Assembly: GCF_030680935.1 (NCBI RefSeq)
Contig: NZ_JAUXUP010000042.1
Span: forward strand, 1 to 64,000
Direction of reading: 5' to 3'
Length of the DNA: 64,000 bases
Origin: Polaromonas sp.
GTDB taxonomy: Bacteria; Pseudomonadota; Gammaproteobacteria; Burkholderiales; Burkholderiaceae_C
This document shows positions 1 through 64,000 of this stretch, in pieces. The first letter of the stretch is position 1. The number at the start of each line of letters is the position of its first letter. The notes below the pieces were generated by a model. The model was not told where the DNA came from, did not search any database, and saw nothing but the letters and a program-made list of their open reading frames with translations. A program made the translations under genes and the position numbers.

Positions 1-156
1 AACCCGCGCCCCTTTGGCATGCCGCCGTTTGTGCTGGTGCTGAACGACAGTGATCTGGCAGCGCTGCTGACCTACCTGCGCAGCGCCTGGGGCAACCAGG
101 CGGCGGAAGTGACGCCGACCGAGGTCAACCGGATGCGGGCGCAAAACCAGCGATAG
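1..156 (+). CDS. Cytochrome c family protein, C-terminal fragment
   Basis: The reading frame is open from base 1 to a TAG stop and gives the last 51 residues of a protein whose start lies outside the window. It contains G-M-P-P-F, where the methionine is the usual distal haem ligand of class I cytochromes c. This is followed by a helix (LNDSDLAALLTYLRSAWGN) typical of the end of diheme or triheme cytochromes c that accept electrons from periplasmic dehydrogenases. The haem-binding CxxCH is not in the window, so the call rests on this C-terminal pattern. The next gene is a NADH dehydrogenase 110 bases downstream, so both may belong to a respiratory neighbourhood. Confidence 0.7.
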   Translation, partial: NPRPFGMPPFVLVLNDSDLAALLTYLRSAWGNQAAEVTPTEVNRMRAQNQR

Positions 157-266
157 AGGCAGCACCCCAAACCGGCACCCTCTGCATTTGCCACCCTCCC
201 CGCCAGTTACCATGTCGGCAACAACAACACAGTCGGCCACCTGGTGCCGAGGAGGGAAAAAAACCC

Positions 267-1574
267 ATGCATCGCATTGTCATCGTCGGAGGAGGAGCCG
301 GGGGCCTGGCACTGGCCACCCAGTTGGGCAAACGCCTGGGCAAAAAGAAGCTGGCCGAGATCACATTGGTCGACGCAGCCCGCACCCATGTCTGGAAGCC
401 GCTGCTGCACCAACTGGCAGCGGGCAGCTTTGACACCCATGCCGAGGAAATCGAGTACCTGGCGCAGGCGCGCTGGAACCACTTCAAGTTTCGCCTGGGC
501 CGCCTCGAAGGTCTGGACCGCGAAAGTAAAACCCTGCAACTGGCGGCCAGCCACGACGAGGCCGGGCGTGAGATCACGCCGCCGCAGCAACTGGGCTACG
601 ACACGCTGGTGATTGCCGTGGGCAGCCAGACCAACGACTTCGGCACGCCGGGCGCAGCCGAACACACGATCAAGCTTGACAGCCCGCAGGCGGCCAAACG
701 TTTCAATGACCGTCTCATCAATGCCTGCATACGCGCCCAGACCGTGCCACGCAGCGCGGGCAGCGGCCGGCTGACGGTGGCGATTGTGGGTGGTGGCGCG
801 ACCGGGGTAGAGCTTGCCGCCGAGCTGCACGCTGCGGCCAAGGTGCTGGCCAACTTTGGCTTTGACCACATCCACCCGGAAAAAGACCTGCAAATTGTGC
901 TGGTGGAGGCGGCGCCCCGCCTGCTGGCGCAATTGCCCGAGCGCCTGAGTGAATCGGCCCTGCGCGAGTTACGCAAGCTGGCCATCGAGGTACACACCAA
1001 CGAGAAAGTGGTGGAAGTCACAGAGGGCAGCCTGAAGATGGCCAGCGGCAAGGTGGTTTCATCGAGCCTGTCGGTCTGGGCCGCCGGCGTCAAGGCCGCA
1101 GATTTTCTGAAAACGCTGGGCGGTGACAATCCCGTGGAGACCAACCGTCTCAACCAGCTCGTCGTCAACGGCAACCTGCAGACCTCGGATGCCGGCATTT
1201 ACGCCTTTGGTGACTGCGCCGCCTGCCAGCAGCCCGACGGCACCTGGGTGCCACCGCGTGCGCAGGCCGCTTACCAGCAGGCCATGTACCTGGTTCGGGC
1301 GCTGCCGAAACTGCAGCGCGGCGAGCCGGTGCCGCCCTTTGTGTTCAGGGACCAGGGTTCACTGGTGTCGCTGTCCGAGTATTCTTCGGTCGGCAGTTTG
1401 ATGGGCAGCCTGACCAAGGGAAGCTTCTTCATCGAAGGTCAACTGGCCAAGATCATGTACTGGGCATTGCACAAACAGCACCAGCTGGCGCTCGGCGGCT
1501 GGAAAAAAACCGTGCTGATCACCCTGTCTGAAATGCTTGACCGCACCTACCGCCCGCGCATCAAGTTGCACTGA
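267..1574 (+). CDS. ndh: Type II NADH dehydrogenase (NAD(P)/FAD-dependent oxidoreductase)
   Basis: The 435-residue protein has the layout of single-subunit, non-proton-pumping NADH:quinone oxidoreductases. An N-terminal FAD-binding Rossmann motif (IVIVGGGAGGLALA, residues 4-17) is followed by a second dinucleotide motif (VAIVGGGATGVELAAEL) near residue 171 for NADH, then the FAD-binding YAFGDCA near residue 312. NDH-2 enzymes sit on the inner face of the membrane and pass electrons to quinone. The C-terminal 60 residues are consistent with a membrane-attachment region. The ATG is preceded by an AGGAGGG ribosome site. A sulfide:quinone oxidoreductase is less likely because the conserved redox cysteines are not evident. 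Confidence 0.88.
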   Translation: MHRIVIVGGGAGGLALATQLGKRLGKKKLAEITLVDAARTHVWKPLLHQLAAGSFDTHAEEIEYLAQARWNHFKFRLGRLEGLDRESKTLQLAASHDEAGREITPPQQLGYDTLVIAVGSQTNDFGTPGAAEHTIKLDSPQAAKRFNDRLINACIRAQTVPRSAGSGRLTVAIVGGGATGVELAAELHAAAKVLANFGFDHIHPEKDLQIVLVEAAPRLLAQLPERLSESALRELRKLAIEVHTNEKVVEVTEGSLKMASGKVVSSSLSVWAAGVKAADFLKTLGGDNPVETNRLNQLVVNGNLQTSDAGIYAFGDCAACQQPDGTWVPPRAQAAYQQAMYLVRALPKLQRGEPVPPFVFRDQGSLVSLSEYSSVGSLMGSLTKGSFFIEGQLAKIMYWALHKQHQLALGGWKKTVLITLSEMLDRTYRPRIKLH

Positions 1575-1626
1575 TAATCAGCGAATATTTTCTGGCAGAT
1601 TTCTTATCAACCCAACGGAGAAAACC

Positions 1627-1770
1627 ATGGCAAAAGGACAGCAAAACAAGGACAAGATGGTCAAGAAGCCGAAGAAAGACACCGCACCGCCCAAAGCCGT
1701 GTCGCCCGATGCGGTGCGTCCGACCATCGTCACGCAGGTGCCCCTGCGCGGCAAACTGAAAAACAAATAA
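1627..1770 (+). CDS. Small lysine-rich protein of unknown function
   Basis: A 47-residue, strongly basic protein ([19 protein letters not shown] at its start) begins at an ATG with an ACGGAG ribosome site 6 bases upstream. The composition (Lys, Pro, Gln, no cysteine, no membrane segment) suggests a nucleic-acid or ribosome-associated small protein, but no function can be assigned. It follows ndh by about 50 bases on the same strand. I recall similar short proteins annotated as hypothetical in Comamonadaceae; that recollection and the good ribosome site are the support for calling it real. Confidence 0.6.
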
Positions 1771-1773
1771 AAA

Positions 1774-1867
1774 GGCCCCCACGCTTGTCACTTCGTGTAC
1801 TGCGCTGCCCCCCGAGGGGGCGCTGCGCCTGCGGGCCGGCAGAGCCGGACCCGCGGCCCCGGCTGGC
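1774..1867 (+). repeat. Dispersed repeat A, copy 1
   Basis: A roughly 95-base GC-rich element beginning GGCCCCCACGCTTGTCACTT, with an internal CCCCCCGAGGGGG palindrome and a second hairpin (GGGCCGGC/GAGCCGGAC). Close copies lie at 4716-4808 and 60729-60820, both in the opposite orientation. All three sit directly after or between gene ends, which suggests a role in transcript ends or a non-autonomous mobile origin. Confidence 0.8.
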
Positions 1868-1891
1868 GAAGACAAGAGCCCTGCAATCGTG

Positions 1892-2158
1892 ATGACCGAG
1901 CAGCCCGAAAATCCGCTGCATGGGGTGACGCTGGAGGCCATCGTCACCGCGCTGTCAAACCACTATGGCTGGGAAGAGCTGGGTCAGCGCATCCATATCC
2001 GCTGCTTCACCAGCGAGCCCAGCGTCGCCTCCAGCCTGAAGTTTTTGCGCAAGACACCGTGGGCGCGCGAAAAGGTGGAAAGCCTTTACCTTTTCATGCT
2101 GCGCGAGCTCAGGCGCAACAGCCCGACCGTCCATAACTTCCCGCCGCCCAGAGCCTAG
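1892..2158 (+). CDS. VF530 family (DUF2132) DNA-binding protein
   Basis: The 88-residue protein has the full VF530/DUF2132 signature: [15 protein letters not shown] near the start, [16 protein letters not shown], and the highly conserved [19 protein letters not shown]. Members are small alpha-helical proteins known from structural genomics and thought to bind DNA; the biological role is unknown. I chose the ATG at 1892; a GTG one codon upstream is possible. The gene follows repeat A directly, so its promoter, if separate, would have to lie inside or after that element. Confidence 0.85.
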
Positions 2159-2167
2159 CCCTTGTTT

Positions 2168-2428
<261 letters not shown>

Positions 2429-2449
2429 CTACTTGCCGATGACTGAATC

Positions 2450-3142
2450 ATGAGCGTCACGCTGCCTGAAACCAATGACCTTGCAGGTAATGGCGGGTCG
2501 TCCGGTTTTTCACTGGTGTATGCCGACGCCGGACTGCTGGTGCTCGACAAGCCCGCCGGCCTGTTGTCGGTACCGGGGCGCGGCGCGGACAAGCAGGACT
2601 GCCTGAGCGCCCGCGTGCAGGCCGCCTACCCTGACGCGCTGGTGGTGCACCGGCTGGACATGGCCACGTCGGGTCTGATGCTGATGGCACGCAGCGTCGG
2701 CATCCAGCGTGCATTGGGCGCACTGTTTGAGCGCCGCGAAATCCATAAACGTTATGTCGCTGTGGTGCATGGCCTGCCGCCGCCTCCTCCAGGCCCGGAT
2801 GGCTGGGGCCTGATCAACCTGCCGATCGCGGTGGACTGGCCGCGCCGCCCCCTGCGCATCATCGGCGCCGGGGGCAAGCCCAGTCAGACACGCTGGCGGG
2901 TACTGGCACTGGACGTGTTGGCGCAGAAGGCGCGGCTGGAGCTCGAACCTCTCACCGGCCGCTCGCACCAGTTGCGTGTGCATCTGCAGGCCCTGGGCCA
3001 CCCGATTCTGGGCGACCGGCTGTATGCGCCTGAGGCTGTGCAGGCCCTTTCCGACCGCCTGCTGCTGCACGCCTGTACGCTGGGCTTGACCCATCCCGTC
3101 AGCGGTGAAGCCGTGCGGTTTGAAAGCGCATTGCCGTTCTGA
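2450..3142 (+). CDS. RluA-family pseudouridine synthase
   Basis: A 230-residue RNA pseudouridine synthase. The catalytic aspartate lies in the motif H-R-L-D-M-A-T-S-G, near residue 73, and the family motifs LLVLDKPAGLLSVPG upstream and LEPLTGRSHQLRVHL downstream are clear. Proteins of this size without an S4 domain resemble RluA, which modifies 23S rRNA and some tRNAs, but the exact target cannot be read from the sequence. It diverges from the orphan atpE, with about 40 bases between starts. Confidence 0.88.
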   Translation: MSVTLPETNDLAGNGGSSGFSLVYADAGLLVLDKPAGLLSVPGRGADKQDCLSARVQAAYPDALVVHRLDMATSGLMLMARSVGIQRALGALFERREIHKRYVAVVHGLPPPPPGPDGWGLINLPIAVDWPRRPLRIIGAGGKPSQTRWRVLALDVLAQKARLELEPLTGRSHQLRVHLQALGHPILGDRLYAPEAVQALSDRLLLHACTLGLTHPVSGEAVRFESALPF

Positions 3143-3211
3143 ACAAAGTGTTTGTCGGGCGGAACTTCGCAGACCTGGCGAGCCTCTGACAAACTCCCAG
3201 GGAGACCGCCG

Positions 3212-3874
3212 ATGTACGCTGCCACGCCACCCCCACCCACCCGCATCACATCCGCCCAGATACAGCTTGGCCGACGCGCCGTGGCAGTGGCTCTGGTGGC
3301 CATGCCCGTCCTGTGGCTGGGTGTCCGCGCCCAGCCCGGGAGCGCCCGCCACGCCACACCCGCGCAGACCGAAGGTCCGTTTTACCCGGTGGTTTTCCCC
3401 AAAGACAGCGACCATGATTTGCTGCGCAACGGCGCGCTGAACTACCCTGAGGGGCAAAGCGCATGGGTCGAAGGCAGCGTCAGCGACCTGGCGGGCAAAC
3501 CGGTGGCAGGGGCGCAGGTCGAGATCTGGCAATGCGACCACAGCGGCCACTACCACCACCCCGGCGACGGGGGCAAGGCCGACACACGATTCCAGGGTTT
3601 TGGCCGCGTCACCGTGGGGGCCGACGGCAGCTACCGCTTTCGCACCATGCGGCCTGTGGCCTACGCGGGGCGCACGCCGCATATCCACGTCAAGGTCAAG
3701 CTGGGCGCGCGGGAATTGCTGACGACCCAGCTTTACGTGGACGGAGACCCTGGCAACACCAGCGATTTTTTGTGGCGCAGACTGGACCAGGCGGGGCGCG
3801 CCGCCTTGACCGTGCCGTTCAACGCCGGCCCCGACGGCCTGCGGGCGCGTTTTCCCGTCGTGCTGGCAATCTGA
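3212..3874 (+). CDS. Exported intradiol dioxygenase-like protein
   Basis: The 220-residue protein begins with a hydrophobic segment after two arginines (GRRAVAVALVAMPVLWLG, about residues 27-44), so export or anchoring is likely, perhaps by the Tat route. The rest matches the protocatechuate 3,4-dioxygenase beta fold: EGPFYP near the start, E-I-W-Q-C-D-H-S-G-H-Y, then F-R-T-M-R-P-V-A-Y and P-H-I-H. The two tyrosines and two histidines are the usual ferric ligands. Soluble catabolic enzymes of this family lack a signal, so the substrate is uncertain. I chose the ATG at 3212 because a GGGAG ribosome site precedes it. Confidence 0.8.
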   Translation: MYAATPPPPTRITSAQIQLGRRAVAVALVAMPVLWLGVRAQPGSARHATPAQTEGPFYPVVFPKDSDHDLLRNGALNYPEGQSAWVEGSVSDLAGKPVAGAQVEIWQCDHSGHYHHPGDGGKADTRFQGFGRVTVGADGSYRFRTMRPVAYAGRTPHIHVKVKLGARELLTTQLYVDGDPGNTSDFLWRRLDQAGRAALTVPFNAGPDGLRARFPVVLAI

Positions 3875-3938
3875 AGTCCGACAGGCGCCTGTGCCGGCCA
3901 GCGTCTGGCTGGAGGTTTTTCGGTAACATCAACAGCCT

Positions 3939-4694
3939 ATGACCTCACATCTTTTTATTCTGACCGGCGCGTCGCGCGGCATGGGCCTGGCCATGGCGCG
4001 AAGGCTGCTCAAGCCGGGCAACACCCTGCTGTGTATCTCCCGCAAGAGCAACGACACGCTGGCCACACAGGCCAAAATGGCCGGTACTGCGCTAGAGCAG
4101 TGGACGCAGGATCTCACCGCCGGCGCAGACATCAGCGCCCGTCTGGAGCAATGGCTGCGCGAGCAGGCCGGTGCCGGGTTTGCAGGCGCCGTGCTGATCA
4201 ACAACGCAGGCATGATTCCGCGCATCGGGCCGCTCAGTGAAGCCGATGCCGACAACCTGGCCCAGGCCTTGCGCGTCGGGCTGGAAGCACCGATGCAGCT
4301 CACCGCGGCCTTCCTGCGCGCCACCGCCAACTGGCCGGGGCCGCGCAAGGTGCTGAACATTTCTTCGGGCCTGGGCCGCAAGGCCATGGCGTCGCAAGCC
4401 GGGTACTGCGCGGCCAAGGCCGGCATGGACCATTTCACGCGCTGTGTGGCTCTGGAAGAAACACTCAAGCCAAATGGGGCAGCGGTATGCTCCCTGGCGC
4501 CGGGTGTGATTGACACCGACATGCAGACCCAGCTGCGCGGCGCCGATGCAGCGGCCTTTCCCGACCAGCACAACTTCGTCAACCTCAAGGACAAAGGCCA
4601 GCTGACGTCACCGGACGAAGCGGCTGCGCGCGTGCTGGCCTACCTCGACAGGCCGGATTTTGGCAGCCAGCCCGTCGCAGATGTGAGGGACTGA
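3939..4694 (+). CDS. Short-chain dehydrogenase/reductase
   Basis: A 251-residue classical SDR: cofactor motif T-G-A-S-R-G-M-G at residues 9-16, N-N-A-G near residue 88, catalytic serine in N-I-S-S-G-L-G, and Y-C-A-A-K as the active-site Tyr-Lys pair near residue 156. The overall pattern resembles benzil reductase-like and sepiapterin reductase-like SDRs that use NADPH, but the substrate cannot be read. It lies 64 bases after the dioxygenase-like gene on the same strand and ends just before repeat A copy 2. Confidence 0.83.
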   Translation: MTSHLFILTGASRGMGLAMARRLLKPGNTLLCISRKSNDTLATQAKMAGTALEQWTQDLTAGADISARLEQWLREQAGAGFAGAVLINNAGMIPRIGPLSEADADNLAQALRVGLEAPMQLTAAFLRATANWPGPRKVLNISSGLGRKAMASQAGYCAAKAGMDHFTRCVALEETLKPNGAAVCSLAPGVIDTDMQTQLRGADAAAFPDQHNFVNLKDKGQLTSPDEAAARVLAYLDRPDFGSQPVADVRD

Positions 4695-4715
4695 GTCCAG
4701 AGTCCGTATTTTTTA

Positions 4716-4808
4716 GCCGGGGCCGCGGGTCTGGCTTTGCCAGCCCGCAGGCGCAGCGGCCCCCTCGGGGGGCAGAGAGTTACGCGAAGCGAACGACCGT
4801 GGGGGCCA
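4716..4808 (-). repeat. Dispersed repeat A, copy 2
   Basis: The reverse complement of this stretch matches copy 1: it begins with GGCCCCCACG, contains the CCCCCCGAGGGGG palindrome and ends with CCCGCGGCCCCGGCT. It fills the convergent gap between the SDR and the universal stress protein and ends at the base before the stress protein's stop codon, so it may serve as a bidirectional transcript end. Confidence 0.8.
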
Positions 4809-5246
4809 TCAATCCCGCACGACCAGTATCGGCAGATGCGCATGGGCCAGCACCTGCGCGGCCACGCTGCCGAGCACCAGCTTCTCCAGACCCCGGCGAC
4901 CGTGCGAACCCATGACGATGAGGTCAACTCCGACCGAAGAGGCGGTCTCCAGGATGCCCCGATAAATCGTATGGGCTTCAATAATGGCTGTGCTGACATT
5001 GACGCCAGCTGCCGTCAGCAAGGCAGCCGCCTCCTTGAGGGCCTGGTTGCCTTCTGCCGTCGCCGCATCCAGGTACTGCGCCTGCCCGTAGGCGAAGTCG
5101 GCACCTACGCCGCTGAAGGCATAGGGATCAATCACATAGATGGCAGTCACAGTGCTGCCAAAAGCCCGGGCCAGCCCAATGGCCTTCTCAACGGCCGTCA
5201 GTGAGGTGGATGAACCATCGACGGGCAACAGAATGTGTTTGAACAC
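4809..5246 (-). CDS. Universal stress protein UspA family
   Basis: A single-domain 145-residue Usp protein. The N-terminal strand F-K-H-I-L-L-P-V-D-G-S and the C-terminal ATP-binding pattern G-S-H-G-R-R-G-L-E-K-L-V-L-G-S-V-A (G-x2-G-x9-GS) are both intact, so it probably binds ATP. Such proteins accumulate in stress and energy limitation. The start is GTG, supported by a GAGGAG ribosome site 8 bases upstream. Downstream it runs into repeat A copy 2. Confidence 0.9.
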   Translation of the reverse strand: MFKHILLPVDGSSTSLTAVEKAIGLARAFGSTVTAIYVIDPYAFSGVGADFAYGQAQYLDAATAEGNQALKEAAALLTAAGVNVSTAIIEAHTIYRGILETASSVGVDLIVMGSHGRRGLEKLVLGSVAAQVLAHAHLPILVVRD

Positions 5247-5288
5247 GGTGCGGTCTCCTCAATATGTGGCTGGCCCTTTGAAGTATGA

Positions 5289-5315
5289 ACCGTTCGCCCT
5301 GAGCCTGTCGAAGGG
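5289..5315. repeat. Short widespread intergenic repeat
   Basis: The stretch contains CCGTTCGCCCTGAGCCTGTC followed by GAAGGG, a short sequence I recognise as an interspersed element seen between genes in many proteobacterial genomes. Only one copy was noticed in this window. It lies between the Usp gene and the DUF427 gene. Confidence 0.45.
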
Positions 5316-5325
5316 TTGCGTTGCT

Positions 5326-5607
5326 TCAGGCCTCGATCTTCACGCCCTTCCAGAATGCCACATGGCCCTTGATGTTGTCGGCCTCGGGTTTTGGGTCGGG
5401 GTAATACCAGGCGGCATCGGTATTCATTTCACCGTTGACCAGCAGGGAGTAGTAGCTGGCCTGGCCTTTCCAGGCACACATGGTGTGGTGGTTGCTGAAA
5501 GTGATGTAGTCGCGGTTCAGCGCACTTTCGGGAAAATAGTGGTTGCCTTCAAGCACCACGGTGTCATCGCTTTGCGCAATCACGGCGCCGTTCCAGATGG
5601 CCTTCAT
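5326..5607 (-). CDS. DUF427 domain protein
   Basis: A 93-residue protein made of one DUF427 domain: M-K-A-I-W-N-G-A-V-I-A at the start, E-G-N-H-Y-F-P, H-T-M-C-A-W-K-G-Q-A-S-Y-Y and A-W-Y-Y-P-D-P. The C-A-W-K-G-x-A-x-Y-Y pattern is the hallmark of the family, whose biochemical role is unknown. I chose the ATG at 5607 rather than an upstream extension because a GAAAGAAG ribosome site sits just before it. Confidence 0.85.
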   Translation of the reverse strand: MKAIWNGAVIAQSDDTVVLEGNHYFPESALNRDYITFSNHHTMCAWKGQASYYSLLVNGEMNTDAAWYYPDPKPEADNIKGHVAFWKGVKIEA

Positions 5608-5711
5608 ATCACTTCTTTCATGGTTGACTGGGGTGAGCTGCAAAAGCGCAAACATCACGCCGGATCATCTTCGCACACTATGCTGCGTCCGTAGCCGCGC
5701 CTTACACGCGC

Positions 5712-5745
5712 CAAAGAAAAAGGCGTGATGGTTGCCCATCACGCC
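5712..5745 (-). terminator. Rho-independent terminator after the glycine-zipper gene
   Basis: On the minus strand a perfect 10-base-pair stem (GGCGTGATGG / CCATCACGCC) with a 4-base loop is followed by TTTTTCTTT. It lies about 30 bases beyond the stop of the glycine-zipper gene at 5777. This is the clearest intrinsic terminator I found in the window. Confidence 0.85.
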
Positions 5746-5776
5746 CTGCAGCAAGAGCGCCTTTCGGCGCGGGCGG

Positions 5777-6460
5777 TCAGGCCATACGCAGGTTGTTGCC
5801 TTCAACAATCACGCGCGAGCCAACCGGCACCGAGCTGGAAACTTCCACAGTGCGGGTTGAGCCATCATTCATGCGCACACGCACCTGATACACCGTGACC
5901 TTCTTCATGTTCTTTTCGATCTGGTTGCCGGCAAACGCGCCGCCCGCCGCACCCAGAACGGTCATCGCCGTTTTGCCACTGCCGCCGCCTACCTGGTTGC
6001 CCAGCAGGCCACCGACCACGCCACCTGCAACGGTGCCAAGGCCAATCGTGCTGTTGCCCACAGCAACACCGTTGACCTCACCCTGGCGTTGCACGGGCGT
6101 GACGGCTTCTACCGTGCCGCAGTCCGCGCAGACCACGGGTTTGGGCGCGGGCGCCTGCACCGGGGCCTGGGCCACGACCACCGGTCGCTGCTGGACGGCG
6201 GGTTTGGCAGGAGCCGGTTTCGCAGGAGTCGTGGTGTCGCTGGCCAGTTTGGCCGTGGTGCTCGATTGCGTCATCGGCGCCTTGGCGTCTGTGCCGCCAG
6301 GCTGCGCGTCAGAGCGGTTGACTACCAGCGCGGCAGCCAGCGCCATAACGGTGACGCCGAGCACGGCGGCAATCGCAATCAGCGCCTTGCTGTGTTGCAT
6401 GCGCTGGGAAAAAACAGGTTGAGGGCCAGGGGTGGCAGGGATCTGATTATTTGTATCCAT
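5777..6460 (-). CDS. Glycine-zipper 2TM domain membrane protein
   Basis: A 227-residue protein with one N-terminal membrane segment (about residues 27-47), an Ala/Pro/Lys-rich linker to about residue 105, and a glycine-zipper domain (GTVAGGVVGGLLGNQVGGG, then GAAGGAFAGNQIEKNMKK) near residues 142-186. The final part is a small beta-rich tail. Related SlyB/Rickettsia 17-kDa-type proteins sit in the outer membrane or periplasm and help maintain envelope integrity; this one lacks a lipobox and is probably inner-membrane anchored with the zipper in the periplasm. A strong AAGGAG ribosome site and a terminator frame it as a single-gene unit. Confidence 0.82.
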   Translation of the reverse strand: MDTNNQIPATPGPQPVFSQRMQHSKALIAIAAVLGVTVMALAAALVVNRSDAQPGGTDAKAPMTQSSTTAKLASDTTTPAKPAPAKPAVQQRPVVVAQAPVQAPAPKPVVCADCGTVEAVTPVQRQGEVNGVAVGNSTIGLGTVAGGVVGGLLGNQVGGGSGKTAMTVLGAAGGAFAGNQIEKNMKKVTVYQVRVRMNDGSTRTVEVSSSVPVGSRVIVEGNNLRMA

Positions 6461-6627
6461 GATGGGTACTCCTTGTAAGAACCCCAGTTGTACCCAGCTC
6501 GTGTTAACGCCACTGTAGGACGGAGTGACATTCGTAAGTAATGGTGTACCTGCATCGCCCTGAAGTGTGAGGTTTTACGCAGTTTCAGGCACGTTCATCT
6601 GACACTCACACCCGCTTGACAGACGCT

Positions 6628-7107
6628 TTACACGCCGCCTTCGGGGTGCGTGGGGTCAATCCACAAGACCTGCTCGGGCGTTTCGACAGGCGCAATATCC
6701 AGATTGATGGCGACCGCCTCACCATCGCTGCGGCACAGCACACACTCGAGCACTTCGGTCGGGCTGGCATTGATTTCCTGGTGCGGCACGTAAGGCGGCA
6801 CGTAGATGAAGTCGCCCGGTCCGGCTTCGGCCACAAACTCCAGTTCGTTGCCCCAACGCATGCGGGCCCGTCCCCGCACCACGTAGATCACACTTTCAAG
6901 CGGCCCATGGTGATGCGCGCCGGTTTTGGCGTTGGCATGGATGGTGACCGTGCCGGCCCAGAGTTTTTGCGCGCCTACCCGCGCGAAATTGATGGCGGCC
7001 TTGCGGTCCATGCCGGGGGTCGAAGGGACATTGCCATCGAGCTGGCCGCCGGGGACCACACGCACGCCATCGTGCTTCCAGTCGGCGGGGGGTGCGGGGG
7101 CAGGCAT
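6628..7107 (-). CDS. Cupin domain protein coupled to the MetE-like gene
   Basis: The 159-residue protein contains one cupin barrel: G-A-H-H-H-G-P-L-E-S-V-I-Y-V (metal-binding histidines and glutamate of motif 1) and G-D-F-I-Y-V-P-P-Y-V-P-H-Q-E (motif 2 histidine). It could bind iron or another divalent metal. Its ATG overlaps the stop of the upstream MetE-like gene by one base (TGATG), so translation is probably coupled and the two proteins likely act together. What the cupin does to the methyl transfer reaction is unknown. Confidence 0.82.
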   Translation of the reverse strand: MPAPAPPADWKHDGVRVVPGGQLDGNVPSTPGMDRKAAINFARVGAQKLWAGTVTIHANAKTGAHHHGPLESVIYVVRGRARMRWGNELEFVAEAGPGDFIYVPPYVPHQEINASPTEVLECVLCRSDGEAVAINLDIAPVETPEQVLWIDPTHPEGGV

Positions 7108-8141
7108 CAGACACCGTACCTTTCGCGCGCCAGTGCCGCGCCCTGGGCCAGGGCCTGCAACTTCTTCAGGGCCACCTCGCGGTTCATGGGCGCCAGGCCG
7201 CAATTGGTGCATGGCAGCAGCCGGTTTTTGGGCACATATTTCAGCGCTTCACCAATCGTGTCGGCGATCTGCTCCGGGGTTTCAATCTCGTCGCTGGCCA
7301 CGTCGATCACGCCCACCATGACATCCTTGCCTTCGAGCAGCGCCATCAGGTGCGGCGGCACATGCGAGTGGTAACACTCCAGGCTGACTTGCTGGATGCT
7401 GCTTTTTGCCAGCGCCGGAAACACCGTTTCGTACTGGCGCCACTCCTGACCCAGAGTTTCCTTCCAGTCGGTGTTGGCCTTGATGCCGTAGCCGTAACAA
7501 ATATGAACGGCGGTGGTGCAGGTCAGGCCCTGCGCGGCACGCTCCAAGGCCTTCACGCCCCAGTCGGCGGCGTCTTTCATATAGACATTGAAGGCTGGCT
7601 CGTCGAACTGGATGATGTCCACGCCGTCGGCCTGCAGGGCCAGTGCCTCCTGGTTCAGCAGTTCGGCAAAAGCCATGGCCATTTTCACGCGGTCGCCATA
7701 AAACTGGTCGGCCACGGTATCCACAATCGTCATCGGGCCGGGCAAGGTGAATTTGATCTTTTTGGTCGTGTGTGCGCGCAGCAGTTGCGCCTCGGCCGCA
7801 TGCACGCGTCCCTTGAGCTTCAGGGCAGCGACCACCTGCGGCACCATGGCGTCGTAGCGGTTGTTGCGTATGCCCATCTTGACCTTGTGCTCGAAGTCGA
7901 TGCCCTCGACCTGCTCAAGAAAGCCGTGCACAAAATGCTGGCGCGACTGCTCGCCGTCACCAATCACGTCCAGGCCGGCATCTTCCTGGGCCTTGATCCA
8001 GAGCAAGGTCGCGTCGGCCTTGGCCTGCGCCAGCTCGGCGCCCTCGGCCTTCCACTGCGGCCAGAGTTTTTGGGTCTCGGACAGCCAGGCGGGTTTGGGC
8101 AGGCTGCCTGCAATGGTGGCGCTGAAAAGTGGGGTCGTCAT
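7107..8141 (-). CDS. Core-MetE type methionine synthase
   Basis: The 344-residue protein corresponds to only the C-terminal catalytic barrel of cobalamin-independent methionine synthase; the N-terminal folate-binding half of MetE is missing. Zinc ligands are visible as H-I-C near residue 212, E in S-L-E-C-Y-H near 254 and C in P-C-T-N-C-G near 310. Short proteins of this type include folate-independent methionine synthases that take methyl groups from other donors. The donor here is unknown; the coupled cupin may be a partner. I chose the ATG at 8141 because the product then starts MTTPLFSATIAGSLPKP, as in the family. Confidence 0.82.
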   Translation of the reverse strand: MTTPLFSATIAGSLPKPAWLSETQKLWPQWKAEGAELAQAKADATLLWIKAQEDAGLDVIGDGEQSRQHFVHGFLEQVEGIDFEHKVKMGIRNNRYDAMVPQVVAALKLKGRVHAAEAQLLRAHTTKKIKFTLPGPMTIVDTVADQFYGDRVKMAMAFAELLNQEALALQADGVDIIQFDEPAFNVYMKDAADWGVKALERAAQGLTCTTAVHICYGYGIKANTDWKETLGQEWRQYETVFPALAKSSIQQVSLECYHSHVPPHLMALLEGKDVMVGVIDVASDEIETPEQIADTIGEALKYVPKNRLLPCTNCGLAPMNREVALKKLQALAQGAALARERYGV

Positions 8142-8256
8142 GGGAAATGTCCTTTTTTTTGTCTCGTTGATGGTCCTGACTATAGCCAGCACAGATGCGC
8201 CGCGCTTGTCTGTTCCAATACAGGGTTAATCACGCCACCCCAAGCAGAACAACACC

Positions 8257-8814
8257 ATGGCACTCAAAGCCACCATTTACAAAGCCCAGCTGCAAATTGC
8301 CGATATGGACCGCGGCGTTTACGGCGACCACAACGTGACGATTGCGCGGCACCCGTCCGAGGCCGACGAACGCATGATGATCCGCCTGCTGGCCTTTGCA
8401 CTGAACGTGCCTGCCGACGACAAGAAAGGCCATCTGGAATTTGCCAAGGACTTGTGGGATGTCGATGAGGCGGCGCTCTGGCACAAGGACTACACCGATG
8501 CAATCCTGCACTGGATAGACGTCGGCCAGCCCGACGACAAGCGCCTGATGCGTGCGGCCGGCCGGGCAGAACGCGTCAGCGTCTACAGCTTTGCCAGCAG
8601 CACACCGGTCTGGTGGAAAACCATGGAAAGCAAGCTGACCCGCGCCGCCAACCTGGTGGTGTGGCAAATCGACGCGGCGCAAAGCCAGGCCCTGGCGAAA
8701 CTGGCCAACCGCACCATCCAGTTGCAGGTAACGGTGCAGGACGGCACGGTATGGATGAGCACGGGCGCGGAGTCGGTAGAAATCACGCCGCGCCGGCTGA
8801 CGCCCGGCGGCTGA
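8257..8814 (+). CDS. yaeQ: YaeQ family protein
   Basis: A 185-residue protein matching YaeQ from end to end: M-A-L-K-A-T-I-Y-K-A-Q-L-Q-I-A-D-M-D-R at the start, H-P-S-E-x-D-E-R-M-M-I-R-L-L-A, D-L-W-D and W-I-D-V-G-Q-P in the middle. YaeQ has a restriction-endonuclease-like fold (PD-(D/E)xK superfamily) by published structure, but its cellular role is not settled. It diverges from the MetE-like gene across 115 bases and ends 3 bases before the convergent K+ channel gene. Confidence 0.9.
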   Translation: MALKATIYKAQLQIADMDRGVYGDHNVTIARHPSEADERMMIRLLAFALNVPADDKKGHLEFAKDLWDVDEAALWHKDYTDAILHWIDVGQPDDKRLMRAAGRAERVSVYSFASSTPVWWKTMESKLTRAANLVVWQIDAAQSQALAKLANRTIQLQVTVQDGTVWMSTGAESVEITPRRLTPGG

Positions 8815-8817
8815 AGC

Positions 8818-9732
8818 TCAGGACAGCGGGGCCGGCCGGGACGTGCCCGCCGCCGGATCCTGCTGGTAGGGCGGCAAGCGCGCGCCGCAGTTAAAGCAGA
8901 AATTCGAGTCGGCGGCATGGCCTTCCGTGAGGCACTCGTGGCAGGTGCGCGTGGTGGGCTGCAGCCGCCCCTCCAGACGCCGCTGCATCGCCATCTCCGC
9001 GGTCACGATACCGGTGGGAACCGCCAGAATGCCCCAGCCCATCAGCATCATGAAAGACGCAATCAGCCGGCCCAGGTCGGTCTTGGGAGTGATATCGCCG
9101 TAACCGACGGTGGTCACCGTGCTGATGGCCCAGTACACCGAGGTGGGAATGCTGGTGAAACCATTGGCCTGCCCTTCGACCACATACATCAGTGTGCCCA
9201 TGACCAGCACCACCATGACCACGGCGGACAGGAACACCAGGATCTTGCGTCCGCTGGCGGCCAGCGCGCTGAGCAGGAACTGGTACTCCGCCACATAGGC
9301 GGCCAGCTTGAAGACGCGAAAAACCCGCAGCAGGCGCAACACCCGCACATCAATCAGCGCATGCAATTCAGGGAAGAACAGCGCCAGGTAGGTCGGCAAC
9401 ACCGCCACCAGATCGATGATGCCGAAAAAACTCGTGGCGTACTGCATGGGCTTGCGCACACACAGCAGGCGGGCCAGGTATTCCGCCGTGAAAAGCAGGG
9501 TGAAAAGCCATTCCAGACCGGCCAGCGCCCGACCGTAAGACTGGTGGATGGATTGCACACTGTCTGCCATCACCACGGCAATGCTCAGCAAAATGACGGC
9601 GATCAGAGCCTGGTCGAACAGGCGCCCGGCGCGGGTATCTGCTTCAAAAATAATGGTGTAGACACGCAGGCGCCAGCCGTCCAGCGGCCTCTCATGCGCG
9701 GGATCGGGAATAGGGGGTAAAGGTTTTTCCAT
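8818..9732 (-). CDS. Voltage-gated-type potassium channel with C-terminal zinc ribbon
   Basis: The 304-residue membrane protein has six predicted transmembrane segments. An arginine-rich S4-like helix (RVLRLLRVFRVFKLA, around residue 130) is followed by the pore loop T-V-T-T-V-G-Y-G-D near residue 210, which is the potassium selectivity filter. After the last membrane helix comes a short cytoplasmic tail with C-H-E-C and C-F-N-C, a zinc-ribbon-like quartet not usual in bacterial Kv-type channels. I chose ATG 9732; GTG at 9747 is an alternative. Confidence 0.85.
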   Translation of the reverse strand: MEKPLPPIPDPAHERPLDGWRLRVYTIIFEADTRAGRLFDQALIAVILLSIAVVMADSVQSIHQSYGRALAGLEWLFTLLFTAEYLARLLCVRKPMQYATSFFGIIDLVAVLPTYLALFFPELHALIDVRVLRLLRVFRVFKLAAYVAEYQFLLSALAASGRKILVFLSAVVMVVLVMGTLMYVVEGQANGFTSIPTSVYWAISTVTTVGYGDITPKTDLGRLIASFMMLMGWGILAVPTGIVTAEMAMQRRLEGRLQPTTRTCHECLTEGHAADSNFCFNCGARLPPYQQDPAAGTSRPAPLS

Positions 9733-9865
9733 GCAGGTCGGCCACACAGCTGCGGGGCCACTCCAGTTTCATTGCCAGGCGGTACCTTACCCGAGTTCCG
9801 GACCGGCGAGCGTCAGCAAACCGCGCGACATCAGCGCATCTGCAGCAGTCCGCTGACCTGTGTGC

Positions 9866-10858
9866 TCAGGCTGGCTTGCCAGCGGCACGCCTTCCCTGCT
9901 GGCTCTGGAAATAAACCACCTTGCGGGCGCGCTGCACGTCGCCCAGCGGGCGATGTTGCACCAGCGCCTGCCAGGGATCAAACACCGCGGCTTCGGCCTG
10001 CGCCAGCAGTGCCTGGCTGGCGGCCTGCTGTGGCAGCGTGAGCAGGGCCACGGTGGTGTAAGACGTGGGCCAGTTGACCGACGCATCTTCAATCGGCGTG
10101 GTTTTTTCGTCCACAAATGGCTGCAGCTGAAGCTCATACTGCAGGGCGGCACTGGCCAGCCGCTGGCTGAAATTGGCACCCCAGTCCTTGCCGGCGTCGG
10201 GCGAGGCCGGGCCGTTGCTGGCGGCCGGCAACAGGCGCACACGCACCGCGTACGGGCCGCAGGCCAGGGGCACACTGCTGAAAAAGGTCTCTGTCGTGAA
10301 GCCTTTGAAAGGTTTGCCCGCAATCCTGATCATTTTGGCCAGTTGCAGCGGCCCACCCAAAAAGCCGTAACGCTTGAAGAGAAATTTCAGCAGGGCGCCG
10401 TTGCCGTGTGAGGCGGCCTCGACAAAATCAACAAACTCCGCGCTGCCGGTGAATGCAAATTTTTCCTGGTTGATGAGGGTGAAGTCCTGGCTCTGCGCCG
10501 GCGCGTTGCCCAAAGCACTGTCACCCTGCACCCCCAGGACCTTGAAGGAAAAGCCGCGGATGTCGGGCATTTTGTCGCTGGCCTTGTCCAGCCCGCCGTT
10601 GGAAAGGCGCAGCAGCACCTCATAAGAAGCCGGCGCGGCAAACAGGCCCTGGCGGGCAAATTCCGGAAGGTCCGGCAGCACCCGCAACTCGCCGCGCGCA
10701 GCGCTCAGCTGCTTGCGGTGCAGCGCACGGCCGGTGCCGTAACGCGCCGACTTGCGGCGCTGGATCTCCGCAAAAATCCGGGCGTAGCCTTCATAACGCT
10801 GTGCTTCGTCAGCGGCGATGCGCTCCCGCCATGCCGTGCTGGGGGCCTGTGTGCTCAT
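9866..10858 (-). CDS. Catalase-family (catalase-like fold) protein
   Basis: A 330-residue protein with the catalase-like core: A-L-H-R-K-Q near residue 46 where true catalases carry the distal histidine, then L-R-L-S-N-G-G-L and P-D-I-R-G-F-S-F-K-V-L-G, then D-F-T-L-I-N-Q near residue 124. It is shorter than monofunctional catalases and I do not see the usual proximal R-x3-Y motif, so haem binding and peroxidase activity are uncertain. Database entries often call such proteins catalase family. The ATG has a GGAG ribosome site. Confidence 0.7.
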   Translation of the reverse strand: MSTQAPSTAWRERIAADEAQRYEGYARIFAEIQRRKSARYGTGRALHRKQLSAARGELRVLPDLPEFARQGLFAAPASYEVLLRLSNGGLDKASDKMPDIRGFSFKVLGVQGDSALGNAPAQSQDFTLINQEKFAFTGSAEFVDFVEAASHGNGALLKFLFKRYGFLGGPLQLAKMIRIAGKPFKGFTTETFFSSVPLACGPYAVRVRLLPAASNGPASPDAGKDWGANFSQRLASAALQYELQLQPFVDEKTTPIEDASVNWPTSYTTVALLTLPQQAASQALLAQAEAAVFDPWQALVQHRPLGDVQRARKVVYFQSQQGRRAAGKPA

Positions 10859-10941
10859 TGGAATCTCCTCCAGGGTTTCAGTCTTTGCTTCGCACGATAC
10901 ACCACACCCGCCGGCCCGACCAGCCCCGACCGGCTGCAGGT

Positions 10942-11003
10942 GATTTGCTCCTGTTTTTATAGCTGACCACGCCCGCCATCAAAGGGCCAGTTGCCTTTTT
11001 GAT
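10942..11003. repeat. Dispersed repeat B, copy at 10.9 kb
   Basis: A roughly 60-base element with the pattern TTGCT...TATAGCTG...CGCCCGCCA..CAAAGGGCC...CTTTTTGATGA. Similar blocks occur at 19321, 22284, 58543 and, in part, at 26011 and 28234. It lies in the gap between the catalase-like gene start and the acyl-CoA ligase end. The repeats share the order of short words rather than perfect identity. Confidence 0.65.
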
Positions 11004-11012
11004 GATCAGCGT

Positions 11013-12758
11013 TCAGGCAGAAGTGCCTTCCGCCTCCTGCAAGGTGCGCCACATCACCTTGCCGGAACCGCTTTTCGGCAGGACATCGACAAACTGCACC
11101 ACACGCGGGTATTTATAGGCCGCCATGTTCTCCTTGCACCAGTCGATGATGGCTTCCTCGCTGACCTGGCCCTTGTGGCTTTGTCGCAGCACCACCACCG
11201 CCTTGACGGTCTCGCCGCGGTAGGCGTCTTTGGTACTGATGATGCAGGCCTCCTGGATGGCCGGGTGTTTGAACATCAACGCCTCAACCTCGGCCGGCCA
11301 GACCTTGAAACCCGATGCATTGATCATGCGTTTGAGCCGGTCGGTGATGAAGAAGTAGCCCTCCTCATCTACCCGTCCGAGGTCACCTGAGCGGAAGAAA
11401 CGTTTGCCGTCAATCTCGATAAAGGCCGCCGCAGTCGCCTCGGGCCGCTTCCAGTAGCCGGAAAAATTCTGCGGCCCGCACATGATGATTTCACCCTGCT
11501 CGCCCAGCGGCATTTCTTCCAGCGTCAAAGGGTCGATCACGCGTGAGTCCACGTTCAGGAAAGGCACACCCAGACACTGCTGCTTGGTGGCATCTGGCGG
11601 GTTGCTGTGGGAAGGCGCAGCGGTTTCTGTCAGGCCGTAGCCCTCGGCAAAACGCAGACCGTACTGCTCCCACAGGCGCTGGGCCACCGCCTGCGGCATG
11701 GCCGCGCCTCCGCCACCTATGTACACCAGGCTGCTCAAATCAAAACTCTCAAAATTGGGGCTGGCCAGCAGGTCAATGACCATGGTCGGAATGTTGGTCC
11801 AGTGGGTCACGCGCCAGCGCGATATCAACTTGCCCGCCAGTTCGCGGTCCCAGCGCGGCATGATGACCAGCGTGGCACCGCCGTAGATCGACGCATGCAT
11901 AAGCGACACCATGCCGGTGATGTGAAACATCGGCACCACCGACAAAACAATGTTCTCTGGCGTGCTGTTGCCCCACAGGCTGCTGCCCACCGCGTTGTGC
12001 ATGATGCTGGCGTGGGTGTGCATGCAACCTTTGGGCAGGCCAGTGGTGCCGCTGGTGTAGGGCAGCACAGCCAGGTCCTGCGGTGTCGCGGTGTGTTCGG
12101 GCAAGCGACCTGCCGCGTCCCGGCCCAAGGCATCGCCCCAGCCGGTCACAATGCCGCCCGCCATCACCGGCGCCGGGTGCCGGGTGCCCAGCCACTCCTG
12201 CCAGGCCGGCGGCAGATCCACCGCTGCGGCGGCCAGATCAAAAGCATCGCTGTAATGGGTGACAACCAGGTGCTGCAGACGCAAGGCGGGATCCAGCTGC
12301 GCATTGGCCTTGACCAGCTCAGGCGCCAGGTCGGCAGAGGTGATGGCCACCCGCGCATCGGGGTCGGTGATGTAGTGCTTGAGCTCTTCCGCGCGGTTCA
12401 TCGGGTTGACCGGCACCACGACCGCATTGGCCCGCAGGATGGCGAAATGGGCAATCACCCACTGCGGACAGTTCTGCATGTTGAGCACCACGCGGTCACC
12501 TTTTTTGACGCCCATTTCATGCAGGGTGGCTGCCAGCCGCTCGGCCTTCTGGAGCACCTCGGCGTATGTAAAAACCTGCCCGAAAAACACCAGTGCCGGC
12601 TTGTTGGGGTAACGCAGCGCGCTGACCGCCAGGTTGTGCCAGAGCGATATGGCCGGCGCGGTGATACGGTGCGGCAAACGTTTGGGCCAGACCTTGTGAT
12701 GCAGGGTGTGCGGATTGGAAGAGGGGGTCGCAGGTGCAACTGCATTCGGGTCGGACAA
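11013..12758 (-). CDS. Acyl-CoA synthetase (AMP-dependent ligase)
   Basis: A 581-residue adenylate-forming enzyme. The ATP-binding P-loop Y-T-S-G-T-T-G-L-P-K-G lies near residue 218, Y-G-L-T-E-T-A near 366, F-R-S-G-D-L-G near 460, and the C-terminal catalytic lysine lies in K-S-G-S-G-K-V near residue 570. This is the full fatty-acyl-CoA ligase architecture: activation of a carboxylate to acyl-AMP, then transfer to CoA. The chain length preference is not readable; medium to long chain is the family guess. The start is TTG at 12758, supported by a GGAG site 7 bases upstream. Confidence 0.87.
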   Translation of the reverse strand: MSDPNAVAPATPSSNPHTLHHKVWPKRLPHRITAPAISLWHNLAVSALRYPNKPALVFFGQVFTYAEVLQKAERLAATLHEMGVKKGDRVVLNMQNCPQWVIAHFAILRANAVVVPVNPMNRAEELKHYITDPDARVAITSADLAPELVKANAQLDPALRLQHLVVTHYSDAFDLAAAAVDLPPAWQEWLGTRHPAPVMAGGIVTGWGDALGRDAAGRLPEHTATPQDLAVLPYTSGTTGLPKGCMHTHASIMHNAVGSSLWGNSTPENIVLSVVPMFHITGMVSLMHASIYGGATLVIMPRWDRELAGKLISRWRVTHWTNIPTMVIDLLASPNFESFDLSSLVYIGGGGAAMPQAVAQRLWEQYGLRFAEGYGLTETAAPSHSNPPDATKQQCLGVPFLNVDSRVIDPLTLEEMPLGEQGEIIMCGPQNFSGYWKRPEATAAAFIEIDGKRFFRSGDLGRVDEEGYFFITDRLKRMINASGFKVWPAEVEALMFKHPAIQEACIISTKDAYRGETVKAVVVLRQSHKGQVSEEAIIDWCKENMAAYKYPRVVQFVDVLPKSGSGKVMWRTLQEAEGTSA

Positions 12759-12943
12759 TTCAGGCTCCAGGGTTGTGCGCGGCGGACCCTGAGCCTACCC
12801 CGGCTGTGGCGGGTGTGCATCGGGGAAGCTCCCGATAAAACACTGTCGCCTCAGCGACCACCACTGACTATGATCAGGAGCCAGCGAAAGCTCTCACACA
12901 GCAGCAGATCCACTTCCACCACCGACTTTTGAGCAGAGACACC

Positions 12944-13930
12944 ATGCGCCTCAACCCCTGGACTTCACCCTTTTTCCGCAAAGCCCTGGCGACTTTGGGG
13001 CTGCTTGTTGCCGGCAGCACAGCGCTGGCGGCCTATCCCGAAAAGCCGATACGCGTGGTCATCGGTTTTCCGGCGGGCGGCCCGCTCGATCAACACGCGC
13101 GACTGCTGGCGGAGAGGTTGCAGGCCGTGCTGGGGCAGCCCGTTCTCATTGACTACAAGTCGGGCGCAGGCGGCACGGTCGGCGCGCAAGACGTCATGAA
13201 GGCCCCGCCAGACGGCTACACCCTGATGCTGGCCAACACCGGCGTCATGGTCATCAACCCTGCCCTGTACACCCGCCTGCCCTACAACACGCTGAAGGAC
13301 TTCACCCCCATTGCCCGCACTGCCATGCAGCCGCTGGCACTGCTGGTCAACCCGAAGCTGCCGGTGACCACGCTGAAAGAGTTTGTCGATTACACCCGGG
13401 CCCGCCCCGGCCAGATCAACTACGGCTCTGCCGGCAATGGTGGCATCAGCCACCTGGTGCCGGAAATGTTCAAGAATGCCGCAGGGCTGTTCATGGTGCA
13501 CATTCCCTACCGGGGCAGCGCGCCGGCGTTCACCGATCTGATGGGTGGACAGGTGCAGTTCATGGGTGAGTCGATTCCCCAAGCCGCCAATTACCACAAG
13601 CAAGGCAAGGTACGCGCCCTGGCGGTGACCAGCAAAGAGCGCAACCCCGCGCTGCCAGACATCCCGACCGTCATCGAGTCCGGCTTCAAGGGTTTTGAGG
13701 TGGTCGGTTTTTACGGTTTTCTGGCGCCCGCCGGGCTGCCTGCCGACATCACCGCCAAACTGAGCGACGCCTTCAAGCAGGTGATGACCAGCGCCGATAT
13801 CCGCAATCGCATGGTCGCGCAGGGCGCAGATCCGGCTTTCCTGGGCAGCGAAGACTTTGCAAAATTTCTTGCCGCCGAAATGCCGCGTTGGGCCCAGGCG
13901 GTGAAAGCCTCTGGCGCAAAACTGGACTGA
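12944..13930 (+). CDS. Bug-family periplasmic solute-binding protein (TctC-like)
   Basis: The 328-residue protein has a signal peptide (ALATLGLLVAGSTALA) followed by the mature start Y-P-E-K-P-I-R-V-V-I-G-F-P-A-G-G and the family motif S-G-A-G-G-T-V-G-A near residue 82. Bug receptors capture carboxylates, amides and aromatic acids for tripartite tricarboxylate transporters. No TctA/TctB genes are next to it, which is common in Burkholderiales. It is 6 bases from the amidase, suggesting that the operon imports and hydrolyses an amide. ATG at 12944 is preferred over an upstream TTG because of its GAGCAGAGA spacer. Confidence 0.88.
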   Translation: MRLNPWTSPFFRKALATLGLLVAGSTALAAYPEKPIRVVIGFPAGGPLDQHARLLAERLQAVLGQPVLIDYKSGAGGTVGAQDVMKAPPDGYTLMLANTGVMVINPALYTRLPYNTLKDFTPIARTAMQPLALLVNPKLPVTTLKEFVDYTRARPGQINYGSAGNGGISHLVPEMFKNAAGLFMVHIPYRGSAPAFTDLMGGQVQFMGESIPQAANYHKQGKVRALAVTSKERNPALPDIPTVIESGFKGFEVVGFYGFLAPAGLPADITAKLSDAFKQVMTSADIRNRMVAQGADPAFLGSEDFAKFLAAEMPRWAQAVKASGAKLD

Positions 13931-13936
13931 AGCCTG

Positions 13937-15343
13937 ATGGCAGAACTCTGGCAATTCGACGCAGCTGCGCTTTCTGAGGGTTACCGCACCAAGGCATTCA
14001 CGCCGGTGGACGCGCTGGAGGCCTGCCTGGCCCGCGTGGCAACATGCCAGCCACACCTGAACGCCATGGCGCACATTGACGACGCGGGCGCGCGGCATGC
14101 GGCCGACGCCAGCCGCCAGCGTTGGGCGGACGCCCAGCCGCTGGGGCCGCTTGATGGGGTGCCGGTAAGTTTGAAAGACAACCTGCACGCTGGCGGCCTG
14201 CCCACCGGCTGGGGCAGCCGGCTGCTGCGCGGATTCGTGGCCAGCCAGGATGAGCTGCCTGTGGCCCGGCTGCGCGCCGCAGGCATGGTGATCTTTGGCA
14301 AGACCACGCTGCCGGAGTTTGCGATGCAGGGCCATACCGGCAACCTTGCCACCGGCATCACGCGCAACCCGTGGAATACAGCGCTAACCCCGGGCGGCTC
14401 TTCGGGCGGCGCAGCCGCTTCGGTGGCCGCAGGCTGCGGGCCGCTGGCGCTGGCTACTGACGGCGGCGGCTCCATCCGCCGGCCGGCATCGCATTGCGGC
14501 GTGGTTGGGTTCAAGCCGTCGGCCGGACTGGTACCGCGCGCGGGCGGCCTGCCGGAAATCTTCCTCGGCCATGAAACCGTGGGGGCGATTGGTCGCACCG
14601 TGCGAGATGTGCAGCATGTGGTGCAGGTGCTGGCCGCACCTGCAAACAGGCTGGCGGCGCTGGATGCGGCGCCAGCGCGGATTCTTTTTGCGCCCCGTTT
14701 CGCCGCGCACCCGGTCGATGCGGGCATTGCCGGACAGATGGCCGATGTCGCCCGGCGCTTTGAGGCGCTGGGCCACCGGGTGGACGAGGCCCAGGGCTTT
14801 GATTTGTCAGAGCCGCTCAACGCCATGTGGTCCCTCCTGTCGTGCACGGGTCTGGCCTGGATGATGGGCGAGGCAGCTCACTTGCCCGAGTTCGGACTGG
14901 AGCCCGGACAGCAGCCCGACATGGCCCAGTGCACCCAGGCCATTCAGAACAACCTGCGCGACGGGTTGGCCGCCGAAGCCACGGCGCTGTTCAAATTGCT
15001 GGCCTGCATGCAAACGCTCAACCACCGGCTGCATGCCCTTTTTTCCACCTGCGACTTCATCCTCACACCCGCGGCAGCCGCACTGCCCTGGACTGCCGAA
15101 GAGACACATCCCACCGTCATCGCCGGCCAGACCGTGGGGCCGCGCGGCCATGCGGTGTACACCGCCTTCGCGAATGCTGCAGGCTTGCCAGCCATTGCCC
15201 TGCCTGCGGGGATGTTGCTGGGCCTGCCCGCCGGTTTCCACCTGGTCGGCCGACCCGGCGCCGACGCGCAGCTGCTGGCGCTGGCGCTGCAGTACGAGCA
15301 GGCCCATCCCTGGGCCAGCGCCTGGCCGGCGCTGCCCGCATGA
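13937..15343 (+). CDS. Amidase signature family enzyme
   Basis: A 468-residue amidase. The Ser-cisSer-Lys triad is visible: lysine in V-S-L-K-D-N-L near residue 77, cis-serine in P-G-G-S-S-G-G-A-A-A near 155 and the nucleophilic serine in D-G-G-G-S-I-R-R-P-A near 179. Members hydrolyse amides to acids and ammonia; the substrate is unknown. It overlaps the following hydratase gene by four bases (ATGA), and the upstream Bug receptor is adjacent, so the three genes form a small catabolic operon. Confidence 0.88.
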   Translation: MAELWQFDAAALSEGYRTKAFTPVDALEACLARVATCQPHLNAMAHIDDAGARHAADASRQRWADAQPLGPLDGVPVSLKDNLHAGGLPTGWGSRLLRGFVASQDELPVARLRAAGMVIFGKTTLPEFAMQGHTGNLATGITRNPWNTALTPGGSSGGAAASVAAGCGPLALATDGGGSIRRPASHCGVVGFKPSAGLVPRAGGLPEIFLGHETVGAIGRTVRDVQHVVQVLAAPANRLAALDAAPARILFAPRFAAHPVDAGIAGQMADVARRFEALGHRVDEAQGFDLSEPLNAMWSLLSCTGLAWMMGEAAHLPEFGLEPGQQPDMAQCTQAIQNNLRDGLAAEATALFKLLACMQTLNHRLHALFSTCDFILTPAAAALPWTAEETHPTVIAGQTVGPRGHAVYTAFANAAGLPAIALPAGMLLGLPAGFHLVGRPGADAQLLALALQYEQAHPWASAWPALPA

Positions 15344-16092
15344 GCAGCCATGCCCACGCCCTGGCGGCCCGGCTGCTCGCTGCCCGCAAAGGCTACGCGC
15401 CCGCGCAGTGGCGCGATCTGGTGCCTGCCGATCGGGCGGACGCCTACGCAGTTCAGGATGCGGTCATGGCGCAATTGGGGGTTATCGGCGGCTGGAAGGT
15501 GGGCGCCAAGGGGCCAGCGGTGGAGCCCGCCTGCGCACCCATACCGGCCAGCGGCTTGCTGCGCTCGGGCGCCGCAGCGCTGATCGGCCCGCCCTGGACC
15601 CTGCGCGGCATCGAGGTGGAAGTTGCGGTGCGGCTGAGCCGAGACCTTCCGGCCGCAGGCGGCATCCCTTGCGCTGCAGAGATCATGGCCGCCATTGACG
15701 CAGTGCTGCCGGCGATCGAAGTCGTGGAGACGCGGCTGGCCAACTGGCATGGCAGCGAGCCACTGGCTGCGCTGGCTGACCTGCAAAGCCACGGCGCGCT
15801 GGTGCTGGGCGAGCCCTCGGCGCAGCGTCCGCAAGACATCGACCTGCGGACCGTGCAGGCCACCTTGGCGTTTGACGGCAAGACTGTGGCCAGGACGCAG
15901 AGCGGCAACCCGGCTGCCGACATCTGGCGGCTGCTCGGCTGGCTCGCGCATCACTGCGCGCAACGCGGCACGCCATTGCGCGAGGGCGACGTGATCACCA
16001 CCGGTTCGTGCACCGGCATGCTGTTCGCCCCCGAGGGTGCCCATGTGCAAGGCCAGCTCGCTGGCTTGGGCAAGGTAGAACTGCGCTTTTAG
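15340..16092 (+). CDS. 2-keto-4-pentenoate hydratase-like (FAH superfamily) protein
   Basis: A 250-residue protein of the MhpD/DmpE branch of the fumarylacetoacetate hydrolase superfamily: G-W-K-V-G-A-K-G near residue 46, G-I-E-V-E-V-A-V-R-L near 90 (metal-binding glutamates), I-E-V-V-E-T-R near 126, and D-V-I-T-T-G-S-C-T-G near the C-terminus. Relatives hydrate 2-oxopent-4-enoate or decarboxylate 4-oxalocrotonate in meta-cleavage pathways. It begins within the amidase stop codon and is therefore translationally coupled. The substrate in this operon is uncertain. Confidence 0.83.
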   Translation: MSSHAHALAARLLAARKGYAPAQWRDLVPADRADAYAVQDAVMAQLGVIGGWKVGAKGPAVEPACAPIPASGLLRSGAAALIGPPWTLRGIEVEVAVRLSRDLPAAGGIPCAAEIMAAIDAVLPAIEVVETRLANWHGSEPLAALADLQSHGALVLGEPSAQRPQDIDLRTVQATLAFDGKTVARTQSGNPAADIWRLLGWLAHHCAQRGTPLREGDVITTGSCTGMLFAPEGAHVQGQLAGLGKVELRF

Positions 16093-16114
16093 CGGTCGGA
16101 CGGCAGCCCCCAAG

Positions 16115-16174
16115 TTGGTGCGGATCGCACCGTCACCTCACGGGAGCTCCAGATTGGTGCACACCATAGTGTGC
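16115..16174. promoter_or_regulatory. Candidate NtrC-like enhancer sites
   Basis: Two dyads lie 57-130 bases upstream of the sigma-54 promoter at 16231. The first is GGTGCGGATCGCACC (16117-16131). The second is GCACACCATAGTGTGC (16159-16174), which on the other strand reads GCACACTATGGTGTGC and resembles the NtrC consensus GCAC-N5-TGGTGC apart from a one-base spacing difference. TTGGTGC begins both sites. Binding by NtrC is inference. Confidence 0.45.
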
Positions 16175-16230
16175 CCATGGCGCGGCTAGCGCTGGTGGCA
16201 TTGCGCGATAGATTGCCCGCACAACGGCAA

Positions 16231-16244
16231 GGCACAGGACTTGC
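16231..16244 (+). promoter_or_regulatory. Sigma-54 promoter for the amino acid ABC operon
   Basis: GGCAC-AGGAC-TTGC gives the -24 GG and -12 GC elements at the exact 10-base spacing of sigma-54 promoters (consensus TGGCAC-N5-TTGC). The -12 element lies about 70 bases upstream of the binding-protein ATG at 16313. The only consensus deviation seen is A instead of T just before GGCAC. Confidence 0.65.
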
Positions 16245-16312
16245 GTAAAAGCTTTGCACCCCCGTCCGCGCCAATGGCGAACAAAGACATCCACACAACC
16301 TGGAAAAGTTTT

Positions 16313-17104
16313 ATGAACATCAGCAAACGCACCTTCACCCTGGGCCTGGCCGCCGCCCTGCTCACCGCCAGCGCCGTGCAGGCGCAAACCGCACTCGACG
16401 ACGTGATGAAGGCAAAGGAAATCAAGATTGCCATCCCTACCGACTTCCCGCCCTACGGCTTCGTCGGTACCGATCTCAAGCCCCAGGGCCTGGACATCGA
16501 CATGGCCAACTACATCGCCGCCAAGCTGGGCGTGAAAGTGGAACTGCTGCCCGTCACCACCGCCAACCGCATCGCCTACCTGCAGACCAAAAAGGCCGAC
16601 CTGGTGATCTCCACCCTGGGCAAGAACCCCGACCGCGAAAAGGTGATTGACTTCACCATTGCCTACTCGCCCTTCTTTATCGCCGTGTTCGGCCCTAAGA
16701 CAATTGTGGTGAAGTCACCCGCCGACCTGGCGGGCAAGTCGATCTCCGTCACCCGCGGCTCGGTCGATGATGCCGAGCTGACCAAGGTGGCACCGCCAAG
16801 CACAGAGCTGCGCCGCTTCGAGGACAACAACTCCACCATCTCTGCCTTTGCCGCGGGCCAGACGCAGCTGGTGGCCACCAGCGCGCAAGTGGCCGGCAAC
16901 CTGATGGCCAGGAGCCCGCAGTTGGGCACCGAATACAAGTTCGTGCTGAAAGATTCTCCGAACTTCATCGGCGTCGGCAAGGGCGAGGACAAAATGCGCC
17001 TGAAGATCAATGACATCCTGGCCGATGCCAAGAAAAGCGGCGACATTGACAAGATGGCGATGAAGTGGCTCGGCCGCCCGGCGGGTGACCTGCCGCTGAA
17101 CTGA
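16313..17104 (+). CDS. Polar amino acid ABC transporter, substrate-binding protein
   Basis: A 263-residue periplasmic binding protein (family 3). A signal peptide ends at A-V-Q-A near residue 24. The mature domain shows I-P-T-D-F-P-P-Y-G-F-V-G, L-D-I-D-M-A-N-Y and the central R-I-A-Y-L-Q-T-K-K-A-D-L-V-I-S-T-L family pattern. It delivers a polar amino acid such as glutamine, glutamate or histidine to the permeases encoded next. I chose the ATG at 16313 because the signal peptide begins there. Confidence 0.9.
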   Translation: MNISKRTFTLGLAAALLTASAVQAQTALDDVMKAKEIKIAIPTDFPPYGFVGTDLKPQGLDIDMANYIAAKLGVKVELLPVTTANRIAYLQTKKADLVISTLGKNPDREKVIDFTIAYSPFFIAVFGPKTIVVKSPADLAGKSISVTRGSVDDAELTKVAPPSTELRRFEDNNSTISAFAAGQTQLVATSAQVAGNLMARSPQLGTEYKFVLKDSPNFIGVGKGEDKMRLKINDILADAKKSGDIDKMAMKWLGRPAGDLPLN

Positions 17105-17140
17105 CAAGATCTGTCCTTCCTTGCTTGACCTGGGCTCTAG

Positions 17141-17179
17141 GCCGGCGCGCCGGCACGGATGCCGGACCGCGTCCGGCAT
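17141..17179. repeat. Two adjacent inverted repeats in the ABC operon
   Basis: GCCGGCGCGCCGGC (17141-17154) is a perfect palindrome. It is followed by ATGCCGGAC-CGC-GTCCGGCAT (17159-17179), a perfect 9-base-pair hairpin with a 3-base loop of a kind that recurs as a dispersed element in many proteobacteria. Together they sit between the binding protein and the first permease. Such hairpins often stabilise the upstream message, which would give more binding protein than permease. Confidence 0.7.
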
Positions 17180-17197
17180 GACAGCCCACACAAGAAG

Positions 17198-17857
17198 ATG
17201 ATCTCCTTCGACTTCCCCATCGTCCTGGCCCAGTGGCCCCTGCTCGCCAAGGGTGTGGCCTGGACCGTGGGCCTGACGGCTGTCTCGGCCGTCATCGGCG
17301 TCGCGCTGGGAGTCGGCTGCGCCTGGGCACGCTCGCAGGGGCCGATGTGGCTAAAGTGGCTCGTGGGCGTGTATGTGGAACTGATCCGCAACACACCTTT
17401 CATCGTGCAACTGTTTTTCATCTTCTTCGGCCTGCCAGCTGCGGGCGTGAAGCTTTCGCCCGAGACGGCATCCATCATCGCCATGGTGGTGAACCTGGGC
17501 GCCTACGCCACCGAGATCATCCGCGCGGGCATCGAGGCCACGCCGCGCGGTCAGGTGGAGGCGGCCCTGAGTCTGGCGCTGACACGCGCGCAAATTTTCA
17601 TCCGCGTGGTGCTGCCCCCGGCGCTGCGCAAAGTGTGGCCGGCTCTGGTCAGCCAGATCATCATCGTGATGCTGGGCTCCGCTGTCTGCGGCCAGATATC
17701 AACAGAAGAACTGAGCTACGCCGCCAACCTGATCCAGAGCCGTAATTTTCGCGCCTTCGAGGCCTTCATCATCGCCACCGCCATCTACCTGGTGTTATCC
17801 ATGGCGCTGCGCAGGCTGATGAACTGGCTGGGGCCCAGATTTCTTTTTGGCCGCTAA
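17198..17857 (+). CDS. Polar amino acid ABC transporter permease 1
   Basis: A 219-residue inner membrane protein of the HisM/GlnP family with about five membrane helices. The ABC contact loop is seen as E-I-I-R-A-G-I-E-A-T-P-R-G-Q-V-E-A-A near residues 107-124, and the N-terminal signature includes E-L-I-R-N-T-P-F-I-V-Q-L-F-F. I chose the ATG at 17198; an in-frame ATG at 17159 lies inside the hairpin repeat and would add a polar, non-conserved N-terminus. The stop codon touches the start of the next permease. Confidence 0.92.
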   Translation: MISFDFPIVLAQWPLLAKGVAWTVGLTAVSAVIGVALGVGCAWARSQGPMWLKWLVGVYVELIRNTPFIVQLFFIFFGLPAAGVKLSPETASIIAMVVNLGAYATEIIRAGIEATPRGQVEAALSLALTRAQIFIRVVLPPALRKVWPALVSQIIIVMLGSAVCGQISTEELSYAANLIQSRNFRAFEAFIIATAIYLVLSMALRRLMNWLGPRFLFGR

Positions 17858-18511
17858 ATGGTTGAGTTCTCTGCCTGGGACATCTTCCGCAACCTGCTGC
17901 TGGCTGCGCGCTGGACGGTTGTGTTGTCGCTCATCGCATTCATTGGCGGTGGCATCGTGGGCATGACGCTGCTGATCGCGCGCTTGACCAAATCGGTATG
18001 GGCTGAACGCTTCGTCGCCGCCTACGTGGCGCTGTTCCAGGGCACACCGCTGCTGATGCAATTGTTCCTGGCGTACTTCGGCATCGCCCTGTTCGGCATC
18101 AACACCTCGCCCTGGGTGGCGGCGGCGCTGGCGCTGACGCTTTACACCAGCGCGTTCCTGGCTGAAATCTGGCGCGGCTGCGTGGCTTCCATTCCCCGCG
18201 GCCAGTGGGAAGCGGCGCAAAGCCTGGCCATGAATTTCGGCGAGCAGCTGCGTCATGTCGTGCTGCCGCAAGCCACCCGGATCGCCATCCCACCGACTGT
18301 GGGTTTTCTGGTGCAGGTGATCAAGGGCACGGCGCTGGCATCGGTGATCGGCTTCATCGAGCTCACCAAGGCCGGCACCATGATCACCAATGCCACCTTC
18401 AAGCCCTTTGTGGTGTACAGCTGCGTGGCGCTGCTTTATTTCGGGCTGTGCTACCCGATCAGCTGGTACGCCAAGAAACTGGAGAGAAAAATCAATGAAG
18501 CCCGTCGTTGA
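17858..18511 (+). CDS. Polar amino acid ABC transporter permease 2
   Basis: A 217-residue partner permease. It has the same fold, with F-Q-G-T-P-L-L-M-Q-L-F-L and the ABC-docking loop A-E-I-W-R-G-C-V-A-S-I-P-R-G-Q-W-E-A-A near residues 104-122. It begins directly after the previous stop codon and overlaps the ATPase gene by 17 bases, so the order binding protein, permease, permease, ATPase is a single operon. A heterodimer of the two permeases is the expected channel. Confidence 0.92.
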   Translation: MVEFSAWDIFRNLLLAARWTVVLSLIAFIGGGIVGMTLLIARLTKSVWAERFVAAYVALFQGTPLLMQLFLAYFGIALFGINTSPWVAAALALTLYTSAFLAEIWRGCVASIPRGQWEAAQSLAMNFGEQLRHVVLPQATRIAIPPTVGFLVQVIKGTALASVIGFIELTKAGTMITNATFKPFVVYSCVALLYFGLCYPISWYAKKLERKINEARR

Positions 18512-19229
18512 AATCACGGCCCTGCGCAAGTCGTTCGGGACCAACGAGGTACTCAAGGGCATCGACCTGACGGTGCAAAGCGGCGAAGTGATCGCCATCA
18601 TTGGCAAGAGCGGCTCGGGCAAGAGCACGCTGCTTCGCTGCATCAACGGCCTGGAGACTTTCCAGGACGGCGCCCTCAGTGTGGACGGCAAGCCCCTGCT
18701 GCACAACAACCCGGCCGCCATGCGCGAGCTGCGCCAGCACGTAGGCATGATCTTTCAAAGCTTCAACCTGTTCCCACACCTCACCGTAGGCCGCAACATC
18801 ATGCTGGCGCCTACCCTGGTAAAGAAGACAGACCAGGCCACTGTCAAACAGCTGGCTGGCAAGCTGCTGGACCGGGTGGGCCTGTCCGAAAAATTTGACG
18901 CCATGCCAGATCAGCTCTCCGGCGGGCAGCAACAGCGGGTGGCGATTGCACGCGCGCTCGCCATGCAGCCCTCGGTGCTGCTGTGCGACGAGATCACCTC
19001 GGCGCTGGACCCTGAGCTGGTTGGCGAGGTGCTGCAGGTGGTGGAAAGCCTGGCGGCGGAGGGCATGACGCTGCTGATGGTCACCCACGAGATGAACTTT
19101 GCCCGCAAGGTCTGTGACCGGGTCGTCTTCATGCACCAGGGCCGGGTGCATGAAATCGGCGCGCCTGACGAGGTTTTTTCAAACCCGCAGACGCCAGAGC
19201 TCAAGCAGTTTCTCGGCATGATCCAGTAA
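18495..19229 (+). CDS. Polar amino acid ABC transporter ATP-binding protein
   Basis: A 244-residue ATPase with Walker A G-K-S-G-S-G-K-S-T near residue 38, Q-loop F-Q-S-F-N-L-F-P, signature L-S-G-G-Q-Q-Q-R-V-A near 140 and Walker B L-L-C-D-E-I-T-S-A-L-D near 160. It is the GlnQ/HisP type. The ATG at 18495 lies within the end of the preceding permease gene; upstream in-frame ATGs would extend it far into that gene. Confidence 0.93.
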   Translation: MKPVVEITALRKSFGTNEVLKGIDLTVQSGEVIAIIGKSGSGKSTLLRCINGLETFQDGALSVDGKPLLHNNPAAMRELRQHVGMIFQSFNLFPHLTVGRNIMLAPTLVKKTDQATVKQLAGKLLDRVGLSEKFDAMPDQLSGGQQQRVAIARALAMQPSVLLCDEITSALDPELVGEVLQVVESLAAEGMTLLMVTHEMNFARKVCDRVVFMHQGRVHEIGAPDEVFSNPQTPELKQFLGMIQ

Positions 19230-19320
19230 GCGCGGGCCGACCAGCCCCGGCGCGCCGCGCCGTCCGTGCACAATCAGGGCAGCGCGCCTGCCAACACCCG
19301 CCATCGACTCGCCAGGCGCG

Positions 19321-19374
19321 CTCATTTTGATATCCGCTTGCGCATATGTCCACTGGGCTGGTGCCTGATTTGAT
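19321..19374. repeat. Dispersed repeat B, copy at 19.3 kb
   Basis: Contains the words TTTTGATATCCGCTTGCGCA, then TATGTCCACTGGGCTGGTGCC and TGATTTGA, matching the layout of repeat B (A/T-rich start, GCTTGCGC-like centre, GGGCTGG..GCC-TGATTTGA end). It fills most of the gap between the ABC operon and the MFS gene, and so overlaps that gene's likely promoter region. Confidence 0.55.
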
Positions 19375-19390
19375 TGTGTAAACCCACCCC

Positions 19391-20530
19391 ATGCCGCCCG
19401 TCCTCTACCTCTTCGCCCTGTGCAACCTCGTGATCGGCAGCGGCGCTTTTGTCATCGGCGGCATTCTTGTGCCGATCAGCGAATCCCTGCACATCAGCGT
19501 GGCTGCGGCCGGGCAGGCGATGACGGCCTATGCACTTGCCACCGCGGTTCTGGCGCCCCTGCTGATCATCCTCACCGCGCGTTGGCCGCGCAAACGCGCG
19601 ATACAGCTGGCGCTGATACTTTTCGGCGCGGGTTGTGTGGTGTGCGCGCTCTCTGGCAACCTCACGGTGCTGCTGCTGGGGCGCATCCTGATGGGTGCGG
19701 GCGCCATGTTTTCTGCGGCGGCCTCGGCCCTGGCTGTCAGCCTGGTCGCCCCGGCCTTGCGCGGCCGGGCCTTGTCGATCACCTTTCTGGGCATGAGCAT
19801 CAGTTATGCCGTCGGCGTGCCGGTCGGCGCCTGGCTGGGGTTTGAATATGGCTGGCGCGTGCCGGTATGGCTGTCAGCAGGCGCCAGCGGCGTCATGCTG
19901 GTGGCCGCCAGCTGGTGGGTGCCGGCCAACATGGCCAGCGCCGGTGCCAGCTTTGCAGGCTTTGGTGCGGTGGCGCGCCAGGGCGCCGTGTTGCGCGTGT
20001 GGCTGCGCACGTTGCTGTATTTCATCGCCATCTTCAGCGTGTTTGCCTATGTCGGGCCGGTGTTGCAGGCACTCAACCCGATGACATCGACCCAGCTGTC
20101 AATCACGCTGGCGGTGTTCGGCCTGGCGGGCGTAGCCGGCACGCTGTCGGGCGGCTGGGCCAACGACCGCTTCGGCCCGATTCGCAGCATGCGCGCGCAG
20201 CTGGTGCTGCTGATTGCCATGATGTTGATCCTGCCGCTGACGCGCGGTCACCCGCCAGCCACCCTGGTCACGCTGGTGCTCTGGGGCATCGCCGGCTTCG
20301 GCATGATGGCGCCCCAGCAGAGCTTGCTGGCCGGCCTGTCGCCGGTGCAGGCGCCCTTGCTGCTGAGCCTGAATGGCTCGATGCTCTACCTGGGCACCGC
20401 GCTGGGCGCGGTGATCGGCGGCTCGCTGATCGGCCAGCTGGACCTGTCCCAGCTGAGCTGGGTCGGCGTGCCGTTTGGCCTGCTGGCGTTGGTCACACTG
20501 GCGTTTGAGCGGCCGAAGCCGAGATCCTGA
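19391..20530 (+). CDS. MFS transporter (DHA1-type exporter)
   Basis: A 379-residue protein with 12 predicted membrane helices. The motif-A-like loop after helix 2 reads T-A-R-W-P-R-K-R, and the fifth-helix motif C-like sequence G-M-S-I-S-Y-A-V-G-V-P-V-G shows the antiporter pattern of drug or metabolite exporters such as AraJ/PbuE relatives. The substrate cannot be read. It converges with the CadR-like gene; 57 bases separate the two stop codons. Confidence 0.83.
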   Translation: MPPVLYLFALCNLVIGSGAFVIGGILVPISESLHISVAAAGQAMTAYALATAVLAPLLIILTARWPRKRAIQLALILFGAGCVVCALSGNLTVLLLGRILMGAGAMFSAAASALAVSLVAPALRGRALSITFLGMSISYAVGVPVGAWLGFEYGWRVPVWLSAGASGVMLVAASWWVPANMASAGASFAGFGAVARQGAVLRVWLRTLLYFIAIFSVFAYVGPVLQALNPMTSTQLSITLAVFGLAGVAGTLSGGWANDRFGPIRSMRAQLVLLIAMMLILPLTRGHPPATLVTLVLWGIAGFGMMAPQQSLLAGLSPVQAPLLLSLNGSMLYLGTALGAVIGGSLIGQLDLSQLSWVGVPFGLLALVTLAFERPKPRS

Positions 20531-20587
20531 ATTCATGGCACCAAAGCGCTGACTGGGCTGGTGCGGTGCAGCAAGGGCGGCACAAAG

Positions 20588-21061
20588 TCAGACGTGTCGC
20601 TTTGTCAGTACCGCTGTCGGCGGGGCAGCGGCCTGGGCATCGGCCAGTTCGTGCAGCGCTTCGATGATGTGGCAATGCGCATCGCTGCCATCGCAGCGGT
20701 TGCGCAAGGCCTTCAAGTCCTTTTCCAGCGCCTTCAGCTCACCCAGGCGCTCGCGTACATGACCGAGGTGGCCATCCAGCGCCTCACGCGCCGCCGCGCA
20801 ATCGGTCTTGTTGTTCAGGTCCAGCCCAAGCAGGTGGCGTACCTCGTCCAGCGACATGTCCATGGCGCGGCACAGACGGATGAAGCGCAGTTGATGCACA
20901 TCACCGTCGCTATATAAACGATAGCTGCTCACGCTTCTGCCATAAGGGCTGAGCAGCTTTTCTTTCTCATAAAACCGTATGTTGGCAGGGCTGACGCCGC
21001 TTTGCCGTGCGGCCTCGCCGATCTGATAACCCTGTGGCGGGGATGGACTTGAAACCGGCAT
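20588..21061 (-). CDS. cadR: MerR-family Cd(II)/Pb(II)-type regulator (CadR/PbrR-like)
   Basis: A 157-residue MerR-family activator. The winged helix begins Y-Q-I-G-E-A-A-R-Q-S-G-V, and R-F-Y-E-K-E-K-L-L is the usual recognition region. Three cysteines follow (T-D-C, R-N-R-C and A-H-C near residues 87, 122 and 129), matching the three-cysteine site of CadR and PbrR. It is expected to twist the overlong promoter at 21065 so that the exporter is made when cadmium, lead or zinc binds. I chose the ATG at 21061; a TTG at 21094 would extend through the operator. Confidence 0.83.
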   Translation of the reverse strand: MPVSSPSPPQGYQIGEAARQSGVSPANIRFYEKEKLLSPYGRSVSSYRLYSDGDVHQLRFIRLCRAMDMSLDEVRHLLGLDLNNKTDCAAAREALDGHLGHVRERLGELKALEKDLKALRNRCDGSDAHCHIIEALHELADAQAAAPPTAVLTKRHV

Positions 21062-21064
21062 CGC

Positions 21065-21095
21065 TTGACCTTGAAGTGACTTGAAGGTTTCCAAT
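21065..21095 (+). promoter_or_regulatory. MerR-type operator and promoter for the CDF exporter
   Basis: The imperfect dyad ACCTTGAAG-TGA-CTTGAAGGT (21069-21089) sits between a -35 TTGACC (21065-21070) and a weak -10 TCCAAT (21090-21095), a 19-base spacer. The long spacer and dyad are typical of promoters controlled by MerR-family metal sensors. The element lies in the 70-base gap between the divergent regulator and exporter genes. Confidence 0.65.
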
Positions 21096-21130
21096 CATGC
21101 CATCAACCTGAATTTTTGGAGAAACCTTCC

Positions 21131-21769
21131 ATGTCTGCCCACTGCTGCGACCACGACGCCACCGCCGCCCAGGCCAACAGCCCGCGTTACCGCAAGATCC
21201 TCTGGATCGCGCTGGTCGTCAACCTCGCGATGTTTGCCATCGAGATCGCGGCGGGCCTGCGCTCCGGCTCGGTGTCGCTGCTGGCCGATGCCATCGACTT
21301 TTTTGGCGACGCCGCCAACTACGGCGTGAGCCTGGCGGTGCTCTCCATGGGCCTGGCCTGGCGCTCGCGGGCGGCGCTGCTCAAATCGGCCAGCATGCTG
21401 GTCTTCGGCTTATTTGTGCTGGCCCGCGCTGGGTGGGCTGCCACTCAAGGCGGTGCACCTGAAGCCCTGACCATGGGGGCCATCGGACTGCTGGCCCTTG
21501 TGGCCAATGTGCTGGTCGCGACCCTGCTGTACGCATACCGCGAAGGCGATGCCAACATGCGCAGCGTCTGGCTGTGCTCGCGCAACGACGCCATTGGCAA
21601 TCTGGCCGTGATGCTGGCCGCGCTGGGCGTGTTTGGCACCGGTAGCGCCTGGCCCGACCTCGCCGTGGCAGCGGTGATGGGCAGCCTGGCGATCTGGGGC
21701 GGCTGGTCGGTGATGCAGCAGGCGCGGCGTGAACTGCGGGCCAGCCGTTTATCACGGGCATCGGCATGA
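21131..21769 (+). CDS. Small CDF-type divalent metal exporter
   Basis: A 212-residue membrane protein with six helices of the cation diffusion facilitator type. The metal site is suggested by A-D-A-I-D-F-F-G-D-A in helix 2 and S-R-N-D-A-I-G-N in helix 5. The N-terminus has H-C-C-D-H-D, a possible metal-binding tag. It is shorter than the usual 300 residues because the cytoplasmic C-terminal domain is absent. It is divergent from the CadR-like gene and probably exports Cd, Zn or Pb. I chose the ATG at 21131 with TGGAGAA upstream. Confidence 0.83.
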   Translation: MSAHCCDHDATAAQANSPRYRKILWIALVVNLAMFAIEIAAGLRSGSVSLLADAIDFFGDAANYGVSLAVLSMGLAWRSRAALLKSASMLVFGLFVLARAGWAATQGGAPEALTMGAIGLLALVANVLVATLLYAYREGDANMRSVWLCSRNDAIGNLAVMLAALGVFGTGSAWPDLAVAAVMGSLAIWGGWSVMQQARRELRASRLSRASA

Positions 21770-22146
21770 ACAGCTACACGCCCGAACAGCGGCGGCAGGT
21801 TTTCATGCAGCTGGTGCGCAGCTTCCATGCAACAGCCTCGGCTGAATCCGCCGGGCGCTGGGCCTACCTTGAAGCCGCACACGTCCTGGGCCAGCAGGAC
21901 CTGGCCCTGCACTGGACCTCGCACGCAGCGATGCTGCGTTTTGCGCTGCAAACCGGAGATCTGGGCGAAGCGGCGGGGCAATTGCTGCGTCTGGCTTTGG
22001 TTCCGCTGGGTCACCTGCTGCAGCGTCTTCCCGCTGGCAACCCCGGCCGCGCCCACGTCAGCGCGTTTGCCCCCATGCCGGTTGACGCGCGCTTGAGCGA
22101 GCTGATCAGGCATGCCGCCGCCGCCACTCAAACCCCTTCTTATTGA
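21766..22146 (+). CDS. DUF3703 protein
   Basis: A 126-residue protein with the DUF3703 pattern: W-A-Y-L-E-A-A-H-V-L-G-Q near residue 32, H-A-A-M-L-R-F-A-L near 55, L-L-R-L-A-L-V-P-L-G-H-L-L-Q-R-L-P-A-G-N-P-G-R near 72-94 and V-S-A-F-A-P-M. The family is of unknown biochemical role and is often found beside metal-resistance genes. It overlaps the exporter gene by four bases (ATGA), so the two proteins are made together. Confidence 0.85.
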   Translation: MNSYTPEQRRQVFMQLVRSFHATASAESAGRWAYLEAAHVLGQQDLALHWTSHAAMLRFALQTGDLGEAAGQLLRLALVPLGHLLQRLPAGNPGRAHVSAFAPMPVDARLSELIRHAAAATQTPSY

Positions 22147-22176
22147 ACTTTCACAACTTCGCCGTATCATTCATCC

Positions 22177-22626
22177 ATGCGCCGTCCCCTGTTCATTGCC
22201 ATGATCTTCCTGCTGCTTCTGCGCGGCTGGGTGGGCGACGCGATGGCCACTGGCATGGCCATGGGCCATTTGCAGCAAGTTTCTTTTGCTACTGAAATAA
22301 TAGCTACCCCTGCTCATGAGACAAGGGCCGAAGGCCATTTTGACCATCAAACGGCAGGGCCAGCGGCAGAGTCTCTGCCTCATCAGGCGGCGAGTTCTCC
22401 CGATTGCGCAGGGCACGCAGCGGGACAGGCTTACGACCCCTTGGGCCAGGAAGCCGCCGGGCATTGTGAATCCTGCGCCGCCTGCCAGGCCTGCCACGCG
22501 GTTGCCCTGTCGCCATTGGTGAGCAGCGTCACCGCCCTCTCCATCCCACCCGCGCTGCCGCGTTCGCCCGCAGCCCAATTTGCCAGCGCCGTCGCCGCGC
22601 TCGGTCAGAAACCACCGATCTCCTGA
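22177..22626 (+). CDS. Histidine/cysteine-rich exported protein of unknown function
   Basis: A 149-residue protein with an N-terminal hydrophobic signal (LFIAMIFLLLLRGWVG), many histidines, and a cysteine cluster C-E-S-C-A-A-C-Q-A-C-H near residues 98-108. It resembles the small first genes of copper-efflux operons in Burkholderiales, for which a periplasmic metal-binding role is plausible. Residues about 37-56 are encoded by a copy of dispersed repeat B, so part of the protein may be an insertion. No defined domain is recognised. Confidence 0.65.
   Translation: MRRPLFIAMIFLLLLRGWVGDAMATGMAMGHLQQVSFATEIIATPAHETRAEGHFDHQTAGPAAESLPHQAASSPDCAGHAAGQAYDPLGQEAAGHCESCAACQACHAVALSPLVSSVTALSIPPALPRSPAAQFASAVAALGQKPPIS
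22284..22344. repeat. Dispersed repeat B, copy inside a coding region
   Basis: TTTGCTACTGAAATAATAGC begins the element, followed by TACCCCTGCTCATGAGAC, AAGGGCCGAAGGCCATTTTG and ACC. The layout matches repeat B. It is in frame with no stop codon in the exported His/Cys-rich protein, and encodes roughly residues 37-56 (F-A-T-E-I-I-A-T-P-A-H-E-T-R-A-E-G-H-F-D). Confidence 0.65.
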
Positions 22627-22749
22627 TATCCAGGCCCCAACTGGGCCTGTACTTGCCTCCGGCGCGGTTTTTTTGACCGCCCGCATCAGCCCGTGATGCC
22701 CGGATACCGCGATGCCCACCATCGCCCCGCTTGTTTTCAGGAGATTTTC

Positions 22750-23100
22750 GTGAACTTACGTTCTATTTCAAAACTGTTGGCGCTGCTGGCTGCGCTCGCC
22801 ATGTGGCCCGGAGCCTACGCGCAGGGGCAAACACAGCCCTCGCCCAGTCCGGCGGCAACCCCGGCGTCTGCAGCCACTTCTTCAGCCCCTGAATTTCGCT
22901 CCGCGTTCGAGGGCTACCAGCCCTACACCGACGAAAAAATCATCAGCTGGAAAGAAGCCAACGATGTCACTGGCCGCATAGGCGGTTGGCGCGCTTACGC
23001 CAAAGAAGCTCAACAGCCTGCGGGTGACAGCGGACCCGCTGTGGCCAAACCAGCTGACCCGCGCGCCGGGCAAACCAAACCGGTACAGGTCAAACCATGA
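22750..23100 (+). CDS. Exported protein of unknown function in the copper operon
   Basis: A 116-residue protein with a signal peptide ending at A-Y-A near residue 20, then an Ala/Pro/Ser-rich linker and the segment F-E-G-Y-Q-P-Y-T-D-E-K-I-I-S-W-K-E-A-N near residue 55. The start is GTG, supported by AGGAG 7 bases upstream. It overlaps the TolC-like gene by four bases. I recognise the F-x-G-Y-Q-P-Y-x-D-E-x-x-x-W pattern from copper-efflux operons of Burkholderiales but know no function. Confidence 0.65.
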   Translation: MNLRSISKLLALLAALAMWPGAYAQGQTQPSPSPAATPASAATSSAPEFRSAFEGYQPYTDEKIISWKEANDVTGRIGGWRAYAKEAQQPAGDSGPAVAKPADPRAGQTKPVQVKP

Positions 23101-24518
23101 ACAAGATATTTCGACTGGGCACTGTGGCTGCGGCCACACTCGTGTTGGCCGGTTGCGCTTCGGTCAACTTTGACCAGTCTGTGCAAGACACCAACAACGG
23201 CACCGCCACCTTCACGCAGGGCAAACTCGAACTGAGTCGTACAGACCAGCAGCAACAAGCGCGCAGCAAATTGAGCGGCGAGCTGCTGGCCAAACCGCTG
23301 AGCCAGGACGATGCAGTGCAACTGGCACTGGCCAACAGCCCTGCGGTGCAAACCCTGCTGGCGCAAAGCTGGGCCGATCAGGCGTCGGCCAACCAGTTGG
23401 GCCGTATCGCCAATCCGATCTTCACATTTGAACGCGTTCGATCCGGCAACGAGCTCGATATCGGCCGGATGTTGTCGTTTGGTCTGCTGGATCTGCTCAC
23501 GCTGCCCCGGCGCATGGAAATATCGCGCGGGCAGACAGCGCAAACCAAGGTGCAACTCAGCGCCAACGTGGTCGAGCACGTCACCCAGGTGCGCCAGGCC
23601 TGGGTGCGGGCCGTGGCGGCCCAGCAGACCCTGCAATACGCCGAACAAATCAACGCGGCCGCACAAGCCAGTGCCGAGCTGGCCAAACGCATGTACCAGG
23701 TCGGCAACTTCAACAAACTGCAGCGCGCCCGGCAGCAATCGTTTTATGCCGACAGCGCGGCCCGACTGGCCTCCAGCCAGCACGCAAGCACCGCAGCGCG
23801 CGAGGAGTTGGTCCGGTTGCTGGGCTTGACCACCGAACAGTCGGCGCAACTGAAACTTCCGGAGCGGCTGCCCGACCTGCCAAAAGAGGCACATCCGGCA
23901 AGCGTGGTGAACGCCACCGCCCTGCAGCAACGCCTGGACGTGCAAATGGCGCGCAACCAGCTGGATGTGGCGGGCAAGTCACAGGGCCTGAACCTGCTCA
24001 ACAGCCTGGTTGATGTGGAGCTGGGCATCATCCGCAACACCACGTTTGAGAACAATGCGCAGGGTCACAAAACAACGGCCAGAGGTTACGAGCTGGGCAT
24101 TCGCTTGCCGATTTTCGACTGGGGCTCGGCCCAGCGCGACAGCATGAACGCGCAATCGCTGGCGGCGGCCAACCGTTACGAAAGCACAGTGCGCGGCGCC
24201 TCGTCCCAGCTGCGCGAAAGTTATTCGGCCTACCGCACGGCTTACGACGTGGCACGGCATTACCGCGACGAAATTGTGCCGCTGCGCAAAACCATGGCCG
24301 AAGAAAACGTGCTGCGCTACAACGGCATGTTGATCGGCGTGTTCGAGTTGCTGGCCGATACCCGCGACCAGATCTCCAGTGTGCAGGCCGCCATCAGTGC
24401 CTACCAGCAGTTCTGGCTGGCCGACGCGGCGCTGGCCGCCTCGATGACCGGCAAACCCACAACGATGGGCGCCATGTCTTTGGCGGGCGGCGCTGCTGCC
24501 GCCGAAGCCGGCCACTGA
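23097..24518 (+). CDS. TolC-family outer membrane lipoprotein
   Basis: A 473-residue outer membrane channel protein. The signal ends in the lipobox L-A-G-C near residue 19, and two outer-membrane-efflux repeats follow, including L-A-N-S-P-A-V-Q-T-L-L near residue 80 and Y-E-L-G-I-R-L-P-I-F-D-W-G near 330. Members form trimeric exit ducts for efflux systems. No inner membrane pump is encoded beside it; a multicopper oxidase follows 23 bases later. It might pair with the CusBA-type genes at 52-57 kb or act independently in copper handling. Confidence 0.83.
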   Translation: MNKIFRLGTVAAATLVLAGCASVNFDQSVQDTNNGTATFTQGKLELSRTDQQQQARSKLSGELLAKPLSQDDAVQLALANSPAVQTLLAQSWADQASANQLGRIANPIFTFERVRSGNELDIGRMLSFGLLDLLTLPRRMEISRGQTAQTKVQLSANVVEHVTQVRQAWVRAVAAQQTLQYAEQINAAAQASAELAKRMYQVGNFNKLQRARQQSFYADSAARLASSQHASTAAREELVRLLGLTTEQSAQLKLPERLPDLPKEAHPASVVNATALQQRLDVQMARNQLDVAGKSQGLNLLNSLVDVELGIIRNTTFENNAQGHKTTARGYELGIRLPIFDWGSAQRDSMNAQSLAAANRYESTVRGASSQLRESYSAYRTAYDVARHYRDEIVPLRKTMAEENVLRYNGMLIGVFELLADTRDQISSVQAAISAYQQFWLADAALAASMTGKPTTMGAMSLAGGAAAAEAGH

Positions 24519-24541
24519 AACAAGATTTAAACGGATTACAC

Positions 24542-25975
24542 ATGAACAACAGAAGAAACTTTCTTGCAGGCGCGGGCGCCATCACGACAGCCGTTGCGGC
24601 TGCGGCGGTCAGCCGGGTGGCGATGGCGGCCCTGCCTGAACCCATGATCCAGACCAAGCCCGACACCGTGGCACCGCTGGTGCCCAACACCGGCCGCCCT
24701 TACAACCCGGTGGTCACCCTCAACGGCTGGACCCTGCCCTGGCGCATGAACCAGGGAGTCAAGGAGTTTCACCTGGTGGCCGAGCCGGTGGTGCGCGAAA
24801 TGTCGCCTGGCTTCAAGGCCCACCTGTGGGGCTACAACGGCCAGTCGCCTGGCCCCACCATCGAGGTGGTGGAGGGTGACCGTGTGCGTATTTTTGTCAC
24901 CAACAAGCTGCCAGAACACACCAGTATTCACTGGCATGGTCAGCGCCTGCCCAATGGCATGGATGGTGTGGCGGGTCTGAACCAACCTGCCATTCCCGTG
25001 GGCAAAACCTTTGTCTACGAGTTTGTGGCACGGCGCCCCGGCACCTTCATGTACCACCCGCATGCGGACGAGATGACGCAGATGGCCATGGGCATGATGG
25101 GCTTCTGGATCACCCACCCCAAAGCCAAACACCCGCTGATCGACGAGGTGGACCGCGACTTTGTCTTTCTGCTCAATGCCTATGACATTGACCCCGGCGC
25201 CTACACCCCCAAGATCATGACCATGCTGGACTTCAATATCTGGAGCTGGAACAGCCGGGTCTTCCCCGGCATCGACCCGCTGGTGGTGCGCAAGAACGAC
25301 AAGGTGCGCATACGCATGGGCAATCTGACCATGACCAACCATCCGATACATCTGCACGGGCATGAGTTTCTGGTCACAGGCACCGACGGCGGACCGACCC
25401 CTAAATCCACGCGCTGGTATGAAGTGACCACCGACGTGGCAGTGGGCCAGATGCGGCAGATCGAGTTTCTGGCCGACGAGGAAGGCGACTGGGCTTTTCA
25501 TTGCCACAAAAGCCACCACACCATGAACGCGATGGGCCACGATGTGCCGACGCTGATTGGTGTGGACCACCGCAAGATAGTCAAGGACATCACCAACGTG
25601 ATCCCCGACTACATGGTGATGGGTGAGCGCGGCATGGCCGACATGGCCGAGATGGATATGCCCCTGCCCGACAACACCGCCAAGATGATGACGGGCGAAG
25701 GCCCGTTCGGCTCGGTCGAAATGGGCGGCATGTTCTCGATGGTCAAGGTGCGCAAGAACCAGAAAGCCGGCGACTACAAGGACCCGGGTTGGTACAAACA
25801 CCCGCCCGGCGAAATCGCCTATGAATGGACGGGCGCACTGCCGAATCCGGCACGTTTTGCTGCCGAGGGCGGGCAAACGATGAAAGCGCAGAACATGCCG
25901 ATGAAGGACGTTGAAGTCCAGGTCCGCAAACCCGTGATGGGTGGCAAGGGCAGCATGGGCGGTATGAAGCACTGA
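24542..25975 (+). CDS. Multicopper oxidase, Tat-exported
   Basis: A 477-residue oxidase. A Tat-like N-terminus (N-R-R-N-F-L-A-G-A-G) precedes all four copper-binding motifs: H-W-H-G near residue 139, Y-H-P-H-A-D near 175, H-P-I-H-L-H-G near 267 and H-C-H-x3-H-x4-M (H-C-H-K-S-H-H-T-M-N-A-M) near 320. The type 1 and trinuclear sites are therefore complete. The remaining 150 residues are Met-rich, which often helps cuprous ion capture. The likely role is periplasmic oxidation of Cu(I) to Cu(II). It resembles copper oxidases such as CopA/CumA relatives. Confidence 0.88.
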   Translation: MNNRRNFLAGAGAITTAVAAAAVSRVAMAALPEPMIQTKPDTVAPLVPNTGRPYNPVVTLNGWTLPWRMNQGVKEFHLVAEPVVREMSPGFKAHLWGYNGQSPGPTIEVVEGDRVRIFVTNKLPEHTSIHWHGQRLPNGMDGVAGLNQPAIPVGKTFVYEFVARRPGTFMYHPHADEMTQMAMGMMGFWITHPKAKHPLIDEVDRDFVFLLNAYDIDPGAYTPKIMTMLDFNIWSWNSRVFPGIDPLVVRKNDKVRIRMGNLTMTNHPIHLHGHEFLVTGTDGGPTPKSTRWYEVTTDVAVGQMRQIEFLADEEGDWAFHCHKSHHTMNAMGHDVPTLIGVDHRKIVKDITNVIPDYMVMGERGMADMAEMDMPLPDNTAKMMTGEGPFGSVEMGGMFSMVKVRKNQKAGDYKDPGWYKHPPGEIAYEWTGALPNPARFAAEGGQTMKAQNMPMKDVEVQVRKPVMGGKGSMGGMKH

Positions 25976-25995
25976 ATGCCATTGAAAGACACCCA

Positions 25996-26607
25996 ATGAA
26001 AATCCAAAACACTATCAAATCAATAGCTGCTTGCGCAGTATTGACAGGAACTACCGCCAGTTTTGCGCAGCATACCCACGGAAATGGGCAAATACACGGC
26101 ACGCCCACTGTCAACCCGCCGCCGGTGAGCGCTTACGCTGGCCAACAGAGCCGCAGCATCAAGGCTCTGTCCGAAGCGCAGACGCAGGACCTGCTGGCTG
26201 GCAAAGGCATGGAGCTTGCCAAAGCGGCCGAGCTCAATGGTTACCCCGGCCCCATGCACACGCTGGAGCTGGCCCAAGCCCTGGCCCTGAGTCCGGCCCA
26301 GCAACTCGCGACGCAGACGCTGATGGAGCGGCACAGGGCCGATGCGCGCCGCCTGGGCGCCGAGTTGGTGGAAGCCGAACGCGCGCTGGATCAGGCTTTC
26401 ATGACGCGCCAGATCGACACCGCCAGTCTGAAAGGCCACACCCAGCGCATCGCAGAGCTGCAGGCCGCTTTGCGCGCCAGCCATCTTCAGACCCACTTGC
26501 AGCAGACCGCGCTGCTGAGCCCGCAGCAGATCAAGCGCTACGCCGAGTTGCGTGGCTACACCGTCGGCTCCGCCCCCGTTGTCAAGCCCTTGTCCCACAC
26601 GCACTGA
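25996..26607 (+). CDS. Spy/CpxP-like periplasmic protein
   Basis: A 203-residue exported protein with a signal peptide ending at S-F-A-Q near residue 25, a His-rich mature start (H-T-H-G-N-G-Q-I-H) and a long alpha-helical body containing G-Y-P-G-P-M-H-T-L-E-L-A-Q-A-L-A-L-S-P-A-Q near residues 75-95. The helical S-P-x-Q pattern is shared with Spy/CpxP/CnrX-type metal or envelope stress proteins. It probably binds metal or chaperones periplasmic proteins during copper stress. The signal region contains part of a repeat B element. Confidence 0.7.
   Translation: MKIQNTIKSIAACAVLTGTTASFAQHTHGNGQIHGTPTVNPPPVSAYAGQQSRSIKALSEAQTQDLLAGKGMELAKAAELNGYPGPMHTLELAQALALSPAQQLATQTLMERHRADARRLGAELVEAERALDQAFMTRQIDTASLKGHTQRIAELQAALRASHLQTHLQQTALLSPQQIKRYAELRGYTVGSAPVVKPLSHTH
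26011..26048. repeat. Partial dispersed repeat B in the Spy-like gene signal region
   Basis: ACTATCAAATCAATAGCTGC and TTGCGCAGTATTGACAGG match the left half of repeat B (AATAGCTGCTTGCGC core). It falls within codons for the signal peptide of the Spy-like protein. It may be chance or a fixed insertion; the match is shorter than in the other copies. Confidence 0.4.
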
Positions 26608-26635
26608 ACATCAACCCAGCTAAAAGAAGATATCC

Positions 26636-27130
26636 ATGAAAACATTGACCTCCGCCCTCCTCGCCATGCTGATTGCTGGCGCCAGCACTTTCGCCTTCGC
26701 TCACGGTGACGATGCCCACGCCAAAAAGGCCGTGGCCGTCAAGAAAGAGCAAAAGGAATGGGGCATTGCGGGAGATGCCAAAGCCGTCCAGCGGACCATC
26801 ACCGTCGGGATGAGCGACGACATGCGTTTCACCCCTGGCGATCTCGCTGTCAAGCAGGGTGAGACCATCCGCTTCGTCATCAAAAACACGGGGAAGGTCA
26901 TGCATGAAATGGTGATCGGCACCAAAAAAGAAAACGACGAACATGCGGCGCTGATGATCAAGTTTCCTGGCATGGAGCATGACGCGCCCTACATGGCGCA
27001 CGTTGCACCGGGCAAGACCGCCGAGATCATCTGGACCTTCAACAAACCCGGCAATTTTGACTTTGCCTGCCTGATTGCCGGCCACTACCAGGCTGGCATG
27101 ATCGGCAAGATCAAGGTCACTGCCCGCTAA
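26636..27130 (+). CDS. Cupredoxin-domain copper-binding protein, copy 1
   Basis: A 164-residue exported cupredoxin. After the signal peptide (A-F-A-H near residue 23) the domain shows M-R-F-T-P, Q-G-E-T-I-R-F-V-I-K-N and the copper ligands histidine in V-M-H-E-M and cysteine-histidine-methionine in F-A-C-L-I-A-G-H-Y-Q-A-G-M. The Cys-x4-His-x4-Met spacing is that of type 1 copper sites. Its paralogue lies at 31246. It sits between a Spy-like protein and a DUF411 protein in the copper operon, and probably shuttles copper in the periplasm. Confidence 0.87.
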   Translation: MKTLTSALLAMLIAGASTFAFAHGDDAHAKKAVAVKKEQKEWGIAGDAKAVQRTITVGMSDDMRFTPGDLAVKQGETIRFVIKNTGKVMHEMVIGTKKENDEHAALMIKFPGMEHDAPYMAHVAPGKTAEIIWTFNKPGNFDFACLIAGHYQAGMIGKIKVTAR

Positions 27131-27155
27131 CAAAAACCCCAGGAAAGGAAACCTC

Positions 27156-27635
27156 ATGCAAAGACGCCATGCTCTTCAGACCCTTGCAGGCCTTGCGGCA
27201 GCGACTATCGCCCCGTGGGCATTGGCCCAAACCCGCCCACAGGTCGAAGTCTGGAAAGACCCGAACTGCGGCTGCTGCAAGGACTGGGTCGTTCATATGG
27301 AAGCCAACGGTTTTGACGTCAAAGTCAACGACAGCGGCAACACTGCGGCCCGTACCCGTCTGCGCATTCCGGAAAAGATGGGCTCCTGCCATACCGCAAC
27401 AGTCGGTGGCTATGCCCTCGAAGGGCACGTGCCCGCGCGCGAAATTCAGCGCTTGTTGAAAGAAAAACCAAAAGCCATCGGTCTGGCCGTCCCCGGCATG
27501 CCAGTGGGTTCGCCCGGCATGGACGCGCCGCTTTACGGCGGACGTGCAGATGCCTACAAGGTGCTGCTTGTCCTCGAGGATGGCAGCTCGCGCGTTTATC
27601 AGTCTTATCCCCGTTCCTCCCCCACCCGCTCCTGA
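27156..27635 (+). CDS. DUF411 metal-binding protein
   Basis: A 159-residue exported protein with a signal peptide (W-A-L-A near residue 23) and the DUF411 core V-W-K-D-P-N-C-G-C-C-K-D-W near residue 32, M-G-S-C-H-T-A near 74 and Y-A-L-E-G-H-V-P near 84. The C-x-C-C and C-H residues are expected metal ligands. DUF411 genes recur with copper efflux systems. It is 11 bases upstream of the CusF-like gene and in the same operon. Confidence 0.88.
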   Translation: MQRRHALQTLAGLAAATIAPWALAQTRPQVEVWKDPNCGCCKDWVVHMEANGFDVKVNDSGNTAARTRLRIPEKMGSCHTATVGGYALEGHVPAREIQRLLKEKPKAIGLAVPGMPVGSPGMDAPLYGGRADAYKVLLVLEDGSSRVYQSYPRSSPTRS

Positions 27636-27646
27636 AGGAAATTTTC

Positions 27647-28000
27647 ATGAAAAAACTCAATGCCTTCCTGCTTGCCTCTGCCCTGCTAGCGGGCGCAGCT
27701 TCTGCCCACGCGGCCTCACATGCCGGTGCACCCATGGCCGGCGACGCCAAAAAAGACACTGCCATGAAAGCCGCCACCGACATGGCCGACGGCGAAATCC
27801 GCAAGGTCGATGTGGACAACAAAAAAATCACCATCAAGCACGGCGAGATCAAGAACCTGGACATGCCCGGCATGACCATGGTGTTTCAGGCCAAAGACCC
27901 CGCCCTGCTGGGCAAGGTCAAGGTCGGCGACAAGGTCCGCTTCAAGGCCGAGAAAGATGGCACGGCTTTTGTGGTGACAGACATTCAGCCCGCGAAGTAA
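27647..28000 (+). CDS. CusF-like periplasmic copper-binding protein
   Basis: A 117-residue protein: signal peptide to about residue 23, a short Ala/Lys linker, then one CusF domain with I-T-I-K-H-G-E-I-K-N-L-D-M-P-G-M-T-M-V-F near residues 62-81. The histidine, the two methionines of M-P-G-M-T-M and an aromatic neighbour form the Cu(I)/Ag(I) site known from CusF. It is the last gene of the operon that begins near 22.7 kb. Confidence 0.88.
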   Translation: MKKLNAFLLASALLAGAASAHAASHAGAPMAGDAKKDTAMKAATDMADGEIRKVDVDNKKITIKHGEIKNLDMPGMTMVFQAKDPALLGKVKVGDKVRFKAEKDGTAFVVTDIQPAK

Positions 28001-28401
28001 AGACCAGAGGAACCAGAGGAAGATCGCAACGACCTGCCCGCGCAGACTCCTGATTCGCTACGGTTGGCGCTCACCGTCGCCTGAAACCCTCGCGCCACGA
28101 TGACCGAGCAAGCCAGCCGCCTCAGAGAGGCATCCATCAGGGGTGGGGCACCGCGGCCAGCTCTTGAGGGAAGCGCGCAACAAGTACCCTGCGGCGTGCG
28201 ATCAGCCGGGCTCGGGCGGTATGCTGCGTTGAATTTCTTGCTAATAGCCAGCTATGAGTTGCGAAATTTGCCTTGCATCCCATCCCCATCCGGCGGCCGC
28301 CCATCCGCCAGGACAGTCCAGCGCTTCCCTGGCTGGCAGCCTGATCGACAGACCCAAAAGAGGCCGACTGATACTCAGCCGGCCCAGCCGCATCTGCTTC
28401 C
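28001..28401. other. Gene-free gap after the first copper operon
   Basis: About 400 bases lie between the CusF-like stop and the next gene. Open frames here (for instance 28100-28432) resemble no protein I know and lack convincing ribosome sites. A short stretch at 28234-28262 (TTTCTTGCTAATAGCCAGCT and following) looks like part of dispersed repeat B. I saw no clear intrinsic terminator. The gap may hold degraded sequence. Confidence 0.5.
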
Positions 28402-28764
28402 TCAGTTGATGTACTGTTCCCGGAACAGTTGACGCTCCGCATTTGTCATGGCCAAAGATGGCTTGGGCGTGTTATGGGCGATGGTGTCCGTATGAACCAG
28501 CTTGCCCTCCTGAAAGGCATAGCTGTGCTGGGCACGGATGTAGCCGGCTTCGCCACCGACCAGCGTACCGCCGTCAGAGGTCAGGCGGTTTGCGCGAAAG
28601 GTTTCAAATTCTTTTTGAACAACTGCGCGGCTTTTGTTACTTTGAACGCGGTGACTGTCAAAGCCCGCCTCGCCGCCCACCCAGGTACTGCCACCGTTGG
28701 CAAAAGCGGCCGGAATGGATGCACTTACCAGTGCGAGGACAAATACGGTTTTACGAAACGACAT
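28402..28764 (-). CDS. Exported protein of unknown function (DUF4148-like)
   Basis: A 120-residue protein with a signal peptide ending A-A-F-A near residue 22. The mature part has two similar short motifs, S-T-W-V-G-G-E-A-G-F and G-T-L-V-G-G-E-A-G-Y, and ends P-K-P-S-L-A-M-T-N-A-E-R-Q-L-F-R-E-Q-Y-I-N. The repeated V-G-G-E-A-G unit is the most striking feature. The ATG at 28764 has AAAGGAG upstream. It diverges from the response regulator, and the predicted regulator box at 28886 lies between them. No function is assigned. Confidence 0.68.
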   Translation of the reverse strand: MSFRKTVFVLALVSASIPAAFANGGSTWVGGEAGFDSHRVQSNKSRAVVQKEFETFRANRLTSDGGTLVGGEAGYIRAQHSYAFQEGKLVHTDTIAHNTPKPSLAMTNAERQLFREQYIN

Positions 28765-28885
28765 GATCAAACTCCTTTAGGATCGATTGCAGGGTGTGGC
28801 CCCAACCTTTGAGGCCACTGCGATGCAAGCGCTGCATCACGGTTTTCAATGTAGATGTCCGGGTGCGACAACGCCCTGACCCGCA

Positions 28886-28903
28886 GATTACAAATGCGTT
28901 ATT
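28886..28903. promoter_or_regulatory. Predicted CopR-type box 1
   Basis: GATTACAAATGCGTTATT matches the dyad GATTACAAATTTGTAATC in 14 of 18 positions. It lies 17 bases upstream of the response regulator start and 122 bases upstream of the divergent gene's start. A nearly perfect copy lies at 31085. The pair suggests autoregulation. Confidence 0.6.
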
Positions 28904-28919
28904 TCAATCGAGGCTTGTT

Positions 28920-29600
28920 TTGAAAATTCTGGTGATTGAAGATGAACCCAAGGCCGCCGACTACCTGCGCAAAGGTCTGAGCGAAAACGGTTATGCGGTC
29001 GAAGTTGCCCACAATGGCACAGACGGCCTGCACGCGGCTGTTACTGGTGACCATGACCTCGTCATCCTGGATGCCATGCTGCCGGGCATAGACGGCTTTA
29101 CCGTTCTTTCGGCATTGCGCAGCTCCCGGGAGCTGCCGGTACTTATGCTCACTGCGCGTGGAGACACAGACGACAAGGTGCGCGGCTTCCACCTCGGCGC
29201 TGACGACTACCTGGTCAAGCCGTTTCAGCTTCCTGAGTTGCTGGGGCGCGTCAAGGCCATCCTCAAGCGTGGTCAACCCGCCGCCGTGGAGCAGGTGCTA
29301 CGCACGGCCGATCTGGAAATCGATTCGGTACGCCACCGCGCGACCCGCGCCGGCCAGCGCATTGACCTGTCGGCGAAGGAGTTCGCCCTGTTGACCCTTC
29401 TGGCCCAGAAAACCGGAGAGGTCCTGTCTAGAACGCAGATTGCCTCCCTGGTCTGGGATATTCATTTCGACTCGGACACCAACGTGGTGGAAGTAGCGAT
29501 ACGGCGGCTGCGCGCCAAAATCGATGACCCTTTTGAACAGAAGCTGATCCATACCGTGCGCGGCGTGGGTTATGTCCTGGAGCGACGAGGCGCACTGTGA
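28920..29600 (+). CDS. copR: Heavy-metal response regulator (CopR/CusR-type)
   Basis: A 226-residue OmpR-family regulator. The receiver has acidic residues E-D-E near 7-9, phospho-acceptor D51 in V-I-L-D-A-M-L-P-G and lysine in L-V-K-P-F. The DNA-binding winged helix covers about residues 125-222 with L-S-A-K-E-F-A-L-L and N-V-V-E-V-A-I-R-R-L-R-A-K-I-D. The start is TTG at 28920 (GAGG ribosome site six bases before), giving the conserved M-K-I-L-V-I-E-D-E. It overlaps the kinase gene by four bases. It is likely copper-responsive given its neighbours. Confidence 0.87.
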   Translation: MKILVIEDEPKAADYLRKGLSENGYAVEVAHNGTDGLHAAVTGDHDLVILDAMLPGIDGFTVLSALRSSRELPVLMLTARGDTDDKVRGFHLGADDYLVKPFQLPELLGRVKAILKRGQPAAVEQVLRTADLEIDSVRHRATRAGQRIDLSAKEFALLTLLAQKTGEVLSRTQIASLVWDIHFDSDTNVVEVAIRRLRAKIDDPFEQKLIHTVRGVGYVLERRGAL

Positions 29601-31015
29601 CACCCGGTCGGCGCTTCCGCTTCTGGGCTGGAAATTCCCTGGCGGCCAGCATTGCGCTGGCCAGTGCCTTCTTCGGCTTTCTTGTGACAGGGACTGCCAT
29701 CGTGATCGGGTTCTACGCCCTTTCGCATCAGCTGGATGCGCGGTCTGAAACCGAGTTGCTGGGCAAACGTGATCTGCTGGTTCATGTTCTGTCCGAAATT
29801 CCCTCCCTGGAAGAAGTCAATGCGAACAAACACCGCTTTGGCGATTTACTGATAGGTCACGACGATCTGCATCTGGCGTTGGTCGACCCCGCCAGCGGTC
29901 AAAGCGTGGCAAGTTTTTCGCTACTCGCTCAGCAATCCGTGTCTTCGCTGACCGCTACTCCGCCCGTTTCGACGCCAGTCCAACCATGGGTGGCGGCCTC
30001 AGGAGAGCGGCTAGGCGCTATTCAGGGTAGCAGCACGCTAGGCAACGGGACGGCGGTGCGGTATTTCCTGTCGCTCGATCGCCGCCATGATCGTCGGCTA
30101 CTGAAAGGGTTCATCCAGACCACACTGGTCGGCTGGCCCCTTTTGTTGATGATTGTCGCGTTCGGCGCCTGGCTCATGGCGCGTACCAGCCTGGCGCCTT
30201 TGCGGCGGTTTCACCGACTGGCCGCAGCCACCAGCGTGCAATCCCTCAGTCACCGAATATCTTCCGCCGGCCTGCCCACCGAACTGTACGAACTCGCAGA
30301 AGAATTCAACGGCATGATGGGGCGTATCGATGCAGGCTACCAGCGCTTGCAAGAGTTCTCTGGTGAGCTTGCGCATGAGATGCGCACCCCGATTGCCACG
30401 CTCATGGGTAGAACGCAGGTGGCGCTGTCTCTTCCGCGCACCGGTGCCGAGTTACAAGAGGTACTCGAAGGCAACATTGAAGAGCTCGAGCGATTGTCGC
30501 GACTGATCTCCGAGATGCTCTTCATTGCGCGCGCAGACCACCATCAGGACCCGTTACACCACGAACGGGTGAAGCTTGTTGATGAATCGTTACGGATCGC
30601 AGACTATCTGTCGCTGATCGCAGAAGAACGCGGTGTGAGCGTCAAAGTGACCGGCACGGCCACAGTGACGGCAGATCGCAACCTGGTGCAGCGTGCGATC
30701 ACCAATTTACTGTCGAATGCAATACGTCATGCCACGATCCAATCGACGATACATCTTGCAATCGACGAAGAAGGGGAGCAGGTGACGCTTGCAGTGACCA
30801 ACCACGGCGACACCATTGCACCAGAACATCTGGAGCGGATTTTTGACCGCTTCTATCGTATTGACTCCGGGCGAGCACGCCTTGATGGTGGTACAGGGCT
30901 GGGGCTGGCCATTGTGCGCTCCATCATGGCGACCCACAGCGGGCAGGTGAAGGCGCACAGTTCAGTGGGGGGCGAAACGACATTCACGCTGACGTTCCCC
31001 AAAATGGCGGAATGA
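29597..31015 (+). CDS. copS: Heavy-metal sensor histidine kinase (CopS/CusS-type)
   Basis: A 472-residue membrane kinase beginning with GTG inside the regulator stop. Two membrane segments (about residues 15-40 and 172-195) flank a periplasmic sensor domain, followed by a HAMP linker, the phospho-accepting H-box G-E-L-A-H-E-M-R-T-P near residue 257, N-box N-L-L-S-N-A-I-R-H near 370 and G-box G-G-T-G-L-G-L-A-I-V near 432. All catalytic motifs are present. It probably senses periplasmic Cu(I)/Ag(I) and phosphorylates the regulator encoded before it. Confidence 0.88.
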   Translation: MTPGRRFRFWAGNSLAASIALASAFFGFLVTGTAIVIGFYALSHQLDARSETELLGKRDLLVHVLSEIPSLEEVNANKHRFGDLLIGHDDLHLALVDPASGQSVASFSLLAQQSVSSLTATPPVSTPVQPWVAASGERLGAIQGSSTLGNGTAVRYFLSLDRRHDRRLLKGFIQTTLVGWPLLLMIVAFGAWLMARTSLAPLRRFHRLAAATSVQSLSHRISSAGLPTELYELAEEFNGMMGRIDAGYQRLQEFSGELAHEMRTPIATLMGRTQVALSLPRTGAELQEVLEGNIEELERLSRLISEMLFIARADHHQDPLHHERVKLVDESLRIADYLSLIAEERGVSVKVTGTATVTADRNLVQRAITNLLSNAIRHATIQSTIHLAIDEEGEQVTLAVTNHGDTIAPEHLERIFDRFYRIDSGRARLDGGTGLGLAIVRSIMATHSGQVKAHSSVGGETTFTLTFPKMAE

Positions 31016-31084
31016 GTCATCTACGTCAGTTTTCACATATTTGGCGTGTCAGCGGTTCATGACCCACCTGATGACCTGTCTGCG

Positions 31085-31102
31085 GATAACAAATTTGTAA
31101 TC
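31085..31102. promoter_or_regulatory. Predicted CopR-type box 2
   Basis: GATAACAAATTTGTAATC is a palindrome with a single mismatch (17 of 18 against GATTACAAATTTGTAATC). It lies about 145 bases upstream of the second cupredoxin gene, in a 230-base gap after the kinase gene. Sequence sharing with the site at 28886 supports a common regulator. Confidence 0.65.
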
Positions 31103-31245
31103 TTCAGGTCATCGCGATGTGGGGGCCTGTTTTGTAAAGTCATGACCGTGATGCAGAGTATGCGTCGCAAAGACCCCGGGTATCGATTTACCCAGGCCTT
31201 GATGTTCCGAGAGCCAAACCAGCTCCTCTTCTTTCAGGAATCGCT

Positions 31246-31764
31246 ATGACCTATCGTCTTCGCACACTCACTTTGGCCCTCTTCCTCGGCGCTGCCTCGG
31301 CAGCAAGTTTCGCGTCGGGCACCCATACAGGCGGTCATGAAGGAAGTGCTATCGGCAAACCCGGGAAGGCAGCCAATGTGAGCCGGACCATCAAAGTTGA
31401 CATGACGGACAACATGCGTTTCACATCGGCCGACATTGCAGTGAAGCAAGGCGAGACCATTCGTTTCGTCGTTCAGAACTCGGGCAAGGTCAAGCACGAA
31501 ATGGTGCTGGGTACCGCCAGGGAGCTCAAAGAGCACTACGAAGTAATGAAGAAAAATCCGGAGATGGAACATGCCGATGAAAACATGATCTCGGTGGCTC
31601 CCGGAAAGAGCGGCGAAATCATTTGGCAGTTTACGAAATCAGGAAAAATCGATTTCGCCTGCCTGCAACCCGGCCACTACGACGCCGGCATGAAAGGCTT
31701 GGTCAACGTCGCCTCAGATCGTACGGTCACCAAAAAAACATCAACTCCCGAGCACAAACACTGA
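31246..31764 (+). CDS. Cupredoxin-domain copper-binding protein, copy 2
   Basis: A 172-residue exported protein, clearly paralogous to the one at 26636. It has a signal peptide to about residue 24, a His-rich mature start, M-R-F-T-S, Q-G-E-T-I-R-F-V-V-Q-N, the ligand histidine in V-K-H-E-M and F-A-C-L-Q-P-G-H-Y-D-A-G-M with the Cys, His and Met ligands. The C-terminus adds a short lysine/histidine-rich tail (P-E-H-K-H). It is preceded by the predicted regulator box and followed by the tandem CusF gene. Confidence 0.87.
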   Translation: MTYRLRTLTLALFLGAASAASFASGTHTGGHEGSAIGKPGKAANVSRTIKVDMTDNMRFTSADIAVKQGETIRFVVQNSGKVKHEMVLGTARELKEHYEVMKKNPEMEHADENMISVAPGKSGEIIWQFTKSGKIDFACLQPGHYDAGMKGLVNVASDRTVTKKTSTPEHKH

Positions 31765-31816
31765 GTCAGCCCTGCTGGCCACCGATGCAACTTTTTTGAA
31801 TCTTCAAGGACTAATC

Positions 31817-32485
31817 ATGAAACCTCTCCATACTCTGCTGATCTTCGCCGCCATGCTGGCTGGCAATGCGCAGGCCGCCTCTCATTCGGGCGCGCCTACA
31901 GCCACCGGCAATGTCAAAGCGGCCGGCGCACCATCGGCTTCATCCGACATGGCTGTCGGTGAAATCAGAAAGATTGACCTCGCCAACAACAAAATCACGA
32001 TCAAGCATGGCGAGATCAAGAACCTTGACATGCCTGGTATGACCATGGTGTTTCAAGTCAAGGAAGCTGCCCTGCTGAAGAATGTCAAGGTAGGCGACAG
32101 TGTCCGCTTCAAAGCGGAGAAGGCTGGTGGCGCCATCGTGGTGACGGATATGCAGGCAGCTTTGCCTCTGGTCGTTGCACAGACGGGTCTTTCGACCACC
32201 CAGCCAACCGGCGTCATGGCGCCAGTTTCCGCGACGAAGAAGGAAACCGCCGAGTCAGCCCCGGAGATGACCGAAGGTGAAATTCGCAAGGTTGACGTGG
32301 CCAACGGCAAAGTCACAATCAAGCATGGTGAGATCAAAAACCTCGACATGCCTGGTATGACCATGGTGTTTCAGGCCAAGGATCCCGAGCTGCTCGCCAA
32401 AGCAAAACCGGGCGACAAAATTCGCTTCAAGGCCGAAAAAGCCGGCGGCGCTATCGTGGTGACGGACATCCAGCCTGCCAAGTAA
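31817..32485 (+). CDS. Tandem two-domain CusF-like copper-binding protein
   Basis: A 222-residue exported protein with a signal peptide (N-A-Q-A near residue 18) and two CusF domains, at about residues 47-113 and 149-222, joined by a roughly 35-residue Ala/Thr/Pro-rich linker. Each domain repeats I-K-H-G-E-I-K-N-L-D-M-P-G-M-T-M-V-F with the copper-binding histidine and methionines intact. Single-domain CusF is the norm, and the neighbouring single-domain gene at 27647 is its close relative. The near identity of the two halves suggests a recent internal duplication. Confidence 0.87.
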   Translation: MKPLHTLLIFAAMLAGNAQAASHSGAPTATGNVKAAGAPSASSDMAVGEIRKIDLANNKITIKHGEIKNLDMPGMTMVFQVKEAALLKNVKVGDSVRFKAEKAGGAIVVTDMQAALPLVVAQTGLSTTQPTGVMAPVSATKKETAESAPEMTEGEIRKVDVANGKVTIKHGEIKNLDMPGMTMVFQAKDPELLAKAKPGDKIRFKAEKAGGAIVVTDIQPAK

Positions 32486-32553
32486 CTGGGGATACCGCAA
32501 CCCTTTTGCGATGCGCACCGTGCAGCTTCGCGCACTGGGTGGCCGCCATGCAA

Positions 32554-32571
32554 TGTAGGCTGTCACCTACA
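32554..32571. repeat. Short inverted repeat
   Basis: TGTAGG-CTGTCA-CCTACA has perfect 6-base arms. It lies in the 177-base gap between the tandem CusF gene and the following membrane protein, about 90 bases before that gene's ATG. It could be an operator or a weak hairpin; nothing else supports either. Confidence 0.4.
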
Positions 32572-32662
32572 GCATGCCCACGTTCAGCCTTGATTCAAGC
32601 ATCTGACGGTGCCCTGTCATCTGCGCCATTCGCCGCAGTTGAAAACCGGGTTACGCTTCAGC

Positions 32663-33124
32663 ATGGCAAAACCAGCTCACACCGGCAAAATGCTTCCCAG
32701 ACTGGCCGCGCTGTTTGTGATAGCTGTGCTGCTCAATTTTCCCTGGGAAGTGGCTCAAATGCCACTGTATGTTGAGGAGGGGAGCTGGTTCGAGTTTGCG
32801 TTGCACTGCATCATTCCCAGCCTTGGGGACGGGCTTATCGTCATGCTGATTTTCGGCGTTGGTTGGGCCGTCCGAGGCCGATCAGACTGGACGGACCAAC
32901 CGGGATGGGCCGCATACGTGCTGATGCTGATGACCGGGTTCAGCGTTGCGGTGATGGTGGAATGGGTGGGCTTTTATGGCCTCAATCGCTGGAGCTACAC
33001 AGCCAGCATGCCGCTGCTGCCGGGCCTGGGCATTGGTGTTGTCCCCGTCCTGCAGATGCTGATACTCCCGCCCATCATTTTCAGGATGACTGGCTGGTGG
33101 CTTGCGAGGCAGCAGCGCGCTTGA
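32663..33124 (+). CDS. Small membrane protein of unknown function
   Basis: A 153-residue protein with about four hydrophobic helices: L-A-A-L-F-V-I-A-V-L-L-N-F-P-W-E near residue 14, L-I-V-M-L-I-F-G-V-G-W-A-V near 52, Y-V-L-M-L-M-T-G-F-S-V-A near 82 and L-L-P-G-L-G-I-G-V-V-P-V-L-Q-M-L near 117. The W-E-V-A-Q-M-P-L-Y and E-W-V-G-F-Y-G-L-N-R-W-S-Y motifs are distinctive, but I know no function. The ATG at 32663 gives the natural start before the first helix. Confidence 0.65.
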   Translation: MAKPAHTGKMLPRLAALFVIAVLLNFPWEVAQMPLYVEEGSWFEFALHCIIPSLGDGLIVMLIFGVGWAVRGRSDWTDQPGWAAYVLMLMTGFSVAVMVEWVGFYGLNRWSYTASMPLLPGLGIGVVPVLQMLILPPIIFRMTGWWLARQQRA

Positions 33125-33188
33125 ATCCCCTCCCCGCCGGCCTTCCAAAAGAGCGTTCGCCACTCTCAACGACAAATGGGGGGCTGTT

Positions 33189-34481
33189 TTAGCAGGCCGA
33201 ACGCGGTGGCTGAGGGGTGCGGCGGGGAAAGTCTGCACACCAGTCGCGCCGTGCCCACAGGAAACCCAACAGAACGACCAACGAAATACCCAGCCATCCA
33301 AAACCGCCCTGTGCGAAGCTACCGAAAAGCCATCCGCCAAAGGCTGAGCCAAGCGTCTGTCCAAAGCCAGCGGCTGCGGCCAGACCGCCCATGGTGGCAC
33401 CCAGCTTGTTGAATGAAGCGCCAGCGGCCAGGTAAGCAACGACCGGCAAAATGAGACCGGTCCCGGCAGCTGTCAAACTGACGCCCAGGTACATCCAGAC
33501 GGCGGACCGATGTATGGTCAATACGGCCAATCCTGCCACAGCAAGAATGATCCCAGCGGCTAGCAAGGTGCGCGACGGAACCTTCTCAAGCAGCCCCGTG
33601 AAGAAAAGAATTGCGTTAATGGCTAGCATCACGAGGCTGCACTCTGCCAGCATCATCGCGGCCTGGCGAGCCGACAGCACTGCCTGCTGCTGCCCCTGCA
33701 GAACAATGCCCAATTCAAAACCCGCGAGTACAAACATCACTGTACCGCTGACCCACCACATCGACACGAGGCGGGCTCCGCTGGGGGCTGCAGGCCCCGC
33801 GTCAGTACGTGCAGGTGCACGAGCAGCAGCAGTACCAGGTGCAGGCAGAGTTCGGTTCAGCCCCACCATCATGACCGCGCCTGACAGCGCAGACAGAACA
33901 ATCACTGCCCGCGCTGAAGAAATAAGCCCCTCACCTGTCCATCGCGCAACAACATCAGCCACAACGTTCAGTGCAGGCCCGAACAGGAATCCAAGAAGCG
34001 ACACCGCGCCTAGCCACGCGAAACGTCGTGCGCGATGCTGGTCGGGCGTATTTTCCGCAACAAGTGCTGAAACCACGGGAACAACCGCCGCCACAAAAAA
34101 ACCGGTCATGCCACGCAGCGCGTATAGGCCCCACAAACCGGAAAAAGCCGGAACAAGCAGAAGAAGAAGGCTTGCAACGTATCCAATAAACCCGACGATG
34201 AGTATTTGACTTCGCCCGGTGCGATCTGAAACGATTCCCCACAAGGGGGCTCCAATCAGCACGCCTGCAGCATACACGCCGCTGAGGAAGCCGACATGGC
34301 GAGCTACTTCCGGGCCGGAGGCGATGGGGATGATCGAAGTCAGCCAACCCGGCAGCAGTGGCAGCAATGCCCCGTAGCCAGCCGAGACAACAAATACCGC
34401 AGCCGCCAGCCACGCCAATTGCGCGGGCCGCAGGTCCGCAGGCTCCACCCGCGATACATCAAGGGCGGTGGGGCGGCTCAT
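33189..34481 (-). CDS. MFS transporter
   Basis: A 430-residue protein with 12 predicted helices. Motif A appears as G-I-V-S-D-R-T-G-R-S after helix 2, and the N-terminal helix reads A-V-F-V-V-S-A-G-Y-G-A-L-L-P-L-L-P-G-W, as in DHA1 drug:H+ antiporters. It begins the minus-strand run that extends to 50.4 kb, where it is the last gene. Whether it exports a metal chelate, drug or metabolite is not readable. Confidence 0.8.
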   Translation of the reverse strand: MSRPTALDVSRVEPADLRPAQLAWLAAAVFVVSAGYGALLPLLPGWLTSIIPIASGPEVARHVGFLSGVYAAGVLIGAPLWGIVSDRTGRSQILIVGFIGYVASLLLLLVPAFSGLWGLYALRGMTGFFVAAVVPVVSALVAENTPDQHRARRFAWLGAVSLLGFLFGPALNVVADVVARWTGEGLISSARAVIVLSALSGAVMMVGLNRTLPAPGTAAARAPARTDAGPAAPSGARLVSMWWVSGTVMFVLAGFELGIVLQGQQQAVLSARQAAMMLAECSLVMLAINAILFFTGLLEKVPSRTLLAAGIILAVAGLAVLTIHRSAVWMYLGVSLTAAGTGLILPVVAYLAAGASFNKLGATMGGLAAAAGFGQTLGSAFGGWLFGSFAQGGFGWLGISLVVLLGFLWARRDWCADFPRRTPQPPRSAC

Positions 34482-34505
34482 GGTTCAACGTGCGCGGCGC
34501 AGATA

Positions 34506-35156
34506 TCACCAGTTCACTTCCTCGCGGGTAAGGCGCCGCTGTACAAGGCGAAAATAGATGATGCCACTCAGGATAGCTGCAAAAAAACACCACACCGAAA
34601 TGAACCATGCTGCATAAAAATAGTACGCTGCGCCAAATGACAGAAGCGCCAGCACGCCGAAGACTTTCACGGTTCGGTACGTAGAAAGAACAGGGCTGAC
34701 GGTGGTCGACAGCAAGTACAGACTCATTACCGTCGCTGCAAAGAAATGCGGTGCAACATACTCAATGTGCTGGCCAGTCGGTCGCGAGACGATGGGAAAA
34801 GCCAGCAGGGCGTACATCAGATAAGCCCCCACGGCAACACCGCCGGCAACAAACAAGGTCAGGGCTTTCCGGCGCCACTCTGATGGCTCGATCAGCAGAA
34901 CTGCCAGCGGCACCCAGACCGGCCACAGTACGTGAGAAAAGAACGAGTAAAGATGCGTCATCACTGCGTTGAGCAAGGGCGCCTCATAGTTGAATGTCAG
35001 CCAGATCACGCCTTCGATCAATTGCTGGATACCAAACAACAGGGGGATGGCGCCAAGCAGCAACTCCCGTGGGCGGCGTACCGCGCGAAGGGTCAGCGTA
35101 CCCAATCCCACCAGCATGACGCCAGCAGAAAAACTGGCGGTGGCCGAGAAACACAT
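34506..35156 (-). CDS. DUF6629-family membrane protein
   Basis: A 216-residue protein starting M-C-F-S-A-T-A-S-F-S-A-G, the hallmark of this family, with about seven membrane helices. The I-P-L-L-F-G-I-Q-Q-L-I-E-G-V-I-W-L near residue 37 is the other conserved block. No biochemical function is known. It abuts the stop of the upstream small membrane protein and so is likely co-transcribed with it. Confidence 0.8.
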   Translation of the reverse strand: MCFSATASFSAGVMLVGLGTLTLRAVRRPRELLLGAIPLLFGIQQLIEGVIWLTFNYEAPLLNAVMTHLYSFFSHVLWPVWVPLAVLLIEPSEWRRKALTLFVAGGVAVGAYLMYALLAFPIVSRPTGQHIEYVAPHFFAATVMSLYLLSTTVSPVLSTYRTVKVFGVLALLSFGAAYYFYAAWFISVWCFFAAILSGIIYFRLVQRRLTREEVNW

Positions 35157-35600
35157 TCAGTTCACTCCGGTCGTCGATTCAGGAGCCCCCTCCCGCAGGT
35201 AACACACCACCCCCATCAGCCACAGCAGCGCAGGCACCAGCAGCAACCAGCGAAAGTCCGAATGCAACATGAAGTTCGTGGCACTCATGAGTCCCACACT
35301 GGCGGTACCCGTCGCGACCAGTGCAGTCAATGTCCCCCGCGCCCGGATTGCCAGGTAGCGGCATGCCACCAATGTGGTCAGCGAACCAGTGGCAATCATG
35401 AATCCACCCATCACGTTGAACACATGGCCGAGCCAGCGCTCCAGGCCGGGCGCTGCAGCCCGGAGTGTTTCAATAGAAGCACCCATGAAGCGGGGGTCTT
35501 CGGGCAGCAGGGCCGGACGCAGGAGCAGGAAATAGACGCCCAACGCCGCCAGCCAGAGTCCGCAGACGGCGAAAACCCTGCCGGACAGCTGCAAGCGCAT
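35157..35600 (-). CDS. Small membrane protein of unknown function
   Basis: A 147-residue protein with four predicted membrane helices (around residues 7-25, 58-78, 92-110 and 115-133). It ends directly before the DUF6629 start, so the two are coupled. I chose the ATG at 35600 (M-R-L-Q-L-S-G-R-V-F); a longer open frame upstream encodes sequence that is not membrane-like and overlaps a DUF302 fragment in another frame. No function is recognised. Confidence 0.62.
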   Translation of the reverse strand: MRLQLSGRVFAVCGLWLAALGVYFLLLRPALLPEDPRFMGASIETLRAAAPGLERWLGHVFNVMGGFMIATGSLTTLVACRYLAIRARGTLTALVATGTASVGLMSATNFMLHSDFRWLLLVPALLWLMGVVCYLREGAPESTTGVN

Positions 35601-35611
35601 GCGCGCGGCTT

Positions 35612-35758
35612 TCAAGAGCTCACGCCAATCCCCTCGCTGCGAAGCGTGGCACCGTGGTCGTGCACGTGCAGGACTCCGAAGCCGTGACGAATCACGGCCG
35701 ACCCCAGATTTTTCGAGGCCTGTGCGAATGATTTTTTTGTTTGGGCGACGTAGTCCAT
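35612..35758 (-). pseudogene. DUF302 protein, N-terminal fragment
   Basis: Reading from the ATG at 35758 gives 48 residues: M-D-Y-V-A-Q-T-K-K-S-F-A-Q-A at the start, then I-R-H-G-F-G-V-L-H-V-H-D-H-G-A-T-L, then a TGA. This matches only the first third of DUF302 proteins, which are normally about 120-135 residues. The rest of the domain is gone, and the next gene starts 11 bases later. It is probably a truncated, non-functional remnant, though the start is intact. Confidence 0.65.
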
Positions 35759-35773
35759 GAGCCCGCGACCCCG

Positions 35774-35974
35774 TTACTTCTTGTTCTGCAGAATGGCCCA
35801 GACGACTATGGCGACAACCGCAATCATCACGCCCGCCATCCAGAACCCACCGTATCCGCCCATCCAGCCGCCGCCCCACCAATCGCCATTCATCATCGTC
35901 CCGCCTTGCGCGAAGGAGGGGTTGGAATTCAAAAGCGGCACCGTGCCAGCCGCCCATGTCATCAAGTGTTTCAT
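35774..35974 (-). CDS. Small Gly/Trp/Met-rich membrane protein
   Basis: A 66-residue protein. A weak signal-like start (M-K-H-L-M-T-W-A-A-G-T-V) is followed by M-M-N-G-D-W-W-G-G-G-W-M-G-G-Y-G-G-F-W-M near residues 27-46 and a terminal membrane helix (A-G-V-M-I-A-V-V-A-I-V-V-W-A-I-L) ending N-K-K. The Met/Trp/Gly pattern recurs in small proteins of copper and heavy-metal loci. The start at 35974 has GGA at suitable spacing. The function is unknown. Confidence 0.62.
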   Translation of the reverse strand: MKHLMTWAAGTVPLLNSNPSFAQGGTMMNGDWWGGGWMGGYGGFWMAGVMIAVVAIVVWAILQNKK

Positions 35975-36000
35975 GATTTTCCAAGTAAGAGTGAATTCAT

Positions 36001-36029
36001 CGGATCCATTGACAGTGTCCATGGATCCG
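36001..36029. repeat. 29-base near-perfect palindrome
   Basis: CGGATCCAT (36001-36009) and ATGGATCCG (36021-36029) are perfect inverted arms. The 11 bases between them contain a second dyad, GACA-G-TGTC. The whole element departs from perfect symmetry at two off-centre bases plus the central one. It lies between the end of ackA and the start of the small Gly/Trp/Met-rich gene, and could be an operator for that gene or a strong hairpin that limits read-through. No U tract follows. Confidence 0.7.
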
Positions 36030-36114
36030 GGCGTATCGACGAGGCCGAAAGCGCCCCTTGCTTGATCCATGTCAAACGCAGCGCCTCCCGTTTGCCACGG
36101 TCAGCCAGGACGTT

Positions 36115-37221
36115 TCAGATCAATGCCCGGGTGTGGCGGGCGATCTGTTCATCTTCCTGTGAGGTCAGAACCAGGACTTCACAGCGCGATGCAGAATCGT
36201 TGATCGGATTGCTTGTGGAACGGTTCCGGGCGTCGTCCAGGCTGATGCCGATCCAGGACAAGCCGACGCAGATCGCAGCGCGAACGGTCGCGTCGTGCTC
36301 GCCAATGCCGCCGGTGAAGACAACCAGGTCGACACCGTCAAGCACGGCAATCATGGCGGCGATCTGCTTGCGCAAGGAATAGCAGAACATGTCGATCGCA
36401 AGTCGTGCATCAGCGTTTGTCGAGGCATCCTGATGGAGTCGCCGCATGTCGCTGTCCGTGCCAGAAATCCCCATCAGCCCGGACTGCCGGTTGACCAGAG
36501 CTTCCACCATTGCCGCGTCGTAGTTCTTTTCACGCATCAGGTAAACCAGAACGCCAGGGTCAAGATCGCCGCTGCGCGTCCCCATGACGACGCCACCGGC
36601 CGGCGTCAGGCCCATGCTGGTATCGATCGATCGGCCACTCTCTACAGCGGTGACGCTGGCACCGTTGCCGAGGTGGGCGACGATGACGCGCCTTGGCAGA
36701 TCGCTTCCCAGCTGGTGCACGATGGATTCGATTGAGAGGCCATGGAAGCCGTAGCGCTGGATGCCCTCGGATTGCAATGCCTTGGGAATCGGCAAGACGC
36801 GAGCGACGTCAGGCAATCCGGCGTGAAAGGTGGTGTCAAAGCATGCTGCCTGAGGAATCCCGGGGAAATTTTCCTGGGCGAAGCGAATCACAGACAGGGT
36901 CGAGGGCGTGTGCAGCGGCGCAAAGGCGATCGCAAGCTCCAGTTTGGCGAGGACCGAGTGGTCAATGAGGCAATGCTGACGCAGCGCCGGCCCGCCATGG
37001 ACGATTCGGTGTCCGATGGCGCCCGGTTTCGGCATTCCGGATTCACCAAGAATGGTCTTGATGCGAATGAGGGCGTCGAGCGGGGGAGTCGAACGCGTCT
37101 CGACGTCACCGGACAGCAGGGTGTCGGTCCTTGCTGCTTCGACACGGTACAAACCATACTTCAATGAGGAAGACCCGCTGTTCAGCGCCAGAACATGCAG
37201 GCCGGAGTCAGTGTCAGTCAT
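36115..37221 (-). CDS. ackA: Acetate kinase
   Basis: A 368-residue acetate kinase of the ASKHA fold: L-N-S-G-S-S-S-L-K-Y near residue 12, H-R-I-V-H-G-G near 71, F-D-T-T-F-H near 127, Y-G-F-H-G-L-S near 153, H-L-G-N-G-A-S near 184 and F-T-G-G-I-G-E near 307. It interconverts acetyl phosphate plus ADP with acetate plus ATP. The gene follows phosphoketolase by 10 bases, so acetyl phosphate made there can be turned directly into ATP. I chose ATG 37221 with AAGGG upstream; upstream extension has no family match. Confidence 0.92.
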   Translation of the reverse strand: MTDTDSGLHVLALNSGSSSLKYGLYRVEAARTDTLLSGDVETRSTPPLDALIRIKTILGESGMPKPGAIGHRIVHGGPALRQHCLIDHSVLAKLELAIAFAPLHTPSTLSVIRFAQENFPGIPQAACFDTTFHAGLPDVARVLPIPKALQSEGIQRYGFHGLSIESIVHQLGSDLPRRVIVAHLGNGASVTAVESGRSIDTSMGLTPAGGVVMGTRSGDLDPGVLVYLMREKNYDAAMVEALVNRQSGLMGISGTDSDMRRLHQDASTNADARLAIDMFCYSLRKQIAAMIAVLDGVDLVVFTGGIGEHDATVRAAICVGLSWIGISLDDARNRSTSNPINDSASRCEVLVLTSQEDEQIARHTRALI

Positions 37222-37231
37222 GTTGTTTCCC

Positions 37232-39595
37232 TTACGGGTTCCAGCGCCAGTTCTTGACCTCCGGCATGTCGTCGCCATGCTCGCCGATGTAGAGCCTGTG
37301 ACGCTGCATGGTCGTATCAAAGCGGGCGGTTTTCGCCTCAACCTGGTCTGCGAGCCTCGGGATACGCCGTATCGCGTCCAGTGCCAACTGATAGCGGTCC
37401 AGGTTGTTGAGCACGACCATGTCGAATGGCGTCGTGGTGGTGCCCTCTTCCCTGTAGCCGCGCACGTGAATGTTGTCGTGATTGCGCCGCCGGTAGGTCA
37501 GCTTGTGAATGATCGCAGGGTAACCGTGGAACGCGAACACTACCGGCTTGTCGGTCGTGAACAGGGCATCGAACTCGTGGTCTGTCAGGCCATGCGGGTG
37601 TTCTGACTGGGGCTGCAGCACCATCAGGTCCACGACATTGACGAAGCGGATGCGGATGTCAGGGACGTAAACACGCAGCAAGGTCACGGCGGCCAACGCC
37701 TCCAGTGTCGGAACGTCGCCGGCGCACGCCACAACGACATCAGGCTGCCCCGCATCGTTGCTCGCCCAGTCCCAGACGCCCACCCCCGCCGTGCAATGGC
37801 GCACCGCCGCATCCATGTCCAGCCATTGCGGCGCGGGCTGCTTGCCGGCGATGATCAGGTTGACGTAATTGCGGCTGCGCAAACAGTGTTCGGCCACCGA
37901 CAGCAGGGTGTTGGCATCGGGCGGCAGGTAAATGCGAACGACATCGGCTTTTTTGCTCGCCACATGGTCGATGAAGCCGGGGTCCTGATGCGAAAACCCG
38001 TTGTGGTCCTGCCGCCAGACATGCGAGGTAAGCAGGTAGTTGAGCGATGCGATCGGTTTGCGCCAGGGAATCTGGTTGCATACCTTCAGCCACTTGGCGT
38101 GCTGGTTGAACATCGAATCGATGATGTGGATGAAAGCCTCGTAGCACGAGAACAGGCCGTGGCGTCCGGTGAGCAGGTAGCCCTCGAGCCAGCCTTCGCA
38201 CAGGTGCTCGCTTAACACTTCCATCACCCGGCCGTTGGCGCTGAGATGGTTGTCGTCCGTTTGCACACCATCCAGCCACGCCTTGCCGGACACCTCGAAC
38301 ACCGCTTCCAGGCGGTTCGACGCGGTTTCGTCCGGGCCGAAGATGCGGAAGTTGGCCGCATCCAGGTTGAGCTTCATCACGTCGCGCAGGAACTTACCCA
38401 GGACGCGCGTTGCTTCCCCTTCCACGCCGCCGGGCTCGTGCACCGCCACGGCATAGTCCCGAAAGGCCGGCATCGCCAGCGGCTGCAACAAGCCCCCACC
38501 ATTGGCGTGCGGGTTGCAGCCCATGCGGCGCTGGCCTGTTGGCGCAAGCGCAGCTAAATCGTCACGAAATCGGCCAAGCTCATCGAACAGCTCCTCTGGG
38601 CGGTAACTCTTGAGCCAGTCTTCAAGCTGCTGCACATGCCCGGCGGTCTTGAACTCGGCGATCGGCACCTGGTGCGAGCGCCAGCTGCCTTCGACCGGTT
38701 TGCCATCGACGAGCTTTGGCCCGGTCCAACCCTTGGGTGTGCGCAGGACGATCATCGGCCAACGGGGCCGCGCAGGGGTTTGTGCTGCGTTCAGGGACCG
38801 CGCCTCGCGCTGGATGTGCTGGATCTGCGCCAGCACCGCATCCAGCGCGCCGGCCAGTGCCTGATGCACCAGCGCCGGGTCGTCGCCCTCGACGAAGAAG
38901 GGCTCGTGGCCGTAGCCGCGCATCAGGTCCGTCAGTTCCTCCCGGCTGATGCGCGCCAGCACCGTGGGGTTGGCGATCTTGAATCCGTTGAGGTGCAGGA
39001 TCGGCAGCACTGCGCCGTCGCGCGCGGGATTCAGGAATTTGTTGGAATGCCAGCTAGCGGCCAGCGCGCCGGTCTCCGCCTCGCCGTCACCGACGACGCA
39101 GGCGACGATGAGGTCGGGGTTGTCGAACGCCGCCCCGTAAGCGTGGGCCAACGAATAACCCAACTCGCCACCTTCATGGATCGAGCCCGGCACCTCGGGT
39201 GAAACGTGGCTGGGAATCCCTTGCGGCCAGGAAAACTGGCGGAACAGCCGCTCGAGCCCGTTGCGGTTGCGCTCGATGGCAGGATAGTGCTCGGTGTACG
39301 ACCCTTCCAGGTAGGTGTGCGCCACAATGCCCGGCCCACCATGCCCAGGACCTATGACATACATCATGTTCAGGTCATGCGCCTTGATCAGCCGGTTCAG
39401 GTGCACATAGATCAGGTTCAGCCCCGGCGTCGTGCCCCAATGTCCCAGCAAGCGGGGCTTGACATGGTCGAGCGTGAGCGGGGATTCAAGCAGGGGGTTT
39501 TTCTGCAGATAGATCTGGCCGACCGAAATGTAGTTGGCCGCGCGCCAGTAGGCGTGCATCTTGTGCAGCAGGTCGGGTGAGAGGGGATCAGGCAT
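37232..39595 (-). CDS. xfp: Xylulose-5-phosphate/fructose-6-phosphate phosphoketolase
   Basis: A 787-residue thiamine diphosphate enzyme of normal family length. Recognisable blocks are [10 protein letters not shown] near residue 52, G-P-G-H-G-G-P near 82, [16 protein letters not shown] near 133, the diphosphate-binding G-D-G-E-A-E-T-G near 169 and [13 protein letters not shown] near 533. It splits xylulose 5-phosphate (and perhaps fructose 6-phosphate) with phosphate into acetyl phosphate and glyceraldehyde 3-phosphate (or erythrose 4-phosphate). It is 10 bases upstream of ackA. Confidence 0.93.
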
Positions 39596-39623
39596 CAGGG
39601 CCTCCGTGATGGGATGTCAGGCT

Positions 39624-39782
39624 TCAGGAAATGGCGACGTCCACGATGGCCTGCGCCTCTTGCAGCATGCGCTGCAGATGCTCGTCAGGGTGGCGATCAA
39701 CGCGCGCGTGCTCAACCGTGTTGTCGCCCCCATCGGTCACACAGGCGAAGCCTGATCCCCTTGCATCAAGGGCCTCAGGCAT
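39624..39782 (-). CDS. 52-residue protein upstream of phosphoketolase
   Basis: The ATG at 39782 follows a strong AGGAG ribosome site at ideal spacing. The product is acidic and soluble (M-P-E-A-L-D-A-R-G-S-G-F-A at the start, H-P-D-E-H-L-Q-R-M-L-Q-E-A near the end). It ends 28 bases before the phosphoketolase start on the same strand. No family is recognised. It could be a small regulator of, or accessory to, the phosphoketolase; a longer in-frame start at 39902 lacks comparable support. Confidence 0.55.
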   Translation of the reverse strand: MPEALDARGSGFACVTDGGDNTVEHARVDRHPDEHLQRMLQEAQAIVDVAIS

Positions 39783-39889
39783 GGTGCTGCTCCTTCGCCG
39801 GGGTTGTCTCGCCGAGCTTGATGCGCTTGAGCAGAGCCCAATTGACAATGGCCGACCAGGAAGATGGCGCCACCGCATCAACAGCTTCA

Positions 39890-40327
39890 TCAGAGTTGCC
39901 AACGGAATATCCGGGGTGCGGACTCGCCCGGCCGAGCGATCTTGAGTTCAACCGCACTAGGCCGCGGCGCTGCAACGTCGAATGCCAGCACGCCTTCACG
40001 GTGGTGACCGGTGGGGCCTGCGCCCACCCAGCCCGTGGGCTTGAGGGTGCGCCCATCGTTGGTCGTCAGGGTGGCAATTTGAGTCAAATCGTCGCTCAGG
40101 TCGGCACTGTGGGTTTCAAGCACGATATTGAATTCCCAGCGGTTGCCCGATGACCCAATCCACTTCGGCGTGACTTTGACCGTCACCCCTCGATCACTTG
40201 ACGAGCGCGTGGCCGATGCTTCCGTGCTGGTTTGCGCCAGGGCCGACAAGGGCGCAACCACCCCGCCGAGCGTGGCCGCAAGAATCCAGCCGATTCTGAC
40301 TTTTTGGAAGTTCCGTACTAAAGACAT
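39890..40327 (-). CDS. Exported protein of unknown function
   Basis: A 145-residue protein with a clear signal peptide (I-L-A-A-T-L-G-G-V-V-A-P-L-S-A-L-A near residues 15-31). The mature part is predicted beta-rich (V-T-V-K-V-T-P-K-W-I, W-E-F-N-I-V-L-E-T-H) and ends A-P-R-I-F-R-W-Q-L. The start has AAAGGAG upstream. It lies between the SHOCT gene and the 52-residue gene in the same minus-strand series. No family is assigned; a periplasmic binding or structural role is possible. Confidence 0.65.
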   Translation of the reverse strand: MSLVRNFQKVRIGWILAATLGGVVAPLSALAQTSTEASATRSSSDRGVTVKVTPKWIGSSGNRWEFNIVLETHSADLSDDLTQIATLTTNDGRTLKPTGWVGAGPTGHHREGVLAFDVAAPRPSAVELKIARPGESAPRIFRWQL

Positions 40328-40409
40328 GACTTTCTCCTTTGCAGTGGTGGGTAAATTCGGTAACCAGGCGGTAGCACGCGAGCCCCGCTATTCAAGACAC
40401 GCGTGCAGA

Positions 40410-40523
40410 CTACTTTGCTTGCAGTTCGTCGCGTTTCCGGAGGAACTCTTCGCGGTCGATTTTTCCGCTGGCATAAACTTTTTCGAGTATTTCAAGCGCA
40501 CTCTGGTCCGTGCCCGGCTTCAT
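40410..40523 (-). CDS. 37-residue SHOCT-domain protein
   Basis: The ATG overlaps the TGA of the PRPP-synthetase-like gene by four bases. The product is [17 protein letters not shown] followed by A-S-G-K-I-D-R-E-E-F and L-R-K-R-D-E-L-Q-A-K. This is a complete SHOCT motif (A-L-E-I-L-x3-Y-A-x-G-x-I-x3-E-F), a short helical oligomerisation element. It is too short for usual gene callers. Translational coupling and an intact motif argue that it is expressed; the function is unknown. Confidence 0.72.
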   Translation of the reverse strand: MKPGTDQSALEILEKVYASGKIDREEFLRKRDELQAK

Positions 40524-41407
40524 GGCAGCAACTCGCGCACGCTGGATGCAATGGCGGAGGCCAGTCCGATGCGATTGGACGGGTGAGAAATCGTGTCGCA
40601 GCTCACTATGTCAGCCGCACCGGCTGCATGCAGATCCTCAAAAGCCGTTTGTGCGAACACAGCATGCACGGCCACGCACACGGGTGCGGCCAGACCGATA
40701 CGGCGTAGATGCCCAACGGTTTCGATCATGGTCCGGGCGGTCGAAACGATGTCGTCCACCAGCACTGGCGTGTGCGAGCGCCAGCGATCAACCTCAGGGA
40801 CGGACACTTCGACATCACGATCGCCTCGCCGGGTCTTTGCCAATATGATGAAAGGCACTTCCGCGCGCTGCGCCACATCCCTTACCCACTGGGCGCTTTC
40901 CTCGTCCGGCCCAATCAAAAGCGGTTGGCTTACATGCAGCCGTACCCAGCTTGCGACGCCCTCTGCCGCATGTGTCACCCGCGAAGGAATACTGTAAACC
41001 TGCGATAAATCCGCAATGCGGTGCAAATGAGGATCTACAGTGACCAACCAGTCCACATGGCGTGAGATCCACGCCGCTACATGCTGCGCGCTGATCGTCT
41101 CACCCGCGTGAAACTGCCGATCCTGACGCATGTAGGCCAGGTATGGAGCCACCAAGCCGACCGATACCGCCCCAGCTTCGCGGATGGCGCATGCCAGAAG
41201 CAGGAGCGGCACCAGTTTGTCATCCGGCCTATCCAGTGTGCACACAATGATCGCGTGCCTTCCCTCGACGGCTGTCTCGACTCGCACATGGGACTCTCCA
41301 TCAGGAAACCGCCGCACCGTGGCCGCGCCGCGCTCCAGGCCGAGTTCGGCCGCCAGCTCATCGGTGAGGCGTTCATTGCCGGGCATGGCGATGGCCACCG
41401 GTTTCAT
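40520..41407 (-). CDS. Ribose-phosphate pyrophosphokinase-like protein
   Basis: A 295-residue protein of the PRPP synthetase family: R-R-F-P-D-G-E near residue 32 (ATP-binding), [12 protein letters not shown] near 90, V-D-P-H-L-H near 122 and the PRPP loop [13 protein letters not shown] near 215. The second half is closer to archaeal-type enzymes than to the housekeeping bacterial Prs. The usual reaction is ribose 5-phosphate plus ATP to PRPP plus AMP; a different sugar phosphate cannot be excluded. It overlaps the phosphorylase gene by four bases. Confidence 0.82.
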
Positions 41408-42915
41408 GCTGGCACCTTATCGGCCAGGGTAATGACAGGGTGAGTCTCAAGATATCGCATGGCGTAGGTCAGCTCGCCGGCCGCCTCTGCATGCAGGGTG
41501 AACAGCGGCATGGCACGGCGTACGTGGTCACCCAGCTTCACGTGAAGATCAATCCCCGCCGTACTCGCGCTGGGCGCCCCCGCAAGTTTGGCGACGCGCG
41601 AGAGGCGCCGGTTGTCGATGTGGGAGACGTAGCCGTCTTGCTCCGCCATCACCACATCACGTAAAGGGGCCACGCCCGGCTCCCGCAATCCACCCTGAGC
41701 CTCGCAGATCGCCTGAAACTTCGTCCATGCCGCGCCGCTGTCGAGCAGTCGGCCCGCATCCGACATGCCAGCACCGGGCATGCTATGCCCACAGAACTCC
41801 AGAAGTTCACCGGACAGCACCAGAGACCGCATGCGAAGATCCACCGGGGCCGAAGCAGCACCGCGTAACACCGCCAGTACGTCATGCGCTTCAAGCGCGG
41901 GGCCGACACCTCGCCCCACCGGCTGTGAGCCACGCGTGCGCAGGATGCGCAGTTGCAAGTCATTGGCGGCCGCCACCTGTTCCAGCAGCACCTCCAGGCG
42001 ATCAGCGTCATGGTCGCTTCGTACCTTGGCGGTCGACCCGACCGGGATATCGATCAGAACATGCGTCGCCCCTGCGGCAATCTTTTTTGAAAGTATCGAT
42101 GCGACGAGCTGTGAGTCGCTGTCAAGATCGAGCGGACGGGCGACCCGAATCAGCAGGTCATCAGCCGGACTCAAGGTTAGCGCGCCACCCCAGACAAAGC
42201 AGCCACCCTCGCGCTCGACGACGCGCCGCATCGCCGGTACATCGAGCTCGACGCGGGTCAGCGTCTCCATCACATCGGCCGTGCCGGCAGGCGAGGTGAT
42301 GGCGCGTGATGAGGTTTTGGGCATGGTCAGCCCCGCAGCCACCGCAATGGCCACCACGATAGGCGTCGTACGGTTGCCCGGCAGGCCGCCAACGCAATGC
42401 TTGTCGGCAATGGGTACCCGTCCCCAGTCAATGCGATCCCCCACGTCGACCATCGCCCGCGTCAGGTCAATGGTTTCCTGTACATCCATTCGTCCACCGG
42501 CGCAGGCGGTGAGGAAGGCTGCGATGTGCAAGTCCGAGTAACGGCCCGCAGCGACATCGCCCAGGATGGCGTTGAATTGAGACCCCTCAAGCCGGTGTCC
42601 GTAAATTTTGGCACGCATCGCGCTTAGCGAGTCAAGCGGTGGCGCGTGCATCACCCACACGGTATCGCCTGGCGCAGCGCCCAGCGCTCGCCAGGCGCTG
42701 GTTGACAGGCTGACCTCCTCCTGCGCCAGCAGTTCAAACCCCACAACGTTGATCTTTGCAATGATCTGACGGTCTCCCAGGGTGACTTCGACCCGTGTCT
42801 GCGCCTCAAAGCCTTCTGCCCTGCAGACGTGGCAGTCGCGCCGCATGTAGATCACAAATTCCTGAAGCGTGTCTATCCCCAGCGGTCGCAAGCGAAGCCC
42901 GGTCACCTCGATCAC
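41404..42915 (-). CDS. Thymidine/AMP phosphorylase family protein
   Basis: A 503-residue protein of the long-form nucleoside/nucleotide phosphorylase family that includes archaeal AMP phosphorylase. An N-terminal domain of about 90 residues precedes the catalytic part, with [14 protein letters not shown] near residue 171 and [15 protein letters not shown] near residue 200. These conserve the phosphate and ribose sites. Archaeal members release the base from NMP to make ribose 1,5-bisphosphate; bacterial members are usually labelled putative thymidine phosphorylase. The GTG at 42915 overlaps the RNase stop by four bases and follows a GGTGGAG site. Confidence 0.85.
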
Positions 42916-44270
42916 AAAATCTCCACCGCCTGTCCCAGCCGAGGCACGCTTGCAGGCCATTCGAGCTCACGCTCGATGCGTTGCCGCAGTGCGTCCGCCG
43001 GTCCTGGTTCGCCATGGTTGAGGTAGATGCCCTTGGGCGCCTTGGGCGCTGTTTTTAGCCACTGCACGATCTGCTCGGCATCGGCATGGGCCGACATGCC
43101 GGGCAGGGAGACAACCTCTGCATTGATCGCCACGTCCTCACCGTGAATGCGGATGCTGCTTTCACCGGCGACGATCCTGCCGCCACGTGTACCGCCGGCC
43201 TGAAACCCCGCAAACACGATGGTGTTGCGCGAATGGGGCGCCAGCGCTTTCAGATGATGCAGCACCCTCCCCCCGGTGGCCATACCACTGGCCGACACGA
43301 TGACGGCCGGCTGGCGCCGGGCCACCAGAGCGCGCGACTCATCGGGCGTTCGAACCATCGTGGCGACCCGGGCCATCCCGATGCATTCTTCTATCGACAG
43401 CCTGTGCTCCGCACGATGCCGGTGATAGATGTCGGTCATGTCGATGGCCATCGGGCTGTTCAAATAGATGGGCAGATCGGGAATTTCCGAGCGCTGCTTC
43501 AAGCGGTAAATCGCATGCAGCAGCGACTGCGCCCGTCCAACGGCGAACGCAGGAATCACCACGATGCCGCCGCGCGCCGCTGTACGCTGAATCACCTGGC
43601 CCAGCAGCAGTTCGGCATTCGACGCTTCGTGAAGACGGTCACCGTAAGTCGATTCGGCCACGATGTAGTCGGCCCGTTCAATCGGCGCAGGCGCGCGCAT
43701 GATGAGATCGTCGGGGCGCCCCAGATCACCCGAAAACAACACCGTGGTGTCCCCCGCCGTCAACTCAACCGAGCTGGCGCCCAGAATGTGGCCCGCAGGC
43801 CGCAAGCGCAACTGCATGCCCGCGATGCTGTCAGAGCGCTCCTCAAAAGGCAGAGGCCTGAGCTGGCGCAGGGCCCGTTTGGCATCCTCTTCGGTGTAAA
43901 GCGGCAGTGGCGGGTGGTGCCTGGAGCGCTCGCGGCGGCCCGCATACTCCGCGTCTTCTTCCTGAAGCCGCCCGCTGTCTGGCAGCAAAACTCCGCAAAC
44001 CTCGATCGTGGACGGCGTGGCGAACACCGGGCCGCGAAATCCCCGCTTGACCAACAGTGGCAAGGCCCCCGAATGGTCCAGGTGGGCGTGCGTCAGAACG
44101 ACGGCATCGAGTTGCTTCGGATCAAAAGGGAAGTCTTCCCAGTTCATCGAGCGCAAGTTCTTGTAACCCTGAAACAGGCCGCAATCGACGAGCAACTGCT
44201 TGCCTTCCTGCGTGACCAGAGTTTTTGACCCGGTGACGGTGCCGGCGGCACCCAGAAATGCGAGTTTCAT
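42912..44270 (-). CDS. Beta-CASP metallo-beta-lactamase RNase
   Basis: A 452-residue protein of the CPSF/Ysh1-type RNA-processing nucleases. The metal site H-A-H-L-D-H-S-G lies near residue 59, followed by the beta-CASP insert and a C-terminal RMMBL part with S-A-H-A-D near residue 388. Relatives act as endonucleases or 5'-exonucleases on RNA. It begins 34 bases after the P-type ATPase gene and overlaps the phosphorylase gene. Its position suggests it supplies nucleotides to that enzyme, though an RNA-maturation role is equally consistent with the family. ATG 44270 has AAAGGTG upstream. Confidence 0.85.
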
Positions 44271-44304
44271 GAGCACCTTTCTGGTGAGAGGTTGATGCGT
44301 TGGT

Positions 44305-46689
44305 TCATGCCGATGCTCCCGATGCCGCTGGTGTGGCTGCAGCAGATGCGTTTTCGATTCGCGCAAGCTTGATGCCCGCCAGCTTGGTGCGCTTTAGCAT
44401 CAGAGCGTTGAGCGCCACCAACGCGGAACTGCCCGACATCGACAGCGCCGCAATCTCCGGGGAAAGAGTGAAGGGATAGAAAATGCCCGCGGCCACCGGA
44501 AATGCAATGACGTTGTAGGCCACGGCCCACCACAGGTTTTCGTGCATCTTGCGCAGCGTGGCACGCGACAGCTCGATGGCACCGACGACGTGGTAGGGGT
44601 CGCTTTTCATCAGCACCACCTGAGCACTCTCCATGGCCACGTCGGTACCTGCGCCGATGGCAAAGCCCACATCCGCCTGGGTCAACGCGGGCGCATCGTT
44701 GATGCCGTCGCCGACCATGCCCACCTTGTTTCCCTGATCCTGCAGCTCCTTGATCTTTTCCGCTTTCTGACCGGGCAGGACTTCAGCCAGCACTATGTCT
44801 ATGCCAAGCTCCTTGCCGATACGATCGGCCGTTGCCTGGTTGTCGCCAGTCATCATCGCGACTTTGACGCCGCGCTCTTGCAGCTTGGCGATTGTTGCCT
44901 TGGACGTCGGCCGCACCGCGTCTGCAATGGCGATAAGGCCGATAAGCTTGCCAGCGCGGGCCACATGCACGGCAGTGCGTCCGCCACTTTCCAACCGCAT
45001 AGCCTCAGACGACAGCGCATCGAGGCTGATATTTTCTGACTGCATCAGTTTGCGGTTGCCGAGCAAGACGTTATCTGCTCCAATGCTGGCCCGGGCACCC
45101 TGCCCATCAATGTTGGCGAAGTCCGTGGCAATCTCCACGGCGGCAATACCCACCCGCTTGAGAATCGCATGCGCCAGAGGATGCTCGGAAAACTTTTCGA
45201 CAGCCGCAGCGGTAGCGAGCAACTGTGCTTCGCTGATGCCTGGGGCCGTCACCATCTCGACCACATCCGGCTGCCCCAGTGTGAGCGTGCCGGTCTTGTC
45301 GAAGACGATGACAGTCAGCTTGGTGGCGTTTTCCAGCGCGGAAGCATTTTTGAACAATATGCCGTTCATCGCACCCAAGCCGGTTCCCACCATGATGGCC
45401 ATGGGGGTTGCCAGCCCGAGCGCGTCGGGGCAGGCGATCACAAATACTGTGATGGTGAGTGTCAGGGCAAACAGCAAGGTCTCCCCCAGTACCCAGAACC
45501 ACACACTGAAAGTCAACAAACCGATGACGATAGCGGCCAATACCAGCCACTGCGACGCACGATCCGCCAGCAGCTGCCCTGGCGCCTTGGAGTTCTGCGC
45601 CTCCTGAACCAGCTTGACGATTTGCGCCAGGGCCGTGTCGGCCCCCACCTTGGTCGCCTTGTAGCGAAAGCTTCCGCTTTTGTTGATGGTGGCGCCTATC
45701 ACCGGGTCACCGGTGACTTTTTTGACCGGCATCGATTCGCCTGTCAGCATGGACTCGTCCACTTGCGAGCTGCCTTCAGTGATTTCGCCATCGACTGGAA
45801 TCTTGTCCCCTGGTTTGATGACGACGATCTCTCCGGCCAGCACCTCCGAGGTGGGCACCTTGATCTCTGCGCCATCGCGCACCACCGTGGCCAGGGGCGG
45901 GGCCAGGTCCATCAACGCGCGGATCGCGTCCGAGGCGCCCGCACGGGCCCGCATTTCAAGCCAGTGGCCCAGAAGAATGAACACCAGAAGCACAGCCGAT
46001 GCTTCGTAAAACACTTCGCCCTCGTAAAAGAAGGTGGCACCGACGCTGAAGATGTAGCCCGTGCCGACCGAGAGCACGACCAGCGTCGCCATGTTGGCGA
46101 CTTTGTTCCGGGCCGACCGCCAGGCGGCGACCAGAAACGGCCAACCCGGATAGGCGATAGCGCCGGTGGCGGCGATAAACAGAAAGAGCTTGCGGTCCAG
46201 TCCGAAGGGCGCAGGAAAATCGCCAAACATCTCACCCATCGGGGAATACAGGAAGACTGGAATCGCAAATACCAGGGCCACCAGAAAGCGGTTGCGCATA
46301 TCGCGCGCCATGTCCTGCATGGACATACCCGGGGCATGGCCCATGTCGTGCATCATGTCGGCTTTGTCTTGCGATGCCGAGCCGCCCGCGGTTGCATGGG
46401 CGCGATGTTCCCCGTGGCCTGCGTGACTCTCCGTGCCGGCTGTATGCCCGGCGGTGTTACAGACATGTGTGGGCAGGAGTTCACCGCGGCAGTGGTAGCC
46501 GCAGTCGTTCACGCGTTTGCGGATGGCTTCCAGCGTGACTTTGGTTTCGTCATAGTGCACGGTGGCGCTGCCAGCAACGTAGTTCACGTCCGCATGGTGA
46601 ACGCCAGCCAGCGTTCCGAGCTGGCGCTCGACACCAACCGCGCTCAGGGTAGAGATCAACTCGGCGACTTCGATGGTGCTGGTTTTCAA
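44305..46689 (-). CDS. P1B-type copper/heavy-metal ATPase with CPD motif
   Basis: A 794-residue P-type ATPase with an N-terminal HMA-like fold (residues 3-66) lacking CxxC, a His-rich linker and a Met/His-rich segment, eight membrane helices, phosphatase motif T-G-E-S near 315, the transmembrane metal motif C-P-D ([12 protein letters not shown]) near 416 where CopA has C-P-C, phosphorylation motif D-K-T-G-T near 462 and G-D-G-I-N-D-A-P near 667. The CPD and absent CxxC mark a divergent subgroup. Copper export is likely from neighbours and the His-rich linker. The start TTG at 46689 has GGAAGGA upstream. Confidence 0.86.
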
Positions 46690-46741
46690 GACGGTTCCTT
46701 CCAAGTGGTATCAGCGGGCTGAACAGTGAGGCCAATGGTTT

Positions 46742-47392
46742 TCAGGCGACTGAAGCTGCTTGTTTGAACGAAGGCAAAAAACGAGGCGTGCGCGCTGCGT
46801 AGGCTTCAAACTCGGCGCCAAACTGCTCGCGCATCTGCTTTTCCTCGGTGATGGCAAGCCGTCCATACATCAGCAGCAGGACCGGGAACATCAACAAGGT
46901 AAGCAGCGTCGGCCATTGCAGCAAAAAGCCCAGCAGGATGAGCACGAAGGCCACGTATTGCGGATGGCGAATGCGCGCATAGGCCCCGCTCGTGGCCAGG
47001 ATGCCCTTGCGCTGCGCGTGGTACAGCACGTTCCAGGCGCTGGACAACAGATAGAAGCCGAAGCCGAGGAAGGCATAACTGGCGATGTGCAGCGGACTGA
47101 AGTGCGGATCTCCCTTCTCGCCAAGAAGCGTTGACCACAAGTGACCGGAGTTGTGGGACAGCAGATCGAGGCCCGGAAATTTGGTCTGCAGCCAGCCCGA
47201 CATCAGGTAAATGCTTAGCGGAAAGCCATACATTTCGACGAACAGCGCGACGACAAAGCCCGCAAACGCTCCGAAGGTACGCCAGTCGCGCGCGGTCTGC
47301 GGCTTGAAGAAGCTGAAGGCAAACATCAGAAAGATCGCTGAATTGAGGACAACGAGCGTCCAGAGCCCGTACGCAGAGGTGTCATTTGTCAT
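46742..47392 (-). CDS. Isoprenylcysteine carboxyl methyltransferase-like membrane protein
   Basis: A 216-residue membrane protein with about five helices. The C-terminal half has the phospholipid/isoprenylcysteine methyltransferase pattern: G-I-L-A-T-S-G-A-Y-A-R-I-R-H-P-Q-Y near residue 131, then E-E-K-Q-M-R-E-Q-F-G-A-E-F-E-A-Y near 183. R-H-P-x-Y and E-E are the S-adenosylmethionine-contact residues of the family. The substrate in bacteria is unknown. It overlaps the DUF2933 gene by four bases and precedes the copper ATPase. Confidence 0.82.
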   Translation of the reverse strand: MTNDTSAYGLWTLVVLNSAIFLMFAFSFFKPQTARDWRTFGAFAGFVVALFVEMYGFPLSIYLMSGWLQTKFPGLDLLSHNSGHLWSTLLGEKGDPHFSPLHIASYAFLGFGFYLLSSAWNVLYHAQRKGILATSGAYARIRHPQYVAFVLILLGFLLQWPTLLTLLMFPVLLLMYGRLAITEEKQMREQFGAEFEAYAARTPRFLPSFKQAASVA

Positions 47393-47673
47393 GGTTGTTC
47401 TCTGGTGGGGGATTTCGGCGGACCCACGGGAGGGGTCGCATCCGGTTTGTTGCCGCCGTGGTGTCCGCCATGGCCACCATGCATGAACACATGCATCAGC
47501 GGGCAGGCGAGCAGCAACAGGAACGGCAGCGCTCCAAAGAAATGGGCGCGGTGCTCGCTCAATAAAAAATAGGCGGCAATGGCGCCAAACACCAGCAAAC
47601 CCCATGCGTATCGGGAGCGCCAGAATGGCTGTGGGGCGACGTGTCCGGGCTCGGACGTGTGGTCGTTGTTCAT
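47389..47673 (-). CDS. DUF2933 small membrane protein
   Basis: A 94-residue protein with two hydrophobic helices (about residues 23-40 and 46-62), then C-P-L-M-H-V-F-M-H-G-G-H-G-G-H-H-G-G near residues 58-75. The C-P-L-M-H-x-F-M-H-G-G-H motif is the DUF2933 hallmark, and the His/Met-rich tail should bind copper. The family recurs in heavy-metal loci. It overlaps the methyltransferase-like gene by four bases. Confidence 0.85.
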   Translation of the reverse strand: MNNDHTSEPGHVAPQPFWRSRYAWGLLVFGAIAAYFLLSEHRAHFFGALPFLLLLACPLMHVFMHGGHGGHHGGNKPDATPPVGPPKSPTREQP

Positions 47674-47719
47674 TTGAATCTCCAGAGGTTGGGCAGCCTG
47701 AAAACCAGCGTGCCAACTC

Positions 47720-49357
47720 TCACGCCTGCACGCGAAAGTTAATCATCATTCCGGCGTCTTCATGCTCCAGGTTGTGACAATGAAACACATAGGTCTGGTC
47801 GCCGGGGTAGTCGTGTGCAAAGTCGATCGCCACCCGCACCGTTTCGCCGGGCCAGACCAGCACGGTGTCTTTCCAGCCGAGGTCACTCACAGTGCGGCCC
47901 TGGCCGAAGCGCGCCGTGGACGCGACCTGTGGCGGGCTGTTCAGCCGTTCAAGCACCTGAAACGAAAAACCGTGGATGTGCATCGGGTGCGGCATGCCCA
48001 GCGCCGGGTTGCTGATGCTCCATATTTCCACTGCGCCGCGTTTGACATCAAACGCAATCTCATCCATTTTGAAGGTGCGTCCGTTGATCAGAAAACGCAT
48101 TTGACCCATGGACAGTTCGATCTTGCGCTGTGCGGCACCTTCGGTCCGGATCGGCTTGACCTGAGAAAGCGTGGCTGGCAAGTTGGCGACGACGCGTTCG
48201 CCCGCCGTCACCGACAGCTTCAACACGTTGAACTCCGCGCCCAGCGGCAGCCGTGACGAACTCATGGCGGCCATCATCTGCCCCATGCCCATGCCGCCCA
48301 TGCCGCCAGCAGGTCCTTCGTTTTCCATCGCATCGAACGCCAGGCTTTTGAGAAAAATGTCTTCCCCAGGCTGTGCCTGACCCGCGTCGAACAACACATC
48401 AAGTCGCTCACCCGGTGCGAGAAAGGCTTCGCTCACCGTTTCCGGCAGCTCGATCAGGCCGCCGTCGGTGCCGATGACGGTGAAGTTCAGCGCTGTCTTG
48501 CCCTTGACGAAGGCGAGCCGGTAGATGCGCGCGTTCGAGCCGTTGAGCAGCCGCAGGCGGTAGCTGCGCGGGGTGACGGCCTGCACCGCATTGGGCGTCA
48601 GGTTGGCGAGCACGATGTCGCCGAGCCAGCCCATCATCGCCTCATGGACACTGGGCTTGTACAACAGCTTGCCCTGCGCGTCGAACTGCTTGTCCTGGAT
48701 GACCAGGGGCAAGTCGGTGACGCCGAGTTGCAAGTCAAGTGCTTTGCTGACTCGGCGCTGGTCGTCGTCGTCCACCAGGAAGAAACTCGCAAGGCCGTTG
48801 TAAGCTTGCTCGGCGGTCAGCTCGTGCGCGTGGGTGTGGTACCAGTAGGTGCCGCCGCGGTTGCGCACCGTGAAGTCGTAGTCGTAACGCCCGCCGGGGC
48901 CGATGGTGCTGGCCGGATGGCCGTCCATGGCGGCGGGCGTGTGCAGGCCGTGCCAGTGGATGATGGTCGGCTCCTTAAGCGCGTTGTCCAGGCTGGCCGT
49001 GAAGCGCGCGCCGCTCTCGATGCGCAGGATGGGGTTCTGGTAGGCCTTGCCCGCCTGTTCCGTCTGGTACAGCAGGAACGGTGATTCGCGACCTGGCAGA
49101 AGAGGAAAGCTGGCCGCAGCGGCGCGGATTTTCAGGGGCCCGGCGACATCAAGCACGCCAAATGGCCCGCTGCCGACGGGGATGAACAGCTTTTGCTGGA
49201 AATTCTCAGCGGCCACCGGATCAAACGGGTAGTGGCGAAACGGCCCGCCTGCCAGCGCGGTGGAGCGCCCCGATCCGTAATACATCCAGGCGGCGCCGCC
49301 GGCAGCGGCCACGGCGGCTACGCCGGCAAACTGAAACAGCTGTCTTCTTTGCAACAT
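47720..49357 (-). CDS. Multicopper oxidase (CueO-like)
   Basis: A 545-residue oxidase with an N-terminal export signal (R-R-Q-L-F-Q-F-A-G-V-A-A-V). All copper motifs are intact: H-W-H-G near residue 135, W-Y-H-T-H-A-H near 175, H-P-M-H-I-H-G near 469 and H-C-H-N-L-E-H-E-D-A-G-M near 526. A Met/Gly-rich stretch (G-G-M-G-G-M-G-M-G-Q-M-M near 355) resembles the cuprous-binding insert of CueO. It probably oxidises periplasmic Cu(I). It is a different subfamily from the 477-residue oxidase at 24542. Confidence 0.9.
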   Translation of the reverse strand: MLQRRQLFQFAGVAAVAAAGGAAWMYYGSGRSTALAGGPFRHYPFDPVAAENFQQKLFIPVGSGPFGVLDVAGPLKIRAAAASFPLLPGRESPFLLYQTEQAGKAYQNPILRIESGARFTASLDNALKEPTIIHWHGLHTPAAMDGHPASTIGPGGRYDYDFTVRNRGGTYWYHTHAHELTAEQAYNGLASFFLVDDDDQRRVSKALDLQLGVTDLPLVIQDKQFDAQGKLLYKPSVHEAMMGWLGDIVLANLTPNAVQAVTPRSYRLRLLNGSNARIYRLAFVKGKTALNFTVIGTDGGLIELPETVSEAFLAPGERLDVLFDAGQAQPGEDIFLKSLAFDAMENEGPAGGMGGMGMGQMMAAMSSSRLPLGAEFNVLKLSVTAGERVVANLPATLSQVKPIRTEGAAQRKIELSMGQMRFLINGRTFKMDEIAFDVKRGAVEIWSISNPALGMPHPMHIHGFSFQVLERLNSPPQVASTARFGQGRTVSDLGWKDTVLVWPGETVRVAIDFAHDYPGDQTYVFHCHNLEHEDAGMMINFRVQA

Positions 49358-49367
49358 GCTGTTCCCC

Positions 49368-49814
49368 TTAGCGCGCTGGCGCAGCCGGCATCCGGTCCAT
49401 CATCATTTTCATCATGGTCTGCATCATCTCCATGCGCTTTTCCATCATCTGATGACGCGCGCCCATGTCGCCGGTCATTCCCGTCATGCCTTTCATATCG
49501 CCCTTTCCCTTCATGTCGCCCATACCAGCGCCGGCCATGCCCTCCATCATCTTCATGCCGTCCTGCATGGACTTCATGTGTTCGGCCATCAGCTTGTTGC
49601 GCTCTTCCGGAGTTTTGGCGCTCATCATCTTGTCGTGCATGGCCTGCATGCTCTTGATCTGCGTGTCCATATGTGCCAGGTGATCAGGCGGTGCAGTGCC
49701 GGGCGTAGCGGCCATAGCCATTGGCATGGGCATCGACGGGGCGGTATTGCAGGCTACCAGGGTGGTGGCAGCGGTCAGGGCAATGGCAAGGGGAATAAAT
49801 CGAAAGTTGGTCAT
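49368..49814 (-). CDS. Methionine-rich lipoprotein
   Basis: A 148-residue lipoprotein. The signal ends in lipobox L-V-A-C near residue 22. The mature part is exceptionally rich in methionine, glutamine and lysine, with M-P-M-P-M-A-M-A, M-K-S-M-Q-D-G-M-K-M-M-E-G-M and a helical end rich in M and K. Such Met-rich proteins bind Cu(I) in the periplasm. It ends 11 bases before the CueO-like gene, so it is probably the first gene of the second copper operon. The start follows a suitable AGGAG. Confidence 0.78.
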   Translation of the reverse strand: MTNFRFIPLAIALTAATTLVACNTAPSMPMPMAMAATPGTAPPDHLAHMDTQIKSMQAMHDKMMSAKTPEERNKLMAEHMKSMQDGMKMMEGMAGAGMGDMKGKGDMKGMTGMTGDMGARHQMMEKRMEMMQTMMKMMMDRMPAAPAR

Positions 49815-49876
49815 GAAAGACTCCTGGTGGGTGAATAGGAAATACAGCGGGTTCTAAGGCGTCAGGGGGCGCGTGT

Positions 49877-49895
49877 GGTGGCACCGGTTGCCACC
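49877..49895. promoter_or_regulatory. Inverted repeat in the promoter region of the second copper operon
   Basis: GGTGGCA-CCGGT-TGCCACC has perfect 7-base arms and lies about 62 bases upstream of the Met-rich lipoprotein ATG. Its position fits an operator for a copper regulator, but no MerR-type -35/-10 with an overlong spacer is evident, so the binding protein is unknown. Confidence 0.4.
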
Positions 49896-49936
49896 TTTGG
49901 CTCGACGCATTTACCCGGATGGACGGGGAGGGGCAC

Positions 49937-49966
49937 AGTCGGTGCGCCCGAAATTGCGCGCCGACT
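49937..49966. terminator. Possible hairpin terminator after the 146-residue exported gene
   Basis: AGTCGGTGCGC and GCGCGCCGACT are arms that pair in 10 of 11 positions around an 8-base loop, 12 bases beyond the stop codon of the gene at 49978. There is no U tract, so intrinsic termination is uncertain. Confidence 0.4.
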
Positions 49967-49977
49967 TTGGCGCCCGG

Positions 49978-50418
49978 CTAGAGCGCCAGTCGTGAGTAAC
50001 GGAGCCGGATAGGCCGCTCGGAGGCCAGCGGTTGCATCCGATCCAGCCGGACCAGCGCTGGAACCACAGGTGTTGCTGCGGTCCAGAGGATGGAAACAAG
50101 GGACATTGGCCCAGGGTCTGCCTGCGCAGTCGTCAAATCCTGCCGGTGCGGAGATTTCGCAACATCCTCACACGCCTTCTGGCACGGGGCTAGGGAGCTA
50201 TCCGCGTCATCGTCATGGTGGGCCACGGCTCCGGCATGGCCGGCCGATACAACTGGCGCCGCTGCTGCTTCAGAGCCAACAGCCGCCAGATGCCCATGGG
50301 TCCCGCGCACTTCCAGCAAACAGGCATTGGCGACACCGGAAGCCAATGCAAATACCCACAGCAACAACACCAGAAATGCGGTGTGGCGTTTGGCACAGGT
50401 ACTGGAAAGAAGTTTCAT
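49978..50418 (-). CDS. Exported cysteine/histidine-containing protein of unknown function
   Basis: A 146-residue protein with a signal peptide (F-L-V-L-L-L-W-V-F-A-L-A-S-G near residue 15). The mature start A-C-L-L-E-V-R-G-T-H-G-H and the block S-S-L-A-P-C-Q-K-A-C-E-D-V-A-K-S near residue 74 recall small periplasmic proteins of copper operons. Another conserved-looking part is A-D-P-G-P-M-S-L-V near residue 98. It diverges from the exported gene at 50648. No function is assigned. Confidence 0.62.
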   Translation of the reverse strand: MKLLSSTCAKRHTAFLVLLLWVFALASGVANACLLEVRGTHGHLAAVGSEAAAAPVVSAGHAGAVAHHDDDADSSLAPCQKACEDVAKSPHRQDLTTAQADPGPMSLVSILWTAATPVVPALVRLDRMQPLASERPIRLRYSRLAL

Positions 50419-50647
50419 GGGGATATGAGCGGAGAATGATTCATGCTATCCAGCGACCTGCGGACGTCTGTTGATCTTTGTCAACCAAGGCCGTATGGAT
50501 GCCAGCCGTGGATAGGGCCTGAAGACAGCGAAACGCTTGCTGTGTGCCCAAGCTTGCTTTTGAACTTTCCGCCTGCGCGGCACTCCATGGGTTTAAACTG
50601 CTCGTCAACCCTTGCATCCTGCAACCACCCGTTTTCAACCTGTCCCC

Positions 50648-51052
50648 ATGATCTGGAACCGACGCAAGCGTTTTACCATCGTGCTGTTCGCGCTGGTGAA
50701 CCTGCTGTTCATGCAACTGGCATTGGCCGCCTATGCCTGCCCGGCTGGCCTGTCCGCCAGGGCATCGGCGCAGCCCCCCGACATGAAAGCACCGGGCATG
50801 CCCTGTGCAGAGTCGATGACGCTGGCCTCGGACGAGGAGCAGCCCGGTCTGTGCGCCGCTCATTGCAAATCGGACCAGCAAACCGCGGACAAATACGAGC
50901 TCCCCGCCCAACAAGCGCTGGCCGCAGCTGCCAGCAACTACCCGCTGCTGCGCGTGCATTTGCAGGCCCTTGCCTCGTCCGGAGAGACACCCCCGCCGGG
51001 TCGAGCCAGCGGGCCTTCGGTGGCATTGCGCCACTGCTGCTTGCGCCTTTAA
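50648..51052 (+). CDS. Small exported protein at the head of the Cus operon
   Basis: A 134-residue protein with one N-terminal signal or anchor helix (F-T-I-V-L-F-A-L-V-N-L-L-F-M-Q-L-A-L-A) and cysteine-containing segments (Y-A-C-P-A-G-L, G-M-P-C-A-E-S-M, G-L-C-A-A-H-C-K-S-D) and a final R-H-C-C-L-R-L. Pairs of Cys/His suggest metal binding. It is 72 bases upstream of the TolC-like gene on the same strand. The ATG at 50648 is the start before the helix. No named family is recognised. Confidence 0.65.
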   Translation: MIWNRRKRFTIVLFALVNLLFMQLALAAYACPAGLSARASAQPPDMKAPGMPCAESMTLASDEEQPGLCAAHCKSDQQTADKYELPAQQALAAAASNYPLLRVHLQALASSGETPPPGRASGPSVALRHCCLRL

Positions 51053-51124
51053 ATCCTCCTGCTTCCTGTTTTCTGTCCTGGCGCGTGTTGCGCCCGGGCG
51101 GTTTCCATGTTGTCTGGAGGTTTC

Positions 51125-52462
51125 ATGTCTGTTTTTTCCACTACTTGTCGGGCGCGTCTGATTCGGAGTCTGCTCGCGGCCACCTTGCTGGCTCCTGCCA
51201 CGGGGTCGCTCCGGGCCACCGAACCCTTGTCTTTGCAGGAGGCGCAAAAACTTGCTGCCGCCCGCTCCGGGCAATTGCTTGCGCAGAACGCCTCCTCAAG
51301 AGCAGCACGCGAGATGGCGGTGTCGGCCGGCCAGTTGCCGGACCCGGTCCTCAAGCTCGGCATTGACAACCTGCCTGCCTCCGGCCCCGACCGGCTGAGT
51401 CTGGGCCGCGACTTCATGACCATGCGCCGCATCGGGCTGATGCAGGAACTGCCGCGCGCTGAAAAACGCCAACTCAGGGCTGAGCGTTTTGAGCGTGACG
51501 CCGAACGCGCTCTGGCACAAGGACAAGTGGCGCTGGCTGGCCTTCAGCAAGGCACGGCGCTGGCCTGGCTGGAGCGTTACTACGCGCAAGCCATGCGCGC
51601 GCTGCTGCAGCAACAGATGGAGGAAACGCGGCTGCAAGAGCAAAGCGCCGACATCGCCTTTCGCGAGGGGCGGGGTGCCCAGGCCGACGTGTTTGCGGCG
51701 CGCGCGGCGCAAATTGAGCTCGATGACCGCCTGAGCCAGATCGACCGTCAGGCCAGAGGCGCCAACCTGATGCTTGTGCGCTGGATTGGTGCGGACGCAA
51801 ACCGCCCCCTGTCGGGCGCGCCGGAGTGGAAAACCCTGAAGGGCAACAACCTCAACAACCCTGACGCCACCTTTTCCGGCGAAGAGCTCAGGCAGCACCC
51901 CAAACTGGCCGTGTCTGCGGCTGTGCTGGAGGCGGCGCAAACAGAGGCCAGGCTGGCCCAGGCCAGCACGAAGTCGGACTGGACCGTGGAAGCCGCCTAC
52001 CAGCAACGCGGGCCAGCCTATTCCAACATGGTGTCGATTGGCGTTTCCATCCCCCTGCAGTGGGACCCCAAAAACCGTCAGCACCGCGATATTGCCGCCA
52101 AGCTGGCCGCCGTGGACGAGGCCCGCGCCAACGACGAGGAAACACGCCGTGCCTACGAGGCCGAGGTACGCAGCCTGATCAATGATTGGCAAAACGGCAA
52201 GGAACGTATTGCGCGTTACACCGGCCAGATGATTCCCGTGGCCGGGCAACGCTCGGCGGCGGCGCTGACGGCTTACCGCATTGGTAAAGGCGATCTGGCC
52301 AGCGTGCTGGCGGCGCGGCGCGACGAGATCAGCACGCGCATTCAGACCTTGAGCCTTGAGCTGGAAACCGCGCGGCTGTGGGCGCAACTGAATTACCTGA
52401 AACCCGACAACAGCATCGCGCCCGCCGCGACCGCCACCACATTCTTCAAAGGCCAGCCATGA
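51125..52462 (+). CDS. cusC: TolC-family outer membrane protein (CusC-like)
   Basis: A 445-residue outer membrane channel with a signal peptide but no lipobox. TolC-type repeats include L-S-L-Q-E-A-Q-K-L-A-A-A-R near residue 36, the coiled-coil Q-L-P-D-P-V-L-K-L-G near 73 and a second repeat with V-S-I-G-V-S-I-P-L-Q-W near 304. The ATG at 51125 has GGAGG upstream. It overlaps CusB by four bases, so the trio forms one operon. Note the other TolC-type gene at 23097. Confidence 0.85.
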   Translation: MSVFSTTCRARLIRSLLAATLLAPATGSLRATEPLSLQEAQKLAAARSGQLLAQNASSRAAREMAVSAGQLPDPVLKLGIDNLPASGPDRLSLGRDFMTMRRIGLMQELPRAEKRQLRAERFERDAERALAQGQVALAGLQQGTALAWLERYYAQAMRALLQQQMEETRLQEQSADIAFREGRGAQADVFAARAAQIELDDRLSQIDRQARGANLMLVRWIGADANRPLSGAPEWKTLKGNNLNNPDATFSGEELRQHPKLAVSAAVLEAAQTEARLAQASTKSDWTVEAAYQQRGPAYSNMVSIGVSIPLQWDPKNRQHRDIAAKLAAVDEARANDEETRRAYEAEVRSLINDWQNGKERIARYTGQMIPVAGQRSAAALTAYRIGKGDLASVLAARRDEISTRIQTLSLELETARLWAQLNYLKPDNSIAPAATATTFFKGQP

Positions 52463-54102
52463 TCACCCAGAAAAAACTTGTCGCGGCGCTGCTGGCCACA
52501 GGCCTGATCGCCCTGCTCGGAGCGGGCGCCTATGGCCTGTACACCCTGGGCATGCAGCGTGGCATGCAGGCCGCAGAAACAAGCACAACTGCCGCCCCAG
52601 GCGCTGCCGCAGAACCGGGAAGCGCAGCATTGCCGCAGGGCATCGCGGAAGGTGAAGACGCGACGCGGCGGCACATCAGCGCCGGCATCAAGGCGGGTGA
52701 TACCGACCCGGCCAACGGCCAGCGCGTGCTGTACTACCACGACCCCATGGTGCCGGGCAACAAGTTCGACAAACCGGCCAAGTCGCCCTTCATGGACATG
52801 ATGCTGGTGCCGGTCTACGCCGGCGGCGACACCGACCAGGGCAAGGTGACTGTCAGCCCGCGTACCCAGCAAAACCTGGGCGTGCGCACAGCGCCGGTGA
52901 CCGAGGGCACGCTGTCGCCCGAGGTGGCGGCCGTCGGCAGCATCGCCTTCAATGAGCGCGACCAGGTCATCGTCCAGGCCAGGGCGGCGGGCTATGTGGA
53001 GCGTCTGCATGTGCGGGCCACGCTGGACAGCGTTGTGCAGGGCCAGCCACTGGCTGAACTGTATGTGCCGGAGTGGGTGGCAGCGCAGGAAGAGTACGTT
53101 GCCGTCAGCCGCATGCAGGGTCCCAACCTGGCAGGTCTGGTGGACGGCGCGCGCCAGCGCATGCGCCAGGCCGGCATGAGCGAAACACAAATTGCTGCGG
53201 TGCAGGCCAGTGGCAAGCCAAGCGCGCGCAGCACGCTGGTGGCACCGATAAGCGGTGTCGTCACCGAGCTGGCCGCACGGGAAGGCATGACGGTGATGCC
53301 CGGCGCGACTCTGTTCCGGATCAACGGCTTGTCTACCGTCTGGGCCAACGCGGAGGTGCCGGAAAGCCAGGCGGCGGCCTTGCGCCCCGGCGCCAGGGTG
53401 CAGGCCAGAAGCCCGGCGGTGCCGGGCATGACGTTTAGCGGCAAGGTCCAGGCCATCCTGCCGGAAGTCAACCCCGGCACACGCACCATCAAGGCCAGGC
53501 TGGAGCTGGCCAACCCCGGAGCGCGCCTGGTGCCCGGCATGTTTGTGCAGATGCAGCTGATGGATAGCCGGGTTGGCAAGGTGCTGCTGATTCCGACCGA
53601 GGCGGTGATCCAGACCGGCAAACGCAGCGTGGTGTTGCTCGCCGAAAAGGAGGGCCGCTTCCGGCCGGTGGAAGTCGAGATCGGCATCGAAAGCGGCGGC
53701 CAGACCGAAATCACCAAGGGGCTGCAAGCGGGCCAGCAGGTGGTGGTGTCATCGCAATTCCTGATCGACTCGGAAGCCAGCCTCAAGGGCGTGGAGGCCC
53801 GGCTCAACGACCCGGGCGCAGGCGCCGCGGCCAGCGCCGCACCGAGGCATCTGGGTGAAGCCAAAGTTGATGCCGTGGACGGGAGTGCGGTGACACTCAC
53901 CCACGGGCCAATCGCCTCGCTGAAGTGGGGCGCCATGACCATGGACTTCAAGCTGCCCGCCACCGGTCTGCCGCGCAATGTGCGTGCTGGCGATGCGGTG
54001 ACCTTTGAGTTCTACATGAACGCCGAGGGCCTGCCGCAACTGACCGGCATCACGCCGATGACCTCGGCAACGGCGCCAAAATCCCTGGGCAACAAGCCAT
54101 GA
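52459..54102 (+). CDS. cusB: RND efflux membrane-fusion protein (CusB-like) with C-terminal CusF domain
   Basis: A 547-residue periplasmic adaptor. After an N-terminal membrane helix, a metal-binding segment reads Y-Y-H-D-P-M-V-P-G, then D-M-M-L-V-P-V-Y near residue 115. The lipoyl, barrel and membrane-proximal parts follow ([11 protein letters not shown] near 200, W-A-N-A-E-V near 294). The last 75 residues resemble a CusF domain: [20 protein letters not shown]. Fusing the metallochaperone to the adaptor is uncommon relative to the E. coli arrangement, where CusF is separate. Start overlap with CusC supports coupled translation. Confidence 0.87.
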
Positions 54103-57100
54103 TCGCGGGCCTGATTCGTTGGTCCATCATCAACCGCTTTCTGGTGCTGCTGGCCACGCTGATGATCAGCGCCTGGGGTGTCTATGCGGTGCTGAAAACG
54201 CCGCTGGATGCCCTGCCCGACCTGTCGGATGTGCAGGTGATCATCCGCACCACCTACCCCGGCCAGGCGCCGCGCATTGTGGAAAACCAGGTGACCTATC
54301 CGCTGACCACCACCATGTTGTCAGTACCAGGCGCCAAGACGGTGCGCGGCTACTCCTTCTTCGGCGACTCATTTGTCTATGTGCTGTTCGAAGACGGCAC
54401 CGATTTGTACTGGGCGCGTTCGCGTGTGCTGGAGTATTTGAACCAGGTGCAGTCACGCCTGCCCGCCGGTGCCAAGGCCTCACTAGGTCCGGACGCCACC
54501 GGCGTGGGCTGGATCTACCAGTACGCGCTGGTTGACCGCAGCGGCACGCAGGATGCGTCGCAACTGCGCGCCCTGCAGGACTGGTTTTTGAAGTACGAAC
54601 TCAAGACGGTGCCCAACGTGGCCGAGGTGGCGTCCGTAGGCGGCATGGTGCGGCAGTACCAGGTAGTGCTGGACCCCGACAAACTCGCCGCCTACCGCAT
54701 CCCTTTGAGCCGGGTGCAGGAAGCGCTGCAAAAGGCCAACCAGGAAAGCGGCGGGTCGGTGCTGGAGCTGGGCGAGGCCGAATACATGGTGCGTGCCTCT
54801 GGCTATCTGCAGAATCTGGACGACTTTCGCAAGGTGCCGCTCATGACCACCGATGCGGGTGTGTCGGTGCGGCTGGGTGATGTGGCGCGCATCCAGCTCG
54901 GCCCCGAGATGCGGCGCGGTATCGGCGAGCTGGACGGGGAAGGCGAAGCCACCGGCGGCGTGATCGTGATGCGTTCGGGTAAAAACGCGCTGGAGACCAT
55001 TGCAGCCGTCAAGGCCAAATTGCAGGAGCTTCAGGGCAGCCTGCCCAAGGGCGTGGAAATTGTCCCGGTGTATGACCGCGCCGGTCTGATCGAGCGGGCC
55101 ATCAACAACCTCGGCTTCAAGCTGCTGGAAGAGTTTGCGGTGGTGGCGCTGGTCTGCCTGCTCTTCCTGTTTCACCTGCGCTCGGCGCTGGTGGCGATTG
55201 TCTCGCTGCCGCTGGGCATTCTGGCGGCCTTTATCGTCATGCATTACCAGGGCGTCAATGCCAACATCATGTCGCTGGGCGGCATTGCCATTGCCATAGG
55301 CGCCATGGTTGATGCGGCAGTGGTGATGATAGAAAACGCGCACAAACACCTGGAGCAGTGGAAGCATGACCATCCTGATCTCACGCTTGCCGGTGAGGCC
55401 CGCTGGAAGGTGATCGGTGACTCGGCGGCGGAAGTCGGCCCAGCGCTGTTTTTCTCGCTGCTGATCATCACGCTGTCTTTCATCCCCGTGTTCACACTGG
55501 AGGCCCAGGAGGGGCGGCTGTTTGCCCCGCTGGCGTTTACCAAGACGTATGCCATGGCGGCGGCGGCCGGCCTGTCAGTCACCCTGATTCCGGTGCTCAT
55601 GGGCTACCTGATTCGCGGTCGTATTCCCGACGAAAAGGCCAACCCGCTGAACCGGGGGTTGATCAGGCTGTATCAGCCGCTGCTGGGCGCGGTGCTGAAC
55701 TGGCCCAAGCTCACGCTGGGCATCGCCGCGCTGCTGCTGGCCGTGAGCCTGTGGCCCTTGCAGCATATTGGCGGTGAGTTCATGCCGCGTCTGGACGAGG
55801 GCGACCTGCTCTACATGCCATCCGCCCTGCCCGGCCTGTCGGCAGGCAAGGCGGCGGAATTGCTGCAGCAGACCGACCGCCTGATCAAGACGGTGCCGGA
55901 AGTGCTCAGTGTTTACGGCAAAGCTGGCCGGGCAGAAACCGCGACCGACCCTGCTCCCATGGAGATGTTCGAGACCACCATTCAGTTCAAACCCAAAGAC
56001 GAATGGCGGCCCGGCATGACGCAGGACAAACTGGTCGAGGAGCTGGACCGCATTGTCAAGGTGCCGGGGCTGGCCAACATCTGGGTGCCGCCCATCCGCA
56101 ACCGCATTGACATGCTGGCCACCGGCATCAAGAGCCCGGTGGGTGTGAAGGTGGCGGGTGCGGACCTGGCAACCATAGACCGTGCCACCGGCGAGATCGA
56201 ACGCGTGCTCAAAGACGTGCCGGGCGTCAGCAGCGCCCTGGCCGAGCGCCTGACCGGGGGGCGTTATGTGGATGTGAACATCCGGCGCGACGATGCGGCC
56301 CGCTTCGGCATGAACATCGCCGATGTGCAGGCCGTGATCAGCTCGGCAGTGGGCGGCGAAAACCTGGGGGGGAGCAACGGCGAGGTGGTGATCGGACTGC
56401 AGCGCTTTTCGATCAACGTGCGCTACCCGCGTGAAATCCGCGACTCGCTGGACAAGCTGCGCAAGCTGCCCATCGTCAGCGAACGCGGGGCACGGCTGGT
56501 GCTGTCGGATGTGGCCGACATCCGCATCACCGACGGCCCGCCGATGCTGCGCAGCGAAAACGCCCGTCTGTCAGGCTGGGTCTATGTGGACATCCGTGGC
56601 CGTGACCTGCGCTCGGCAGTCAAGGACATGCAGGCGGCAGTGGCGGCGCAGGTCAAGCTGCCGCCGGGGTATTCCATTTCCTGGTCGGGGCAGTTCGAGT
56701 TTCTGGAGCGGGCCACGGCCAAACTCAAGGTGGTGGTGCCGTTCACGCTGCTGATCATTTTTGTGCTGCTGTACCTGACCTTCAAGCGTTTTGATGATGC
56801 CTTCCTGATCATGACCACCCTGCCCTTTGCGCTGATTGGCGGCATCTGGTTGCTCTATCTGCTGAGCTACAACCTGTCGGTCGCCGGAGCGGTAGGTTTC
56901 ATCGCGCTGGCCGGCGTGTCGGCCGAGTTCGGCGTCATCATGCTGCTCTACCTCAAGCAGGCCTGGGACAAGCGTATCGCAGAAGGCAAGACCACGGGCG
57001 CCGACCTGGTGGATGCGATCAACGAAGGCGCAGTGCTCAGGGTAAGGCCCAAGGCCATGACAGTGGCTGTCATCCTGGGCGGCTTGTTTCCCATCATGTG

Positions 57101-57272
57101 GGGCAGCGGCACCGGCTCGGAAGTGATGCAGCGAATTGCCGCGCCCATGGTCGGGGGCATGATCACCGCGCCGCTGCTGTCGATGTTTGTGCTGCCAGCC
57201 GCGTATCTGCTCATCCGGCGCAGGCGCTGCGCGGCAGAAGGCAAGCCGGCCGCAGGGAGCGGGGCTGTTTGA
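54099..57272 (+). CDS. cusA: Heavy-metal RND pump (CusA-like)
   Basis: A 1057-residue inner membrane pump of the HME-RND family with 12 membrane helices. Periplasmic metal-binding methionines are conserved in L-L-Y-M-P-S near residue 569, M-E-M-F-E-T near 623 and R-I-D-M-L-A-T-G near 668, matching the Met triad of Cu(I)/Ag(I) pumps. The proton-relay region [13 protein letters not shown] lies near residue 404. It starts within the CusB stop codon. Copper or silver export is the expected role. Confidence 0.92.
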
Positions 57273-57483
57273 CATAGCGCAAGCCCGCAAGGTTTCGCGG
57301 GCGCCAGGCGCACGCATCGGAGCCGCAGCATGGCTTTTTTGCGCTAGGCTGACACTTCGGCCTGTTATCGCTGTTTTTGCAAAATGCACCCGTGGCGTCG
57401 GCAGGCTCCAATCCACGATCGCCCATGACCGCCTCACGTCTTCCCCCGCGCAGAGTCGTGCACCTTCGACAGGGGCAGCCAGC

Positions 57484-58491
57484 ATGAACCTGATCATGCT
57501 CGTCCTGCAGTTTCTGCTGTGCGCTGTGCTGATCGCCGGTGCAGGCTATGTGCTGTGCCAGAGTGCCGATCACATCGCAAAAGCCACCGGGCTGACAGGA
57601 GGCTGGATGGGCCTGGCGTTGCTGGCCACGGTAACCTCGCTGCCCGAGCTGGCCTCGGGCATCAGCGCCGTCACGCTCATCGATGCACCCAACCTGGCCG
57701 TGGGCAACGCACTGGGTGCCTGTGTGTTCAACCTCGTCTTCCTGGTGGTGATAGACGCATTGCAGCCGCGCCAGCCGATCTACCGCCACGCCAGCGCGGC
57801 GCACCTGCTGTCCGCCGCCTTTGGCGTCGTGATGCTGGGCTTTGTCGCCATGAGTCTGCTGCTTCCCGCCGCCACACCTGCCATGCTGCATCTGGGGCTG
57901 TACAGCCCGGCCCTGTTGGCGCTTTACCTGCTGGCACTTCGCAGCGTCTTTGCGCACGAGCAATCGCTGCGGCGAGAAGTTGACCCCGATGCAGCCTCCG
58001 GACCACCGCCGCAGTTGAGCCTCCATTGGCGCCGTTTCGGGATGGCGGCGCTGGTGGTGCTGGCTGCCGGCAGCTGGCTGCCCTCCATTGCCGACCAATT
58101 GGCCCAGACCATGGGCTGGAGCCGGAGCTTTGTCGGCACGCTGCTGATGGCCTTGGTCACGACGCTGCCCGAAATCGCCGTCACGCTGTCAGCGCTGCGC
58201 CTGCGTGCACTCGACATGGCCATCGGCAACCTGCTCGGCAGCAACCTGTTCAACGTGACCATTCTGGCGGTTGACGACATCTTCTACACCCGCGGGCCGC
58301 TGCTGGCCAATGTCTCGCCCGTACATGCGGGTACGGCCGTCGCCGCCGTGGTCATGAGCGGGCTGGTGATGATCGGGCTGGTGATGCGGCCGCAGGGCCG
58401 CGCACTGCGTTTTGTGAGCTGGGTGAGCGTGGGGCTGCTGGCCATCTATCTGCTCAATGCGGCGCTGGTCTTTCTGCACGGCGACGCCTGA
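57484..58491 (+). CDS. CaCA-superfamily sodium/calcium antiporter
   Basis: A 335-residue membrane protein with about ten helices and two inverted alpha repeats: T-V-T-S-L-P-E-L-A-S-G near residue 53 with G-N-A-L-G-A-C-V-F-N-L, and L-V-T-T-L-P-E-I-A-V near 225 with G-N-L-L-G-S-N-L-F-N-V. The conserved acidic residues in both repeats are present. It would exchange Ca2+ (or another cation) for Na+ or H+. It lies 212 bases after the Cus operon; whether it serves metal resistance is unknown. Confidence 0.87.
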   Translation: MNLIMLVLQFLLCAVLIAGAGYVLCQSADHIAKATGLTGGWMGLALLATVTSLPELASGISAVTLIDAPNLAVGNALGACVFNLVFLVVIDALQPRQPIYRHASAAHLLSAAFGVVMLGFVAMSLLLPAATPAMLHLGLYSPALLALYLLALRSVFAHEQSLRREVDPDAASGPPPQLSLHWRRFGMAALVVLAAGSWLPSIADQLAQTMGWSRSFVGTLLMALVTTLPEIAVTLSALRLRALDMAIGNLLGSNLFNVTILAVDDIFYTRGPLLANVSPVHAGTAVAAVVMSGLVMIGLVMRPQGRALRFVSWVSVGLLAIYLLNAALVFLHGDA

Positions 58492-58542
58492 CCCAGGCAG
58501 AATGAATCGGGTTCCCCGGTCCATGCTTCCGGAAGACCTCCC

Positions 58543-58608
58543 TTATTGCTATGCTGGCTATAGCATCCAGCGTCCGCCAGTCAAGGGCCTGCAGCCGCTT
58601 TCATCAAA
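58543..58608. repeat. Dispersed repeat B, copy at 58.5 kb
   Basis: TTATTGCTATGCTGGCTATA, GCATCCAGCGTCCGCCAGTC, then AAGGGCCTGCAG and CCGCTTTCATCA reproduce the order of repeat B words. It lies in the gap between the antiporter and the TAXI protein. Confidence 0.6.
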
Positions 58609-58659
58609 ACTCTAACGCAGCGCCACAGGCCGGTCGATCATGCATGATAAGGTGCACCC

Positions 58660-59994
58660 ATGCCCAAAACCATACGTTACACCCTGCTGTCCCTGCGCGA
58701 CCTGTGGGTGTCGGCCGGGCCGTTCATCGTCGTCGCCTTGACGCTGCTGGTGGCGGCCTACTGGTGGCTGGACCCCAACCCACCCAAACGTGTCACCCTG
58801 GCCACGGGCCCGGCGCAAAGCGCTTATGAAGAGTTTGGCAAGCGTTACGCCACACTCCTGGCGAAAGACGGCATCGAAGTCATGCTGCTGCCTTCGCAGG
58901 GCTCTGCACACAACCTGCAACTGCTGCGCGAAGGCAAGGCCGACCTCGGTTTTGTGCAGGGTGGCACCAGTACTTACGACGAAGCAGACGCAGAATCCCT
59001 GACTTCGCTGGGCAGCCTGTTTGTTGAACCGCTGTGGCTGTTTTACCGTGAAGAGCTGGCGCGAAGAGCCAAAAAAGACTCAGCCATCACTTCACTGGTT
59101 CAGTTGCAGGGGCTGCGTATCAACCTGGGCACACCAGGCAGTGGTGTACCCAATCTGATGGGCAAGTTGCTTGAGAGCAACCGGATCGAGCCGGCAAGCC
59201 TCAAAGTCTCGAACCTGGACCAGACGCCAGCCACCGTGGCCTTTCTGAACGGTGAACTGGATGCCATCGTGTTTGCCTCGGCCCCCGAATCCCTGATGGT
59301 GCAGATGCTGCTGCAGACACCCGGCGTCAAGCTCATGAATTTCACCCACAGCGAGGCTTACTCCAAACGGTTTTCTTTCCTGAGCACTGCGCGCCTGCCG
59401 CAAGGCGTGGTGGATCTGGCGCGCAATGTTCCGGCCGAAGACGTCAATCTTGTGGCGCCCACGACGTCGCTGATAGCCAGAACCACCACCCATCCGGCGC
59501 TTGTGCAGTTGTTTGCACAGGCCGGCAATGTGATTCACGGGCCGGCAGGCTGGTTCAAGGCGGCGCGTGAATTCCCCAACCGCGACAACAGCGAACTGCC
59601 CATTTCAAAGGAAGCCGAACGGGCGATCAAAAACGATGCACCGCTGCTGCAGCGTTACCTGCCCTTCTGGGTGGCCAACCTGGTCGAACGCATGTGGCTG
59701 GTGATGGGCATCATCATTGCGGTGATGCTGCCGCTGTCGCGCATCGTGCCGCCGCTCTACGAGTTCCGCGTGCGTTCACGCATCTTCAGGTGGTATGGGC
59801 AACTGCGAGACATTGAAAACCGCATCGCCGAAACACAGAACACGAGCACCCTTCTCGATGAGCTCAACGCGCTTGAAGGCCGGGCAGAAAAAATCAGTGT
59901 TCCGCTGTCCTACACCGACGAGCTGTATGCGCTGCGCAGCAACATCCACCTCGTGCGCAAGAAGCTGCAACGCCTGGACGCGCCGTCACCCTGA
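58660..59994 (+). CDS. TAXI-family TRAP-like solute-binding protein
   Basis: A 444-residue protein. One N-terminal membrane helix (about residues 19-38), a solute-binding domain typical of TAXI proteins (T-L-A-T-G-P-A-Q-S-A-Y near residue 46, L-Q-G-L-R-I-N-L-G-T-P-G-S-G near 148), then a second membrane helix near residue 345 and a helical cytoplasmic tail. The doubly membrane-anchored form is longer than soluble TAXI receptors. No TRAP permease is adjacent. It may sense or bind a substrate at the membrane rather than feed a transporter. Confidence 0.82.
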   Translation: MPKTIRYTLLSLRDLWVSAGPFIVVALTLLVAAYWWLDPNPPKRVTLATGPAQSAYEEFGKRYATLLAKDGIEVMLLPSQGSAHNLQLLREGKADLGFVQGGTSTYDEADAESLTSLGSLFVEPLWLFYREELARRAKKDSAITSLVQLQGLRINLGTPGSGVPNLMGKLLESNRIEPASLKVSNLDQTPATVAFLNGELDAIVFASAPESLMVQMLLQTPGVKLMNFTHSEAYSKRFSFLSTARLPQGVVDLARNVPAEDVNLVAPTTSLIARTTTHPALVQLFAQAGNVIHGPAGWFKAAREFPNRDNSELPISKEAERAIKNDAPLLQRYLPFWVANLVERMWLVMGIIIAVMLPLSRIVPPLYEFRVRSRIFRWYGQLRDIENRIAETQNTSTLLDELNALEGRAEKISVPLSYTDELYALRSNIHLVRKKLQRLDAPSP

Positions 59995-60056
59995 TAAAAA
60001 CCTTGAAGCGGGCGCGGAGTTTCAGCGCGCCGGGCCTTTAGTGGCGCCGAGGCGTT

Positions 60057-60122
60057 GACTGGAATGACCCGAAAGGTCACTACCTGGAAATCATCACCCG
60101 GCCTTATGGCAGTGACGGCTGA
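60057..60122 (+). pseudogene. Remnant of a VOC/glyoxalase-fold gene
   Basis: One frame reads D-W-N-D-P-K-G-H-Y-L-E-I-I-T-R-P-Y-G and ends S-D-G-stop. D-P-x-G-H-x-L-E-I-I-T-R-P-Y-G is the highly characteristic C-terminus of vicinal-oxygen-chelate (glyoxalase/bleomycin resistance) proteins. A stop codon lies a few codons upstream in frame, so only the last 21 codons survive. It occupies the gap between the TAXI gene and the DUF1415 gene. Confidence 0.7.
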
Positions 60123-60157
60123 GCCGGCGCCACACCCGTAAACGGCTGAAGTCCCGG

Positions 60158-60694
60158 CTAAAGCCCTAGCGCCTTCCAGCCTGCAAGCCCCAGCTTCTCC
60201 AGCGTGGCGACGTTCTGCGCAAAAATCGCCTCGGCTTCCGGAAAAGCCTCGACCGCCCGCTCCACGCTTTCTTCGCGCAGCAAATGCAGGATGGCAAATG
60301 GCGCCCGGTTGGTGTAGTTGCCAATGTCCTCTGGCCCGGTGCCTTCAAACTGGAACTTCGGGTGAAAACTGGCGAGCTGCACCACGCCTTCCAATTCATG
60401 TTCATCGACCACTCCTTCCGCGATTTCCAGGAAATCGTTGAAGTCCAGAAAATCATCGAACAGGGTCGGGTGAATCAGCAGCGTGGTGTCGATCTCTTCA
60501 GCCGGCGTTGCCACCAGTAAATCCAGCTCCCGGTCCAGCTCCTCGAGCAGATCATCAGCATGGCGCGCCTTGCTGACCACCAGGCGCACCTGGTTTTTTA
60601 CGTAAACCGCTTTGGCAAACGGGCACAGGTTGAGCCCTATCACGGCTCTTTCAAGCCATTGCCGCGTTGCGGCGAGTACAGCCTCGTCAGTCAT
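60158..60694 (-). CDS. DUF1415 protein
   Basis: A 178-residue protein. The start M-T-D-E-A-V-L-A-A-T-R-Q-W-L-E-R-A-V-I-G-L-N-L-C-P-F-A-K is typical of DUF1415, as are E-L-D-R-E-L-D-L-L, L-I-H-P-T-L-F-D-D-F-L-D-F-N-D-F-L and F-H-P-K-F-Q-F near residue 102. The biochemical role is not known. The frame continues upstream to 60799, but that part is encoded by repeat A, so I set the start at the ATG at 60694. Confidence 0.87.
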   Translation of the reverse strand: MTDEAVLAATRQWLERAVIGLNLCPFAKAVYVKNQVRLVVSKARHADDLLEELDRELDLLVATPAEEIDTTLLIHPTLFDDFLDFNDFLEIAEGVVDEHELEGVVQLASFHPKFQFEGTGPEDIGNYTNRAPFAILHLLREESVERAVEAFPEAEAIFAQNVATLEKLGLAGWKALGL

Positions 60695-60728
60695 CGGCGC
60701 GACCAGAACCTGCGACGTGGGTCCCTTC

Positions 60729-60820
60729 AAGCAGGGGCCGCGGAACCGGCTTTGCCGGGCTGCAGGCGCAGCGCCCCCCCGGGGGGCAGCGCAGTACACG
60801 AAGTGACAAGCGTGGGGGCA
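60729..60820 (-). repeat. Dispersed repeat A, copy 3
   Basis: Its reverse complement begins TGCCCCCACGCTTGTCACTT, continues CGTGTACTGCGCTGCCCCCC and ends in CCGCGGCCCCTGC. It is the closest match to copy 1. It occupies the gap between the ettA stop and the DUF1415 start; an open frame from the repeat would give a false N-terminal extension to DUF1415. Confidence 0.85.
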
Positions 60821-62482
60821 TTATTTGAGCGCTTTGAACCGCATGCGCTTCGGCTTGGCGCCCTCTTCACCCAGACGTTTCTTCTTGTCAGCCTCGTATT
60901 CCTGGTAGTTGCCATCAAAGAAGGTCCACTGGCTGTCGCCCTCTGCGGCAAGAATATGGGTGGCAATCCGGTCCAGGAACCAGCGGTCATGGCTGATCAC
61001 CATGATGGAACCCGCAAACTCCAGCAGTGCATCTTCCAGCGAGCGCAGGGTTTCCACATCCAGGTCGTTGGACGGCTCATCGAGCATCAACACGTTGCCG
61101 CCGGCAATCAATGTTTTGGCCAGATGCAGGCGTCCGCGCTCGCCGCCCGACAAAGTACCGACGCGTTTTTGCTGGTCGGCGCCGTTGAAGTTGAAGCGAC
61201 CGGCATATGCGCGACTCGGCATGGTGAACTTGCCGACGGTGAGCATGTCGAGCCCGCCGGAGATGTCCTCCCAGACGGTCTTTTCGTTGGCCAGGTCATC
61301 ACGGTGCTGGTCCACAAAGGCCATGCGAGCGGTCTTGCCGATGACCACTTCACCGCTATCAGGCTGCTCCTTGCCGGCAATCAGTTTGAACAGCGTGGAC
61401 TTGCCGGCCCCGTTGGGACCAATGATGCCGACGATGGCGCCAGCCGGCACCTTGAAGCTCAGGTTGTCGATCAGCAGGCGGTCACCAAAAGACTTGCTGA
61501 CGTTCTTGAACTCGATGACTTCGTTGCCCAGGCGCTCGGCCACGGGGATGAAAATCTCCTGGGTTTCGTTGCGCTGCTGGTATTCGAAATCAGACAGCTC
61601 TTCAAAACGTGCCAGACGCGACTTGCTTTTGGCCTGACGCGCTTTGGGGTTCTGGCGTGACCATTCGAGCTCTTTCTTCAAGGCCTTGGCACGGGCTTCC
61701 TCGCCCTTTTGCTCCTGCGCCAGGCGTTCGCCCTTCTGGTCCAGCCAGCTGCTGTAGTTGCCTTTCCAGGGAATGCCGCGACCACGGTCCAGCTCCAGAA
61801 TCCACTCGGCCGCGTTGTCCAGGAAGTATCGGTCATGGGTGATGGCCACCACGGTGCCGGGGTAACGCTGCAAAAATTGCTCCAGCCAGTCCACCGATTC
61901 GGCGTCCAGGTGGTTGGTCGGCTCGTCAAGCAGCAGCATGTCCGGCTTGGACAACAGCAGGCTGCACAGCGCGACGCGGCGCTTTTCACCGCCGGACAAG
62001 ACGCCGATCACGGCGTCCCAGGGCGGCAGGCGCAGTGCGTCAGCGGCGATCTCCAGCTGGTGCTCGGAATCGGAGCCGGAGGTCGCAATGATGGCTTCGA
62101 GGCGCGCCTGCTCGGCGGCCAGCGCGTCGAAGTCCGCATCAGGCTCGGCATAGGCGGTGTACACCGCTTCGAGTTGCGCCTTGGCGGCAAACACCGCACC
62201 CATGCCGGCTTCGACACTTTCGCGCACGGTGTGCATGGGGTCGAGTTTGGGTTCCTGCGGCAGGTAGCCGATGTTCAGGTTCGGCATGGGAGTCGCTTCA
62301 CCCTCGATCTCGGTGTCCAGACCCGCCATGATCTTGAGCAGGGTGGACTTGCCCGAGCCGTTGGTGCCCAGCACGCCGATCTTGGCGCCGGGGAAAAAGC
62401 TGAGAGAAACGTCCTTGAGAATTTGACGCTTGGGCGGCACAATTTTGCCGACCTTGTTCATGGTAAATACGTACTGGGCCAT
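60821..62482 (-). CDS. ettA: ABC-F translation factor EttA
   Basis: A 553-residue protein of two fused ATP-binding domains. Walker A motifs are G-T-N-G-S-G-K-S-T near residue 39 and G-P-N-G-A-G-K-S-T near 355. ABC signatures are L-S-G-G-E-K-R-R-V-A near 162 and L-S-G-G-E-R-G-R-L near 446, with Walker B D-E-P-T-N-H-L-D and D-E-P-S-N-D-L-D. The start M-A-Q-Y-V-F-T-M-N-K-V-G-K and length match EttA (about 555), which gates translation elongation by ATP/ADP state at the ribosome E site. It ends beside repeat A. Confidence 0.93.
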   Translation of the reverse strand: MAQYVFTMNKVGKIVPPKRQILKDVSLSFFPGAKIGVLGTNGSGKSTLLKIMAGLDTEIEGEATPMPNLNIGYLPQEPKLDPMHTVRESVEAGMGAVFAAKAQLEAVYTAYAEPDADFDALAAEQARLEAIIATSGSDSEHQLEIAADALRLPPWDAVIGVLSGGEKRRVALCSLLLSKPDMLLLDEPTNHLDAESVDWLEQFLQRYPGTVVAITHDRYFLDNAAEWILELDRGRGIPWKGNYSSWLDQKGERLAQEQKGEEARAKALKKELEWSRQNPKARQAKSKSRLARFEELSDFEYQQRNETQEIFIPVAERLGNEVIEFKNVSKSFGDRLLIDNLSFKVPAGAIVGIIGPNGAGKSTLFKLIAGKEQPDSGEVVIGKTARMAFVDQHRDDLANEKTVWEDISGGLDMLTVGKFTMPSRAYAGRFNFNGADQQKRVGTLSGGERGRLHLAKTLIAGGNVLMLDEPSNDLDVETLRSLEDALLEFAGSIMVISHDRWFLDRIATHILAAEGDSQWTFFDGNYQEYEADKKKRLGEEGAKPKRMRFKALK

Positions 62483-62768
62483 CAGGGTTCAACTTCTAAA
62501 AAGGGGAAACAAAAAAGGGGAGGCGTGAGCGCAAGTCAGCCGTTGATTTTCGGCGATTTTTTGCGGGCATCCCTTGATTATCGTTCCGTGCGACAATACT
62601 CGGGTTGCTGGCTCCAGTTGCCTGCAACATTCGGGCACACCTCAGTGACAGTTTCGGCAACGATGCGCGGTGTTTTTAGCCCAACCCCCTGACCCCATCT
62701 GCCTTTGACTGGCGGGATGCCCACAAGCTCCCACAGGCCGATCCTGAGCACTCCTGCAGTGCAAAAAA

Positions 62769-64000
62769 ATGACTTTTGAAAATCTGAACCTGGCTCCGGC
62801 CATTCTTAAAGCCGTGCTTGAGCAAGGCTATGACACCCCCACTCCGATCCAGGCCCAGGCGATTCCTGCCGTCCTTGCCGGCGTCGACCTGCTGGGCGGC
62901 GCCCAGACCGGTACCGGCAAAACGGCAGCCTTCGTGCTGCCCATGCTGCAGCGCCTGTCCAGTGAGCCAGCCCTGAAAAACAAGCGCGGCGTCAACGCCG
63001 TGCGCTGCCTGATCATGACCCCGACGCGCGAACTCGCCGCCCAGGTGGAAGAAAGTGTGCGCGTTTACGGCAAGTATCTGGAGCTCAGCTCCATGGTCAT
63101 GTTCGGCGGCGTTGGCATGGGCGCGCAGGTTGACAAACTGCGCCGCGGCGTCGATATCCTGGTGGCTACCCCCGGTCGCCTGCTGGACCACGCCGGCCAG
63201 GGCACGCTGGACTTGAGCCAGGTGCAAATCCTGGTGCTCGACGAAGCCGACCGCATGCTGGACATGGGTTTTATCCATGACATCAAGAAGGTACTGGCCC
63301 TGGTGCCCAAACAAAAGCAGTCGCTGCTGTTTTCCGCCACCTTCAGCGACGAGATCCGCGAACTGGCCAACGGCCTGCTGAAGAACCCGCAAAGCATCCA
63401 GGTCACACCGCGCAACACAACCGTGCAGCGCATCACGCAGACCATTCACCCGGTCGGTCGCGGCAAGAAAAAAGCCCTGTTGACACACATCATCAACGAG
63501 CACAACTGGAGCCAGGTGCTGGTGTTCACACGCACCAAGTTCGGCGCCAACAATGTGGCCGAACACCTGACGAAAAACGGCATCCCTGCGATGGCCTTGC
63601 ACGGCAACAAGAGCCAGACCGCCCGCACCCAGGCGCTGGCCGATTTCAAGAGCGGCAGCATCCGCGCGCTGGTGGCTACCGACATTGCCGCCCGCGGCAT
63701 TGACATCGACGAGCTGCCACACGTTGTGAATTATGAAATCCCCAACGTCAGCGAAGACTATGTGCACCGCATTGGCCGCACCGGCCGTGCCGGCAACAGC
63801 GGCGAGGCTGTGAGCCTGGTCTGCCTGGACGAAGAAGGCTTCATGCAGGACATCGAGCGTTTCACCAAACAAAATATTGAGAAGGTGACAGTTCCCGGTT
63901 TTGAAGCCGAGCCTGGCGAAAAAGCCGAGCCGCTGGCCATGGGCCGCCAGACCATCTGGGGTGGCATCGGCAAGCCGCCAAGCCGCGACGTGATGCAGGC
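62769..64000 (+). CDS. rhlE: DEAD-box RNA helicase (RhlE-like), 3' end beyond the window
   Basis: The frame opens at the ATG at 62769 and stays open to the end of the window (over 410 residues). Helicase motifs are in order: Q-motif with P-T-P-I-Q near residue 23, A-Q-T-G-T-G-K-T near 45, P-T-R-E-L-A near 83, T-P-G-R-L near 135, D-E-A-D near 158, S-A-T near 192, [10 protein letters not shown] near 303 and H-R-I-G-R-T-G-R-A near 333. It belongs to the RhlE/DbpA group that remodels RNA. Its promoter should lie in the 287-base gap shared with ettA, where I saw no clear sigma-70 boxes. Confidence 0.92.

Follow-up and report, generated by a model that had tools for sequence, protein, structure and literature searches.

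Why should an RNase, a phosphorylase, a relative of PRPP synthetase, a phosphoketolase and an acetate kinase be encoded one after another on a single strand? The window, by which we mean the whole stretch of 64,000 nucleotides analysed, carries these genes as a minus-strand series at 36115-44270, and we regard it as plausible, at about even weight, that the series is one copy of an accessory energy module for low oxygen or respiratory stress. ORF reading and family profile searches confirmed the gene families throughout (Table 1), bearing out the identities, the minus-strand order and the three four-base overlaps (GTGA at 42912-42915, ATGA at 41404-41407 and at 40520-40523) that a first-pass annotation had reported. 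Downstream of the SHOCT gene the gaps are 82, 107, 28 and 10 bases in order, the last separating acetate kinase from phosphoketolase. The 37-residue SHOCT protein of that annotation exists as an overlapping gene with a profile score short of the cut-off, and found one tblastn match (locus L149) in 186 related loci at E 1e-3. The exported and 52-residue proteins it had listed are present as ORFs, the former with a signal peptide apparent by eye; neither has a family match in Pfam or NCBIfam, nor a tblastn match in the same 186 loci at E 1e-3, and for these reasons the 52-residue ORF is doubtful as a gene. Upstream of the RNase the same strand continues after 34 bases with a P-type ATPase, a methyltransferase (matched in 29 of the 186 related loci; tblastn, E 1e-3) and a multicopper oxidase. 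The coordinates of the ATPase and the methyltransferase are those of the listed ORFs, and their starts are provisional.

Table 1. Features of the window (scores in bits; a figure after a slash is the cut-off of the model).
Feature	Position	Strand	Evidence and remarks
Exact FNR/FixK-type box TTGATCCATGTCAA	36062..36075	.	Just past acetate kinase stop, before next minus-strand ORF
Acetate kinase, 368 aa	36115..37221	-	PF00871 325.2; TIGR00016 323/293.4
Canonical phosphoketolase Xfp, 787 aa	37232..39595	-	NF003619 1451.2/962
ORF of 52 aa, doubtful gene	39624..39782	-	No family
Protein of 145 aa, apparent signal peptide (by eye)	39890..40327	-	No family
SHOCT-like protein, 37 aa	40410..40523	-	PF09851 25.5, just below cut-off 27; ATGA overlap
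PRPP-synthetase-like protein, 295 aa	40520..41407	-	PRK07199 415.3/322; ATGA overlap
Long-form nucleoside/nucleotide phosphorylase, 503 aa	41404..42915	-	TIGR02645, PRK04350; GTG start, 4-base overlap with RNase stop
Beta-CASP/RMMBL metallo-RNase (MBL fold), 452 aa	42912..44270	-	Pfam Lactamase_B, Beta-Casp, RMMBL over cut-off
Heavy-metal (copper-type) P-type ATPase	44305..46704	-	TIGR01511 598.1/397; TTG start as listed
ICMT/PEMT-type methyltransferase	46742..47716	-	Pfam PEMT/ICMT
Multicopper oxidase	47720..49357	-	Pfam Cu-oxidase, Cu-oxidase_2, Cu-oxidase_3
Exact FNR/FixK-type box TTGATCTTTGTCAA	50471..50484	.	52 bases upstream of minus-strand ORF starting 50418

The RNase combines the MBL fold with Beta-Casp (118 bits) and RMMBL (57.9 bits) domains, both over cut-off, and the metal motif LTHAHLDH, and is thus predicted to be a beta-CASP ribonuclease; its top-scoring solved relative is ribonuclease TTHA0252 (E 2.6e-73), and none of the NCBIfam RNase models was over its cut-off. 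The phosphoketolase is over the cut-offs of Pfam PF09364, PF03894 and PF09363 as well as NF003619, with the phosphoketolases 8io8, 3ahc and 3ai7 as structural homologues, and it and the acetate kinase are the only matches of their kind in the genome. Some relatives of the series carry a divergent Xfp-like protein. Annotated as 'Xylulose 5-phosphate 3-epimerase', it was tried as the missing epimerase and rejected, the protein being a phosphoketolase homologue (PF03894 130.6 bits). The one homologue compared is 23% identical to the window Xfp and, as read by eye, keeps several Xfp His/Glu motifs, with Ile replacing the His of GSIHEGGE; for which of these residues are catalytic we rely on an assignment that we presume to be correct.

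The PRPP-synthetase-like protein, placed by its PRK07199 score and its motifs in the predicted synthetase family, keeps FPDGE, RQDR, H and K.R, which we take to be the ATP and catalytic motifs of PRPP synthetase. Its ribose-phosphate loop, DDIVSTART, has R225 in place of the Gly that precedes the last Thr of the other PRPP synthetases seen, among them the three solved chains displayed and the second PRPP synthetase of this genome, a housekeeping-type PRS on contig C47. Linked PRPP-synthetase-like proteins mostly have Arg or His instead; taking at each locus the nearest PRS match beside the phosphorylase, the loop Gly was present in 4 of the 131 that could be parsed out of 137.

The triad of RNase, phosphorylase and PRPP-synthetase-like genes turns up again in Proteobacteria and in Bacteroidota, in some cases on plasmids that also carry copper genes. 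The first-pass annotation would have been contradicted by an absence of phosphoketolase beside the phosphorylase/PRPP pair elsewhere, and such linkage does exist: in a biased sample (its scan of genome contigs used accessory-type queries and kept the best 80 of 569), the stretch read by tblastn contains an Xfp-family gene in 1 of 59 core-type clusters but, leaving the window aside, in 21 of the 97 that are accessory-type (22 of 98 with the window included; Fisher p 1.4e-4 for the latter count). Of those 21, 18 carry it on the same strand and 16 have the divergent homologue alone; true Xfp is present in 6 of the 22 that include the window. Gene order varies, with xfp-phosphorylase-PRS-RNase in L136 and L208, and phosphorylase-acetate kinase-phosphoketolase in direct series in L145 and L149, two MAGs with no PRS or RNase match in the stretch read. 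Sulfitobacter faviae (L226) has RNase-phosphorylase-PRS with the same four-base overlaps and an Xfp-like gene 18 bases later. An apparent RNase-phosphorylase gene fusion on a Sulfitobacter dubius plasmid was rejected because a two-piece match, together with the reading of the shared open frame, points to a frame-shifted RNase gene; the related S. faviae copy consists of separate genes with those overlaps. Neighbours were counted by tblastn, which replaced a clustering of called ORFs that shadow ORFs from the GC-rich sequence had contaminated. The 105 places besides the window comprised 70 over the cut-off and 35 outside the family at E <= 1e-100; 100 were taken in, leaving out G038 (family), G208, G242, G305 and G430. 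The counts include six plasmid loci (L034-L039) hand-chosen from 116 matching records, and L225, which has no annotation, stands outside them with L226.

That these genes travel together is best explained by a low-oxygen and copper setting, which the first reading of the sequence had missed. The window contains two exact FNR-type boxes where 0.15 would be expected, and 1 of 100 shuffles also reached two; the ORF behind the box at 50471..50484 sits 620 bases from the next minus-strand gene. Compared with 59 permuted palindromes as controls, exact boxes numbered 23 in 10 of 22 linked accessory-type loci (control mean 0.92, largest 10), L217 alone contributing 10 of them, 47 in 23 of 76 unlinked accessory-type loci (3.93, largest 25) and 17 in 10 of 59 core-type loci (1.36, largest 15). 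The proposal that such boxes mark linked loci only is weakened by their over-representation near core-type loci. Going by annotation, Bradyrhizobium diazoefficiens has all five families too, split between the operons bll3117-3116-3115 and bll2518-2517, both of which require FixK2 in microoxia (PMC9104804); bll3117, bll3115, bll2518 and bll2517, and thus genes of both halves, are lowered in a fixK2 mutant (PMC9104804 Table 2). Table 2 of PMC6515984 has bll3115, bll3116, bll3117 and bll2518 as microoxia-induced, and the relevant portions of that paper leave these genes unmarked as direct FixK2 targets and give no induction in soybean bacteroids. The window's own copy may be under low-oxygen control as well.

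A serious though lesser possibility is that one regulator and one island have brought together two independent stress functions that share no metabolite: on one side the RNase, phosphorylase and PRS would serve nucleotide salvage or RNA turnover, on the other Xfp and AckA would supply ATP by forming acetate from hexose or pentose phosphates. Such independence would suit the clusters whose stretch read lacks an Xfp-family gene, 58 of the 59 core-type and 76 of the 98 accessory-type ones; because of these, the phosphorylase/PRPP pair probably has some other role as well. It would also suit the separate operons of B. diazoefficiens, which belong to a wide FixK2 regulon that holds chaperones, stress proteins and transporters too (PMC9104804 Table 2), and the metal genes of the window series, which have no metabolite in common with either half. 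It is harder to reconcile with loci L136, L145, L149, L160, L186, L191 and L208, where the aligned stretches of the phosphorylase and of its neighbour (xfp, ackA or an Xfp-like gene) lie 12-150 bases apart, and with the phosphorylase tree, on which the Xfp link changes at least 17 times among 23 linked rows; the linkage is therefore not one block inherited unchanged.

A further alternative, which we judge quite unlikely, concerns the phosphorylase itself: were it a thymidine or pyrimidine nucleoside phosphorylase, the series would salvage (deoxy)nucleosides and yield (deoxy)ribose 1-phosphate. Public plasmid records annotate a 'thymidine phosphorylase family protein', and the window protein falls short of the AMP phosphorylase model TIGR03327 (437.8 bits, cut-off 535). 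However, it is over the curated cut-offs of the long-form models PRK04350 (666.9/434 bits) and TIGR02645 (602.8/434.6 bits, positions 1-490 of 493), whereas four thymidine and pyrimidine-nucleoside phosphorylase models give 121.3-184.1 bits, all below their cut-offs. Its GG.PGN(K/R)T and PKTSSRAIT motifs, almost invariant across 156 aligned sequences with the window included, match those of 4ga5 and differ from thymidine phosphorylase chain 2wk5. The structure 4ga5 (314.8 bits with the window protein) was deposited as a putative thymidine phosphorylase, and we take it to be of the T. kodakarensis AMP-phosphorylase type. The first-pass label of long-form AMP/thymidine phosphorylase is corrected to a long-form phosphorylase of the TIGR02645/PRK04350 kind, without assignment as an AMP phosphorylase.

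If the series is instead the low-oxygen energy module that we favour, a failure of respiration would lead the RNase to cut RNA, and the phosphorylase would convert nucleoside monophosphates (NMP) and phosphate into base and ribose 1,5-bisphosphate (R15P). The ribose would pass through ribose 5-phosphate (R5P) to xylulose 5-phosphate by housekeeping RpiA and Rpe, phosphoketolase would turn this into acetyl phosphate and glyceraldehyde 3-phosphate, and acetate kinase would make ATP and acetate from acetyl phosphate and ADP. We infer NMP as the phosphorylase substrate, RNA as the source, flux through the whole chain and the R15P step. The genome (82 contigs, 100% complete by estimate) has matches to Rpe, RpiA and PhnN and none to RuBisCO or R15P isomerase, on which ground the RuBisCO-based archaeal pathway was rejected, a result that agrees with the first-pass proposal of an RNA-to-ATP route without a RuBisCO. 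That proposal keeps its gene families and its linkage; it is qualified by the phosphorylase assignment, by the divergent homologue in 16 of 21 linked clusters and by the step to xylulose 5-phosphate it had noted as missing, for which the housekeeping Rpe and RpiA are present and the part from R15P is unfilled. The likeliest bridge would start with PhnN (R15P + ATP -> PRPP + ADP), after which the PRPP-synthetase-like enzyme would run backwards (PRPP + AMP -> R5P + ATP), a direction that would be favoured at high AMP and low ATP; alternatively, the PRPP-synthetase-like enzyme might act directly on R15P. In its boldest form, which we think unlikely, the phosphorylase-linked PRPP-synthetase-like protein would act inside the cell as an R15P-handling phosphotransferase (R15P + ADP/AMP -> R5P + ATP/ADP) and no longer as a PRPP synthetase, its change marked by the Arg/His sugar-phosphate loop, and would complete with phosphoketolase and acetate kinase a RuBisCO-free and phosphatase-free route that keeps the energy of phosphorolysis and provides ATP from RNA in anoxia, as mobile cargo.

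Were the module real, bacteria that normally respire would burn their own RNA for ATP once oxygen or respiration fails, and archaeal-type nucleotide phosphorolysis would be joined to phosphoketolase in place of RuBisCO. The 'thymidine phosphorylase / PRPP synthetase / MBL' triad that recurs in a low-oxygen regulon and on metal-gene plasmids would gain a function for whose test a few purified proteins would suffice, and the divergent phosphoketolase family, known here by annotation only, would become a clear target. No paper combining AMP phosphorylase and phosphoketolase was found in the library searched.

Among known systems, the archaeal pentose bisphosphate pathway or NMP shunt, described in sections of PMC9700705 and PMC8376864 as AMP phosphorylase, R15P isomerase and RuBisCO, shares long-form phosphorylase relatives with the window, and its conversion of NMP to base and R15P is the first step proposed here. 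Unlike that shunt, the window genome has no RuBisCO or R15P isomerase match, the series includes Xfp and acetate kinase, and the phosphorylase lies below the AMP-phosphorylase cut-off. The non-carboxylating pathway of halophilic archaea likewise takes nucleoside ribose through R15P without RuBisCO, but uses, as outlined in PMC9700705, an R15P isomerase, which was not found in the window genome, a HAD hydrolase and a FucA homologue. Lactobacillus sakei ferments nucleoside ribose by the phosphoketolase pathway, as proposed here; there, according to parts of PMC3146418, nucleosides are handled by nucleoside hydrolases or phosphorylases together with phosphopentomutase, whereas the window series unites a long-form phosphorylase with an RNase and a PRPP-synthetase-like gene. 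The lxa (low-oxygen-activated) locus of B. cenocepacia, a low-oxygen cluster likened by description, has the MBL-superfamily BCAM0300 and the phosphate acetyl/butyryltransferase BCAM0298 (PMC6127331), and the main text of that paper nowhere mentions phosphorylase, phosphoketolase, pyrophosphokinase or acetate kinase. The FixK2 operons of B. diazoefficiens, for which Table 2 of PMC9104804 and portions of PMC6515984 propose no pathway, hold the same five families by annotation alone, in two operons as opposed to one continuous series, and ICMT-family, DUF2933 and oleate hydratase genes occur both in the FixK2 table (PMC9104804 Table 2) and beside relatives of the window series.

The series stands as the first-pass annotation had read it, with eight genes in place, every one on the minus strand, and three exact four-base overlaps. 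By Pfam and NCBIfam it encodes a beta-CASP/RMMBL RNase, a long-form phosphorylase, a PRPP-synthetase-like protein (PRS), a phosphoketolase (Xfp) and an acetate kinase, while the SHOCT gene product scores slightly below its family cut-off; the 145-aa and 52-aa ORFs gave no tblastn match among 186 related loci. A 34-base gap upstream separates the series from same-strand genes for a heavy-metal P-type ATPase, an ICMT-type methyltransferase and a multicopper oxidase.

The phosphorylase is over cut-off for TIGR02645 and PRK04350 (NCBIfam), but falls short of it for the AMP-phosphorylase equivalog TIGR03327 (437.8 against a cut-off of 535 bits). Its best solved relative is 4ga5, a structure named "putative thymidine phosphorylase" that we take to be the Thermococcus kodakarensis AMP phosphorylase, and the 4ga5 motifs GG.PGN(K/R)T and PKTSSRAIT are almost invariant across 156 aligned bacterial sequences, the window's included. 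According to PMC8376864, the T. kodakarensis AMP phosphorylase takes every natural NMP as substrate and formerly carried a mistaken annotation as thymidine phosphorylase. Given this relationship, substrate range and motif conservation, the window phosphorylase likely performs NMP phosphorolysis.

Phosphorylases over cut-off occur in 67 of 200 genomes of the window's family and in 34 of the 299 in the phylum sample. The 187 loci (186 and the window) form 157 clusters at 90% identity, split by one starred branch into a core type (n=59) and an accessory type (n=98, including the window); part of the loci came from a contig scan with accessory-type queries (best 80 of 569 matches kept), six plasmid loci were our own choice, and many contigs are short. 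Core-type clusters have PRS within 3 kb in 56/59, the RNase in 6/59, an Xfp-family gene in 1/59 and acetate kinase in 0/59. Among the 98 accessory-type clusters, PRS lies within 3 kb in 76, the RNase is found in 62, and the full triad of RNase, phosphorylase and PRS in 48; 12 have an acetate kinase gene no more than 10 kb away, and 22, window counted, an Xfp-family gene. The linkage of the phosphorylase/PRS pair with phosphoketolase is thus found in other genomes, and this part of the earlier idea is supported; the Fisher p of 1.4e-4 for the Xfp-family gene (accessory against core type, window counted) is a guide only, because clusters are not independent. On a FastTree tree, the link takes at least 17 changes for 23 linked rows, gains not being separable from losses.

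True Xfp genes join in several arrangements (see table); at L145 and L149, no match for PRS or RNase occurs within the stretch read. In 16 accessory-type clusters, the Sulfitobacter dubius one among them, the phosphorylase has a divergent Xfp-like gene nearby; on a related plasmid of S. faviae this gene follows 18 bases after RNase, phosphorylase and PRS genes with four-base overlaps. Its product, wrongly annotated as 'xylulose 5-phosphate 3-epimerase', is a phosphoketolase homologue with 23% identity to the window Xfp; by our reading of the sequences, the family keeps several Xfp motifs and lacks the GSIHEGGE histidine.

Features of the window and of loci of phosphorylase relatives (L-numbers)
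Locus	Position	Strand	Feature
Window	36115-44270	minus	series; true Xfp, accessory type
Window	42912-42915		overlap GTGA
Window	41404-41407		overlap ATGA
Window	40520-40523		overlap ATGA
Window	40520-41407	minus	PRS gene
Window	36062		exact FNR-type box
Window	50471		exact FNR-type box
Window	51125-54102	plus	adjoining series: outer-membrane efflux protein, CusB-like protein with C-terminal CusF domain; 1057-aa ORF comes after the CusB-like gene
L136, L208			true Xfp; xfp-phosphorylase-PRS-RNase
L145, L149			true Xfp; phosphorylase-ackA-xfp
L217		opposite	true Xfp near phosphorylase
L109			true Xfp, core type
L226	10415-12895		divergent Xfp-like gene (products of the three, 806-826 aa)
L036	14415-16895		divergent Xfp-like gene
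L035	20497-22917		divergent Xfp-like gene
L036 (S. dubius plasmid)	10597-11988		RNase gene, seemingly frame-shifted; adjoining phosphorylase, PRS and Xfp-like genes open
L035	1-26273		island cargo: PPK2, P-type ATPase, MFS, LemA/TPM, RNase, phosphorylase, PRS, DUF6629, type II GAPDH, Xfp-like; almost unchanged in L154, L155, L156, L159, L161, L163 (hosts of this cargo type: Acidovorax, Hydrogenophaga, Pseudomonas, Pigmentiphaga, Achromobacter, two Burkholderiales MAGs)
L034 (Variovorax WDL1 plasmid)	28876-34885		trehalase-gluconokinase fusion, rpe, gnd, transaldolase, starting ~6.5 kb from triad; phosphoketolase ~52 kb off on this plasmid

The proposed pathway would lead from RNA through NMPs, ribose 1,5-bisphosphate (R15P), ribose 5-phosphate (R5P) and xylulose 5-phosphate to acetyl phosphate, and so to ATP and acetate. 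The Polaromonas genome gave no match for RuBisCO or R15P isomerase; Rpe and RpiA are present, a PhnN match is barely above cut-off (159.7/156), and the one Xfp and one acetate kinase found both lie inside the series. R15P could be converted to R5P by PhnN and reverse PRPP synthesis, using known reactions only; in a bolder alternative, the PRS would act on R15P directly. The series' PRS, the genome's second, retains the ATP and catalytic motifs. The genome's other PRS and three solved chains compared with it, which are archaeal, have Gly directly before the last Thr of the sugar-phosphate loop. Among the nearest PRS matches beside the phosphorylase (137, six not parsed), Gly occurs there in 4/131 (core 4/54, accessory 0/77) and Arg or His in 104/131 (residue 225 in the window); judged from sequence, this Arg/His residue is the most specific clue to an unusual activity.

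Expression in B. diazoefficiens, whose genes named below are putative orthologues of the window's by annotation, bears on regulation. In the available part of PMC6515984 (Table 2), bll3115 (MBL), bll3116 (PRPP) and bll3117 (phosphorylase) are induced in microoxia (15.4-, 7.7- and 5.1-fold, taken as transcript; log2 2.9, 4.4 and 2.1, taken as protein), as is phosphoketolase bll2518 (8.2-fold; log2 4.3); that part has no soybean bacteroid value for the four genes and no mark of them as direct FixK2 targets. In a fixK2 mutant, bll3117 is down 6.6-fold, bll3115 30.6-fold, bll2518 10.0-fold and bll2517 (acetate/propionate kinase) 10.2-fold, and putative FixK2 boxes precede both operons, bll3117-3115 and bll2518-2517, with bll3116 a member of the predicted operon without its own row (PMC9104804 Table 2). 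Also in that table are genes of the ICMT, DUF2933 and oleate hydratase families, which neighbour series relatives at other loci too. The main rival explanation is that two stress functions have only the regulator and the island in common; set against it, a complete nucleotide-to-acetate pathway is plausible, and we would give it an even chance.

What would be new here is the joining of archaeal-type nucleotide phosphorolysis to a phosphoketolase pathway. The kind of phosphoketolase pathway proposed resembles that which Lactobacillus sakei employs for ribose and nucleosides, as described in PMC3146418.
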